Assembly: GCA_022695795.1 (NCBI GenBank)
Contig: MU404103.1
Coordinates: 124,001-188,000 of the forward strand
Reading direction: 5' to 3'
DNA: 64,000 bases
DNA from: Biscogniauxia marginata
Taxonomy: Eukaryota > Ascomycota > Sordariomycetes > Xylariales > Xylariaceae
In this document: in pieces, positions 1 through 64,000 of the stretch
How the letters are laid out: the number at the start of each line of letters is the position of its first letter
Position numbering within the stretch: position 1 is the stretch's first letter
Made by a program: the position numbers and the translations under genes
The notes under the pieces: model-generated
Told to the model about the DNA's origin: nothing
The model's input: the letters and a program-made list of their open reading frames with translations, nothing else
Database searches by the model: none

Positions 1-495
1 CGTTGTATAGCTTTCATACATTATAAATATATGTTTTATACCTACGGCATTTGGTCGCATAACCTTCTACCAGGTGAGCTACCAAACTTGTGCTTCCTTT
101 GTTTATTGTCTTCCTCGCTCCGGTCACAATCCATTTTTAGTTAAGGAGCAAGTCTTTATTCACTATAGAAGTAGCATAGAAAATATGGCCTAATGTTTCA
201 TGGCTGTTACATATACTGCCTTGACCTCGTCGTATATTCTCCTTTCCTTTTTGGCTGGAATGGTCGACTCTGTTAAGTACATGCATGTCACCAGAAATCT
301 ATCACATGATTATTTACTCCCTTGTGCAGCTTGTATTATGATGCAGAACTGAGCCCCGGTATGGAACTTATGACTACTCGATCCGGGCCACGGGGTCTCT
401 TATACCTGCTCCCCCGTATTGATCAACGCACCACACTATAGGCTAGCCTCCCCAGTCCTGCCATTACTCTTGTACTCCTGCTAAACATTATGATA
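1..495. other. Intergenic, no gene seen
   Basis: No long open frame, repeat or RNA gene was recognised here. It is downstream of the small minus-strand gene that ends at 496, so part of it may be that gene's 3' untranslated region. Confidence 0.5.
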
Positions 496-822
496 TCAGT
501 GCTTGTGATATCTCTCTGCCCTATCAATACCGCGCTTGATTCTCCCCTCCACGTTATGAGCCATTGTCTCCAGCGGCAACCGGTTGTCAATTCTCTTAAC
601 CGTTCTCTCGAGGGGATGTTCTACCCGCTGTACCATGCGCTGTGCCGGTGGAACGAAGTAAGAGATGTTTCGTTCCCACCGCGGTGCCCATTTGGCGGTT
701 TGCTTCGCAAGGAGATCCTCACCGCTTGGGAGCATGAAATAGAAAGGTGCAAAGCTAGCGACACCGGCCACACCGAAGGTGACTACTTCGGAAAATCTGG
801 GTCCCGGGATGCGGACGGGCAT
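496..822 (-). CDS. Small conserved-looking membrane-associated protein, function unknown
   Basis: This is a single-exon reading frame of 108 aa that starts with ATG at 822. Residues 11-31 are hydrophobic (FSEVVTFGVAGVASFAPFYF), which fits one membrane segment or an anchor. The rest is basic and probably helical, with repeated R/K-x2-R spacing (RTVKRIDNRLP, RIKRGIDRAERY) that could be an amphipathic helix. The composition looks like a genuine protein rather than a chance frame, and the opposite-strand frame over the same bases looks like its shadow. A short basic protein with one N-terminal membrane segment could be mitochondrial, but no targeting motif proves it. I do not recognise the family. 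An upstream exon cannot be excluded. Confidence 0.55.
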   Translation of the reverse strand: MPVRIPGPRFSEVVTFGVAGVASFAPFYFMLPSGEDLLAKQTAKWAPRWERNISYFVPPAQRMVQRVEHPLERTVKRIDNRLPLETMAHNVEGRIKRGIDRAERYHKH

Positions 823-2240
823 TTCGAGGGCTACATTTCAAGATCAGGTTAGTCCGGAGCAACGGCAAGAGTTGAGGGCGACAAGTATATGAAAACGTAC
901 CAACGACTTGAGGTTTAATATAAGCGGTATTAGTATAAAACAGGTGTGTCTAAATCCACTGTAGAGCACAATGTTGCGAGATGAGAACGAATAAATGCAA
1001 GGTGTGCGATAGACTCCGAGACGTTAGTTTTAAGGGGAACCAAGACACGGCTTTACTCCAACCCCCCTCTCCTCCCTAATTTAGACACTCGCCTCATGCC
1101 TAATAAGCCACAAAGTATATTTTTCTCTATTTACCTGTAGAAGACACAAGACGAAGCGGGGATAGACTAATGACATAAGAGGTCATAATCACATGTCCAG
1201 GATTTCCAGCTCATATTTCGTCTAGCTTAGCATGGCATACGTAGTAGCTAACCTAAATCCCCAAGATGACTCTCGGGTTTATGAAAACTGTTACTCTTGA
1301 CGTTGACGCTCGGCAGTTCCCGCTTCCACGGTTTCCGAGTATACAATCAGACAGTCAGGGCTGTATTTTCAGGGTTGAAAATATCAGTGCTCTGATTCCA
1401 TGATGACTTTTGATCCACAAACGAGGTGAAAGGGCCAATGTCAGCATATATCAAAATTTACCTATCCGTGATAGTGAAGGGAGGAGAAGCTTCGACGGCA
1501 CCACAGCTAGCTTGACGAATAATATCACAGACTCCACAACGATGTACCTTGTCTAATAAAACTTAAAAAATAACAAGCAAAGCATCACAAAATAATATAG
1601 CAAAGAACTCATTTAAGCAGATTATGTCTATTATTATGGCGACCATCTAGGCTCCCTCCTACAGAACAAGATGTGTTTGTCCAGTTCCAACATATAGGGG
1701 CTGATTTTATACATACATTAGGTATTCATTACAGTATACAAAATTATTTGAAGAGCAACCTTGACATGGATTTCCTATGCAACACTACCAGGAGAAGAGA
1801 CTAGATCTCGCCGGCCAGCCTTTCATCGGGGGGTTATTATCAACATGAAATACTGCTACCTCGCTCTTTACACCGATAGTATAATAAGCTAGCACATCTT
1901 CAAGCAACATATTTTGGTTACAATACCCCTCCTTGGAAAATATTAAATTTGAAAAAGGTCACGGCAAAGACATCACTTACTCAAACGTCAAATTTCGAAC
2001 ACCATGTTCTATTAACTACTACGATATCAGACATATTAGGCGAATGGCGCCTGCGAATGGCGAGATTCACCATTTTAACGCCGCTTGTATTAGACCTGGG
2101 GAAGTAACTAGTCGGAGAGCGACGCGTTGCCGTTGGTGACGTCCTATCCGGTAGGCAGGGTAGAAACCTGATAATTCTCAATCGACGAGGGCGACAAAGT
2201 TACCGTTCTTGACCATTATGTTTCCCTATGGATATCAGCA
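823..2240. other. Intergenic, no gene seen
   Basis: This AT-leaning sequence has only short open frames on both strands. No family, repeat or structural RNA was recognised. Confidence 0.5.
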
Positions 2241-2722
2241 TGACTAAATGTGTGCGGATGGCATCTTGCCCACGAAGGCAGTGAGTGTGGTACCATCTAA
2301 ATAGTTTCTGATGGTAAGTGACAGCTGTCTTTGGACGTCCGCTTCAGAAATGCATACTGAGTAGCGGACCCCTTCCGAAGGGCCGTTAAGCGGCTTGAAC
2401 AAGTGAAAATCAACCACCTCCCGGCCATCGAGCGTCTCAACTCTCGACGAGGTGACGCTGTCGAGCTGGGCGACGCACCCGCCCTTCTAGCGGCCGATAC
2501 GCGCTATGTCCTCAGGTGAGACCTGCTCAGAAATGTCTTCAAGGCACTCCCCATCGACACGCTCCTAGATGGTGAGGAAATGACACCTTCTCTCCAGGTT
2601 GCAAGGACTCCAGGAATCGCAATTGACGTGTATTGCTCGACGTTGGCTACCTGCACCTCGGAACCCGCGCGGTACTCAACGTTTTTAAGGACAATACTTG
2701 GAGCCGAGAGACCAGATCTCAC
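2240..2722 (-). pseudogene. Possible small gene or gene relic, family unknown
   Basis: The segment is visibly GC-richer than its surroundings. On the minus strand, about 2240-2490 is open for some 80 residues and reads like protein (for example EVVDFHLFKPLNGPSEG and LTIRNYLDGTTLTAFVGK), ending at a TAG. A second open stretch at 2578-2722 contains VLKNVEYRAGSEVQVANVEQ. The two join in phase if an intron runs from a GTGTCG donor near 2565 to a CTAG acceptor near 2490. Without that splice the connecting frame carries two TAG codons, as expected of a decayed gene. No start codon or upstream exon could be placed, and the plus strand is also partly open here. Function unknown. Confidence 0.35.
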
Positions 2723-3585
2723 GCTGTCCAGGCTGTTTCACAGTGAGTATCTTACAGCTTGTCCCTTCTTTCTGTTGCTTTTACTTCTCTGACTTTGGCA
2801 CTGCCACCTGGGTTACGAAATGGGAAGGCATCTTTGTCTGATTTATGTGTTCAACACTTCCTCCTTTTGTATTTATGTTGTTGCTTAATTTTTGTCAAGG
2901 CTACCTATGTTTTGTTGGTATTGGAAGTATCGACCTGGCAAAGCGGAGTTGTACGGGCTTTTGTACATGATAGCTCTCATGATCCAACTCGAGCTTTGTA
3001 CAGTAAGTGGTTATGAATATTTACATAATAGCATATATTATAGTAAATCCGTAGTAATAGCCTCCCGTTATATTGTTCGATATAAGACTAAAGTAACCAA
3101 GTTAATTAATTTGACTTATTAAGTAGGTACCTACCTAGGTATGCTTATAAATAACAAGATCGGAAACATGAAAACTCTTTTTATAAAACTATTAACGACT
3201 TAATATAGGTATAAAAAAAACTTTGAAAAATTAATGTGCTAAAAACCTAGACATTATAAAGCGCAATCTGGTGCACCATGCTGGGGTACACAAAACTGGA
3301 TTATCATTCATTGTAAAGGTTTGGTTTGTAGATAGACCTTCGATGCTTATTCTTAATCTAGCAGTAATGTATTTTATTTAATTGTATGGATCCTTCAAAG
3401 AAATTCGACGACCACGTTGTACCAATGGTTATTACACATAGTCAATGTGGTTTCTCGCAAAGAAAACATGTTTATGATCGTGATCGTAAAATACCCTATT
3501 CAAAGGTTTACAAAAGGAAAGCAATCCAAAAGCACGCTCGTCAACTCATACATATTTATAACCCTTTTATCGTTGTCGGGTACAT
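2723..3585. other. Intergenic, AT-rich
   Basis: Short plus-strand frames occur (for example 2892-3122), but none has recognisable domains or good splice context. The part from about 3010 to 3380 is AT-rich. Its right end is the 3' flank of the inositol oxygenase gene. Confidence 0.45.
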
Positions 3586-4506
3586 CTACCACTTGATAAA
3601 TTTCTGGGGGAAAAACTCATCGATTAGTTCCATATAGTACGGCTTAAGCTCTTCGGCATCGGGGACACCGTCGCTCTTGCTATACAAGTCGTACGGGTTG
3701 AAGGCGCGAACCGCCTCTAGCATCTTCTCGTCATGCTCGTCCATGAACTCCCGGTAGGCACCCTCCTTGTGCCAGGGGTAGAAGGAGTGGTATCTGATCA
3801 TGGCCAGCGACTCAGGGGGTAGGGTCGATTGGTCCTTGACAACGTGGTACAGGTACTCGTCGTGTCCCCAGGAAAGCATGATGTTATCCATGCCGCAGCC
3901 TGGCTTATAGATGCCGTGCTTGGTACTGTATATAGGGTCCTTGGAGTCAGGATTCTTTTCGAAGGAGCCGGGGTAAATGATACGCTCATCGAAGGCACAG
4001 CCTACAGGGAACGTATCGCCGACAACGTCCCATTGGCCCTCCGAGCCGTAGAAGTACATGAGCTTGCCCAGGTCGTGGATCAGACCCGTCAGCTGCATCC
4101 ATCGCGGCTTTCCGTCCTTTCGGATCGCCTCGGCAGACTGGAGCAAGTGCTGGATCTGGGACAGGCTGGTGTCGGGGTCGGAATCATCGATGAGTGTGTT
4201 GAGCTTTTCCATCGCCTCCCAGACAGTTATTTCTTCTGTCTTTCGGGCCTTGAAATTATTCCTCGCCTTTAGGTTGAATGCGACAGTCTGCTTGGTGTGT
4301 TGCTCGCGGTAAAAGTTCTTGACCCGATCGCAAGCATCTTCGTATTGTCTGAACTGTGTCTTGTCCTTTTCGGCGTCAAACTTCGAGTCGCTGTCGTATT
4401 TGACCTGGTCCTTCAGCACGTTGACCTTGTCAATCTGGTCAGAAGTCTCCTCGAGTCCAACACCGTCACGGTTGGTGGCATCGTCAACCAGAATTCCGGG
4501 TGCCAT
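3586..4506 (-). CDS. Myo-inositol oxygenase
   Basis: Myo-inositol oxygenase (MIOX, EC 1.13.99.1) opens the inositol ring with O2 to give D-glucuronate, using a cytosolic di-iron centre held in an HD-domain fold. This intronless 306-aa frame is close to the usual family length and complete. The six iron ligands known in the mouse enzyme have counterparts at matching spacing: H120, H144-D145 (in GLIHDLGKLM), H215 (LSWGHDEYLYHV), H240 (IRYHSFYPWH) and D273 (FNPYDLYSKSDG). Signature segments such as NNFKARKTEEITVWEAMEKL and the C-terminal DEFFPQKFIKW are also present. It is transcribed away from the shared region with the Zn2Cys6 regulator, whose 3' end lies about 760 bp upstream; a sugar-porter gene lies beyond. 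A role in inositol or glucuronate use with these neighbours is inference. Confidence 0.95.
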   Translation of the reverse strand: MAPGILVDDATNRDGVGLEETSDQIDKVNVLKDQVKYDSDSKFDAEKDKTQFRQYEDACDRVKNFYREQHTKQTVAFNLKARNNFKARKTEEITVWEAMEKLNTLIDDSDPDTSLSQIQHLLQSAEAIRKDGKPRWMQLTGLIHDLGKLMYFYGSEGQWDVVGDTFPVGCAFDERIIYPGSFEKNPDSKDPIYSTKHGIYKPGCGMDNIMLSWGHDEYLYHVVKDQSTLPPESLAMIRYHSFYPWHKEGAYREFMDEHDEKMLEAVRAFNPYDLYSKSDGVPDAEELKPYYMELIDEFFPQKFIKW

Positions 4507-5267
4507 TGTATGTATTCAAGTGATGGTTATACACCAAGTCGAACGGAAATGTCTAGAGGGTTTCTTGTGGATATGGGAGACGTCTTCGATTTTTGTAGAA
4601 CTGTAGAACTCCCTGCTGTCAAGTCTGACTTCCAACAAGATACAGTCGACTCGTGAACCTCCTGGACCTGATATATAGGCATCTGTATCTGAGTAGACTG
4701 CGTATAAGTGATCTCAGTCTCCACTCCTAATCAGATCTTGGTAGAGCTAGAAATGGTCAAAATCGCCGACCCGAACCGAATCCACTGGCGCCACAGCAGC
4801 GATCTTCCGAAGATAATGTAAAACCAACCACGCCAACCACGAATTTGTGGACCGTGCTTTCAAGCGTGGTGACGTGCTCCTCATTAGAAAATAGGGCAAG
4901 TCTGGCCGACTTCAGATACTTCTCGCATCGCGCTAGTAACGCGCCGGTTGGCGCTTGTATGCCACATTCCCGATTTTGAAAGGTCAAATTCTGTGTAGAG
5001 GATGCGAGCCAGATGTGGGCAGGAGGGAGCGCTCGGCACGTGTAGTTATGGGCTTCTATCCAGACCTATTTGGAGAGCTCCCACGTCAGAATGAAAGTTC
5101 GGAGATAGGATAAGCTAATAGCCAGTTCCTGTCTCCTGTCTTCTGTCTCCATTGGTATTGCCTTTGATACCCGTTAAGACAAGTGTCGTTCTAGGATAGT
5201 TCACCTCACTTCGTTGATAATGAGACGATTTCGCAATTCATATTATGTAGCGTGGGGCTGGCATTCA
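4507..5267. other. Upstream region of inositol oxygenase / 3' flank of regulator
   Basis: About 760 bp between the MIOX start codon and the regulator stop codon. The minus-strand frame at 4757-4987 has no recognisable domain and is not supported. Promoter elements of MIOX should lie here, but no specific motif could be assigned. Confidence 0.45.
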
Positions 5268-7784
5268 TCATGATTCATCTACATCCAGTATCCATCCCCA
5301 AGCTTTCTTCAACTGCTGTTGTATTGCTGCCGTGGGCCGAGCGTGATCCGCCTCGGTTTTCCTCAGTAAGTCCGCTAAAGCCTCCTGGTCTGCCCGCTCG
5401 CCAAATTGGTCGCCAACTGCAATTCTAGGTAGTCAGCAAGAATACTCGCTAGTCCACTGGACGGCATCCGTACACATAGCTATACCCATACAGGCCGTAA
5501 ACATGCTTGGTGGAGTCCACTGGTTACAAATCCCAATACCACATAGATCTCGTACGAGGAGTTCGATGCGATCCTATCATGTGTTAATATTCCATCCTAT
5601 GATGATTTGGCATGGTAGCTTGGAACTACCCACCGTCATCCTCCTTACTGCTGATCTTCGATTCGTCCCTACCTTAGGGATTGTTGGATCAAACCGGGTC
5701 AGAAACAGTTGTGCAAGAATAAGGTGCTGAATTCCGATGACTACAATGTGTTAACCTCTGGCCGCCAGATTGGCATTGTTTTGCAAAGTTGACAACCCAC
5801 CATGACAACTAGAGCCATGCCAAATTTCGGGGAAAGCTTCCGTGCCCGTGCGCTCCTTATAAAAGAAGGGGTTGAAAGACATCGGCCTCGTTAGAGACCA
5901 TTTCTCGCACGCTTCGTTCAACGCATCCCAGCGACTAATAGTTAACACACTCTCGCCGAAGCAGAAATTGAGAACATCAGCAAGGAGAATAATAGCCCGG
6001 TTTGACCAGGTATAGTCATCAGTTGGCTCAAAGGTCCGGTCCACGACGTAATGATCCAGACTAACTTTAACAGGTTGCTGGGTGATAACAGCAATATAGA
6101 TTTCCTGTCGAAGTCCCACCCAGAACGAGGCTGAACTCAGACTACCTGGTACCATGTGTTGATCTCCCACGTTGACAAAGGCATGAATACCAAGTAGATG
6201 ACTGTGATTGTCTTGACCGGTAGTCGAACCTGTTATGTGTGCTCAGCAGAAAGAACTTTGTGTCGATTAACTGCCTGCTCACCTTCCATCTCCTCGAGCA
6301 TGCGCAAAATGATTGTCGCCGCAAACAAATTCTCATCTGACACAACCGAAGCGTCACTTAGCATAGGTATGAGATACTTGAGGCATTCGTCGTGATATCT
6401 ATTGGCGGCAAGTGGATCAAAATCTGTTGTGTGACTTAGGTGCCTTGCTGCTATTGCCAGAACCGCGTTTAGTAGTGTATGGCACATGCTAGCACGCTCG
6501 GGCACGACAAGCTCGAAGTGCCTGAGCGGATCACACAAGTCCAGCTAATAAGTGTGGTTAGTAGGTACTCGATTTTGCTTTGAAAGGGCATCTTGTCTTT
6601 GACTCACGCATATCGCTAGCTTTTGAATGTAATGACGAAATAATAGCGCCTCTGTTCGGCTTTTAAGTGGTAACGCTGTGGAATTGTAAAATGTCGAGTT
6701 CAAGGCACTGGCAGGGGTAACTATCCCTGAGCCGATATCAATGCGTAGGGGTGGTGCGTTGAGTAGGTTTCTAGACTTGGTTTCCCCTAGGCCTTCATGG
6801 TTCAGGGGCTGAGTTACTATCGAATCCGTACCTGGGTATAATGAATGAGCTGTGTGGTTGGAACGATCACTCGGCGAGTCGTGGGTAAAAACAGTGTCTC
6901 TTGTTGAAGACGGAGAATTCCCGTGTTGTCTAAAGTCATTAGAGGGCGAGGGTGTGGTGCCCGATGTGACCGACTCCGGCCTCTCATTGTAAGTTTCATC
7001 GATGTGGAACTGGTATTGTGAGACGTCCTCCAGAGGACCTCCGGCTGTTAGGCACCTAGTCTCGTCGACATAGATGACTTTTTGAAAACTTAGCTACGTT
7101 GTTCAACAGCCGCAACTACGATGGCAAAACTCACGTTTCCTCGGTGTTTTGAGCCATTTTTGATTTTTATTGAAAGCCCCTACATAGAGACCATTAGTTC
7201 GGACCGAAAGAAACGGAATTCATTCAGTATGATCATACCTTTGCCAGACTTAAACTTGAAAGCAAGTCTGCAATCGCGGCCTGCGCGAACGCATCTTCCA
7301 CACCTCGGGATCCCGCGGTCACCTACTCGTAGGTGTAACTGTTAATATGAAAATCGGGGACACCGGAATAAGACAGAGATTGAAGGGAGGCTCCTAACAT
7401 TTCAAGTGATGTTCACGGCATGTTACGCTAATTTCAGAAGTTCTTTGAAGTCAGCAACAACTCAAGGAACGAATTGGGTATCTAGCAGGATGACGAGATC
7501 ACATAAACACGGCGTTGGTCAGCAACAGGTTTAAAGTAAAAGTAGGAGAGTATCATTTGTGTCAAGACGACGACAAGCTCTCTAAGACTTTGATATCGGC
7601 ATGTTCCCACTGCAAACTTGTGTTTTTGGACATGGTAATGTGCGGACAACTTTTCCACCAACATCGTGAAGGCAGATTGGGTCGTGAATAGGGCACCCAT
7701 GGTGTTATGCCGAGGTTGGAGGAAGGCTCCCACGTACCACGGTGTAGCCAGAGTTTCGGTCTGGGTCTGATCTGGAGAGGGCAT
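5268..7784 (-). CDS. Zn2Cys6 transcription factor with Fungal_trans_2 domain
   Basis: Nuclear DNA-binding regulator, ten exons by my reading: 7784-7738, 7427-7399, 7322-7239, 7179-7135, 7077-6608, 6544-6283, 6229-5801, 5740-5649, 5573-5474, 5416-5268. They join in phase to about 568 aa. The N-terminus carries a complete zinc cluster, C16-x2-C19-x6-C26-x6-C33-x2-C36-x6-C43, assembled from three exons; introns split the codons for C16 (TG|C) and C26 (T|GT). A Ser/Pro/Thr-rich linker follows (TSGTTPSPSNDF). The middle and C-terminal segments (HFELVVPERASMCHTLLNAV, SFWVGLRQEIYIAVITQQP, LLVRDLCGIGICNQWTPPSM) are typical of Fungal_trans_2 regulators. The first intron is long (about 310 nt), so the first exon is the least certain; the other introns are 46-76 nt. 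It lies head-to-head with the MFS transporter and may control it, which is inference. Confidence 0.85.
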
Positions 7785-8501
7785 TCGCAACAGCAATATC
7801 GTTGGCGCCGTAGGCTATTCGAGGGTCGTACGATGATGGGCTCATTGAACTCGCAAATCGGCCGACTCCAATTGCAAAGGGGGATCATCCAGAGATGGAG
7901 AAAACCGCCGAAACGGAGCGACAGGGGCGCCTAAAATAAATCACATTTTTAATCCGGGGCAAGCTCCGTACGTCATGGGGTCACTCAAGTCTGACGCGGG
8001 GGAAGATACGGTACCTTAGGTACATATGTACCTACCTACATAAGGTACAGCGTACATACTCGATACGTGTGCCGTCGACTATCGCTCCTCCTGCATTGGA
8101 TCTAACCGCCCAAAGCTAGACTTCTCCGTGTTCACAGACTGTGGCTTTCCCCGCGTCCAGTCACCGGGCACAGAATGTCAGCAGCACCCCGTCGACCCCA
8201 ACTTTTCCCCGCACTTTCTCCATAGTCGCGGTCCTCGCTTCGAAAGGGGCAATTGGACAGTGCGGACCTTACAGATTACCGCCAGTAACTTTTACCTAAC
8301 CTAGTGGATACTGTAGGTATTTTATCTCCACCTACACGAGAATTTCTCCTTTACCGAGACTACCCAATCCCCAATCCCACGGGCCACGACATCGTCACAC
8401 ACACACAACGCGACACGCACGACCCGCACCCAAGTTTTCTGGAATGAGAGGCCCAGCTTGACATCAGCCCATTGACTGATTGATCAGGAGCATCAGCCAA
8501 C
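7785..8501. promoter_or_regulatory. Divergent promoter region between regulator and MFS transporter
   Basis: About 720 bp separate the two start codons, so both promoters lie here. At 8011-8048 there is a cluster of GTACC/TACCTA units in both orientations, a motif that recurs in other non-coding parts of this window. A minus-strand frame near 7720-7880 is open for about 55 codons but has no domain and overlaps the proposed first exon. No zinc-cluster operator (CGG pair) could be assigned with confidence. Confidence 0.5.
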
Positions 8502-10602
8502 ATGGCTTCCGTTTTCGTCTCTAGAAACGACAATGTCACGACGGGGGACGTGCCAGTTACGGCCACGGACCCGGCCCCGGCCCCGGCGGAGAAGGACGAC
8601 GACGAACCAGTCAAGCCGGTAAGCGATATCATTCGCAGCGCGAGGTTGGCCACCGAGAAGGAGCACAAGATGACCTTGCTACAAGGCATAAAGCTCTATC
8701 CGAAGGCCATTGGCTGGAGTATCCTCATCTCCACCTGTATTGTCATGGAGGGCTATGATATCTCTCTCGTCAACAATTTCTACGCTTTCCCGCAGTTCAA
8801 TGAGAAGTACGGTCAGCCTTACACTCAGTCGGATGGCTCGACAATTTATCAAGTGCCGGCGGCCTGGCAGGCAGGCCTCAGCAATGGCGCCGTTGTGGTG
8901 AGTGGCGCTCAATTCTTATATCTCCCAGTATTCCTGGCAACTTGTCCCTGCTGTCAGATAGGTAGCTTTTTATGTATTGTTTTATGCCTTCGATGGTTCG
9001 AGCCTTAAGTATCACTTTGACTCTAATACGTACCATGTTTTTAAACCCCAGGGCGAAATCATTGGGTTGGTGATTAATGGCTGGGTTTCAGAGCGCTTTG
9101 GCTACAGGTACACGGTTATTGCTTGCCTTGCCCTAATCACGGCCTTCACGGCAATCTTCTTCACGGCCCAGACTGTAGTACACATCCAGGTTGCCGAAAT
9201 TTTATGCGGAATACCGTGGGGAGTCTTCCAAACCCTCACCATCACCTATGCCTCCGAAGTTTGCCCGGTCGCTCTACGTGGTTACCTGACGACTTACATA
9301 AATTGCTGTTGGGGGATCGGGCAAATGATTGGCATCGGCGTGATCATGGGCAACCTGTGGCGTACAGACGAATGGGCGTACCGTATAGTAAGCTCCCCAA
9401 TAAATCACTATGCAGCTAACCGCTAACCCCTTGGATAGCCATACGGCCTCCAATGGATGTGGCCAGTACCCCTTATGGTGGGAATATTTTTCGCACCCGA
9501 ATCTCCTTGGTGGCTTGTGCGCAAAGAAAGGCACGAGGATGCCAAACGTGCGCTGCTTCGTTTGACTAGCCTGAATCGAGAGACCGATTTCGATGCGGAT
9601 GAGACGATCGCTATGATGACGCACACTACAGCCCTGGAGAAGAATGTAGGCCGTTGTCTCTTCCAACCTCGACTAACTATAGCTAATCCACGATATAGAT
9701 TACTAAAGGTGCTAGTTACCTTGATTGCTTTAAAGGGGTTGACCTGCGTCGCACCGAGGTATGCTAAACCGTTTTTCTCCTGTTCTGGGCTTCTGAAGAT
9801 AGAAGGGCTGACCATTGCAGATTGTGTGCATGTGCTGGGCAATCCAAAACCTAAGCGGCAACTCGTTCTCAAACTACTCAACGTATTTCTTGCAACAGGC
9901 CGGCCTTGACGAGAGCAAATCATATTCATTTGCTCTCGGCCAATATGCCATTAATTGCGTCGGCGTGTTCGGCGCCTGGGGGCTCCTCACCCTCGGAATT
10001 GGACGAAGGTTGGCACTTAATTCCATGTTTTCTAATAAGCTGCTGATAACGACAGGACTCTGTACCTCTATGGACTTGCGACGCTTTGCATCATGCTTCT
10101 CATACTCGGGCTTCTTGGCTTAGTTCCCGATCGAACGGCGGCATCGCTTGCTACAGGAAGCATCATGCTGGTGTGGGCTCTGTGCTATCAATTGACCGTC
10201 GGTACTGTCTGCTACTCGTTGGTTGCCGAGATTTCGACACGGCGCCTGCAGATTAAGACTGTAGTGCTTGGGCGTATCCTATACAACATTGTTGGAATAA
10301 TATGTGGTGTTCTGACGCCGTACATGCTCAACCCGAGTGCATGGGATTGGGGCAACTACGCCGGATTCTTTTGGGCGGGGTCCTGCTTCCTCTGCTTCAT
10401 ATACACATTTTTCCGTGTGCCCGAGCCTCGAGGCCGTACGTTTGCCGAGTTGGATATGCTATTTGAGAAAAACATCAGCGCGAGGAAGTTCGCATCGACA
10501 GAAATCGATGTGTTTGCAGAGAGTGTGTCAGATGATATTATGAAGAATTACCAGGACCAAATCGCCATTGCACACCTGGAGCATGGGCTGAAGCAGGTAT
10601 AA
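8502..10602 (+). CDS. MFS sugar transporter (maltose/alpha-glucoside-type sugar porter)
   Basis: Plasma-membrane proton-coupled sugar transporter of the MFS sugar-porter family. Six exons join in phase (8502-8897, 9052-9387, 9439-9645, 9699-9758, 9821-10008, 10056-10602) to 577 aa, the usual length for fungal alpha-glucoside permeases. Exon 4 is only 60 nt. A hydrophilic N-terminus of about 70 residues precedes the first membrane helix ([22 protein letters not shown]). Family signatures are visible: [12 protein letters not shown] in the first loop, [20 protein letters not shown] before the central loop, and [19 protein letters not shown] with ISARKF after the last helix. The PESPWWL and PEPRGRT forms point to the maltose/alpha-glucoside subgroup, but the substrate cannot be read from sequence. 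It is divergent from the Zn2Cys6 regulator and near inositol oxygenase. Confidence 0.92.
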
Positions 10603-12206
10603 GACATCATAGCGTTTATCTACCGACTAGGCGCCTACCGCCATTTACGACTAATCACTCCTAATTAGACGAGTGGATGGGGATTCCGATATGATGAAGA
10701 AGCATGAAAGATATTTGATCAATTATCACTGGGGTGGCGTTCATTCTTCTTTCATTCGGGGCTATTTATCTTTCTGTTATGGTGTATTAAAGCTTTGTCC
10801 CTTTTAGTATTATCATGTTGATTCCAATCTAGCGCTATTGGTTTGTCATTATTTTAATCATATCCTCGAGGTTACACCTTTGGATCTATATATATAAGCA
10901 AACAGCTCTTATAAGTATTCAGGTACTATATAGAGTCAGAAACCCGTGGTGTATGGTGAAATTATCAAGATAACTATGGCATTAAATAGGGGGGGATACT
11001 ATGATAAATTCAAAAAAAAAAAAACTTTTGGATTCTAGCTGTGTTCTGTGATTCACTGTATACATAGAGGCTGGAGAAATATACTCCCACTTCGGTCACC
11101 TATTACTAGAGAACTCTCAACCCCCTTTAAATTATGCTATATATCTAGCTCCCTAGTTTCGGGTCTCCAATAGCTGACGCACAGTACCTGCCCTTGGAAA
11201 CCCCTAAATACTGGCCCCTGCCTCCATCCTTTCTCACTTTGTTATGCTCTTTCTACATACATCGTACATAGGGCTTTAGCCTTCAGATATGATATTGACA
11301 GCAAGCTGGCCTAAGCACAGTAGGTTTTCTTATGGCATCTATTATTCATTCCCAGGGGATGGGTCATGTCTCGGAACTTGGCTTTGCAGGGTTTTATGTG
11401 GGATTAGGGGTAAGGATGGAGGGTTGGATGAGTTTGGGGGTCCTCGTGGCTTCGGCTAGGGGGCTGATCTCACCCCTGGGTGAGGTCAGCGGGCAACAAA
11501 GTCGGACCTGCAACCTCCACGTGGTGTTGCCTGGGAACCTGGCCTTACTTGCAGGCCAAATCCAATGCAGGACGCATCTTTTTTAATAGCTGGTTTGGCT
11601 AATGTACAGTACAGCCCCTGAAATAATGTTAGTTCCCGCTGTGAGTTGTTACAAGAAATATGTATATGAATTTGATTTTCACCAGGATTTCTTAAATCTA
11701 GATACGATTTTTGTATAATTATATTGTATAAAGCAACTTAAAATTGAAGTTTCAAAGAAAACATTTAATATCGAGACTTATATCAATGCGTTTCGCCGTA
11801 TGGTGGAGAGGATTAGTGTAGTAACTCCGTGCTGAAGACGCTAACATTATTTCAAGGGGTGGTGTATAGCCTCACTTAGTGTCTCATTTTCAAAAGTCGG
11901 CAGCTGGACTTAAAACCAGGTTACCCGATGCCGACATTACCTAAAGTGACTACGTATACCATTGTTTAGACACCACTATACTCCTGCTAACATAAACCAA
12001 TATAGTTAGGAAACCGACCGTCACACCCACGGCCGCCGGGTTGCAGTCCTGACTCTCCTCCGACTCATTCTCAAACATCCCAGCGGCTGAGCATTGAGTA
12101 CCGCTAACTAAGCCAGCTTACTCCGATATTAGCGAACAGAGACTGAGCACCCCAGACATTGCCATAGCCAATAGCAGCCCGTCTATCCGCATATTGAGCC
12201 TCGGCG
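10603..12206. other. Intergenic, no gene seen
   Basis: A 1.6 kb gap holding the 3' flanks of two convergent genes (the MFS transporter and the 2EXR gene). An A12 tract occurs near 11013-11024. The 84-codon plus frame at 11332-11586 has no recognisable domain. Confidence 0.5.
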
Positions 12207-13241
12207 CTACCGATTGTACTCGCAAGCCAGCACCCCAAGAACGGCTCCCGATCGGGTCTCAATCTCCTCGCTAAACGCATCAGAATCCATGCTGATTTCA
12301 TAATTAAACAGTCTGTCGTAATCCTTCATGCCTTCGTCAAGCTTTTGGGCGAAGTAGAAAGCGGTCGCTCGACTAGGCAAGGAGCTCCCTTTAAGCCTAG
12401 GGTAGTTCCATTCGGGATCCGAGCTCTGGGCCTCCACAAACCTGCAGCCGTTACCGTAAAACACCTGACGATCTTTGCGGATGTATCCAGGATTACTGTT
12501 AGAGAAAGAAGTATTTCGTTGAATACCGTAGTCGATGAACCAAACGTGAATGTCTGGCATTCGGCTTGCAGTTGCTATGCAGCCGACGACACCATCTTGG
12601 TCCCAGCAGTATTCATTTGACGGAATACTTTCTGGGTATATCCAGCTCGGATCAAATTCGAAGGCAAAATGTTGCAGTTGGTTTGGCTTCCAGCATGCTG
12701 GGGACAAGGGTACTTCGACGTCAAACATGTATTTATTAAATTTGACCGGCTGGAAACAAATGAGATCATCCTGACCAATGGCAAAGTACTGAAGGACTCC
12801 GTTGCTGCTGAAGTATCCAGTTATCGACCCACGATGGTTGACTGCGTCGCAGGGTTTCATGCTTGTAGGTATACAAGCAAATACACCGCGATGTCGTGTC
12901 TTCTGCCTTCGTTCCATGGCTTCGTGCGATTCCTTACAAGCTGTCCACAGTCCGCCGTCTTGTAGATAGGCAGAATGGTCATTGGCCGTCCATGAGAACC
13001 GGTGCTCGTCTCCCGCCGGCCTGGCCATGGGCGCCGAGATCCTATAGGGTGGAAGAAAGCCCGGGCCATCGTTATAGCCAAAGATGATGCAGTCGTCCCA
13101 AATATCCCATACGTCTTCTCGTCCATCTATGGAGAAAAAGTGGGCCGCTGGCTCATCATCCCGCACAGCAGCGTCCCATATCATGTCTCTCAGCTCCTTT
13201 GGGAGGCTACTAAAGTCACGAGTTGGCTGTGTTGCGGTCAT
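12207..13241 (-). CDS. 2EXR-domain fungal protein, function unknown
   Basis: Single-exon frame of 344 aa starting at the ATG at 13241. The open frame continues upstream to 13466, but the codon there is GTG, so the internal ATG followed by TATQPTRDF is the likely start. Residues 8-22 (FSSLPKELRDMIWDAAVRD) match the opening motif of the 2EXR domain (F-x-LPxELRxxIW), found in large families of uncharacterised filamentous-fungal proteins and distantly like F-box starts. The remainder is rich in W, F and Y (HFSIDGREDVWDIWDDCII, CWKPNQLQHFAFEFDPSWIY), also typical. Biochemical role unknown. The gene is the last before the AT-rich transposon island. Its 5' flank contains a short imperfect copy of its own start region. 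Confidence 0.75.
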   Translation of the reverse strand: MTATQPTRDFSSLPKELRDMIWDAAVRDDEPAAHFFSIDGREDVWDIWDDCIIFGYNDGPGFLPPYRISAPMARPAGDEHRFSWTANDHSAYLQDGGLWTACKESHEAMERRQKTRHRGVFACIPTSMKPCDAVNHRGSITGYFSSNGVLQYFAIGQDDLICFQPVKFNKYMFDVEVPLSPACWKPNQLQHFAFEFDPSWIYPESIPSNEYCWDQDGVVGCIATASRMPDIHVWFIDYGIQRNTSFSNSNPGYIRKDRQVFYGNGCRFVEAQSSDPEWNYPRLKGSSLPSRATAFYFAQKLDEGMKDYDRLFNYEISMDSDAFSEEIETRSGAVLGVLACEYNR

Positions 13242-13490
13242 CTTAGCGTAAGATAGGGTGCCGAATCGCGAATTGCTCAGCCGGGAGAACGAGCGTGGAA
13301 TATGAGATGTGTAGAAATGTATGAAGTGGCCACCAAGGCCGTCGAGAGTAGCGAACGTCGAGGTAATTCGAGCGGATATCGTCCAGGTATTATATCGCTG
13401 AGCAATCAGATGAGTCGTTCGAAAAGCGAGGTAATTCAAATTTCTTGTCGACTGTGGGGCAGTCACGGAAATTTTTAGCGTAAGTTAGAT
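13242..13490. other. 5' flank of the 2EXR gene with imperfect copy of its start
   Basis: On the minus strand the open frame continues here from a GTG. The stretch CTTACGCTAA, a short spacer and TGACTGCCCCACAGTCGAC near 13449-13485 resembles CTTACGCTAAG-ATGACCGCAACACAGCC at the real start (13220-13252). The encoded starts are also alike (TAPQSTRNL against TATQPTRDF). Confidence 0.4.
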
Positions 13491-14592
13491 TTCCTCACCT
13501 GTTGGAGGAGGAAAAGCAAACCAAAGGAAAGGTTTATGTGGTACACCTCCTCAGGGATTAAAGAGGTAGTTAGTGCGTGAAAAGTCCTATACGGCTCTAT
13601 ACACCTAGATATCTCAAATATTATTAGTTTAACTTAACTCCGGATATGCATTTAGAATTAATTAAATATAGCTTTTCACGCATTATTAACCTTAATCTTT
13701 AAAGAAATATAAACCGGCCCGGGGTTTTTTTATATTAAATTAGTTTTTTTAAGTTTATATTTTAAATAATATCATTTAATTAATTTATATTGTTAATAAG
13801 TACGTACGTAAATAAAAGTAATAAGGGTGAGACGTTATATATTAGTTGTTTAAAAAAGTAACTATTTAGTTTAAAGCCGTAAAAGGAAACGGTCTTTATA
13901 TGTTAAAGATATATAAGTACCTCTTTATTTTTAGTGATTATTTAAGGTCTTATTTATTTATAAAACCAATATATATAAAAACTTATTTTTATTATTATTA
14001 ATTAATAATAAAAATGAAGATTTATTTTAAATATAAAAAGTGAATTTTAAATTAATATAATAAAAAATAAATAAAAATATTATTATAAGGGGCTAGCTAG
14101 TTATAAAGTGGCTAAGCTAGCTACTTTATATAACAAGATTAAAGCCTTAGATTTCATTTTTATAAGTAAAATTGCTAACCTTTTAAGGTATTAACGTAGC
14201 GGTTATAAAGCACCGTTATAATAAATATAAACTTTATAAATAAATAAATTATATAAATAAATAAGTTAATTTTTATAATTTTTATAGTTTTAATTATTAA
14301 AAACATTTATATAATATTAAAATTAATTAATAATTATTATTATTTAAATTATTATTTTTAGTTTTACATTTTAAAAACCGAATATTTTTTTATATTAAAT
14401 ATTTAGTTTTTTAACACGTAATTTAAGTCGATTAATTTATAAATAATATATTTATTAACGTATTACATAAGCAAGTAAACAAAACAAGCTTAAAAACGAA
14501 ATGGTTTTCCATATAAAATCGACTTTTTGAAAATTTATAACTTTACTTATAAAAATCGGAAAACTTTTAATCCTTTTTTTCTAATTATATAA
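13491..14592. repeat. Left flank of the RIP island: old AT-rich repeat, inverted relative to right flank
   Basis: Almost pure A/T sequence with no coding frame. Read on the minus strand, 14200-14580 matches the right flank of the outer retroelement. For example, the region around AGTCGATTTTATATG at 14507-14560 pairs with 31648-31705, and AATTAATCGACTTAAATTAC near 14420-14440 pairs with copies at about 32230 and 32460. This is an older repeat into which the outer retrotransposon inserted, heavily eroded by C-to-T change. Family unknown. Confidence 0.6.
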
Positions 14593-14597
14593 CTATA
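14593..14597. repeat. Target-site duplication CTATA, left copy of the outer element
   Basis: CTATA lies immediately left of the outer LTR and is repeated immediately right of the other outer LTR at 31440-31444. A 5-bp duplication is the size made by Ty3/gypsy integrases. Confidence 0.8.
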
Positions 14598-15064
14598 TAT
14601 AACGAACCTCCTTATATGTTCCTAGTCAGCTGACTTCACAAGTAAGTACATACTAGGTTTTCCTAATTTAAAGGTAATAATAAATCAAGGTTAGTTTAAA
14701 AGATTTATAATGCTTCGTTCGTTAAAAAGATTTCAAAATACTTTTATTATAGTATTAAAAAGTAATTATAATTTTAAATTAATAGTTAAAGAACTAAAAT
14801 AAATAACTAAATATAAAGAAATTTAAATTTACTTATACTTATTTCTTTTTTCTTATATTTCTTGCTTTAATATATTAAATACCGTTAAATTCTTAAATCT
14901 TTAAAGATTTAATATATTGGATTTTTATGGATTCTTAAATCTATGGGAATCTATATTACGTAACGTTATATTACACCTTTAATTTAAATTATTTGTTTTT
15001 TATATTTTTAGTTTATATTTAATACCCTTATTAAAAACCCTTTTAACACTATTAATTTATAATA
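14598..15064 (-). repeat. 3' LTR of the outer element (467 bp)
   Basis: Begins TATAACGAAC and ends TTTATAATA, AT-eroded forms of the terminal TGTGACGAAC...GTTCGTAACA seen in the better copies. It pairs with 31006-31439; the extra length is mainly a stretch near 14728-14757 (TTCAAAATACTTTTATTATAG) that the partner lacks. Confidence 0.8.
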
Positions 15065-15246
15065 TTATTTCTCTTCTTTTTAAAATCTTTATTTTAAAGA
15101 TTATTTTTAATAAATTTACTTTTTTTTTATAATTTATTATGTTTAATAACCATATTATTAAGTGTTAACGTCTTAATTAAGGAAAAAAGCGCGAAAGTCT
15201 TACGCGACGTATTAACCTTTACGAAATAAACACCGATATTATACCT

Positions 15247-15339
15247 TATTCTTATTATTTTAAGCACAACTTATTTTATGTCATAACGCCCGGGGAGTCA
15301 CTAAAGTGTAACGAGTATGTTCGCCGAAAAGGCTTATGT
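15247..15339 (+). pseudogene. Antisense cysteine-cluster frame, outer copy
   Basis: On the strand opposite to pol, between the chromodomain and the 3' LTR, the plus frame gives Tyr/Cys at codons starting 15247, 15256, 15277, 15307, 15316 and 15337. The spacing is x2, x6, x9, x2, x6, exactly that of a Zn2Cys6 cluster. Four of the six are TAT (Tyr), the product expected if RIP changed TGT or TGC; two are still TGT. Flanking residues (VITPGESLKCNEY, VRRKGLCNSS, PLNSFNRLNLKEK) read like a real protein. The frame is broken elsewhere. Its role in the element is unknown. Confidence 0.6.
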
Positions 15340-15779
15340 AATAGTTCCGAAATACCTTTAAATTCCTTTAATCGCCTAAACTTAAAAGAAAAACGACTTT
15401 TTCTTTAAAAGCATTAAATAAAGTTAATTTTTATTTACCGTTAAAAGGAAATTTCTTGGTTATAAAAAGAGGTTCGTAAATCCATTATTTATATACTTCG
15501 CTTATATTATTAACGTGACTTTATTCGAAAAAAAAGGCTTAAAAATGTTATAATGTAATTTTTAAAATTTAAACGAATTAAAAAAGTAAAAACGTTTAAA
15601 AAAGAAATAAAAACGCTTTTAAGTTAAATAATAATTTCTAATTAAATAAGTTAAAGTTACTTTTAAGGCCGTTCCTTTTTTTAACTTGTCTTTTTTAAGT
15701 TAAAATCCCAAATTTTAGGTCTTTTTAACTAATTTAAGTTTTATCGATAAAACTTATTAAGCGCTTCTCTCGAGTTTAT

Positions 15780-15905
15780 TAAGTGCTTAAATATTTTCTA
15801 TATATTTTCTTTTAATAAGTATCTTTTTTACTTAACTAAATATTATAATTAATTATTAACTCTTTTTAAGTTTAAAATCCTTTTTATTTTATATTTATTT
15901 AGTTT
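15780..15905 (-). pseudogene. Chromodomain remnant of pol, outer copy
   Basis: The minus strand resembles the chromodomain coding stretch of the inner element at 21870-21982, at the same distance from the LTR, but with more C-to-T damage and stop codons. It marks the C-terminal end of pol. Confidence 0.55.
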
Positions 15906-16743
15906 TTCTTTAATCTTGTTCCGGGTTTTTAACGAGGCGTTTTTTAATATTAATTTTAATAGCGATATATAAAATATTAAATATATTCTAAATTTCTTTA
16001 ATAGTTTTAGTTTATAATTAATACTTAAAATGATTTCCTTAATTTCGTAAGGTTTTAATTTCTTAAAGTTAAGTTTTTTATTAAATCGTTTTATTTTAAT
16101 TTATAAAGTTTTTATTAATATATTTTGCCGTTATTATAATAAATAAACCTTATCTCTTTTCTTAAAAATTAGTTTTTTAATTCTTTTTTAATTATAATAT
16201 TTTATTATTTGGTTTTAAATAAACTATAATTTTTTTGTAATTATAATTATATTGCCTAGACTTTTTTAGATAATATTTCTACTTTTAAGGTTTTTATTTT
16301 GACTTTTAATGTTTTTATAAGTTTAATTAATTGTTTTTAGATTTCTGTTTTTTAATTGTATATTACTTTGTATAGTGATATTTTTATATTTTCGTTAACC
16401 GAAGTGTTATACGTTATTTAGGCTATTAATAGTAATTCTACCTAGTTATTTATTTCTTAATTAATATAACTTCGTAAATATTGTTTTATTATTTAGTTTA
16501 GTTTCTTTATTTATCTGTTTAATTAAGGATAATACGTTATAAATAACTTTTATTTATTTTTTATTTATTTTATTAAATTAGTTTAAAACTTTAACGTGAA
16601 TAATTTATTTATATTTATTAATATATTTTTTAAGAAACTAAAAACTAGTTATTTTATTATGCTTAACTCGTTAAATAATAAAAAGTAGGTATATTTTATG
16701 AGTTTATTAACGATTATTTATATATTATTATAAGGTATTTTTA

Positions 16744-17172
16744 TGTGACGAACCTCCTTGTGTGTTTCTAGTTAGTTGACTTTATAGGTGAGTACGTATT
16801 AGGTTTTCTTGATTTAAAAGTAACAGTGAATTGAGATTGGTTTAAGAGATTTATAATGCTTTATTCGTTAAAGAGATTTCAAGGTATTTTTATTATAGTA
16901 TTAAAGAGTAATTATAGTTTTAAATTAATAGTTAAAAAACTAGAATGAATAACTAAATATATAAGAAATCTTATTCTTTTTATATTTATTATTTTGTTTT
17001 TTATTTCTTATAATTAATATGTTAAATACTTTTAAATAAGTTTTATTTATATTTATTTATATTACGTGATAATAAGTCGTTTCCTTTTTAAGATTTATAT
17101 TTAAGCCGGACGTAAAAAGAGTAAGAATAGTATTTTTGTTACTTAATTACTTATTTTGATTAATTCGTAATA
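16744..17172 (-). repeat. LTR of the second copy (429 bp)
   Basis: Begins TGTGACGAACCTCC and ends ATTCGTAATA. The first 230 bp match the other LTRs closely. The tail differs from the outer pair and has only a remnant (ATTACGTGATAA) of the CACGTG site. Confidence 0.75.
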
Positions 17173-17193
17173 TTATTTGAGGTATTAAAGAAA

Positions 17194-17420
17194 TGTAATA
17201 AATGCGTTTTTTATTATTGTTAATATAATAAAGTAAGAATTCTTTTTAGTTCTTTTCGAAATTTAAATTATAAGAAGAAGTAATTATTTTTATAAAAACG
17301 TTAAGCCGAGAAAGCCTTAAAACGACTTTACTGAGAAATGGCCGAGATTATAACTTAAATAAAACAAGAAATGATTAAAATTATAATTCGTGTGAAACGG
17401 CTTTGTCGTTAAAAGGAGTT
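17194..17420 (+). pseudogene. Antisense cysteine-cluster frame, second copy, first half deleted
   Basis: About 200 bp present in the other two copies is missing next to the LTR. What remains begins TGT-AAT-AAA-TGC, a C-x2-C followed at x6 by a TAT codon, equivalent to the second half of the motif. Confidence 0.4.
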
Positions 17421-19754
17421 ATTAAAAAAGAAAAATTTAAAGATGTTTTAATATAGTTTTTAAAATTTAAATAAATTAAAAGAGTAAAATCGTTTAAAAG
17501 AGAAATAGAAACGTTTTTAGGTCGAGTAATAATTTTTAGCCGAGTAAGCTAAAGTTGCTTTTAAGGCCGTTTCCTTTTTAAATTTATTTTTTTTTGAATT
17601 AGAATTCTGAAATTTAGGCTTTTTTAGCCGGTTTAAGTTTTGTCGATAAAATTTATTAAGTTTAATTATTAGGTTTTTTAAATGTTTAAGCGGTTTTTAC
17701 GTGTTTTTTTTTAGTAAGTAACTTTTTTATTTAATTAAATATTATAATTAATTACCGACCCTTTTTAAGTTTAAAATCTTTTTTATTTTATATTTATTTA
17801 GTTTTTTTTTAATTTTGTTTTAGGTTTTTTAATGTTAGTTTTAAAAGTAAAATATGGAATATAAAATGTATTTTAAATCTTTTTAGAAAAAAGAGTTTAT
17901 AATTAACTTTTAAAATAATTTCTTTAATTTTATATGGTTTTAACTTTTTAAATTTAAGTTTTTTATTAAGCCGTTTTATTTTAATTTAAAGCGTTTTTAT
18001 TAATACGTTTTATTATTAATAAAATAAGTAAATTATATTTTTTTAAGAATTAGTTCTTTAATTTTTTTTGTTATAATATTTTATTATTTTATTTTAAATG
18101 AATTATAATTCTTTTTATAATCGTAGTTATATTATTTAGACTTTTTCGGATAATATTTTTGTTTTTAAGGCTTTTATTTTAACTTTTAATGCTTTTATAA
18201 GTTCGATTTATTGTTTTTAGATTTCTGTTTTTTGTTTATATATTAATTTATATAGTGACATTTTTATGTCCTTGTTAATCGAAGTGTCATATGTTATTTA
18301 AGTTATTAATAATAGTTTTATTTAATTATTTATTTTTTAGTTAATATAGCTTTAAAGGTATTATTTTATTATTTAATTTAGTTTTTTTGTTTATTTGTTT
18401 ATTTAAAGATAATATATTATAAATAACTTTTATTTATTTTTTATTCGTTTTATTAGGTTAGTTTAAAACTTTGAAGTAAATAACTTGTTTTTATTTGAAA
18501 TAATACGTTTTAATAATTTATATTTATTAATATATTTTTTTAAGAAATTAAAAATTAGTTGTTTTATTATGTTTAACTTGTTAAACGGTAAGAAGTAAGT
18601 ATATTTTATAAGTTTATTAACGATTATTTATATGTTATTATAAGGTATTTTTATAGTAAGATTTTTTAATTTAAGGAGTTTTATTATGAAATCTCATATA
18701 ATTGTGTGTTATACTTTATTAGGTATTTAAGTTAATTATAATAATTTATATGGTTTATATCGTGATACTTTAACTTTATTATAAATGTTATAACTCTTTA
18801 TAATTCTTTTTATTGTTTATCGTATTTCTAGAAAGTCGAATTCTTTTTAAAGTCGTTTTAACGTTTTGAAAATTCCTTGGTAATTATGTAGGGGGTGTTT
18901 ATAAAATTCTTTAACGAATTTGTTTTATATTTATTTTAGTATATAAACCTTTTCTTTATACAAGAGAAGTTTATTACTAGATCCTTATTAAAATTGTAAT
19001 TCTTTTTCTTTTTAATTATAATTCTCTTTAAAACGTTATTTCTAGTTTTTTATATTGATTTACATGTAAATTAATATAATTAATTTGTTATTTTGTTGTT
19101 TAAATATTTAGATATTTTTTTTGTTAAGTAGATTTATTTAAATGTTTTTTTAATATAATTAATTTTAAAATTAAACTTAAATAGGAAAATTATTTAACGT
19201 TTATGATTTTAATTAAACGTTTATGTTATTATAAATTATGTAAAGTTCTTATAATTTAAATAAATATTAATAAGTTTTTTAGTTTTATTAAGTTATGGTT
19301 TTTATTTTTTAATGCTTTAATAACTATTAATAATTCTTTGTTATAAATTTAATAATTTAGTTTAGTACTATGTAGTGCTTTAAATAAGTATGTGACTAAG
19401 TATTATTTTTTATTATTTTTTAATTGTTTTAAGACTATTTCGATGGCGAAATTTAAGGCGTTTATTCTTAGTCGTTTTTTTTTTGTTTTCGTTAAGGTAG
19501 TTAGTTTTATTAATAATTTAACGTAATTAATAAAGCCAAGAAACGCGTGTATATTTGTAACACTTTTAGGTTTTAGTTAATTCTTGATTATTATTATTTT
19601 TTCTTTTTAAATTTAGATTTTTTTGGACTTATTATAAACTTTAAATAATTTAGTTTTTTAATATATTATTTATTTTTAGTTGGATAAACGAGTAAGTTTA
19701 CTTTTTTTAAGGCTTTTAACATTTGTTTTATATGTTTTTTATGCTTTTTTTTCG

Positions 19755-19885
19755 TTTTTTAAGTAAATTAGTATATCGTCTAAGTAAACAAATATAAATT
19801 TATTTAAGAACTTACAAAGGATTATTATAATTATATGTTAAAATGTAGCGGGTGTATTAATAAGTTTAAATAGTATAACTTTATA
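19755..19885 (-). pseudogene. Reverse transcriptase core with YLDD, second copy
   Basis: On the minus strand the frame reads LFKLINTPATF (compare the family's PFGLTNAPATF) at about 19846-19880, then a spacer, then FIFVYLDDILIYLKNE. The YLDD codons lie at 19775-19786. This is the active-site motif of Ty3/gypsy reverse transcriptases. Two direct repeats TAAGTAAA at 19760 and 19781 bracket it; the inner copy has lost the 21 bp between them. Stop codons elsewhere make the gene dead. Confidence 0.8.
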
Positions 19886-20720
19886 TTTATAATATTTATA
19901 TATTATTTAAAAGGCGGTATACTATTTATGTTTTTTAATTATTTTAATTATATAATAATTATTACGAAGGTTTAATGTTATAAAGATTTAAGCTTTATTA
20001 ATTTGCTTTTTTATAAGTTTTATTAGTAGTAACAAGTATTTTTTTTTTGTTATTTTATTAAGATGTTAGTAGTTAATTACTCGTCGCCATATTAGATTTC
20101 TTTTTTTATTAATTTGTTGTTTTTCGTTTTTATCGATTTTTAGTACTATAATTACTAGGTATTTTAACGAGGATTTTAATTTTTAAATGTATTTTTTGTT
20201 AAGATCCTTTTAAATTCTTTTTTATAATGCTTTTTGTTTTTCCTGATTTATAAGATATACTAAAAATAGTTTTAATTATTTTTCTTCTTTAAAGTAGATT
20301 TAGTGATTTTATTAATTATGTTTTAATAATTCTTTTTTTATTTTATCTTTAAATAATTTATAGAAATGAAGGTACTTACGTAATACTTTTTTCATTAGAT
20401 TTTTAAGCTTAGTTACTCGAATTATATAGGCGATATATTTCGTTTTTATATTCGTTTTTTTAGTGTTATTTGCGATACTTATTTTATAACTCGTAATAAT
20501 TAACTCCTTTTAATTTTAATTTTAATAAAACGTATTTATCTCGAAATTTATTTATAAATTACTTTTTTTAAATTAATTCATTTTTAGGATTATATCGTGA
20601 TTCGATATATATATAATGTTAAGAATAACTTACTTAAAATGTTTTTAAATGGTTATTAAAAAAGGAATTATTTTTCTTAATACCTTATTATTTTTATAAT
20701 TAAATATATTTTTTTTAAAG

Positions 20721-20725
20721 TTTTA
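20721..20725. repeat. Target-site duplication TTTTA, left copy of the inner element
   Basis: TTTTA precedes TGTGACGAAC here and follows GTTCGTAACA at 28164-28168. Sequence on the two sides joins to one uninterrupted copy of the host element's internal region. Confidence 0.8.
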
Positions 20726-21151
20726 TGTGACGAACCTCCTTGTGTGTTCCTAGTTAACTGACTTCACAGGTGAGTATGTATTAGGTTTTCTTGATTTAAA
20801 GGTAACAATGAGTTAAGATTGGTTTAATTAATTCACAATATTATGTTCGTTAGAGAGGTTTCAAGGTACTTTCATTATAGTATTAAAAAGTGACTATAGT
20901 CTTAGATTAATAGCTAAGGAATAAAAAATGAATAACTAGATACATAAGAAATCCCATCCTTTTTATATTTAATTTCCTCCTGGGATAATGTTTAACATCT
21001 TTAATTATTTTCTCTTATTCTTTATAAAAGTAATAAAGAATATAATCATTCTCTTTTATTCTTTATAAGAGCAATAAAGAATACTATTATAAGTCACGTG
21101 ACCCATATTTATATAACCATTTACCTTTTTAACCCTTATTAATTCGTAATA
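20726..21151 (-). repeat. 3' LTR of the inner element (426 bp)
   Basis: Longer than its partner by 41 bp because of a tandem duplication near 21010-21090: the TCTCTTATTCTTTATAA...AGTAATAAAGAAT unit occurs twice, once in the partner. It contains the palindrome GTCACGTGAC at 21093-21102. Confidence 0.85.
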
Positions 21152-21217
21152 TTATTTCTCCCTTTTAACTTGTTTTATCTTTAAAACGCTTTAAGTTAAT
21201 ACTTATCATTTTTCACT

Positions 21218-21840
21218 ATGTCTTTAAGAAGGATAACTAAACGTTCTCGACCAGATTTAAAGAAGAGTTCCACTAAACATCGTTATAAGCTAGTTTCCGC
21301 GATTACCAAGTTTGGTTTCGAAGTCATGTTATGCTCCCGCTATTTCGATTAAGGCCTTACTTATAAGATGTTAAAAAGCCGTAAAAAGTATTAAAACTAT
21401 ATTAAAACAAACATTCTTTAATACGACGGAAATTACATTTCTTTTAATTCCCTAAAAAACATTCGTTTAGAAAAACTGCGTATTAATAAGGAGAAATATG
21501 CGGCCTTCGAGAAACACCGACATATTCTTTAAAGCTTTTAAAAGCTTTTAACTCGTATGTCCCGTTTAAACTAATAATCCGAGTTTCTTCGCGAGCGAGA
21601 AATAAAATTCGTTTAACGTAAACTTAAAAACTTAAATGAGTTAAAGAAGCAAAAACTCCTTAAAGCAAAGTAATAGCGTTTTAATAAAAAACAATAACGT
21701 ATAAAGAAATTACTACGTTAGTTTAAATCTAAGCAAAACATACTTACTTTAAAGGTTTTCCCCTTTTTTAACTGGTTTTAACTAGATCACGACCCGGGTT
21801 CTCAAATCCCCCTAAGCGATCTAGGTTTTAGCGGTAAAAG
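21218..21840 (+). pseudogene. Antisense frame with Zn2Cys6-like cysteine spacing, inner copy
   Basis: A plus-strand frame starts at ATG 21218 with a basic N-terminus (SLRRITKRSRPDLKKSSTKH). Codons starting 21332 (TGC, Cys), 21341, 21362, 21389, 21398 and 21422 (all TAT or TAC) are spaced x2, x6, x8, x2, x7, which fits the Zn2Cys6 pattern if the Tyr codons are RIP-altered Cys. TAA codons interrupt it. Downstream it continues as a charged, helical stretch (LEKLRINKEKYAAFEKHR) and ends in a Ser/Leu-rich segment near the chromodomain. It occupies the same antisense place in the outer copy. Whether it was ever a gene of the element or a captured host fragment cannot be told. Confidence 0.6.
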
Positions 21841-21867
21841 TTCTCAAGTTTATTCGTTAAATTCTTT

Positions 21868-24800
21868 AAATACTTGAGTAGTTCCTAAGTGTTTTCCTCG
21901 GGTGGGTAACCTTCCTATTTAATAAAGTATTACAATTAACTTTCGACCCGTTTTAAATCTAGTATCTTTTCTACTTTATACTTATCAGGGTTTTCTTTAA
22001 ATTCTAGTTGGTTTTCTAGCATGGCGTTATTTAATACTGGTTTTAAAAGCGAAACATGAAATACAAGATATATTCTAGATCTTTTTAGTAATACTAACTT
22101 ATAATTGATTTTTGAAATAACCTTTTTAATCTTATATAGTCTTAATTTTTTAAATTTAAGTTTTTCGCTAGGTCGCTTTATTTTAATTTAAGGTGTTTTT
22201 AATGTTACGCTTTGTCGTTAACGGAGTAAATAAACCATATTTCCTTTTTTAAGAATTAGTCCCTTAATTCTTTTTTTATTATAGTACTTTATTATTCTAT
22301 CTTGAATGAATTATAATTCTTTTTATAGCCGTTATTATACTACCTAGACTTTTTTGAATAGTACTTCTACTCTCGAGGCCTTTATTTCAATTCTTAGTGC
22401 TTTTGTGAGTTTAATTGATTGTCTTTAAACCTCCGCCCTTTACCTATACACTATTTCGTGTAGTAACATCTTTATATCTTCGTTAATCGAAGTATTATAT
22501 GCTATTTAAGCTATTAATAATAATTTTATTTAATTATTTATTTCCTAGTTAATATAACTTCGTAAATATTGTTTTATTGTTTGGTTTAGTTTCTTCGTTT
22601 ATTTGTTTATTTAGGGGTAATATATTATAAATAACTTTTATTTAATTTTTATTCGTTTTATTAAGCTGGTTTAAAATTTTGACGTAAATAACTTATCTTT
22701 ATTTAAAATAACGCGTTTTAATAATCCATATTTGTTAACGTATTTTTTTAGGAAACCGAAAATTAATTATTTTACTATGTTTAATTCGTTAAATAATAAG
22801 AAGTAAACGTATTTCGTGAGTTTATTAACGATTATTTATATATTATTATAAAGTACTTCTATAGTAAAATCTTTTAACTCTAAAAGTTTTATTACGAAAT
22901 CCCATGTAATTATGTGCCACGCTTTATTAAGTATTTAAGTTAGTTATAATAGTTTATATAGTTTATGTCGTGATGCTTTAACCTTATTATAAATGTTGTA
23001 ATTCTTCATAATTTTTTTGATTATTTGTTGTATTCCTGGAAAGTCGAATTCCTTTTAAAGTTATTTTATTGTTTTGAAAATCCCTTGGTGGCTGTGTAAG
23101 GAATATTCGTGAAATTTTTTAACGAATTCGTCTTATACTCGCTTTAATACATATACTTTTTCTTTATACAAGAGAAGTTTGTCGTTAAATCCTTATTAAA
23201 ACTGTAATTGTTTTTCTTTTTAATTATAATTTTCCTTAAAACGTTATTTCTAGTCTTTTATGTTGATTCACATATAAGTTAATATAATTAATTCGTTATT
23301 TTATTGTTTAAATATTTAAATATCTCTTTTATTGATTTTTGATTTATAATCTCTCCTTTTATTAAGAAGATCTGCTTAGATATTTTCCTTTCCTTTAATG
23401 TACTAAATTTTAAAATTGAACTTAAACAGGAAAATCATTTAACGCTCGTGTCTTTAATTAAGCGTTTATATTATTATAAATCATATAAAGTTCTTATGGT
23501 TTAAATAAATATTAATAGGTTCTTTAATTCCGTTAAGTTATAGTTCTTATTCCTTTAATGCTTTAATAACTATTAATAGTTCCTTATTATAAATCTAATA
23601 ATTTAGTTTAGCATTATATAGTGCTTTAAATAGATATACGACTAAGTACCATTTCTTATTATCTTTTAATTGCTTTAAGACTACTTTAATAGCGAAATTT
23701 AAGACGTTTGTCCTTAGTCGTTTCTTTTTATTTTCATTTAGAAGTTTATATATAACCTTACTAGTTACAACTTTCTTTAGTTATTGAAAAGCTTATTTAG
23801 CTTCTTTAGTAAAATAAAAAGCCTTTCTTGTTTTCGCTAAAGTAGTTAGTTTTATTAATGGTTTAGCGATACGCTCGAAATCTTTAATGAGTTATTTAAT
23901 ATAATTAATAAAGCTAAGAAATATATATACGTTTATAACACTCTTAGGTTTTAGCCAATCCTTAACTATTATTATTTTTCCCTTTTAAATGCGGATTTTT
24001 CTTAAACTTATTATAAACCCTAAATAATTTAGTTTTTTAATATGCTATTTACTTTTAATTAAATAAATAAGTAGGTTCGCCTCTTCCAAGGCTTTTAACA
24101 CTTACTCTATATATTCTTTATACTCCTTCTCGTTTTTTAAGTAAATAAATATAAATTTATCTAGAAACTTACGAAAAATTATTATGATTATATGTTAAAA
24201 TATAATAGGTGCGTTAATAAGTCTAAATAGTATAACTTTATATTTATAATATTTATATATTATTCGAAAAGCTATATATTATTCGTGTTTTTTAGCCATT
24301 TTAATTATATAATATCTATCGCGAAGATCTAGTACTATAAAGATTTAAGCCTTGTTAATTTGTTTTCTTATGAGTTTCATTAATGGTAATAAGTACTCGT
24401 TTTTCTTGGTTATTTTATTGAGATGTTAATAGTTAATTACTCGTCGTCACACTAGGTTTCCTTCTTTATCGATACGTTATTTCCCGTTTTTATCGACTTT
24501 AAGTACTATAATTACTAGGTATCTTAACGAGAATTTTAATTCTTGAATATATCCTTTATTAAGATCCTCTTAAATTATTTTTTATAATGCTTTTTATTTT
24601 TCTTGATTTATAAAATATATTAAAAATAATTTTAGCTATTTTCTTTTTTTAAAGTGAATTTAGTGATCTTATTAACTATATTCTAATAATTCTTTTTTTA
24701 TTTTATTTTTAAATAATTTATAAAAACGAAAGTACTTGCGCGGTACTCTTTTTATTAGATTTTCAAGCTTGGTTACTCGAATTATATAAGCGATATGTTT

Positions 24801-27700
24801 CGTTTTTATATTCGTTTCTTTAGAGTCACTTGCGGTACTTATCTTATAACTTGTAATGGTTGACTTCTCTTGTTTTTAATCTTAATAAAGCGTGTTTATC
24901 TCGAAATTTATTTGTAGATTACTTCTTTTAAGCTAATTCATCTCTAGTATTATGTCGTGATTTAATATATATATAATATTAAAAGTGACTTATTTGGGGT
25001 GTTTTTAAATAGTTATTAAAAGAGGGACTATTTCTCTTAGCACTTTACCATTTTCATAACTAGATATATATCCTTTGAAGTTTTGTAATTAATATAAACT
25101 TTGTTTATATATTTATGGTATTTTGTTTTTCTGAGTTATTTTAATTAAAATATAGCTTTTATTTATTTTTAAGTTTATAAGGGCTTTATATTCCCTTTTA
25201 TTATACTTGATTCTAGTTTTAATAATATTATTAAGTCTTAACTAGACTTTATATAAGGACTTGTTATTCATAGCTTCTCGCTGCCTTATTAGCAAGAGCC
25301 TTTACCGTTTTTTAGTCTTTTACGTTCCTTCTCTTTTGGTTTTCTTTTAGTTATTATAATCCGGATGTCCTTCTATTTTTGGGCTTTTATAAGAGCGTGT
25401 TTCTAGTAATTATTATTTAAATAATCTTTTTAATTACCTTTTACGTAATAAGAGGTAAAAGGTTTATTCTTTATATAAAACCTTATACATTAAAACTTTA
25501 ATTCTTTTTCGAGAGCCTTTTTATAACCTAAATTTGTTTTGTTAACTCGGAATTTCTTAAAGTTTTAAATTATCCTCGAATAAAAAGAATAATTCTTGAG
25601 TTTATTTATTAAAGGTATCTCGATATATCCCCTTAAATTTATATTGATTTTTAAAAGTTTTCCTCTTTTTTTAAGGTATACTTTAATAATTTATTTATAG
25701 CCCCGTTTAATTACACGTGTTTTTACTTATTGCTTTATTAAGTATTTCTCTATAAAGCCGAATAGATTAATGTCGTATTTAGTTCATTCTTCGAGCTATT
25801 ATGAAAGATATAGTCCTTTCCATAATTCCCATAATTCTTCCTTAATCTCGTCTTTTTCGAAACCTGCTTCAAGTAAGTCGTGTACGTCGCATAATACCGA
25901 GATATAACATATATAACTTTTAGTAATTACTTCGTTGCTTCTTTCAAAACCGGGGTAAAAATAACATGTTTAAGGAAAATATAACCATCGTGGGATGTTA
26001 TTATAAATACATTTATTTTTTTTTATATTATTATTTTTTAGTTTTTAAGAATAATAACTAGTTTTATCTTTAAAATTTTTATATATTTAATAAACGTTAT
26101 TAATATAAAAACTCTAATATAACGATATATATTCTTTTAAGCTTTAATGGACATCGTAATTGTTATTTATATAAAACCTTCCGTTTAAGCTATTATATTA
26201 GCTTCTTCTTTAATAAGTTTCGCATTTGTCGTTATTATAATGACTTTAATGTAAATTATTATGGTTTAACTTAATTCCTAAGTCGTATCTTAGCTTGTAA
26301 TTATTATATTTGTATAGTAGTTCGCTTTTATTATATCCTTATTTGGCTTGTTTTGGTGTGAGATATTCTAGATATAAGTGGTTATCCTTTAAGTAGTTTT
26401 TACGGTTAACTTAATAAGATTTATAAACTTCTTTTATAAGGGCCTTCTCATTTTTCTCTGCTTTAATAATGCCGATAATAAACACTTGGTTTATTTCCTT
26501 GTTATTTTTAAATTAAACCTTTGCCTTAACGGCTCTTTTCTCGGGTTAAAAAATCCCTTTTATTTTTAGTTCTTATTTCTTAGGACTTCGGTACTCATTT
26601 TTATAATATCCTTTTTTTTTATAGTTAAAACACTTAATAGTTAATTTATCTCGTTTCTTTTATTCCTTTTAAATAATGTTGATTTTAATGGGATTTAACT
26701 TGGTTTTAGTGCCTTTCCTGGTTCCGGTACCGCTTTTGTGATTTCCTCTTTTTAGTTAATTGCCATTCCTTCGTTATACCGTTTTTTTCTTTTTAAAGTA
26801 CCGTTCGAAGTTCTTGTTATTAATGGTAATTACCATTATAACGTAATTATTAAACTTTTCTAGGTTTTTTTCTTTATATAAGTTTATTTTATATAGCTTA
26901 TTCTTTATATAGTTTTTTAATTTTTAATAAAACAAGTAATATAGGCTTTTAATAAGTAGTTATAATTAACTTGCGAGTTTTTTAAACTTAATAGCGTAAT
27001 TTAAAGCCTTCTTATTTTATCGTAATTTATAAAGTCAAGTTTTAGCTTATTACTTAAGAATTAAATTGCTAAATATAAACTTAAATTGTTTTTTAAACTT
27101 CTTATAATTCTTGAAGACTTTCTTCGTGTCTTTTTAGGCGTTTAATCCGTTTTTTAGATAATCCTTTAACACTAGTTAAAACTAGGTTAAGGCGGTTCCG
27201 GCGAGGAGCTGGAATACCGTGAAAACCTTTTATTCCTTAGTAGTAATTGTTTTATAATAAAACTGTAAATAGGTTCCGGCTTAAATTAGAAATCTTTTTA
27301 GATCGCTTGACTCATTATATTTACTAGGTGTAATTAGTTTAAAACCCTTCACATCGGGGGTTGTTATATTGTTTTTGTCGTTTGAGTTATTAGGGTCGCT
27401 ATCGTTTGAGGGTGGTTTTGGTTGCTTGTTTTTAGAAAGTAAGGATTGTTTTGCTTATTTGTTTTCTTTTTAGGTGTTTTTTTCTCCTTTTTTTCTTTTT
27501 TTTTAAATGATTCTTCGTGTTGAGCTTTCGAGGTGTCCTTTTATAACTCTTTTTTAGTTATAATTGTAATAAACTTTTATGTTGGTTTTTTTAAACCTTT
27601 TTATTGTATTATAAAAAGACTTAAAGTTTTCGTTTAAAAGCTTATTAATTGTTATTCTTTTACTTGTTTCTTTTTTTATTGCCTTTTGGTTTTAGGGGGC
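21868..27700 (-). pseudogene. gag-pol of the inner retrotransposon, inactivated
   Basis: Polyprotein region broken by many stops. Zinc knuckle: the minus frame at 26587-26640 reads C-F-N-Y-x4-Y-x4-Y, a CCHC box with Cys and His replaced by Tyr. Reverse transcriptase: LFRLINAPIIF at about 24205-24240 matches the PFGLTNAPATF block, but the following FIFIYLKNE lacks the YLDD residues, an in-frame loss of seven codons compared with the second copy. Chromodomain at 21870-21982: YKVEKILDLKRV, then YFIK-stop-EGYPPEEN, with TAG where Trp is expected. Protease and integrase motifs were not resolved. Confidence 0.75.
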
Positions 27701-27778
27701 ATGCTTATCCTGGGACCGTTCGATTAAAAGTCCCTCCTTTTAAATCAATGTTAAGCACTAATTAAAGAGCTATTAAAA

Positions 27779-28163
27779 TATGACGAACCTCCTTATATGT
27801 TTTTAATTAGCTAACTTCATAGGTAAGTACGTACTAGGTTTTCTTGATTTAAAAGTAACAATGAGTTAAAATTGGTTTAATTAATTCACAATGTTATATT
27901 CGTTAAAGAGGTTTCAAGGTACTCTCACTATAGTATCAAAGAGTGACTATAGTCTTAGATTGATAGCTAAGGAACAGAAAATGAATAACTAGATACATGA
28001 GAAATCCCATTCTTCTTATACTTAATTTCCTCTTGGGACAGTGCCTAACATCTTTAATCATTCTCTCTTATTCTCTGTGAGAGCAACAGAGAATGCTACT
28101 ATAGGTCACGTGACCCATGTTCACATGACCATCCACCTTTCCAACCCTTGTTGGTTCGTAACA
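27779..28163 (-). repeat. 5' LTR of the inner element (385 bp)
   Basis: The best preserved LTR, from TATGACGAAC to GTTCGTAACA. It contains a perfect 12-bp palindrome GGTCACGTGACC at 28104-28115 and a short foldback (ATTCTCTGTGAGAGC...ACAGAGAAT) just before it. A 61-codon open frame overlapping its end is not a gene. Confidence 0.85.
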
Positions 28164-28168
28164 TTTTA

Positions 28169-31005
28169 TAATTTATATAAACTTTATTTATATATTTATA
28201 ATATGTTATTTTTTAAGTTATTTTAATTAAGATATAGTTTTTATTTATTTTTAAGTTTATAAAGGTTTTATATTCCTTTTTATTATACTTAACTTTAATT
28301 ATAATGGTATTATTAAGTCTTAATTAAACTTTATATAAAGACTTATTATTTATGGCTTTTCGCTGCCTTATTAGCAAGAGTTTTTACCGTTTTTTGGTTT
28401 TTCACGTTTTTTCCCTTTTTAGTTTTTTCGGGTTATTATGGTTTTGATTTCGTTTTATTCTTAGGCTTTTATAAGAGCGTGTCTCTAGTAATTATTATTT
28501 TAATAGTCTCTTTAACTGCTTTTTACGTAATAAGAGGTAAAAAGTTTATTTTTTATATAAAACCTTATATATTAAAACTTTAATTCTTTTTAAGGGCCTT
28601 TTTATAGCTTAAATCTATTTTTTTATTAATTTAAAAACTTTTAAAGTTTTGAATTATTTTTAAATAGAAATATAATTCTCGGGTTTATTTATTAAGAGTA
28701 ATTTAATATTTCTTTATAAGTTTATATATATTTCTAGAAATTTTATTTCCTTTTTAAAATATACTTTAATAATTCGTTTATAATTTAATTTAGTTATATG
28801 TATTTTTACTTGTTATTTTATTAAGTGTTTTTTTATAAAACTAAATAAATTAATATCATATTTAGCTCGTTTTTCGAGTTAGCGTGGAAAATATAGTTTT
28901 TTTTATAATTCTTATAATTTTTTCTTTATTTCGTTTTTTTTGAAACCCGTTTCGAGTAAATCGTGTATATCGTATAATATTAAGGTATAATATATATAAC
29001 CTTTAATAATTATTTTATTACTTTTTTCGGAACTTAAGTAAAAATAATATGTTTTAAAATAATATAGCTATTATGAGACGTTATTATAAATACATTTATT
29101 CTTTTTCGTGTTATTACTTTCTAGTTTTTAAGGATAATAACCGGCTTTATTTTTAAAGCTTTTATATATTTAATAAGCGTCGTTAATATAAAAGCTTTAA
29201 TATAGTGATTTATATTTTTTGTGACTTTATTATTTTATCTTTATTAAAGTAAAATGTTTCGTTTTTTAGTTATTTAACCATTTTTAACTTTGATTTAAGT
29301 TTTTTATTTAATAAACATTATAATTATTATTTATATAAAATTTCTAATATAAGTTATTATATTTACTTTTTTTAATATGTTTCGCACTTATTATCATTAT
29401 AATAGCTTTAATATAATTTATTATGGTTTAATTTAATTTTTAAGTCATGTCTTAATTTATAAGTATTATATTTATATAGTAATTCACTTTCGTTATATCT
29501 TTACTTAGCTTATTTTAATGTAAAGTACTTTAAATACAAGTAACCGTGTTTTAAGTAGTCTTAAAGATTAATTTAATAGTATTTATAGTTTTCGCGTATC
29601 GTAATAAATAAGTAATAATACTTTAAGTAACGTTTATAAATTTCTTTTTTATAATTTTAATAAATATTATAACTTTTTATAGGGACTTTTTTGTCTTTTT
29701 TTGCTTTAATAATAATAATAATAAATATTTAATTTACCTTTTTATTATCTTTAAAATGAACTTTTATTTCGAAAGTTCTTTTTTCGAGTTAAGAAATCCC
29801 TTTTATTTTTGGTTTTTATTTCTTAGGACTTTAATACTCGTTTTTATAATATCCTTTTTTCTTATAATTAAAATACTTAATAATTAATTAATTTTGTTTT
29901 TTTTACTCCTTTTAAGTAATGTTGATTTTAATAAGGTTTAATTTAGTTTTAATGCTTTTATTTGTTTTAGCACTACTTTTATAATTTCTTTTTTTATTAA
30001 TCGCCGTTTTTTCGCTATATTGTTTTTTTCTTTTTAAAATATCGTTTAAAGTTTTCGTTATTAATAATAATTGTTATTATAACGTAATTATTAAACTTTT
30101 TTAGGTTCTTTTCTTTATATAGTTTTATTTTATATAACTCATTTTTTATATGGTTTTTTAGTTTTTAATAAAATAAGTAATATAAGCTTTTAATAAGTAG
30201 TTATAATTAATTTACGAGTTTTTTAAATTTAATAACGTAATTTAAGGCCTTTTTATTTTGTTATAATTTATAAAGTTAAGTTTTAATTTGTTATTTAAGG
30301 ATTAAGTTATTAAATATAAACCTAAGTTGTTTTTTAAACTCTTTATAATCTTTAAAGACTTTTTTTATGTCTTTTTAAGCGCTTAATTTATTATTTAAGT
30401 GATTTTTTAATATTAATTAAAACCAGGTTAAAGTAGTTTTAACGAGAAACTAAGATATTATAAAAACCTTTTATTTTTTAGTGGTAATTATTTCGTGATA
30501 AAATTATAAATAAGTTTCAACTTAAATTAAAAATCCCTTTAAATTATTTAACTTATTATACTTATTAAATATAATTAATTTAAAACCTTTTATATCGGGG
30601 GTTATTATGTCGTTTTCGTTATTTAAACTATTAAGGTCGCTATCGTTTAAAGGTGGCTCCGGCTATTTATCTTTAAAAAGTAAGGGTTATTTTGCTTATT
30701 TGTTTTTTTTTTAGGTGCTTTTTCTTTTTTAAATGATTCTTTTTACTGGGCTTTAAAGGTGTCTTTTTAGGGCTTTTTTTTTAGTTATAATTATAATTAA
30801 TTCTTATGTTAATTCTTTTAAACCTTTTTATTATATTATAAAAGAATTTAAAGCTTTCGTTTAAAAGCTTATTAATTAAGGTTTTTTTACTTGTTTCTTT
30901 TTTTATTACTTTTTAGTTTTAAAAGGTATGTTTATTTTAAGATAGTTTAATTAAAAGTCCCTTTTTTTAAACCAATATTAAACATTAATTAAAGAGTTAT
31001 TAAAA
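28169..31005 (-). mobile_element. 5' half (gag side) of the second/outer copy, resumed after the inner element
   Basis: Begins as the direct continuation of 20725 (compare 25086 onward in the inner element) and matches to 27778. It carries the same zinc-knuckle remnant near 29831-29885. About 150 bp extra near 29200-29330 is absent from the inner copy. Which of the two older elements each part belongs to is uncertain because of the apparent recombination. Confidence 0.65.
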
Positions 31006-31439
31006 TGTAATGAACCTCTTTATATATTCCTAGTTAATTAACTTTATAAATAAATATATATTAGGTTTTCTTAATTTAAAGGTAATAATAAATCAAGGTT
31101 AATTTAAAAGATTTATAATGTTTCGTTTATTAAAAAGTAATTATAATTTTAAATTAATAGCTAAAAAACTAAAATAATTAATTAAATATAAGGAAATTTA
31201 AATTTATTTAAATTTATTTCTTCTTTTTTATATTTCTTATTTTAATATATTAAATACCGTTAAATTTTTAAATCCTCGAGGATCTAACGCACTAGATTCT
31301 TATGAATTCTCAAATTTATAAGAATTTATACCACGTGACGTTATATTGCACCTCCAACTTAAACTATTCGTTCTTTGTATTCTTAGTCCGTGCTTAACAC
31401 CCCTGTTAAAGACCCTTTTAACACTATTAATTTATAACA
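31006..31439 (-). repeat. 5' LTR of the outer element (434 bp)
   Basis: Begins TGTAATGAAC and ends TTTATAACA, followed by CTATA, the same five bases that precede 14598. It has CACGTGACG near 31333. Confidence 0.8.
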
Positions 31440-32850
31440 CTATATAGTTTAATTAAAATAAAATTCAAAAAATAAAAAGTGAAATATATAAAGAAATATA
31501 TAAAAGGGTCCGTGCGTTTTATTTTAATTTTAGTTTTTACGCGTTTTCTTTTCACGTTTTTTAAAATGAATTTTTTCGATTTTACTTTTAATTAAACCGA
31601 ATAATTATATAATTAAAAAAAAGGTCCGAGATTTTTACGATTATTACGTGTAAAGTTATGAACTTTTAAAAAAGTCGATTTTATATGAGAAATTAAGTGG
31701 TTTACTTGCTTATATAACTCACTTACTTATAAGACATGTTAAATAAGGTTAAAAAGCACTAAAAAAGATTTTTATAAATATTATAAATATTTATAATTAA
31801 CTTATAAAAACTATATTACGAGATAAAATTACTTATTTTCGAGAAATAAATCACATTTTTAATAAACGATATAAAACTAAAAATAATTAATTATAAATAA
31901 AAAACATTTAATATAAAAAAGGGAATAACTTTATAAGTTAAAAATAATAATATTATAATTAATAAAAAAAAGGTCTCGAAAAAAAGTAATAACTAAATAA
32001 AAACGATATAATATATATAATTAAATTAATTATAATACGTATATTTATATAGCAAATAAAAATACATTTAATAATATAATAAATAAAAATATAATTAATA
32101 ACATTTATATAATAAATAAAAAGATATTTAATAATTTAAATTTTAAGGATTTATAATTAATTTTATTTATTATTAATTTTTTATTTTAATTTTAAAGGAT
32201 TTTAAACTTGGAAAATATAATAAATTAATTAACTTAAATTACGCGTTAAAAAACTAAATACTTAATATAAAAAAAGTATTTGATTTTTAAAGCGTAAAAC
32301 TAAAAAAAACGATTTAAATAATAATAATTATTAATTAATTTTAATGTTATATAAATATTTTTTAATAATTAAAATTATGAAAGTTGTAAAAACTAACCTA
32401 TTTACTTATATAACTTACTTACTTATAAGACACGTTAATAATAATAAATATATTATTTATAAATTAATTAACTTAAATTATATGTTAAAAACTAAATATT
32501 TTATATAAAAAATATTTAAATTTTAAAATATAAAATTAAAAAAACATTTAAATAATAATAATAATTAATTAATTTTAATATAAAATAAATAATTTTTAAT
32601 AATTAAAAATGTAATAATTATAAAATTTCGTTTATTTATTTATATAATATATATTTAAACTTTTATAAAATACTTTTAATAATTTATTTATTTATTTATA
32701 TATATTTAAAATAAATTTTATTATTATATAAAATTAAAAACTTAGTTTTATTTAACTAACTTTTTATTATAACGTTTATATTATAAGTTTAAAAGAGGTA
32801 TATATTTCGTTCCTTATAACCGACCGTATTAATAGTAATTAAAGCACCTT
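31440..32850. repeat. Right flank of the RIP island: AT-rich repeat with tandem and inverted copies
   Basis: No coding frame. The segment around 32200-32440 and a second around 32440-32660 are diverged direct copies of each other (both contain AATTAACTTAAATTA, TGTTAAAAACTAAATA-like and TTAATTAATTTTAAT stretches). Both are inverted relative to 14200-14470 on the left flank. CTTACTTATAAGACA also occurs at about 31725 and 32415. Confidence 0.6.
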
Positions 32851-33599
32851 TGGTATGACTAGGTTACGAGTTTTATTCATTTTTGTTACCTTTGCATTCG
32901 TTTAGTTATTCCGACGATTACCTAGGTAGGAAGCCTATCTCCTCCACTTCCTTTTGTCACGGAGAGTCTTTTTTAGTTAGATCTCACTAATGGAAATAAT
33001 GAAATAGTACCGAGAAATCCGGTAAGATATTTTACATTAAGATGATACCTATGAATTAGTTAGCACAGCTCTACATACATACACATAAACCTAGGTTAGA
33101 GCTACCACAATTGAACATCCGATACGAACTACCGTTGATTAAGCATGCGACAGGCTTTAAAGCTACTTAGCTTAGGGTGCTTACAGAAACTTGAAAGACT
33201 GTGTTGTCATAGTGCATATCTGATTTGTACCTGCATCCCAGATACCGGTTGTTCAAGCCGTGGTGGGTTAGAGAAAGGGGAAGTCTACCTAATCAACAGT
33301 TCGTCCAAGTGGGCAAGTTTTGAATGCGGGGTCTCCTGCATTCACCGGGAGACTGACACGGATATGGCACCTTTCTATTAGAGCTTCCATGAAGCCCGCA
33401 CTTTTCAAGACTTTCTCAAGGATATAAAACATTTGCAAACCTACCGCGTCAAGATCCGGGCCTTTTCTTTTCCTTCTTTTTTTTTTCGGATGCACAGCTA
33501 CATAGTATATGTCTTGGAGATCGGTTGTGTATAGAGACCTGACGCGCACAGATAAGCACAAACATTACAATCTTGTATATCAGAAACCTATCAATCAAC
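32851..33599. other. Island edge and promoter of the DUF4863 gene
   Basis: Base composition returns to normal over about 100 bp. Frames at 33145-33381 (+) and 33289-33561 (-) overlap and have no domains. The region upstream of 33600 should hold the promoter. Confidence 0.4.
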
Positions 33600-34238
33600 A
33601 TGGATAGTCAGGCCGGCCACGCGGCAGTGCTTGACCTGAGCAAGTACCCCACCGCACAGAAGCTAGTCGAAAGATGCAGCGAATTCTTTCAGGAGGTCGA
33701 AGATCTGTAAGTCCCAGTGATGCTCAACTCCGAAAAGGGAAGATCAGCTCAACTAACGCCCACGTCCCTCTTTAGCACGCCGGGCAAAGGCCTCGAGGCT
33801 CGCCTGAACAAGGAGTACGGCCCCGGCAACCCGTACTACGAGGATATCTGCCGGTTGGTTCGCCAGGGCCTCGACGAGGGCTGGGTGGCAGAGACGGAGC
33901 TCAACGGACGCATGTATCGCCGGGGTAAGATAGCCCTCCCCAGCGCCGAGACACGCTACTTCAGCATCACGACGGTGTACATGGATAGCCAGGACGTGTT
34001 TGCCGGACAATACCACGCGCACCCGTACGGAGAGATCAACTGCGTCGTTCAGGTCGACGATACGGCCGAGCTCGAAGGTATGAGCGGGTGGCAGGGCGCT
34101 GGCTGGACGTCGCCTGGGCCTGGAACTCATCATTATCCCCGGGTGCGCAAGGGAGCGCTTGTCGCTCTGTTCTTTTTGCCTGCGGGGCGGATTTCGTATA
34201 AAGCGCAGCCGGGTACGCCGCAGCCTCCAACTATATGA
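33600..34238 (+). CDS. PnbB/DUF4863-family protein (4-hydroxylaminobenzoate lyase-like)
   Basis: Two exons (33600-33706, 33776-34238) with a 69-nt intron holding a good branch site (AACTAACG) give 189 aa. The N-terminal part is helical (SKYPTAQKLVERCSEFFQEV). The C-terminal part is cupin-like with a His-rich motif GQYHAHPYGEINCVVQ, then GWQGAGWTSPGPGTHHYPRV and ALVALFFLPAGRISY. This layout matches the DUF4863/PnbB family; the bacterial member PnbB is a 4-hydroxylaminobenzoate lyase in nitrobenzoate breakdown. Fungal members are mostly uncharacterised, so the substrate here is not known. It is the first intact gene right of the transposon island, about 750 bp from its edge, and shows normal GC-rich codon use with no RIP damage. 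Confidence 0.7.
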
Positions 34239-34876
34239 AAGAGGATTTGCTAGGAGGGCCGAGCACACGATCTTCAATTGTGAAGATGTTTATATCGTTG
34301 AAAGTTTCTATCAAGGTGTTGTTGCATGGAAATGGAAATCGCATGTCGACGGTCTTGAGCTGTATATGACAATCAGGTTTGCTTGTAATGATCAGAATGA
34401 TTGGTAGTAGATCACTCTCTCGAATGGATTTTCGTATATCGTACATCAGAATCGATAGAGAAACGCAGTTCTCTCATCTCATAATCTTGCCCTTCCTAGA
34501 GCTAAGTAAAGGAAGAGTGGTGATGAAACAGCGGCCTTCGAAGCCTTTCATGATCTATGCAGTAGATATAATATGGTGCCATCGCTATAATCTATATTTG
34601 CCGGAAATGACGAAAATCGCCGATTTAATTGAGTCGGAGGACGTACCTCAGTAGCTTGCCCGCCTATTTCTTGAGATCCATCCAAGTGTACAACGCGATC
34701 TGATTCCTGGGATGGACGTTACTATCGAGAAAATCTGGGCGGAAATCAAAGTCATACTAACTAACATCAGTTCGCTGCGAACTAGCACCAAAAATGGCAG
34801 ATTCAGTGGGAGCCACTTGAAATATCATCATCGATTTGCCAATAAGGCTCAGAACTCACCACTACAAGCCGCAGCG
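34239..34876. other. Intergenic between convergent genes
   Basis: Contains the 3' flanks of the DUF4863 gene and PET117. Only short frames without domains. Confidence 0.5.
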
Positions 34877-35194
34877 CTACTGGTTGGGCAAGTTCTTCGT
34901 CGGTACCTCAGAAGGCGATTCGCTGACAGTTTGTCCCTTCTTATACTCCTCCTCAAGAGCCTTCTGCATCTCGAAGTCAAGCTGGCGCTCCTTTTTGATG
35001 CGCTGCTGCTCCATGTCCCGAACGACGCCCTGGTGCATAGCCTGAGCAGAAAATTAAGTATTCACACCTTATACACACACACATGTATATACACATACCT
35101 CCTTTTCGAATTTCTGCTGGAAATGCACGAAGACGATAGTGCTCACGGCGAACATGGAAGTGCCAAAGAGCGTGAGCTGAGAAGCGCGCGACAT
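34877..35194 (-). CDS. PET117: Cytochrome c oxidase assembly factor PET117
   Basis: Two short exons, 35194-35099 and 35041-34877, joined over a 57-nt intron, encode 86 aa. The N-terminal helix (SQLTLFGTSMFAVSTIVFVHF) is the single membrane/targeting segment of Pet117. The conserved core AMHQGVVRDMEQQRIKKERQ followed by LDFEMQKALEEEYKKGQ is diagnostic of the family. Pet117 is a small mitochondrial inner-membrane protein needed for assembly of cytochrome c oxidase, where it acts with Cox15 in heme a synthesis. Each exon is too short to stand out as a frame, so this gene is easily missed. It is divergent from the V-ATPase subunit G gene, with an AT-rich patch between them. Confidence 0.88.
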
Positions 35195-36023
35195 GGCGGA
35201 CAGCGGGTAGAGACGGCGAGTAAAGTTGATGGTGGGCTTGAAAAGGGGAGGGGATTAAATATTATTAACACTGAATCCTTCACAAGGTCATATCTGTTAA
35301 TAGGTACCAAAATCTTGGGTAGATCAATTCGGTTTACCGTATAGAATTGGTAGCTTATAAAGTCTTCATTTGTATTGATGTGGATATCGGGGGGAAAATC
35401 ATATGGTAGAATAAATTTGTGTAAGGTGCGAAAGTTTCCGAATATCGGATTCAGCTGTTCCAATTGGTAAATACTACTACTACCTAGGTAGCACCTGTAA
35501 GGTGCTTGCCGGGTAGGTACCTTAGGTATAAAGGGTGTCGCTAGGTATTTTTCCGCCGGGACTCCTTAATATAAACGATATTAAGTCTTGCAAGTTTTAA
35601 GAAACTATTAAAATATTTTTTTTTAAAAAGAATTAAAGAATTAAAAAAACTATTTAATTATTACAAATAAATAATAAATAATATATTAAATTTAACTTAT
35701 ATTTAGAAATATAAAATATTTGTTGGTTTAAAGTTATTAACATTAATTTGAAAATTGCGGGGCCCATCACCCATGGTAGGTAGGTACCTAGGCACCTAAG
35801 GTTGAGGCATGGCCGTGGTTAGATCCACTTGCACTTGTGGTGCGTCCCGGCCATCTGTGGATAAGTGAGGTAGCTTCTCGAATATCATCCTACATCATCG
35901 CTTGTAAACATCCGAAAACCACGTCAATTCCTCTCTGCAACCGTCCTCTCGTTGCCCGGAAAACCCCTCCGTTGTGTCTCGTCCTCTTCCCACTACATCC
36001 CTTTTATAAGAAGAGTCCACAGG
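35195..36023. promoter_or_regulatory. Divergent promoter region PET117 / V-ATPase G with AT-rich patch
   Basis: Contains TACCTA-type repeat clusters at 35481-35535 and 35775-35801, which bracket a very AT-rich patch (35560-35755) like the RIP island in composition. The patch is probably a short eroded transposon relic lying between two housekeeping promoters. Confidence 0.5.
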
Positions 36024-36667
36024 ATGGTATGTGCATAACTGCAACGGATCAAGTCTTGGAGAGACAAGATAGAGCAGCATAGCTAACGATAGTCATGCAA
36101 TCCAACAGTCGGCCCAGAACTCGGCAGGCATCCAGACCCTCCTTGACGTACGTCCATCTCTAGCTATCCAGATACCTAAATACGAAATATGATATCGAGA
36201 ACGAGAGCGGAAAGTAGCAAAAGCCCCGACTAACATTCGCCGTATTATATTGTAGGCCGAGAGGGAAGCTTCCAAGATCGTCCAGAAAGGTGCGCATCGT
36301 ATACTATACACACGCCTTCTATCCTAGCCCGCAAAGGAAATAATTATCTAACAATTACGCCTCACAGCTCGAGAATGTATGTTCGCCAGGCCCAGCCCAA
36401 TTATACCTAGTCCGGAGCTATATACACGAAGAGTCCCCCCGCTCTGGTCTCTCTCTATCCCCTCGAAGCTGTAGCGGACGACGTGGAGGAGCTAACCGAA
36501 AAGCTATATAGTCAGAACAAAGCGAGTGCGCGAGGCCCGCGATGAGGCCAAGAAGGAGATAGACGCATATCGCAAGGCTAAGGAGGAGGAGTTCAAGAAG
36601 TTCGAGTCAGAGGTACTTATCACACTACCATTCGCCAAACCCTCTCTTCATCAAGAAACTCCAAGCC

Positions 36668-36713
<46 letters not shown>

Positions 36714-36901
36714 CTTATTAACATGATTCCTCTCCCCAGCATACCCAAGACAACAAGCAGGCCGAGGACGAGGCCAACAAGGAGGCCGACGCCAAGATCA
36801 AAGAGATCCAGGCCGCCGGCAAGAAGAGCCAGGCTCAGGTAGTCGACGACCTGCTCAAGGCCATCTTCGAGGTCAAGCCCATCCCGCCTTCGGCCGCATA
36901 G
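36024..36901 (+). CDS. VMA10: V-type ATPase subunit G
   Basis: Subunit G is part of the peripheral stalk (with subunit E) of the vacuolar proton pump. Six exons join in phase: 36024-36026, 36109-36147, 36256-36289, 36368-36376, 36512-36612, 36740-36901, total 115 aa, the usual length. The start codon ATG stands alone in exon 1 (ATG|GTATGT), and exon 4 has only 9 coding bases. The N-terminus SAQNSAGIQTLLDAEREASK is the conserved opening of the family, followed by the R/E-rich coiled coil (RTKRVREARDEAKKEIDAYR) and AKIKEIQAAGKKSQAQVVDD. The intron at 36613-36739 contains a TA/GA microsatellite. The small exons were inferred from protein conservation and splice sites. Confidence 0.9.
36669..36715. 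repeat. (TA)n(GA)n microsatellite inside an intron
   Basis: About ten TA units are followed directly by about eleven GA units, within the last intron of the V-ATPase G gene, ending some 25 bases before its 3' splice site. Confidence 0.9.
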
Positions 36902-37270
36902 ATGGACGGCACCCAGAACTTGGACAGGCCGAGATCCCGGGAGTGATTTGGAGAATGAAAGCAAAGGAGGGTCGAGTCCGTTTGTTGGGGGGGGGGGGGG
37001 GTTGCGAAAATGTACCTACTCTAGTATCGCGTAGGAAGGGAAGCTAAACGATAAAGGCGACCGTGACGCATATTGTAGACAGGCATCAGACGTCCTCGAT
37101 AGGGCGGTTCAAGACACTCAATCCATAGGCGCATACCGGCGATGATGTCCACATAGAATTATGTAGTTGGGAACGGGGTCCCACACTGCCAAGCGAGAGC
37201 TGGCATGCGTACGTAACATGGTATTATTTCATGATTACTTCTCCTATCGAGGGTCTGTCTTCTATTACAA
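36902..37270. other. Intergenic between convergent genes, with G15 run
   Basis: Holds the 3' ends of V-ATPase G and CTNNBL1. A run of 15 G occurs at 36987-37001. Confidence 0.6.
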
Positions 37271-39172
37271 TTACTGCAGGAACTCGACTAGCGTCGACAG
37301 CATCTCCCTGGTGTCCTTCCCCTCCGCGTCCTCCGCATCGATGCCCTCAATCTGCTCCTGTATCGTGTCCTTGATGACGTCCAGCGTCTCGTCCCGGTCC
37401 GCGAGGAGCTTCTTGATCGTCCTCCGCGCGCCGTCGTCCTCGGCTACGAGCCAGGCGAGGACCACATCCAGCGTCTGCAGCGAGAAAAGGCCGGCGTCCA
37501 GCCTCCGCGAGAACCACTCGTCAGCCATCTCCTCCTTCTCCGAGGCCGTCATGCGCGCCTGCTCCGCCCGGATAGCCTCGTCCATGGAGGCGAGGCGCGC
37601 GGCGTGCTCCCTCCGCAGCCTCACCAGCCTCTCCGTCTTCTCGTAGTCCTTCTCCACGAACTTGGCTAGTGTGCGTATACGCTCGCCCGATTCGCCCGGG
37701 AGCAGCCGCAGCATCGACGCGAATATGCCGATCAGGTGCTCTACCATCTGGCCGGCGTTGTTCTTTTTCATGAAGAGAGTAAATATGTTCTTCAGCCCGC
37801 CGGCCTCGACGATCTTCTGGCAGACGTCGGCGCCCGGGCCTCCCGCGGCATGGTCTAGGAGTCGTAGGGCTGCGGCTTTACTCATCTTGCCCTCTTTCAG
37901 CATGATGAGGCATAGCTCTACACCCTCGGCCTTGATAAACTTTGTTTTTCCCTCGGGCTCGTCCGCCAGGCATGCTAAAGCTTCAAATAAATTTTCCATG
38001 TATTCCTCCTCTTCGCCGCCCTTCTCCGGATCCCGTTTTCGATAGGCGGCGACCAGCTGAAGCATGATATCGACGGCATCCAGACTCGCAAGTTTCCTCC
38101 TGATCTTGGACGAGGTCTGCACTAGTATTGCCAGCACCTCGGCAGCGTACTGTTTGTTCTGGCTCACCGTGGACTCCTTGGCCTGTGCCCTCCGCAGCAG
38201 CCATTTGAGTAGCTTCTCCTGTTCTGCAACCTGCTCCGCCGTGGCCGTCCGTCCGCATAGGTTCTCTACTATGCTCATTGCGTAATACACGCCGCTCCGA
38301 TCGGCCTCCTGTGCCTCATCTAACCTCTCAAAGTTCGACACGAGCAGGCCAAGCAAGTCGGCTTCAACCAGCGCGTCGACCAGCGCATTCCACTGCTCTT
38401 CCTCAGCGGCGACATCCTCGTCCGTCAGCTCGTTAATGATCTCGATGGCGTCGATGGCGATATCTGTATTCTCGTGCGCCAACAAACTGACCAGGCTACC
38501 CGCGCAGCCTAGCCGCGCGAACTCTGGGTACAGGTGCGGATGCTCGGCCAAAATCGACAGCGCCTTGATGTCCGCGTCCAGGTCGGCCTCGCTTGCGATG
38601 AACTTCTGTGGCTCGTTCTCGAACCGTGCCCGCAGCTCCGCGTTCTTTGTGATCCGTTTCTCAAAGTTGAGCGCCGTCTTGCGCAGCCATGACGTATCGA
38701 TATTCTCCGGAGCAGCGGCGGCCTCGTCGTCGTCTTTGCCGTCCACATAGTCTAACACGTCCGTCTCCTGCGCCGTTATGCCGCCCCCGAAGAACCGCCC
38801 ATCTTCATCATCGCCATCATCGGGAGGTAGTTCGGGCCCGTAGTCTTCGTCTTCGGGCGGTAGGGCTGGTCCTGCTTCGACGTCCTCGTCTCCTGCTGGT
38901 TCATTCTCGACGCGTGCGTGGCGGGGGCTGTGGCCGTTGAGGCGCGCGGACTTGTAGACTTCGTCTGTTTGGAGAGGTTGAGATATCAGTCAGCAGATGC
39001 TATAGGCAAATACATCAACAGAAAGCAACAACCTACTGGGATCTCGAAGAAGCTCTAGCTTGCGTTTGTTACCGACACCGGACGCCTAACAAATACAGCC
39101 GTTAGAAATAAAGCGATGGTGGATAAGGCATGGAATGCAACCCACCTTGAAGAGCTCGTCTATGCTGGTCAT
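37271..39172 (-). CDS. CTNNBL1: Beta-catenin-like protein 1 (CTNNBL1), spliceosome-associated armadillo protein
   Basis: Three exons, 39172-39146, 39085-39037 and 38964-37271, join in phase to 589 aa, close to human CTNNBL1 (563 aa). The start TSIDELFK begins exon 1; exon 2 gives ASGVGNKRKLELLRDPN. An acidic linker follows (LPPEDEDYGPELPPDDGDD), then the conserved entry DTSWLRKTALNFEKRITKNA and an all-helical armadillo-like body with signatures EIINELTDEDV and YYAMSIVENLCGRT. In animals the protein binds CDC5L and the Prp19 complex and is a nuclear splicing-associated factor; the same place is expected in fungi that keep it. Plus-strand frames over exon 3 are GC-rich shadows. It is divergent from the histidine-phosphatase gene. 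Confidence 0.93.
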
Positions 39173-39685
39173 CTTGCGGGCGATAGATTTTCATAGATTT
39201 TCAACGCTATAGCTACAACAGGTGCCCTAAGAGAAGTGAAACTAGGTGGTAAAATGAATGAAGCTTGAAGCTCGGTTAAAGCTCAGTCGCAGCTCTAGGA
39301 AATTTACGACTGGGGAAGTTGACATGGACTGTGTAGAGAAGGCCAGGATTGACACTGTGACAAACTGAGAGCAGACCCGTGCCTCGCACAGTGCCCCGTA
39401 CCTTCGGGGCATGTCCTGCAGCCGTCGGCGCTAGAAAAGTACCCTATAAAACCCAGGTCACTGCGATAGTCTACCTACCTACATAGTAGGTACCTAGGTA
39501 AGCATTACATAGACCAGATAACCCTGTCTTGCGAATACCTACCTAGATTTTGAGCCATTATTATCTGTATATAATAACCAGTTTCGCTCCTTTTTTTCTT
39601 CTCTATATATTTCTTTGCTGGAGTCATATTAGAGTGTATTTTCTAGACAGATAGAAGTGTACCTATAAACCTCGCTTGCACACAA
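39173..39685. promoter_or_regulatory. Divergent promoter region CTNNBL1 / phosphatase
   Basis: 513 bp between two start codons. It contains a TACCTA/TAGGTA cluster at 39471-39500 and a pyrimidine-rich stretch (about 39588-39617) upstream of the plus-strand start. Confidence 0.55.
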
Positions 39686-40601
39686 ATGCCTCCCACGCTC
39701 GTTCTCATACGCCATGCTCAGGCGTTACACAACGCTACTCGTGAGTGAATCCTCATTCACAACTACTAGTACTGATTTCTCATCCCGACTAGAGGACTAC
39801 TCAATACACGATCCCGACCTTTCAGAGTTGGGACGGAATCAATGCGTACAGTTACGCAAGGGTCTCATAGAGGACCCCATAGTCCAGAAAGCCGAGCTCG
39901 TGATAACCTCGCCTATGCGTAGAACTATCCAGACGGCTTTGGGCTCTGTAGACTGGCTACTAGAGAAAGGGGTTCCGATCCAGGCTGATGCTGGATGGCA
40001 AGGTAAGGAGACTCCATGACGGTATGCTTGCTTGACCGTTGGATAATATCTCACGTGCTCAAGTGACGAACTGAGAACGAGATGCAACATACCGTAAAGG
40101 TTTCGTAGACTTCACCCGTACCTCCATAATCATCTGGGCACGAATAATTAAGCCGTGTCGGTAGAGAACTCAAATAAGCCCTGTGACACGGGCAGCCCCG
40201 TTGCCACGCTGGTCGAGGAATTCCCGGTTATCGACTTTTCGACACTCGACCCCGTGTGGCCGGACAAAACCTCGCCGGCAGGAAGTCACTACCACTACAC
40301 GAAGACGGCGCTCCTCGTGCGCGCCCAGGCGTCGCTCAAAAAGTTGTACGAGCGGCCCGAGAAGGTCATCGTTGTCGTCTCGCACTCGGCTTTCATGCGC
40401 CTCGCCGTCACAGGCTGCTGGTACTTCAACGCCGACTATCGCATCTTCGACTTCGCGGAGATGACGGGCCCCGGGGACTCGTTCCGCCTCGAGCAGCATG
40501 CCTCGACGAAGGAGAAGGGCGGCGGTTTAGGATTGAGTTGGACAGATCCGGTACAGCTTGGTTCAAATTTGCCGGAGGAGCTCCCAGAAGCCGAGACCTA
40601 G
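39686..40601 (+). CDS. Histidine phosphatase (phosphoglycerate mutase-like) family protein
   Basis: Three exons, 39686-39740, 39793-40002 and 40165-40601, give 233 aa. The catalytic RHG-type motif appears at residues 9-11 as RHA (LVLIRHAQALHN), with H10 as the phosphate acceptor. The loop SPMRRTIQTAL supplies the conserved Arg. The second catalytic His lies in VIVVVSHSAFMRLAVTG near the C-terminal third. Fungal relatives of this size are cytosolic phosphatases of unknown substrate rather than glycolytic mutases. The second intron (162 nt) is longer than typical; exon 3 resumes at ENSNKPCDTGSP, as in relatives. RHA in place of RHG is a common variant. Confidence 0.88.
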
Positions 40602-42289
40602 AACGCAGAAAGAGGTCGGCGCGAGGCTGGGTGCGGCCAACTAATTGGATAGAAAAGGCACTCTTGGATATTGTCCGAGCGTAGATGCGAAGGTCCTCTC
40701 TCTCTCGTGACCTTCGGGCTCACGCTCCATCAGTTGGTATCAAAGTGGCCACTCATACATAGGTCGACAAACAAGTTAGGAGTTGGCAGGTAACTTCATT
40801 TTCAACGTACCTATGCACTCTTCCGCTTAAGATTGGGGCCAGTCGAAAGATACCTACCTATCCATATACCTATGTACCTATGTACCTATACCATCCCTCC
40901 ATTCCAACCCTGTCGAATAGGTAACTTCTTTACCTACATACCTAGGTACATGTAATACACATATCCGCCCCCCTGGCCCGTCAATGTTCTCGACGTCTAC
41001 TCCTAACCGACCGTTGACACTTGAGGGTTGGAGCTAGCTAATCTCTCTAAGAGCAACAACCCGCGTTTATCGATCCGATTCTGTATGCAAATATAAGAAC
41101 CCATTTCTCTCAGCTTCATGTTCGTACTAGATCGGGTAAAATCGTTACCTTGCGAGGTCATCTATTTGTAATTAACCAGTAAGATGTTTTCCGAGTTCGA
41201 AGAAGCAGGCAAGGTTCCTAAAAGCCGGCGAGCAACTCCGCCCTGCATGTCAGCTCAAGTAGGTAACTGGCTTGGCTTCAGTCAGCTTTCCGTTCTGCCA
41301 CCTTCTCGCGTATCGATTGAGGCAGTGCAGTCCTTTCCGCCCCGAAGTTAGAAGGTCGATGGATTACTTTGATGCGCACAGCCTCGGAAGATTAGATGAT
41401 GATTGACAGTTTCACATCGGCGATACAAACGAAAGCACGGAATAGGGCAGTCTCTATTTACCTAGGTACCTAGCTTATAACCGTAGATATACATTCCTTC
41501 TTTTCTTTTATACCTACCTACTAATAATTCCCTATTAATTAATACATCTAACTAAATATTTAGGTATATCCATGTAGTTATAATACCTACCTAGTTTTGC
41601 CTACATGTATCAAATCGTATTAACTGCCAATGTATTGCGTTGGCCGAAGGCATGCCTTTTTGTTTGTCTTATGTACGTAGGTACCTACCTAGGTGTGTCT
41701 TAAAATAATAAATTCAGATGGCTCCCTCCCCCTTCCCCCCCCCCCCCCCCTTAGCATTTATAGAACTGCAAGGTACCTAACCTAACCTTGCGTAGGTAGG
41801 CTAGGTACCTACGCGAGAGGGAGTTGGAGGATTCGCCTCGCGGTCGTACAAATCCAAGTCAGGGAGGTATACGGTTTAGCGTACACCCATAGGTTCGTTT
41901 ATATGCTTGCTGTACGACCAATCAACCCGACCTTAAGCTGCTACTTCGTCCTTTTCGTACTTCTTACATGTATTCAACCCCGGTCGTCCCGCAACACACA
42001 ACCTGACAACCCATACCTGTCAACGTCCTTCCATGCAGCTAACATCAGCCGGGGGGAATCCCATCGACTGTGCACATCGATCGTTTCTTTTGTTTGTTTT
42101 TTATTGTGAAATGTTATCATTTCATTCCACCATCCTTCCTTCGTTTCCACTCTTTACGCCATCCCCAAGTTGTCTTTGTCTTTGACTTCGACTTCAACTT
42201 CGACTTGATTTACTTATCTCTTATCTCTTTGCGCATGGTTTTGGTTCTGCTGCCGGCGGTATAATCTCGTAAGCGGCAGACTACAAGCC
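40602..42289. other. Long intergenic region with TACCTA repeats, C16 run and leader of the GH76 gene
   Basis: TACCTA/TAGGTA clusters occur at about 40849-40950, 41451-41720 and 41771-41816; a run of 16 C lies at 41735-41750. The last 300 bp before the GH76 start are T/C-rich with repeated CGACTTC/CAACTTC units (42184-42206), typical of a fungal promoter and 5' leader. The small frames at 41903-42264 have no domains. Confidence 0.55.
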
Positions 42290-44032
42290 ATGTTGCCATC
42301 ACTCGTTTCTCTACTCTCATTCACACCGATTGTCGTCTTGGCGGCGCTGGAAGTCGATTTGGATTCTCCAGGTAGGACGGTCTACTTTGCTCATCACGGA
42401 CACTACCGACATCGCAATCTGAGCACTACTCACACCATCTCCCAGACTCGATTAGAAATGCAGCAAAGCAGGTGGCCGAAGACTTGATGTCCTACTATCA
42501 TGGCAATGAACCAGGCCATGTACCAGGCATTCTACCTGGACCGCCCCCAGATGGCGATTACTACTGGTATATACCATCACATATCTATCTACAAAGGGTC
42601 CTGGCGGAAGTTATTAACCAGAACACTAGGTGGCAAGGTGGCGCCCTCTGGGGTGCTATGATAGACTACTGGCGCTGGACCGGCGACGACACCTACAACG
42701 ATCTCGTCTACGAGGCCATGCTATTCCAAATAGGGCCGGATAAAGACTTTATGGACCCTAACTGGACCGCCTCCCTCGGCAATGATGACCAGTCATTCTG
42801 GGGCATGTCAGCTCTTGTTGCTGCCGAGAATAAATTCCAGGACCCCCCCTCGGATCAGGCGCAATGGCTAGCTCTAGCTCAGGCCGTTTGGACCGAACAA
42901 GCTTCGCCGGATCGAAATGACGATGAGTGCGGAGGAGGTCTTAGATGGCAGATCTTCGCTACTAATAGAGGATATGATTACAAGAATAGTATGCAGAAAA
43001 TGTCGCGCGCACATGAACACTCCTTCTCCTAACCCCCCAACCTTATATAGCCGGGATCTACAAAGTCATAGTTCAAGTACTGATCGCTCATGGATATAGC
43101 TATCGCGAACGGCGCCTTCTTCAACATGGGAGCCCGCCTAGCACGATATACGGAGAATGACACATATGCGGAGCGGGCAACAGAAACTTGGGACTGGCTG
43201 ACGTCGGTCGGATATATCGACAAGGACTACAACATCTTTGACGGCGCACACGTCCCGGAAAACTGCACAGATATTAACATGCAGCAGTACTCATATAATG
43301 CGGCGGTCTTGCTGCTAGGAGCAGCACATATGTATAATTACGTGAGTGGTCTCCCCCTCCGCCCTAACTTTACTGAGCAGATGAGGTATGGCGACTGGCA
43401 ACATACAGCCTATGCCCACGCGAAACAAGGTCTAAGGGCTCGCATATGACTGACTTAAACATCTCCCAATATCACAGACCAATGCCAATCAAGACTGGGC
43501 CGATCGAGTCGAAGGCCTTGTCGGGGGCATCGAGCGCGTCTTCTTCCCTAATGGTACCGCATACGAGCCCTCGTGCGAAGCCGGGTTCTGCACGACTGAT
43601 ATGTTGAGTTTCAAGGGGTACCTGCATCGGTGGCTAGCAGTGACAACACAGATCGCGCCCTTCGTGGCCGACCGTATCATAGGTGTACTACGCACATCGA
43701 CGCAATCTGCCGTCTCCCAGTGCACCGGTGGCGATAACGGCCGTCAGTGCGGCTTCCACTGGACAACTGGCATATATGATGGCGTCACGGGTGCGGGTCA
43801 ACAGATGAACGTCCTCGGCGCACTGTCATCACTACTGATCGACAGTTCTCATGCCCCTGTGACGAACCAGACGGGTGGTACGAGCCAGGGCGATCCCAAT
43901 GCTGGTAGTGGCAAGAGTACTAAGCAGGAAATGAAGCCCATCACAGGGGGAGACAAGGCCGGGGCGGGCGTCCTGACGACGTTCTTTATAGGATTGGCGA
44001 TTGTAGCATTAGCTTGGATGATTTGGGACTAA
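42290..44032 (+). CDS. GPI-anchored GH76 mannan endo-1,6-alpha-mannosidase (Dfg5/Dcw1 type)
   Basis: Four exons, 42290-42371, 42446-42988, 43100-43341 and 43478-44032, join in phase to 473 aa. A signal peptide ([20 protein letters not shown]) starts the protein. The GH76 domain fills residues 28 to about 410: [20 protein letters not shown], then [12 protein letters not shown], the paired Asp in [17 protein letters not shown] where GH76 enzymes have their catalytic carboxylates, and [19 protein letters not shown] Ser/Gly/Thr linker and a hydrophobic tail ([20 protein letters not shown]) fit a GPI anchor. Fungal Dfg5/Dcw1 homologues work at the plasma membrane, linking GPI-anchored glycoproteins to the wall. 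Introns were set by frame and homology; the second acceptor was chosen to restore the frame. Confidence 0.92.
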
Positions 44033-44799
44033 TTGGTGGTGGCGAGATGGTGCGTAGGAGGATTTCTTGTACAAGTACTTTGCATATCCGATCTGCAGCT
44101 GATTGGGCACAACTAGCATGAATGATAGACGGTCTAAACGGTATGACTGGGCTTGGGTTTATGTTTGTTCATATCTCTATTTATCTATGTCGTGGCTGGA
44201 AACGCCGCCATATTATAGGGCTATAGAATGGGGAAATGACGCCATGGATCGTCCCCGTAGGCGTAGGATATACAGTGACAGTGTAGTAGAGGAGAAATTA
44301 TTCAGCGACCGCGATGATCTCGGCTATCTGGAGATCCATATCAACTTTTTCTAGGCGCAGAAACATCCGCGTTCAGACGAGAAAGAGAGAAAGAGAAGAA
44401 GGAAACATGGAAATAATGTTGGTGGAGTTTTTGGGATTAGTTATTTAGTTGTGTTATGTATATACTAATACCATGACGTGTCACTGCAAGTTGCATTTCC
44501 ATGTGAGCCATCTCACTTTCGTCGCCAACTTACGCTCCTTTCTTACTCCGATATGCCTAGGTATTCCTGAGTGACAGAAATAACAGCTCATCGACGTGTA
44601 ACTAGAGCTCGTGGCAAAAATTAAGTTCAGCATGCAAGGTCATCCAAAGAACTAGTAGCATACGAGGAGTCCAGCTATCTAATGATATGGGCCGGTATCG
44701 ACGGAGATAATATTAAATATCAAGTATTAGAGAGTATCCTTCACAGCTCTCCGTTGCCCAACATGGCCCCGTCTGCAGTCACTGCCCTCATCCTATTCC
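44033..44799. other. Intergenic between convergent genes
   Basis: The 83-codon frame at 44103-44354 lies in the 3' flank of the GH76 gene and has no domain. Nothing else seen. Confidence 0.5.
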
Positions 44800-45492
44800 T
44801 TACAGCATAGCGACACCGGCCGCGACACCGGCCGCGACACCGGCCACGATGCCTAGAATGCCCTTTACACCCGCCCTCGGCAGAGCCGCCGCGGCACCTG
44901 TCGGCACACTGCTAGTTGCCGAAGCGGCAGCCGGGGAATCGGTATCCTGCGAGCTACCAGCCGAAGAAGACCTAGCGCTCGTGGTGCTAGTCATGATGGC
45001 GCCCGGGGCCTCGGTAATAGTTCCAGTCGTAGAGCCAGCAGTAGTCGTGATCGTAGAAGCCGAAGAGGTCGCCTCCGCAGATCCGTCCGTGCTCGATGAA
45101 CCGGCCGCCGCCGCCGCCGTGGTAGTCTCCTCCTCATCAGAAGTAGAAGAAGAAGACTCGGTCACGCTCGCTGTCTCGGCAGTAGTAGCAGTGGCGGTTG
45201 CGGCGGCGGCGGAAGAAGCACCGAAGCCCGGCAGATAGCTGGGCGAGTACTCGGCCGTGCCGGCGTACTGCGGACACCCCGGCACGGTGGTCTTGGGTGG
45301 GGCGCGCCCGCCACCGCAGTCCAGGAACTCGCAGATCTCGCCCGTGTCGGGCTCGTACCATATCAGGCTAGCGCCGCCATATTTCACGGTCTCGCTCGAC
45401 ACGCAGCCCGCGATGTCCGTCTTCGCCGCGGCAGGCTCCGCGAGGAGGGCAGCTGCGGCGAGCAGGATGGTTACCGATGCTGGGGTCTTCAT
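44800..45492 (-). CDS. Secreted Ser/Thr-rich GPI-anchored protein
   Basis: Single-exon 230-aa protein starting at ATG 45492. A signal peptide of about 23 residues (ASVTILLAAAALLAEPAAAK) is followed by a compact N-terminal domain with four Cys (AGCVSSE, GEICEFLDCGGGR, VPGCPQYAG), then about 115 residues of Ser/Thr/Ala linker, expected to be O-mannosylated. The tail GILGIVAGVAAGVAAGVAML is a GPI-attachment signal. The tail is encoded by three tandem 12-bp units (44811-44846). Related fungal proteins with this domain are sometimes labelled siderophore biosynthesis enzymes in databases, but nothing in the sequence shows an enzyme. A role at the wall or surface is the safest reading. Confidence 0.75.
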   Translation of the reverse strand: MKTPASVTILLAAAALLAEPAAAKTDIAGCVSSETVKYGGASLIWYEPDTGEICEFLDCGGGRAPPKTTVPGCPQYAGTAEYSPSYLPGFGASSAAAATATATTAETASVTESSSSTSDEEETTTAAAAAGSSSTDGSAEATSSASTITTTAGSTTGTITEAPGAIMTSTTSARSSSAGSSQDTDSPAAASATSSVPTGAAAALPRAGVKGILGIVAGVAAGVAAGVAML

Positions 45493-48142
45493 GGCCCAAT
45501 GATCGATTGGTAAGGAAGTGTATGTACGGATTGGGAGAGTCTTGAATGAACGAGGTAACGATTTTCGCTGCTAAAACGTAATATAGATTTCCGGACCGGC
45601 TCCGAGAGAGTGTGAGCGGGATTGGGTGGAAGAAACGAGCGGAATCCCGGGGGAAGAGAAGGGAGATCGGCGCACTTAAGGTAATGAATGAATGAACGAA
45701 TGGTTGTTCAGTAAGAATCAGCTCGAACTCGGAGGGCAAAAGAGAGTAGATGTTTACGGCCTCTCTGAAAGGGAACGAGGAAAGGGCACATGAGAGAAGG
45801 AGGCAAGAAATTAGGCAGACTCGAACTTTCTTTTGTTCCCTCCCTAGTGCTGCGCCGTAGAATCGCCTAGGGGACCAACCTAGACGTTTCGTATTCGGAA
45901 TACCTAGTGAAAGCACGGTCCCTCACCCCTTTCTATATGTAAGGGGCGTAGGTTAGGCTGGTCTAGATGGTCTCTTTTCTTTGAAGGGCTGAAAGCGCTG
46001 CCCTTAAAACCTAGCTAGCGACCTCAAATTTCTTAATGGGGCGCATTTCCCGATATATCCTATGCGTCTATGTGCGGCTCGGCTCGAGAAGAGCCGCATT
46101 TTCCAATACATACCCACTCCGTCATATTACCCCCAGGGCTGGCACCGGGATGTTGGGGATGCCGAATGGCAGTATTGGATCCATTGCGCCGTGATCTTCC
46201 GCTTCTCCTTCCTTTTAATTGTCCCATATTGCATACGCTCCTGTGCCGTATACCCAAGATAAGCGCGCGAATGTCGTTCAGCTTTATGGTTGCGGCCACG
46301 ATGTTTTGGCCTTCGGCTCATGGAGTTGCTCGTTATAGACAGAATGTATGCCCCATGAATCCACCCATTGGTCTCCATCATAGCTTTTGCCTATACATAT
46401 ACCATCATCCCTTGACTCCATTCTCAATTATCCACTCCCGTCAACCTCCAAGTGAAAATACCAAGAGGACATACTCTCCGCAGTTTCTATTTCCACACAG
46501 GCTAGCTTGAAACACCGGCAGCCCTCTCCACCATTGGCGATGAGGAAGAAGAAGAAGAAGAAGAAGGGCATGTCGTTGCCAACTAGCGTGTCTATTTTCA
46601 AAATGGCTGTCGAAATCCTACCCGACTCCTTATTCATCGCCATCGCGAATGCCTTTCGGACACCTTTCGGGATTGACGGGCTCGTTGCCAGCGGGGAAAT
46701 CTACTGTGGCCACAAACGATAGGATATCTGTAAGGCTGGGTTATGGTACTAGGATAAGAGGAGGGTCGTGGGGGCCGACACTGGGACATAGCTTAATCAG
46801 GAAAACGCTTTTCATGTAATAGTGATATTGCTACGGACTATTATCAGCACGACTCTACCCGAGGCAGGAACTTGATTGGCAATATGAGACATCATTGCAG
46901 CGGCTTCGTATAGAGCCTGGCCTTTTCCTCTAATTCATACCGACTGTTTCCTCCTCACGGCAGAATTTTGTGCTGATAGAGCGCCAAAGTATCATACGGA
47001 TTACCAATACTGCTGACAAATAAAAGATCATCTCACCTTTAGATATACTCTTATTAGTTCTAGAAAGAACTATTAACAAGGAGAATCCAGATGGGTTTCG
47101 AATTTCGCTGGTACAACCATTTCCCAGCCTTGTTAATGTCAAAATTAGCGTCCTGCTGTGTCTCGTAGAATTCCATCGACCAGCGTGAGCCCAGTACATC
47201 ACAATTCTCCGAGTGTCTACGCTCACTAAGCCACACCAATAGCTTGGATAACTTGAGGAACGTTGTGTACCCTCGGCACTTTACGTTTGTAAGATCAATC
47301 AGACTTCAGATGAGAAGCCGATCACGAGGATCTCCCGCGGTTGAAAAACGTCTAGGCCCACGGCTAGGTCGAGACCAAGCAATGATACATGTATAAATCG
47401 TTCCGTAAATTATATGAATGGCATATTGTCGTTTACGACGCCATGATTTCTTGTGTTGCTGGGTTTGTCCAACGTGGTTTTTGTCAACTCGAACTTGACT
47501 ATTGTCGTTATCGAAATTACGAGCGCTGGTTAAGAGTCAATTAGACGTGATACTCTATTCCCTATTCACCGTTATTTGCTGCCTTTCATGAAACAAAACA
47601 AGTTTCTTTGGTACATAACGAACGATGCAGTGAATGCCTATCTTAGTTTATAATTATTAACTGTCTCCAGCTCAGTACTCGGTCACCCACAATTCAATCC
47701 CCGAGAATGATTCCTAAGAGCCACATTTATTAATATGCTACCTGATTATGTACTTGGGTAGGTAATAGTCCATGATCAAGGGATAAATTTGATCCTTAGA
47801 CCAAGATCCATTTTATCCCGTCTGTAACGCCTCCGCAGGGGCAACCAACTGCTGGTTTAGAAATAACCCGCGTTATTACTTTAGGTAACGTGTCTCACTC
47901 CTCCTATGAGGTGACCTATAGCCGCTGACAAATTGCGGGTTAAGATTCTCCCATCGCTATGGTATGAGTTGCAAGCATACGGAAAATCAGAACGAAGGCG
48001 TCATAATAGAGGTTAATTAGACTGTCCGATCAGGAGATCAACTACTCCACCTTATGCGGCTTGATCTAATGCGGCACCCATAAAAGACCTGCCTTGACAC
48101 CTCAAGAAAGATAGTAAACAATAGTGATACATCCTGATCGAT
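45493..48142. other. 2.65 kb intergenic region, no gene supported
   Basis: It begins with the promoter of the GPI protein. Short frames (45368-45916 -, 46070-46510 +, 46930-47226 -) have no recognisable domain and mutually overlap others. A GAA-type purine repeat lies at about 46543-46567. No RNA gene recognised. Confidence 0.45.
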
Positions 48143-49195
48143 ATGTCTTCGAAGAAAGTATTCATCGTCGGCCCGGGCTTCATCGGCTGGAGTGTGCTCC
48201 AACTCCTGGTTAAGGAGAACTATGCCGTGACCGGATATGTGAGGAGACAGGAGCACGCGGAACAGATCAAGGCGACAGGAGCCTCGGAGACAGTCCTCGG
48301 GGACTTGGACGATACAGCATTGATCACGAAGCACGCATTAGCCCACGACGTTATAATTCACACGGCCACCGCCGACCATCTTCCTAGTGCCGAGGCTATC
48401 TTGGACGCCGTCCAGCAACGGGCCGAAAAAGGGCTGAGTACCATTTACATCCACACTTCGGGGACGTCGGTGCTTGATGATGACGCCAAGGGGGGCTTTA
48501 AGTCCTCTAAGGTGTATCACGACAACGTGAGATCGGAAATCGATTCCGTTCCTGATAACGCACCTCATCGCCAGATTGACCTCGCCATCTTGAAATTTCA
48601 TAAACAGCTCGCCGAGAAAGCGAAGATCGCTATCATAATACCGCCCACCATTCACGGGCTTAACCCAATCAACGGCCGGCTCTCGATCCAGTTTCCCACC
48701 CTGACGCGCTACGCTCTCAAGCATGGATTTTCGGGCCACATAGGTGCAGGTCTCGCCGTGGAGAGTAACATTCATGTTCTCGACCTAGCGCGGGCGTATG
48801 TGGTGTTGCTGCACCACTTAGAGTCCACCCCATCCAACAGTCCTGATCTCTTAGATAACCCTTACTACTTCAGCGAGTCGACGGGAGACGGCGAACCGAG
48901 CTGGAAAGAAATTGCCTCCGTGATTGGGACCAGTCTCCACCAAGCAGGGCTCATCTCGGACCCAACGCCTCGCACGTTTCCGAAGGAAACGTATGCAGAC
49001 CTGTTCGGCACATTTACGGACGCTGTCATTGGGTTGAATAGCCGCAGCCGCGCAGTGCGACTGCGGGAACTAGGCTGGAAGCCTGTGGAGAAGGACTGGA
49101 AGGAGAGCTACATCCAGGATGAACTACCTACCATCTTGAAGGAGGAGACTGATCACAAGGTATTCAGTGGCTACAAGGGCACAGTCGCGAGCTGA
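48143..49195 (+). CDS. NAD(P)-binding Rossmann-fold protein (NAD-dependent epimerase/dehydratase family)
   Basis: Single-exon 350-aa protein. The N-terminus KKVFIVGPGFIGWSVLQLLV is a Rossmann dinucleotide-binding loop (G-x-G-x-x-G as GPGFIG), followed by TGYVRRQEHAEQIKATGA, where the Arg residues could favour NADPH. GDLDDTALITKHALAHDVII and HTATADHL are typical of extended SDR/NmrA-like proteins. IYIHTSGTSVLDD, followed later by IDLAILKFHKQLAEKAKIAI, corresponds to the active-site region, but the usual YxxxK is not clear: SKVYHDNVR precedes it. That suggests an atypical or non-catalytic member. IIPPTIHGLNPINGRLS and SNIHVLDLARAYVVLL are conserved substrate-side motifs. Substrate unknown. Confidence 0.85.
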   Translation: MSSKKVFIVGPGFIGWSVLQLLVKENYAVTGYVRRQEHAEQIKATGASETVLGDLDDTALITKHALAHDVIIHTATADHLPSAEAILDAVQQRAEKGLSTIYIHTSGTSVLDDDAKGGFKSSKVYHDNVRSEIDSVPDNAPHRQIDLAILKFHKQLAEKAKIAIIIPPTIHGLNPINGRLSIQFPTLTRYALKHGFSGHIGAGLAVESNIHVLDLARAYVVLLHHLESTPSNSPDLLDNPYYFSESTGDGEPSWKEIASVIGTSLHQAGLISDPTPRTFPKETYADLFGTFTDAVIGLNSRSRAVRLRELGWKPVEKDWKESYIQDELPTILKEETDHKVFSGYKGTVAS

Positions 49196-49530
49196 GCTTG
49201 AGTATCTGTTCCTATGTATTCGATAATTGGGCAGTGAAATGTCGGTTCCAGTCTTGCGAACACGCCTCCTATTAATACAGGAAACTAGGTGATGCTATTT
49301 CTAGGGATAGTCACCCTCTTTTTAACACCGGAAACGACTGGATACCTATTTGTCGTAAAATCAAAACAACTTTCAATTCTCAAAATCAATCAACCGACTG
49401 ACCACTCAATTTCGCCCTGTGGCCGGTACCATTCCATATCTTCCTTAATGACCAATATAATGCGTGACATAGCTGATTAGCAAAAGCAGAGGGCTTGACC
49501 TGGATCCGGCAGCTGTCAGGTATTTCCCCT
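49196..49530. other. Intergenic between convergent genes
   Basis: 335 bp with no supported frame. Confidence 0.5.
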
Positions 49531-50501
49531 CTATAGCATAAACACGATGCCCATAGCGACAACGAACGCAGTAGCAGCGAAGTTGCCTGCAGTCTCAAGT
49601 CTTATCGCAGGAGAACTTCCACCGCTATTGTTATCATCATCATTGGTGCCGCTTTGTGTCGTGCCAGCTGTGAATAGGTACTTGTTAGCAAATAGCCCGA
49701 GCTGGACGAGTGGGTGATCTCGATATACATACCCTGCGCCAACTGCGTGCAAGTGTTCATGAGCGTGGAGTTTGCCGTCATGGTGTCCAGCTTGGCCTGC
49801 GCCTCGGCGATCTTGGTCTTGAACTTGTCGACCTTTGTCGAGTTCCCGTCGAACTTGTTCTCTAGGGCCGTGTCGTTGTTCGCTAATGCGATGGTCTTCT
49901 GTAGGCGACTTATGTCCTTGCAACTCTCCGCGTCGGCCTGAACGGCACAAAAGGTGTTGAGCGTGGCATTGCTCTGCAAGTCAGCTAGCATCGTGGCCAT
50001 CGAGCTAACTTGCGCCTTGAATTCGTCGATCCTGGTCGTGTTCCCTTTAATAGATTATCAGTATACTCTCTCAGGAGACTCCATCTTTGAACCACTAGAT
50101 AAGCCATGTCCCGTGGTTCACATACCGTCAAACTTGTCTTGTAGTTTCGTGTCATTTGCAGCCAATGCCACCTCCTTCTCCATCTTCTGGATAGATTCAC
50201 AGGCGTCGACTGCGTCGTCGTTGGCCTGGATGACAGCGCATTGGTCCATCAATGTGGTGTTGGAAGTTAAGGTGCTCAGTATAGTCGTCGAATTGGCAGC
50301 CTTGGCCTTGATCTCGTCTATCTTCGCCTGGTCGCCGTCCGTCTTGCTTTCTAGCTTCGTCTGGTTGTTTGCAAGATCAACCAGCTTCGTGATCTTGGCA
50401 ATTGACCTGCATTGACTCTTCACCGAGGTGCCGTCATCGTCGCCCTTGGCTAAGACCGCCGCGGCCAGGATGAAGGAGCTGAGAAGCCCTGTTATCTGCA
50501 T
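49531..50501 (-). CDS. Secreted GPI-anchored protein with three cysteine-bounded helical repeats
   Basis: Three exons, 50501-50126, 50044-49733 and 49667-49531, join in phase to 274 aa. A signal peptide (QITGLLSSFILAAAVLAKG) is followed by three repeats of about 65-70 aa. Each opens with Cys in a CxxI..... context (CRSIAKITKLV, CESIQKMEKEV, CKDISRLQKTI), continues with A-N/A-N-D/Q-T-x-L and a D-G-x-x-x-K/R-I/V-D motif (DGDQAKIDEIK, DGNTTRIDEFK, DGNSTKVDKFK), and closes with N-x-T-L-x-x-x-C. Many N-x-S/T sites suggest heavy N-glycosylation. The C-terminus (LETAGNFAATAFVVAMGIVFML) fits a GPI signal. I do not recognise a named family; a structural cell-surface role is inferred. Confidence 0.8.
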
Positions 50502-51650
50502 GTCGGGGAGCGATAATGGTTTAGATAGTAAAGATGGGATGGAAATGTATGTTTCCCTTGAGGCTCAAGTAAAAAGTGTGTAATAAGAAAAAAGATGTCG
50601 ATCCAGCGACCAAGAGAATAAAATATTTAAGAATATATAGAAACTATAAAGACTTCTACTAAGGGATCTCCTGTCGATATTACTTTTCGCCTCCCTCATG
50701 AACTGGGAATGTTACGACCTCTTTATATCTACCCTCGCCATCATGCCTACAGCATATGCCGACGACTAGGCTAGGTCAACATCTAATGCCCTGAGCACAT
50801 TAGCCTAGGTTAGTACCCAAGCTCGAAACCGCTGATGAGTTTCATAGCCGCGTATGACAACGCAGCTTGTGCCTGTATGGGGCTATTTTCGAGCATCCTG
50901 TCGCTTTCTTGATTCTCTTGCGTATCTTCGTACATGTCATTGAGTTGAACAATTATTCCCAGATCCAACCATGTCGTTTCGGCTTGGCATTCTGCAACAT
51001 TGCTGACGAAGATCCTTGTAGAAATGATCGGAACTGGACCAATTAAACTGTGCGTGAGTCCATTATTAATGCGTTTCATGCTAGGACTTATACCAAACCG
51101 TTGCATATACCCCTAAGCCGGCCAAAGAACCGGGGGAGGGGGACACTACCGGTCCCACCCATATAGTCGCGCTCCCAAGTCACAGACCTATTCTAAGATA
51201 GAAACTCTACCGGGCTGGAAACCCATATCAAACACTTTTTCTGGGACATAAAGGTCGAGAACGATTCTGAGGTCAACGCTAAGCTTTGGATCGCCCTGAT
51301 TTGCAACGTGGAATGTGCACATCAAGTCGATCTGTCGACGTGGGCCAGATAGGAGTCCTAGCCCCTGAGCTGGTAAGGTCCAAACTCGGATAGAACATAT
51401 ATAATGCACTCAAATATGTAAGTAAAGCGCATGGATTAAACCCAATCGTTTATCGTACTCCCTCTTATTAAGCCATTTGGTACTTGTTGCTTTATTACAA
51501 GCTTCAATTACGGATTGCTACGACAGGCCAAGATTGGTTTTATGATCAAGTCAAAATAAAATATTATAAACTTTCAGCAGGATAATTATTTTTCCCTATG
51601 GAATTCAATCGTGTTACTTATTGACCTCTAGTTATATATCACTTATGATG
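50502..51650. other. Intergenic with two unexplained minus-strand frames
   Basis: Frames at 50810-51106 and 51188-51409 lie in the same minus-strand phase, separated by stops within about 80 bp, with protein-like sequence (LSVDLRIVLDLYVPEKVFDM; TTWLDLGIIVQLNDMYED). They could be two exons of a small gene or a relic, but no convincing splice pair, domain or start context was found. Confidence 0.35.
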
Positions 51651-54080
51651 CTAGACATTCCTTGCTTGCGCGGCATCATAGAGGGCTTTGATGTCTGTTT
51701 TCCACTGCTCCACGTCTATCCGTGTTATGCGTCTATCATATGTCATGAACCCGTTGACCTCGCCTTCGACATCGGTGGTTTGGCTAGTCGCATTTAGTCA
51801 TTGCTACATTCAGGGGAAAGGGGAAGGGTGGGGGCCATCCACTCACGTCCATACAGCCGCCGAGCACGCGTGCTTCTCAATTTGGTAACGGAGCTCATCC
51901 AAAAGGATGTGAGAACGGTAATTGAAAGTGTCACTTGTTTCATGGATCTCGTACGTCTGGTTGATGGTGTCGATTGCAGCTTGCACCTTCCACAGATGGT
52001 CTTCCGTGGTGTTCAGCCCGATACCACCGAATTCGCCCTGTATGGCAATCCGAGATGGATCATAAGGGCCGGAGTTGAGAGAGTAGAACGGAGTTCCACA
52101 TTGCGCGTTCGCATAGTGGTGGTTATCATCATAATCGCCGGCACCATGATCCCACCATCCAGTCACTGCATTGACGAGCCTTGTTGGGTCAAGTTGCTTG
52201 ATACGAGTCACGATATCGAATTCCGGATAATATTCATTAACAATTTGACCCCACCCTTCATTGTAGATGACCTATGTGAATTAGCTTTGAAAGAGTTGAG
52301 GTTTGTGGATTGAGCGCACCCAGGTGTAGATACTTGGAAAGCTTTTAAACTGTTCAATGAGGATATCAAACTGCCGCTCCCACTCTGCCTGTTGAGCGGC
52401 ATTCGGTACCCATCCACCGAGAGAGCCGGGAAGCGACGGCATATCCTGAATCACCAGCAAGCCTAGTTGATCGCATGCTTGGTAGTATAGAGAGCTCTCT
52501 ACTTTGATATGCTTCCGTACCATGTTGGCACCAACATCTTTCAAGACTTGAAGGTCATACACCATAGCCTCATAAGTGGGTGGAGTATAGAGACCATCAG
52601 GCCAATATCCTTGGTCGAGGGTGCCGAAATGGAAGAAAAACTCCCCATTGACTAATGGCCGCTTCACTCCATTGATCTCTCCAGTGGAGATAGTTCTGAA
52701 TCCCGTGTAAGATTCTGCTTTATCGTCGCCCAACTGAATGGTAAGGTTGTAACTGAAGCACCATAGTGTCAACATGGAAAATAGCGATAAGGGGAATCGA
52801 ATGTGTACGCACAGTTGTGGTGTGTCAGGAGACCATAACGCAGGCGATTCGACCTTGAAATCAAATGCTTCATTGGGAGCACCCTTTGCAGTTGCGGCCG
52901 TAGTGCCAGTCGCATCAGTGACCGTGACTTGCACCTCACTCGAGGACCCGTTAGAAGTATGAACGGTAACATTAACTACAGAAGATGATGTATTAGTACC
53001 CATATGTCCCAAAACTACTGCACGTCAAAATAGCCTTACCGACGCCATCCATATTCGCAGATACATCTAAACGCGTGATATAGTGTTCAGGGACAGGCTC
53101 GATCCATACCTAAGCTTCTGTCAGCTCTGCCTGTCATTTGGCTATATAGAGATAGTTTCGAACCCAGGAATTTACTCACACTCTGCCATATTCCAGTGCA
53201 TGGTGTATACCAAATATCTTTAGAAAGCAAGAGTCAGCGGATAATCTTTCAGGTTGACAATAATGGTTGTGATAAGCCATGAGGCATTGATTTGGATCCA
53301 ATTTCTCAGCAGTGAGCACATGAAAGGAGCCATCCGCCTCTTACGGGGTGTTAAGGAGTAGGCCTCTAGGGTTGACATACGTGAAGTCGACCGAACTTGC
53401 TTTCCCACGGCAACTCCGTACTCTATCAGCTAGCGTTAGTATTTTCACAGTAATAAGGCTTCTGCTGCCTACCTGGATCATCAGTTGGGTCGAATACGTT
53501 AACCTGGAGAGTATTTGTCCCGTCTGCCAGGAAATCGGTTATGTCGAAGCTGAAATGCCAGTAGCCGCCTGAGTGCGATCCCACATTTTGATCATTGACG
53601 AACACAGTAGCCTGGTAGTCAACGGCTTCAAAATTAAGCAAGATTCGTTGGCCATTGTCGGTCCATCCCTGCGGAACTACAAATTCCCTGGCGAACGAGG
53701 AGTATATCTTTCCCTGCTGCATGATACCGGAAAGGCCACTTTCCAGGCAGGAAGGGACAAGAACCTCCTCGGACATAGTGCCGATGTCTGGCGCCACGTC
53801 CATTTGCCCGGCGGCCTGCTCCTGCCATTTCCACACGCCATTCAACGTTTGCCAATCCGAACGCCGAAGCTGGGGCCGTGGATATTCTGGCCAAGGATCA
53901 GTTCCCACCTTGGTAGTCCAAGGCGTATCGAGTGGAGGCGTCTTTCAAGGTGTCAGCACTCAGTAATTCTTAGTGTCAGCTTGGTGTTCAGACCTTGAGC
54001 TCATAGCCCAATACCAATTGGTCCAGAGTCGGGACTAAGGCCAGGAAGCCTGCCAATAAACTCGACCGCATCATCACCAT
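51651..54080 (-). CDS. Secreted glycoside hydrolase family 2 enzyme
   Basis: Nine exons join in phase to 619 aa: 54080-53994, 53941-53473, 53422-53381, 53217-53180, 53109-53040, 52975-52813, 52752-52320, 52271-51847, 51783-51651. A signal peptide lies in exon 1 (SSLLAGFLALVPTLDQLVLG). The sugar-binding jelly-roll domain contains SDWQTLNGVWKWQ, FVNDQNVGSHSGGYWHFSFD and IWYTPCTGIWQSVWIEPVPE. An immunoglobulin-like domain follows (NVTVHTSNGSSSEVQVTVTD). The TIM barrel has the acid/base Glu in VIYNEGWGQ and a likely nucleophile Glu in IAIQGEFGGIGL. GH2 includes beta-galactosidases, beta-glucuronidases and beta-mannosidases; the specificity cannot be read here. The donor of exon 3 has an in-phase alternative at 53345. 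Several introns have TACTAAC-type branch sites. Confidence 0.92.
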
Positions 54081-54709
54081 CGTGCCCTACGTAAGTATTG
54101 GGCCTTGTAGTATGCTTGAACCAAAAAGGATACCAGCCAGGCATGGAGCGGTGGCGGCTATATTTCTTGTAAAAGAAAGGACGGTCGCTACGTAGTAGAC
54201 CCTGGTCTCAAAAGCAGGTGAGTGCACGCCCTGCGAAGAATCACCCTGACTTATATAGATCTACGAACTGACAGGAAAGATTCGCATCTAAATCACCCGT
54301 GCGGCATGGTAACTTTGCCCTCCCCACATCTAACCTATGTATAGATACCGTCAAACGCCTGATGCCCCCCTTTCCTGTTATTTATGGTAAATGGATCTTG
54401 TCTGTCTTGGTATTAAGGATGCAATATGGAGCCACTTGGCCAAACATATGAGGGTTGGGCCGCGATATACTGTGATCACGGCGCATGCCAGTGATCACGC
54501 AGCAGGGTAACCGCCATCTTAGAAAGACCGTGTGTTTGCTAGGACAGTTTCTCGTCGTTGAGAGCAGAACGAGTGGGTGTGAGGACTAGCTCGGCGCGTC
54601 TAGGCATATGTAGTCGAGATTATGACTTTCTGAGGCTTCGTCAGAAGTTGTGATTCTTAGGTAACTTCATGGATCTCCAGCAAATCACTGCAAGCAGGGA
54701 TTTGGAGTG

Positions 54710-55070
54710 CGGAGCCGGAGCTACTGGATATCCCTGATATAGTCCGGGCTATTGGAATGTCCCACGCAAGATCCTAGCAAAAAGGACAATTCGATGCAAA
54801 TTTCGGATGGGCAGAGATTGAACGCAGTGCAATGACCATAGTCAGCCAAGCCACCGAAGGGTATCTCGGCAGATGTTAGCGCCAAAGGTGATATTGGCGA
54901 AGAAGAATCGGGCAAGAGAGACATCAGCTGCTATGCGACGTATCTTCGCAGCTTGAGGCTCTCCTCAGCCCAAGCCCTTGGGTCGAGGCTAGCGAATAGT
55001 ACCAGGAATCACGAAAGACGCACCTGATGAACAAGACAATGATCATCGGCCGTCACGGGTAGGGGATGTT
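54710..55070 (+). pseudogene. Possible decayed coding region
   Basis: One plus frame reads ELLDIPDIVRAIGMSHARS, stop, GQFDANFGWAEIERSAMTIV, ...ATEGYLGRC, stop, ...ERHQLLCDVSSQLEALLSPS, ...WVEASE, stop, ESRKTHLMNKTMIIGR. The stops are TAG and TGA, the changes expected from RIP or ordinary decay of Trp or Gln codons. No family recognised. Confidence 0.3.
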
Positions 55071-55105
55071 AAAGTAAGCACCAATCAGCAATAAAGGAGC
55101 TTCCA

Positions 55106-55177
55106 ATCACGAGAGAAGCGCATTAGCCAGAGACGCTCCTTTTCAGGTGCATTAGGCGAACCATGCGCTCTCGTGAT
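55106..55177. repeat. Imperfect inverted repeat (foldback)
   Basis: ATCACGAGAGAAGCGCA (55106-55122) faces TGCGCTCTCGTGAT (55164-55177). They can form a 14-bp stem with a 3-base bulge and a 41-base loop. Function unknown. Confidence 0.55.
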
Positions 55178-58100
55178 CGTGTTGCCAAGGACCAGACCGG
55201 GCGCGGGTTTTCCCACGCCCAACCGTCGTGTAACGCGTAGTAGTCAGGGGTCGCGAAAACAGGCGCTGTATAGTCGGTGAGACGTTAAACCTGCTTTGTT
55301 CTGATAACAGTGGCTGACTTGCATGAATATATTATGTAGGCAAGATTAAACATCGTCTTGGCCAGACAGGAATTCGAGGGAAGGGGTTTCATTTCATTTA
55401 TTTAAGATGAATGAACTGCAATGACAAGGCACAGCAAGGGAACGCGTCCTGCGCGTCCAGCTCATCAAACTCCAACCTTCAACTAGAACTCACCATCAGA
55501 TTTAGAGATTTTTAACAACTGGATAGTACTATGTGCCATAGGACCGGTCGCTGAAGAGATAGCCGTTCTATGATGGTCTGGGGAGAGCCGGGGTGAACTA
55601 AGGAACAAGGGGCCAGGGGCGCCTTAGAGGATCGGAGTATAGTATGCCGATCACAATGCTTAAACACACGAACATAACGCGGGGCCCCGAGTCCTAGGTG
55701 GTTCGGGCCTCTTAGAACCAGGAACGTGCGCGTGATTCTCATACAAACTTACCTAAGTAGTAAATCGCCATGATGAAATTAAGCAGGTCCTATGCAGTAC
55801 TACCTTGACTACCTATCGGTATGTCTCGAAACTAATACTCATTTCGTGTTAGACATGCAAGACATATACCTAGTAAGTCAGGGGCGCATCCGCAATTTGT
55901 AGTCAGATACACAAGGCTGGCGGCCGGCGTTAGCTTACCTACAGTTGTATGAATGTGCATAGCTCAGTAATAGCGTTCAGAAGAGCCATTACTACATAAA
56001 TATAGATAAGTCATTGTCTTCTTGCATCCAACTACTAGCTTTCCCTCAATCCTTTAGTTATATTTCCCCCCTCCTTCAGGATCCATCCAGCCGGATCGAC
56101 CCGACAAGGTATTTTCAGTTAGCTACCATACCAACACTAGCATTCCGCCGTTTTGATACAAGGAATGGCTTCATGGACTACCGTGGTACTGTCTGAAAAC
56201 AACTATCGTCATGTTTGAAGGTACCCCTTACGTCTAGCTCCCCCCCGTCGATATCGAGGCAGCTGCGAGGAATCACGTTCCAAAAGCCAAGAAGAAAACG
56301 CCCTCGCCAAGTTCTTAGCCAACAAACTTATAGCCTGGCTAGCATCAACTACTACCCAACGTAGGACTATACGTCGGATGCCTTTCGGTCTGGAATTTAA
56401 ATTCCACACAGATGACCATTACCATGTCAGCAAATAACCCGCTTTGGATATCTTACATGGTCACGAGCATCATTGATACCGTTTTTCGGAGGCTGCGTGC
56501 GAGCGAAGTACCACTGCGTTAATTTTCCGCCGCATCGCTGAAGCCTACTCAATACTTACGCCAGCAAGCGTTCTTCACATGTTCGACGGGTAGTTACTGA
56601 TAGATTTTAATTTGGTGTTAATGGCACACAAGCCCGAGCATGTTTCGGCAATATGTAGCTTGAGTCTTCGGTGTCAGCTCGTTCTCATTGATTCCCAAGC
56701 TACCACTTATGTGAATTGGTGCAGCAAGAGACGATGAACACTTATTACACACTACGTATGTATATCTTTGAGTCGGGTCCAGGCAGCCCTATCGTAAGTA
56801 TTTGAGGACCCAGTGCTCATAAAAGCAAGCAGCTTGTCCAGAACCAACCCCCAAAACCCTCCACATAAAACCTCTTAGATAACCTGAATTACGGCTACTA
56901 GAAATGCAGTTTTCACACAATTGATTAGCGAAAAGAATCAAACACAAGTCATAAGGCAATCGGTGTCAAGGGCTTATCCTACTAACATTGGCATATAGCA
57001 GTAAAAACACGGGATACAAGGGTCTTCGGGAGACAAAGGGATCTTTTGGGTGTAAAGCGGCCGCTTATCCGTGTACCTTTAGTTCTATCTCTTTGCGCAA
57101 CCACGAAGTTGTCACCTAACCCTCAAAGGAGGCACGCATCACGACGGTTAGCTTGCCTGCGGTAAGTGCTTGACGTCATGTAGTTCTCCCATTTAATGTC
57201 TAGCTTCCAAGCGTTTTCATTAGTTGCACGGTATTATGGATTCGGTGCCTTTCGTTGGTTCGTATTTAATAGTGGGTTGGGAAATATATGACCATTTTAT
57301 ATCAACCCAAATATGAAGATTATAGAAGTATCAATAATAGAGAGCTAGTAAGCTACCTTCAATATTTGCAGTTCTTCGGCCGCGGAATTATGAGTACATC
57401 CTCTCGGCCACAGACCCTACATGGCCCAACTACTGACACCAACCTCCATTCTATTGGGGACAACATATAACCCCTATTTTTCCCTTCCAGCGCAGACGGT
57501 TCCTATCATTCAAACCAGAGCATGTCAGTCACTCTAATAAGAATTTAAGGACGTTGATATTATCCGCCTGTGTAAACATACACAGTACATACTTTGAAAT
57601 GAATGTTTAGTAGGTATCTTGTCGTATGAATAGATCATTGAGTGGCATTATCAGCAGCTATTCTCAAAGCATACGTTGTGATGAAACAGTAAGTTGTTCT
57701 TGTTTACCACGCATCCCAGCTAAACACGAGGAATATTTCTCCAGAGCAACAGTTAGAAAAGATTTGTGTCTCCAGTTTTGTGCCTGAAGTTGGAAATAAG
57801 GGTCAGTAATCATCACATATACCTAATAATATGTAAGTACCTAGGTATTCTCATAACCCCGGAATTATGGCTGGGTATGTTAAGGTGGGATCATTTATCC
57901 AAGATGGAATCGGGTATATAAACCGAATGCTATATATCATCGTGCAATACTGACTGTCTAGCATGTGCTTCAATAAGGCGTATATATATGAGTTAGTACA
58001 TAATTCATATGACTGCTGAGACAGTAACTAGTTATAGTAGTTATCGTGGCGTTGTAGACCCCCGATAACCCTGAATTGTTCGAGTTACTGTTTCTAACCT

Positions 58101-59492
58101 GTATTTCAATTTTAATGCGATTTGAGTGTATATAATGTAGTTGCTTATGTGTCCTTGAATATTCTGTTCAAGAAATTCAATAGTTTACTGAAGTCAAAGT
58201 GTACGTATTCGAGATTAAGGTCGAATTAGTTGTCTTCCTGCATTTTGAATAGATCATCGGTTCGAATATTGAGTTTTAGGAATGGTAAGCCTCTATCTGA
58301 CACAATTGGCGTAAAATTAACAGCTCGGGTTTTATTATCTTCATAACTTTATATAACACGGCAATCCTGAACACTGCCAAATTCGGGCTGAATCTTAACC
58401 TTCCTATTTTCAAGAACGAAACTTCAATGTACGGATCATACCCTGCTTTTCTAGTCCCCCTGGTGGGTAAACATGTATAGTTTCGTATATGACGCTGTTT
58501 TGAGCCGAATCTGTTTTGTCCGTGAACAAAACCCGGAGAGCTCGTACGTAGGGCTTGGACCGCAGAATCTCGAGGTCGAAATCGAAGACTCGCGAAAGTA
58601 GCGAAACATTGTCTGTTTATATGCTGAGGAAGGAAGCCGTATTGTAAAATGAGAGACTGGGTCTTCCTACACTGTATCGAAGGTCTTTCTAATGGTAAAT
58701 TCCAGCAGAAGGGCTTTTTACTTGTGTACCATTTGACTTCGGACTTATTTATCAAAGTGTATCCAATTGGTCGTACTAAGAATTACTCACCTATTTCAGG
58801 CTGGGAGGAGTAAGTTAAGTGCAATGACCTGGCGTTTTATCATCTTCTGAACCTCGTCAATTATCTTGTGATCCCACGACAAATCCCCCTTCGCCTCGGA
58901 AGACACGGCGACCTCTGTGATTCTTGCTTGTCCACCAAGCACATGCAGCAATTCAATATGGTGTCAAAGTCTATTATGAACTGATTACATGGCGACCGCT
59001 CTATCCTTGAATCCTAGACACTTTTGGATTTGTTCGGTGGCTTGCTTCATTGTGGGAAACCAGAGAACGTGTCCGCCATTTACTACTGTTTTTGGATATT
59101 GCGAGGCGCCATGACAACTAAGGTAAAATATCATTTGGCATGGAGAGGCTTTGTTTCAAACTTAATTGAGTCCCGAGGAATATTTATCTTGCTCAAAGCG
59201 CCCGGTTGCTGGCGTCATACTTCTCCGCATCGACTCACATATTGTCTAAAAAGCGTCAAAACGTGATAAATATTACGTAGTAGCAACCATCTACACGTAC
59301 AGCCTTTCTCCGGAGATGGGTCATGTCATTGGCCGGAGTCCGTCGATCAGTCGCACGGAAAACTCGGTACTTGAGCTATCACGAAGGGGTAAATGTGAGA
59401 GTAGAGCTTGGAGTAATTACCATGCTATTTGAATACTTCACACCGCACCCTCAACATCCTTCGTCAAGGTGTAAACACCTCATATAGTTAGG

Positions 59493-60894
59493 ATGCAACT
59501 CAATAGTCTCTTCGTAATCAACTGCCTAGGCTTAGCAGCGGCGCAAGCCGACTTTCCGGTTCAACTCAACAGCACCTTCAAGACGACTGGACCACGCAAT
59601 ATTCGCATTGACACTGGAACCTACGGGCCGCCCCTGGAGGAACATCACTACTTCTATGACCAATGGCCGATTGGGCTTGCCGTCTCTAAAAAGGGTAGAA
59701 TATTCACCTGTTATACCCGAGGAACATACAGCTACACCTTGGGCGAGGTCATTAACGAAACCGCGGAGGCACCATATCCAAATCTAGAACTGAACACTCC
59801 TCCTGGTGGTCTATATACCGTCAGCAATGGAATTTCTTTTGGTAGCAATGACGTACATCACTTGATCAGTGTGCAAGCCCTTTATATTACACCCGACGAC
59901 ACACTATGGGTTCTTGACACCGGACGTCCAACTATCAACCAGTCGGAGAGGCCAAGTACGCCTTACGCTGCTCCGGGAGGACCGAAACTTATCGCTATCA
60001 ACCTGGAAGATAACAAGATTAGCAAGACCTACACTCTTCCAGCAACTGTTCATTACCCGGACTCCTATATGAATGACATGAGATTTGATCTTCGGCAAAA
60101 TGCTACTGAATCTGGAGGTGGCATCGCGTACGTCGTGGATAGTAGCAATGAAGGCAGGACGGGCTTCATTATGATCGATCTCGCTACGGGCGAGAGCTGG
60201 AGGCAGTTGAACCAACACCCTAGTACTCAGGCTGTTTCTGAAGATGTACCAAGCTATCAAGGAATACCATATTACTTGCGGCAAAAGGGGCACCCCCTTG
60301 GCTTCCAACCGGAGGGACTTGACGGCGCCGAACTGGACCAGTACGGAGAGGTGAGGTTCTCTTGCTACGGAATCCCGGTATCATGATTAATTGTTACAGG
60401 TGGTGTATTATTCTGCCCTCACTACGGACTTTCTGTACTCGATTGAGACTCGATACCTCCGTGCCAATCCGAATCATGACCCTCTGGCGGATAAACGCGC
60501 GTCTGATAACGTCAAGAATCTAGGCCAACGTGGAGGCAATGCAAACGGATTTACGGGAGACAGTCTAGGAAACGTCTATATGCTGATGCCAGAGCACAAC
60601 GCCATATACATTTACAAGTAAGCCAGCTTAAAATTTTGGGGTTTATAAGGTTAAAGATTGATTGATGGGACTTCCAGTTATACAACTCGCCTGACGATGC
60701 CTTTTGTAAGGGATCCCCGGATGATTTGGCCGGATAGCGCCAACGTGGGATGGGATGGCTACCTCTACGTAACCGTCAACCAACTGCCCTACCAACCAGA
60801 TTGGAATAATGGAGTCGACAGGCGAATCCATCCGGGATTGGTCTTGAGGGCGAAGCTACCAGATGACGCAAGTAAGAACACCCTCCTGGTGTAA
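59493..60894 (+). CDS. Secreted major royal jelly/yellow-family protein
   Basis: Three exons, 59493-60350, 60400-60617 and 60678-60894, join in phase to 430 aa, normal for the MRJP/yellow family (a six-bladed beta-propeller). The signal peptide is QLNSLFVINCLGLAAAQA. Family segments visible: GLAVSKKGRIFTCYTRG, LISVQALYITPDDTLWVLDT, SYMNDMRFDLRQNATESGGG with AYVVDSSNEGRTGFIMIDLA, VVYYSALTTDFLYSIETRYL, and MIWPDSANVGWDGYLYVTVN near the C-terminus. In insects these proteins act in pigmentation or nutrition; in fungi they are patchily distributed secreted proteins of unknown role. The stop codon is the first three bases of TAA within a run of 21 A. Confidence 0.88.
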
Positions 60895-60913
60895 AAAAAA
60901 AAAAAAAAAAAAA
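60893..60913. repeat. A21 homopolymer at the stop codon of the MRJP gene
   Basis: The TAA stop (60892-60894) runs directly into an uninterrupted A tract to 60913. Introns are retained in the gene, so this is not a sign of retrocopying. Confidence 0.85.
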
Positions 60914-61775
60914 CACTAGGTAATAGCAACCATCTTGCTATTCTGGGTTATTCTGATTTGAAGAGATGGTAGTCTATGGCCTGCGCTCGCGGGTAAACCG
61001 TCTAATGCTTTCCCAGGCTCGTGCTGGGGGCTTGGTGCATTATAGAAAAGAGCACAGCTCGATACCAATGGCGCTAATAGAAATCGAACTTACACTTGCT
61101 GATACTCTGAATATTAAGACTTCCATTAAACCCTTTTGGGGTTCCCCCCCACCAACGACCGCCCCGCATACAGTTGTGGCCGCTGGTCACATTTCGTAAC
61201 AAATATCCTACGTACCTACACACATCAGGTCATGTGGTGTAACCTACCTACCTACCTACATAGTTAGGTATGTACTGTACCTCGGGTAGGGTACCTATGG
61301 AACTGTATATATGCATGTGTACTTACATAAGTACCTAGTATATAATAAGTGAGGTATCGGTTTTCCACAAGTGAGCAATAGTCGTGAGGCAAATGCGAGA
61401 GGATAAGGATAGGGAATCAATACAAGCAAAGTCAAAAACTCCCGTCATTGCGCCATCCGATATGGCGGCCTCGTCATCTTCGAACAAGGGTCTTTCGCCT
61501 AACATGACGGCTTCGTCCCCGCAGTACCTAGGTACCGTCTTGGATATCCAAACGTTACGGACGTGTAGATTATAAATCAAACGATACCCCACACCGTATG
61601 AAGGACGTCTATATAAAGCCGTACATGTACGTAGTGTACAACCCCGTTGGATCCGTCTTCAGCTAGAATTTATTATCATTATTATCGTCACTATCATCAC
61701 CATCGTCATCATCAACAACTTCTTCTTCTTCCAACGCTGAAGAAACCCTAAACAACAATACAAGCTCTCGACGGT
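60895..61775. promoter_or_regulatory. Promoter region of the glutathione S-transferase gene
   Basis: Contains TACCTA units at 61241-61300, a TATA-like TATATAAA at 61610-61617 about 160 bp before the start codon, and a T/C/A-rich stretch of ATC/ATT trinucleotides at 61671-61715 in the probable leader. Confidence 0.5.
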
Positions 61776-62628
61776 ATGGCGGCATCAACTCCAAAGCTGA
61801 AGCTATATACCAACCATGGTTGCCCATGTACGTCTATCTACCTACCGCCTACTCCTGGATAGATATTAAACCTGCCCTGAGCCGGAGTGTTAACGCGATT
61901 AATGAATAGGGGCACACAGGGCTCACATTGCCCTGGCAGAATTGAAGGTGCCGTACGAAGAAGAGATCATCGACCTCTCGGTACCTCGAACCCCCGAGTA
62001 CCTGAAAGTCAATCCCCGCGGTCTCGTACCGTCCCTAGCGGTCGACGACCAGATTATTACCGAGTCAGCTATCGTAGCCGGCTTCCTTACTGACGCCTTC
62101 CCATCCCACCTTGTCCCGGCCTCGAGTGATCCAAACGGGCCCCTGGTGCGGGCGAGGATTGCCTTTTTTGTAGACACGTATTTCTCCAAGGTAAACGGCT
62201 ACCTGTTCAAAGTTCTAGCCTCGAAAACAGACGAGGAGGCAACGAGCCTTGTCCAGGAATTTGTTGATATTCTGGGTAAGGAGGTGGAACCGCTGCTGAG
62301 CAACGCGGCGCCGTTCTTCAATGGCAGCGAAAAGCTTACACTCGCCGAGGTAACATTGCATTCCCTCGTCCATCGACTTAGCTAGTATGCCTTCTTCTGA
62401 CTTATGGATTTACGACAGGTTCTTACCGGGCCATTCATAGCTCGGCTCTGGAGCTGGCCCAAGTATGGGCTTTTGCCTCAAGGTCTCATTAACGATTTGC
62501 AGACCAAAACACCCAACTTCTACCGCTGGGGAGACGTCGTGCGCCAACATCCTAGTGTGATCAGTATCTATGACGAGAAGTTGGTTGCTGAGCGGACGAA
62601 GAAGAGATTGGCCGCCACCCGAAACTGA
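61776..62628 (+). CDS. Glutathione S-transferase family protein
   Basis: Three exons, 61776-61827, 61910-62349 and 62419-62628, join in phase to 233 aa. The N-terminal thioredoxin-like domain starts PKLKLYTNHGCPWAHRAHIA; the intron splits the Trp codon. C16 in the CPW motif is where omega-like or Cys-type GSTs have their catalytic Cys. EYLKVNPRGLVPSLAVDDQI, with the cis-Pro loop VPSL, and the glutathione-binding ESAIVAGFL follow. The C-terminal helical domain covers about residues 95-220 (FFVDTYFSKVNGYLFKVLAS). It is likely cytosolic, in thiol-transfer or detoxification chemistry; the substrate is not predictable. No cluster context is apparent. Confidence 0.92.
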
Positions 62629-64000
62629 TGAGAAAGTTGATAGATGCTCACTTCGAAATAAAGTGAGCGTCGTGGACATGCCCACTTCTATAACCAATTA
62701 GTTACCTAGTAGGTTGATTTAATCGAACTATGTCGCAATCCCCTTGTGTAATCGCAATTTTGCTAGCGATAATTGTGTTGGATTGTGACATTATTGAAGC
62801 TCAGTGACTAGTTATCAGCACAGGGGAACCTATTAAGTAGCTACACGTAAGTTGACTGATAAGTACTTCATATTTATATCAAGGGCACTTGATGTAATAC
62901 TTGATATTCGCCATTCATCTCCCTCTCTATAGTCTAACTTCGGCAGACGGAGCCGTGCCGAAATCTAGGCTTACATGTACTCCGCTAGGTGTGAATCAAA
63001 TCATGCACATGCAACTATTGTTAAACCAGCAGCCGAACCCCCCATATATCTATTCGCTTTTATGTAGCAGTCCAAATGGTAGTAACTAAACGATGCTCCC
63101 AGGAGCTACCTAGTGAGGAGCTGTCAAATATAAATACCTTCATATATGGACCGTCAATCCATACCCCCCTTGTTTTTTCTGTATATATTTATAAATATTA
63201 AATAACTTCATAAATATGTTTATCTGCAAGATCGCATCACGTTGCCGCAACCGTGCGTAGTGGAATGAGTGTCGCCGACAACCCCCTATTAAACGGGGCC
63301 GATACCAGCGGAACTTAGGACACTGCTCTGTGTTTCACTCGCAGAGATAATATTTTAAGATATTACAACCAGAGAATTCGGACAAGAAGCCCTCATCGGT
63401 CTTTGCGAACTCGCCCGAGTTTGAGCACATATTGGTGGCGCAAGCTCTCCGAGATAAAATTTCCCATTGAGCATTCGTCGAGTCGTCTCGGGAACCAGAC
63501 AACTACCCCAATCTCATTGACATTTTTCAAAGACGCACACTCAAATAAACCCTGGACGTCGGTTTTTCTTTCAATGCCGTGTCTGTTCACTTAAGTTCAC
63601 ACATTCTCGATGGCATAAAATAGAGTATTGCCACTCACAGCCGAGCCCCTCCCAGAAGTATATGTTACGTAATTGCCTGTCCTATTCTTGTAAGTCATCT
63701 TTCCTATGATTCTAAGGTTCGTTCATTCTATTGACTCACTTTGGAATGTTATCGGCTGTCAGGAGAGCCCCGCGGCTTGCAATGGTGTAACACGATATAC
63801 AAGGGTGCTTGGGATACCAGGAGGCTATTTAGGTGTGCTAAAAGAGCCTTCCTTCTATCCGTGTGCTTTGAGGTATACCTCCTTGTGAAATAATAACAAT
63901 TTTATAACCTATCTCAAAACAAGGCCTGCATCGTGATATATTCTTAGGCCGGGTAGTATAGTGTATGATACCAGGTTAGACTTGTTCTGATCAAATATAT
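62629..64000. other. Intergenic to window end, no gene supported
   Basis: Overlapping short frames at 63393-63594 on both strands look slightly protein-like (minus: NEIGVVVWFPRRLDECSMGN) but show no domain, start context or splice partner. A gene extending beyond the window end cannot be excluded. Confidence 0.4.

What the first reader, a model, noticed from the sequence alone, without database searches (positions are those of the whole stretch)
15247..21840. Antisense Zn2Cys6-like reading frame carried inside the retrotransposon
On the strand opposite to gag-pol, between chromodomain and 3' LTR, two copies have six Cys-or-Tyr codons with spacing x2-x6-x9-x2-x6 (15247-15339) and x2-x6-x8-x2-x7 (21332-21424). 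Tyr codons are TAT/TAC, the RIP product of TGT/TGC. The third copy keeps the second half. The same place and similar spacing in separate insertions argue for a gene that belonged to the element family, perhaps a DNA-binding accessory or a captured zinc-cluster gene. This is the best candidate here for an under-described system.
Basis: partly seen in the sequence, partly recalled or inferred. Interest (0 to 1): 0.75.

Follow-up and report, generated by a model that had tools for sequence, protein, structure and literature searches.

The report
Antisense zinc-cluster gene in fungal retrotransposons
Inside mutated jumping genes of a fungus, on the strand opposite to their usual genes, lies the wreck of a real extra gene for a small zinc-cluster protein that looks like a DNA-binding regulator; less damaged relatives occur elsewhere in the same genome and in public protein data.

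Summary
Both six-codon motifs lie at the stated places on the + strand; gag-pol runs on the - strand. The loose Cys/Tyr motif alone is weak (six matches in 14-33 kb, four without detectable homology to this gene). The gene is nevertheless real: (i) own-genome searches find many copies (117 matches), and two places with long open frames, L039 (six of six Cys) and L063 (230 aa, five of six); (ii) in 54 copies the six columns hold Cys or Tyr codons (TGY/TAY) in 314 of 318 cells, each column being Cys in some copies, so Tyr is best read as RIP-mutated Cys; (iii) 50 of 54 have an LTR upstream on the same strand, and 50 of 54 a chromodomain downstream on the opposite strand; (iv) 22 of 22 aligned public relatives keep all six Cys, followed by a long helix. 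Zn_clus is touched by 18 of 22 but passed by one. Best reading: a nuclear, dimeric Zn2Cys6-like regulator encoded antisense between pol and the 3' LTR, acting on the element's own LTR (inferred, not shown). Antisense extra genes are known (Boty brtn, Grande, Retand), so this is a new variant of a known kind; my searches found no print linking one to Zn2Cys6.

The parts
20726..28163 (-). Element C, LTR to LTR, RIP-mutated, with 5-bp target duplication TTTTA on both sides (20721-20725, 28164-28168)
20726..21151 (.). LTR of element C that is 3' for gag-pol and lies upstream of the antisense gene
27779..28163 (.). Other LTR of element C (5' for gag-pol); start approximate
21094..21101 (.). Palindrome TCACGTGA in the LTR, 124 bases before the ATG of the antisense gene
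21152..21163 (-). Polypurine tract next to the 3' LTR (reads TTATTTCTCCCT on the + strand), 66 bases before the ATG
21218..21853 (+). Antisense zinc-cluster gene of element C, broken by stops; from the ATG to where similarity to the 230-aa frame of L063 ends
21332..21424 (+). Six-codon Cys/Tyr motif of copy C: TGC TAT TAT TAT TAT TAC
21834..22136 (-). Chromodomain region at the end of pol of element C (Pfam match 21834-21980, protein similarity 21945-22136); meets the 3' part of the antisense gene
22674..22892 (-). Integrase core piece of element C
   Evidence: tblastn with an open piece of L063
25119..25346 (-). Protease-like piece of element C (named by eye, not by a family search)
27374..27692 (-). 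Probable gag start of element C (by place and similarity to L039; no family search)
14597..15064 (.). LTR upstream of copy A of the antisense gene (ends approximate)
14956..14963 (.). Form TTACGTAA of the same palindrome in the LTR of copy A, 183 bases before the ATG
15139..15700 (+). Antisense zinc-cluster gene, copy A (open from 15181 to 15405); end approximate
15247..15339 (+). Six-codon Cys/Tyr motif of copy A: TAT TAT TAT TGT TAT TGT
15843..16052 (-). Chromodomain region of element A
16586..16744 (-). Integrase piece of element A, cut at the LTR of element B
16744..17172 (.). LTR of element B upstream of copy B
17179..17367 (+). Second half of the antisense gene, copy B (TGT, TGC, TAT at the last three columns)
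17742..17937 (-). Chromodomain region of element B
18466..18684 (-). Integrase piece of element B

Best explanation
These Ty3/gypsy elements with a chromodomain carry an extra gene on the strand opposite to gag-pol, between pol and the 3' LTR, reading from the LTR inwards and meeting the end of pol tail to tail. It encodes a protein of roughly 165-230 aa: a short start, a Zn2Cys6-like cluster, a long helix (probably a coiled coil) with the block MLRRGLKTLDELDEVEE, and a variable tail that in many relatives holds an SPSFW-type patch. Shown: the gene, its place, its six cysteines, its protein-type conservation between subfamilies, and relatives in public protein data. Inferred: antisense transcription from the 3' LTR; nuclear entry; zinc binding; dimerisation; binding of a site in the element's own LTR (the palindrome TCACGTGA is a candidate) so as to set sense and antisense transcription. 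The window copies are broken by RIP.
For: Own-genome searches: 117 matches with copy A (at least two pairs overlap), 44 DNA matches with copy C, 29 with P0001. Open frames: L039 (133 aa) and L063 (230 aa). TGY/TAY in 314 of 318 cells. Anatomy: LTR upstream on the same strand in 50 of 54 copies, chromodomain on the opposite strand in 50 of 54, polypurine complement 64-77 bases before the ATG in 49 of 54; independently 31 of 31 zinc-chromodomain pairs within 1.5 kb are on opposite strands, 30 of them tail to tail. 25 public proteins including P0001 itself and 2 more found with L063; six Cys invariant in the 22 aligned of 27. Profile against PDB: PUT3 first, E 0.0072 and 0.011; Zn_clus touched by 18 of 22 at E up to 1. 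AlphaFold model of P0001: helices 29-34 and 48-53 behind the two Cys pairs, helix 64-121, block means above 90 from residue 11 to 140. Transversions, which RIP does not make, fall at codon positions 1:2:3 as 229:141:330 over 21 subfamily pairs; within families B and C all 9 distinct transversion sites (6 and 3) are at position 3, while the LTR of C gives 5:4:4.
Confidence: 0.6

Rival explanations
1. Chance: in AT-rich RIP DNA, Tyr codons are so common that Cys/Tyr patterns arise anywhere.
For: Four further loose matches in the window have no detectable homology to this gene.
Against: TGY/TAY in 314 of 318 cells in 54 copies, open relatives with real Cys, public proteins with six Cys in 22 of 22.
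Confidence: 0.02
2. The protein works in integration or nuclear import rather than transcription: it binds chromatin or DNA and guides the pre-integration complex, beside the chromodomain of integrase.
For: It meets the chromodomain gene tail to tail in 50 of 54 copies; the basic start KRRR in L039 could be a nuclear signal (by eye). PMC7264820 (passages) suggests nuclear roles for antisense extra ORFs in retrotransposition.
Against: A separate antisense transcript is an odd way to make a part of the particle; zinc cluster plus coiled coil is the plan of transcription factors (inference).
Confidence: 0.2
3. What counts is the antisense transcript as RNA (dsRNA, silencing or interference with the sense transcript); the protein matters little.
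For: Convergent overlap with pol of about 185 bases in L063. Antisense transposon RNAs are reported for Blumeria hordei in PMC10648671 (passages).
Against: Protein-type conservation: six Cys in 22 of 22, least change at codon position 2 between subfamilies.
Confidence: 0.1
4. A host zinc-cluster gene was captured and rides along as a passenger.
For: Zn2Cys6 genes are typical of fungi (recalled), and such a factor is the best PDB profile match.
Against: The gene is kept in diverged subfamilies at the same place and conserved in public relatives; a passenger would decay.
Confidence: 0.05

Closest known systems
brtn, the additional antisense gene of Boty elements (Botrytis cinerea, also Sclerotinia sclerotiorum): Zhao et al. 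2011, Virology 417:248; not read, seen only as cited in passages of PMC8365987, PMC7264820 and PMC4227169
   Same: Fungal LTR element with chromodomain; extra gene antisense, between pol and 3' LTR
   Different: I could not read the paper or get its protein, so homology is untested; the citing passages name no zinc cluster for it
Plant antisense extra ORFs (aORF-3R): Grande gene23, RIRE2, PvRetro13, Retand with TRP28 (passages of PMC7264820 and PMC11963269)
   Same: Same place and orientation; some nuclear or predicted to bind DNA
   Different: Plant hosts; the domains named there are SMC and TRP28, not a zinc cluster
Antisense genes of HTLV (mentioned in passages of PMC11963269 and PMC7264820; HBZ and its details recalled)
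   Same: Antisense from the 3' LTR; HBZ is of DNA-binding type and regulates sense transcription (recalled)
   Different: bZIP, not zinc cluster (recalled); an animal retrovirus; no homology claimed
Gal4-type Zn2Cys6 factors such as PUT3, HAP1, PPR1
   Same: Six-Cys spacing; PUT3 best PDB profile match; short helix behind each Cys pair and a long helix after the cluster in the model
   Different: Host genes, longer proteins (recalled); 21 of 22 element-type relatives miss the Pfam cut-off

Membership tests
Zn2Cys6 binuclear cluster (PF00172) | Six Cys with spacing C-x2-C-x6-C-x5..12-C-x2-C-x6..8-C (pattern recalled) | tested here: met
   L039 has six of six; six Cys columns invariant in 22 of 22 aligned proteins
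Zn2Cys6 binuclear cluster (PF00172) | Score above Pfam's cut-off (21 bits) | tested here: inconclusive
   1 of 22 relatives above (P0011, 22.0 bits); P0001 20.1; L039 13.4; L063 none; P0024, P0026 and P0027 none at E<=0.5; 18 of 22 match at E up to 1
Zn2Cys6 binuclear cluster (PF00172) | Fold of the cluster | tested here: inconclusive
Zn2Cys6 binuclear cluster (PF00172) | Binds two zinc ions and DNA | not testable with these tools
   needs protein
Antisense additional ORF between pol and 3' LTR (aORF-3R) | Position and orientation | tested here: met
   LTR upstream same strand 50 of 54, chromodomain downstream opposite strand 50 of 54
Antisense additional ORF between pol and 3' LTR (aORF-3R) | Present in most copies and conserved as a protein | tested here: inconclusive
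   Many copies and protein-type conservation between subfamilies, but only 30 of the 148 chromodomain matches entered faced a listed zinc match (lists are lower bounds and mix element families), and family A shows no excess at codon position 3
Antisense additional ORF between pol and 3' LTR (aORF-3R) | Antisense transcription | not testable with these tools
   no RNA data
brtn of Boty | Sequence homology to the brtn product | not tested
   paper not held; no sequence at hand
Ty3/gypsy element with chromodomain | LTRs, target duplication, integrase core and chromodomain | tested here: met
   chromodomain 63.8 bits in C118, window match 29.5 bits, both over the cut-off; rve in C118 28.4 bits, below its cut-off 32.6; reverse transcriptase was not searched by family

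The most novel reading that the evidence does not exclude
Chromodomain retrotransposons of ascomycetes carry their own dedicated zinc-cluster transcription factor, made antisense from the 3' LTR, which as a coiled-coil dimer binds the conserved palindrome TCACGTGA in U3 and so couples antisense to sense transcription: a fungal counterpart of HTLV HBZ built on a different DNA-binding fold, and a factor that could also act on host genes near LTRs.
Probability: 0.25. Interest if true: 0.75.

Novelty: new variant of a known kind. Interest (0 to 1): 0.57.

Why it matters
[quoted passage not shown] PMC7264820 (passage) says that no clear similarities to other proteins had been described for those of LTR-retrotransposons, though it names an SMC domain in one and a transposase 28 domain in another. 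A recognisable zinc-cluster type with a long helix makes the function testable: does the element make its own transcription factor? It would also explain a set of small hypothetical zinc-cluster proteins in public data as likely transposon genes. The way it was found, Tyr as the RIP scar of Cys, can be used to read other dead genes.

Tried and rejected
The - strand frames at the two places were translated first and held no such motif; it is on the + strand. Pfam on the window piece gave nothing. Scans of viral contigs and genome contigs with alignment A1, each by one short peptide pattern, gave no relatives, so the element context of the public relatives could not be read. NCBIfam gave only single-member matches. 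The PDB search with L039 gave only gp41/GCN4-type coiled-coil peptides at E 0.058 and worse. Foldseek in the PDB gave three matches, all at E 7.7 or worse. Inside family A, distinct transversion sites show no excess at codon position 3, although counts per copy did (47:49:99); I use the distinct sites. Chance was rejected. Rows dropped: ten loci (L001, L003-L009, L035, L051) as duplicates, and loci without a tblastn match at E<=1e-3 do not appear; in A2 five N-terminally short proteins (P0018, P0020, P0021, P0022, P0025) of 27, 148 of 150 chromodomain matches and 20 of the 44 matches were entered. The origin of the gene from a host zinc-cluster gene was not tested. Papers were seen as search listings and as passages only; none was read whole.
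Full report
What was checked. The two motifs are in the sequence at exactly the stated coordinates, on the + strand. Copy A reads YSYYFKHNLFYVITPGESLKCNEYVRRKGLC at 15247-15339; copy C reads CSRYFD*GLTYKMLKSRKKY*NYIKTNIL*Y at 21332-21424. Both frames run from an ATG (15139, 21218) that lies 74 and 66 bases behind the complement of a polypurine tract at the end of an LTR. On the - strand of element C lie the chromodomain region (21834-22136), an integrase piece (22674-22892), a protease-like piece (25119-25346) and a probable gag start (27374-27692). Element C runs from 20726 to 28163 with the target duplication TTTTA on both sides. The third copy (17179-17367) keeps the second half; the stretch from the polypurine complement to that half is missing.

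Chance. A loose Cys/Tyr pattern is cheap in such DNA: six matches in 14001-33000, four of them not matched by tblastn with L039 or L063; 200 Markov-1 simulations give 0.27 on average and at most 3. So the pattern alone was a lead, not proof.

The rest of the genome. With the 75 open residues of copy A as query, the window's own genome (45.3 Mb, 229 contigs) gives 117 matches, of which at least two pairs overlap; 9 of the 117, the query itself included, have no stop inside the match. Copy C gives 44 DNA matches, of which the first 20 cover most of the query. P0001 gives 29. Two places are decisive. L039 (C2:904054-904365:-) has an open frame of 133 aa starting MSVNRGTKRRRE with the cluster CSYCFDHNLKCVMSPEVSKKCGECILHQRQC, all six Cys; it is little mutated here (GC 0.51) and lies between two LTRs only some 800 bases apart, with what looks like a gag start on the other strand, so it is an internally deleted element and its frame is cut short behind the start of the helix. 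L063 (C118:1-6000, found, not) has an open frame of 230 aa at 170-862, with a chromodomain at 825-965 on the other strand and an integrase match at 1599-1826 on the other strand (below the family's cut-off). In L063 the - strand frame with the chromodomain has a TAG-type stop at 915-917 and otherwise runs on to a TGA at 678-680; if the inner stop is a RIP scar (inferred), pol and the antisense gene overlap tail to tail by about 185 bases.

Tyr is mutated Cys. In 54 copies (ten duplicate loci left out; L039, L063 and the window copies counted) the six columns hold TGT, TGC, TAT or TAC in 314 of 318 cells: 212 of 213 in copies read against L039 and 102 of 105 in those read against L063. At the other columns the mean share is 4.6% and 3.1%, with a few single columns high (for example 0.91 at a natural Tyr of L039). 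All twelve columns have Cys codons in some copy, including the third column of family C (L055), where L063 has TAT. TGY to TAY is the RIP change (C to T in CpA, recalled) seen from the other strand. Between L063 and window copy C the commonest differences are G to A (90) and C to T (65), the reverse changes being 16 and 30.

Anatomy. Of 54 copies, 50 have an LTR upstream on the same strand (52 on either strand), 50 a chromodomain downstream, all 50 on the opposite strand, 48 have both an LTR and a chromodomain; the polypurine complement sits 64-77 bases before the ATG in 49. By an independent route, 31 of 31 pairs of a zinc match and a Pfam chromodomain match within 1.5 kb are on opposite strands, 30 of them in tail-to-tail order; these are 21 of 117 and 10 of 20 zinc matches, and 30 of 148 chromodomain matches, all lists being lower bounds.

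Protein-type conservation. Using only transversions, and only columns fixed within each of seven subfamilies (three of them single copies), the 21 subfamily pairs together give 229:141:330 at codon positions 1:2:3; 8 of the 21 alone reach p<0.05, and the pairs are not independent. Within families B (L039 against three copies) and C (11 copies) all distinct transversion sites are at position 3 (6 of 6 and 3 of 3), while the LTR of C gives 5:4:4. Family A does not show this (23:27:23; 2:5:7 in the open part), which counts against a uniform picture; behind 15405 the frame of copy A is not reliable.

A possible target. The palindrome TCACGTGA, allowing for RIP, is found between 350 and 60 bases before the ATG in 40 of 53 copies against 1.3 expected from Markov-1 simulations: at -172 to -186 in most copies of the A, B and related subfamilies (two at -153 and -156), at -124 or -125 in C, at -116 in L063 (copies are related, so this is no probability; 13 of 53 lack it). 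It lies in the LTR, in U3 for the sense promoter. It may as well be the site of a host factor.

How it most likely works. The gene sits where the 3' LTR can drive it; its product has the plan of a dimeric fungal zinc-cluster factor. The simplest use for the element is to set its own transcription. Steps shown: gene, place, cysteines, conservation between subfamilies. Steps inferred: transcription, nuclear entry, zinc, dimer, DNA site, regulation.

Known relatives. PMC7264820 and PMC11963269 (passages) describe antisense extra ORFs at this place in plants; PMC7264820 cites Boty's brtn for fungi (Zhao et al. 2011, not held; also cited in PMC8365987, and PMC4227169, passages). The survey of fungal LTR elements PMC3248453 has no occurrence of 'antisense' or 'zinc'. 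Searches aimed at print on such a gene; I looked at their listings and at passages of eight papers. The last search (Zn2Cys6, LTR retrotransposon, antisense) gave 0 papers. The library holds only open-licence papers, so this does not prove absence. Verdict: a real gene, new variant of a known kind.

Noticed in passing
window 21094-21101 and 14956-14963; also 116 to 186 bases before the ATG in most copies: Palindrome TCACGTGA in the LTR, kept in 40 of 53 copies of several subfamilies although it holds CA and TG, the RIP target; candidate regulatory site
   Followed up: partly
L063 678-862: The pol frame, one inner stop apart, and the antisense gene overlap tail to tail by about 185 bases; behind the chromodomain pol reads RRRGRPPK, which resembles an AT-hook (by eye)
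   Followed up: partly
L039 about 3970-5700: A short derivative with two LTRs, a probable gag start on one strand and an open antisense frame on the other, hardly mutated inside (GC about 0.5) though its surroundings are
   Followed up: partly
window 14597-31450: Nested insertions: similarity to L063 runs across element C from 20726 to 28164, and A- and B-type pieces lie on both sides; the LTR at about 31006-31445 looks like type A
   Followed up: partly
window 17172-17179: Copy B seems to have lost the first half of the antisense gene by a deletion that starts inside the polypurine complement
   Followed up: no
window 26161-26334, 28167-28271, 29389-29496: Further Cys/Tyr patterns of Zn2Cys6 spacing without detectable homology to the gene; a warning against using the loose motif alone
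   Followed up: no
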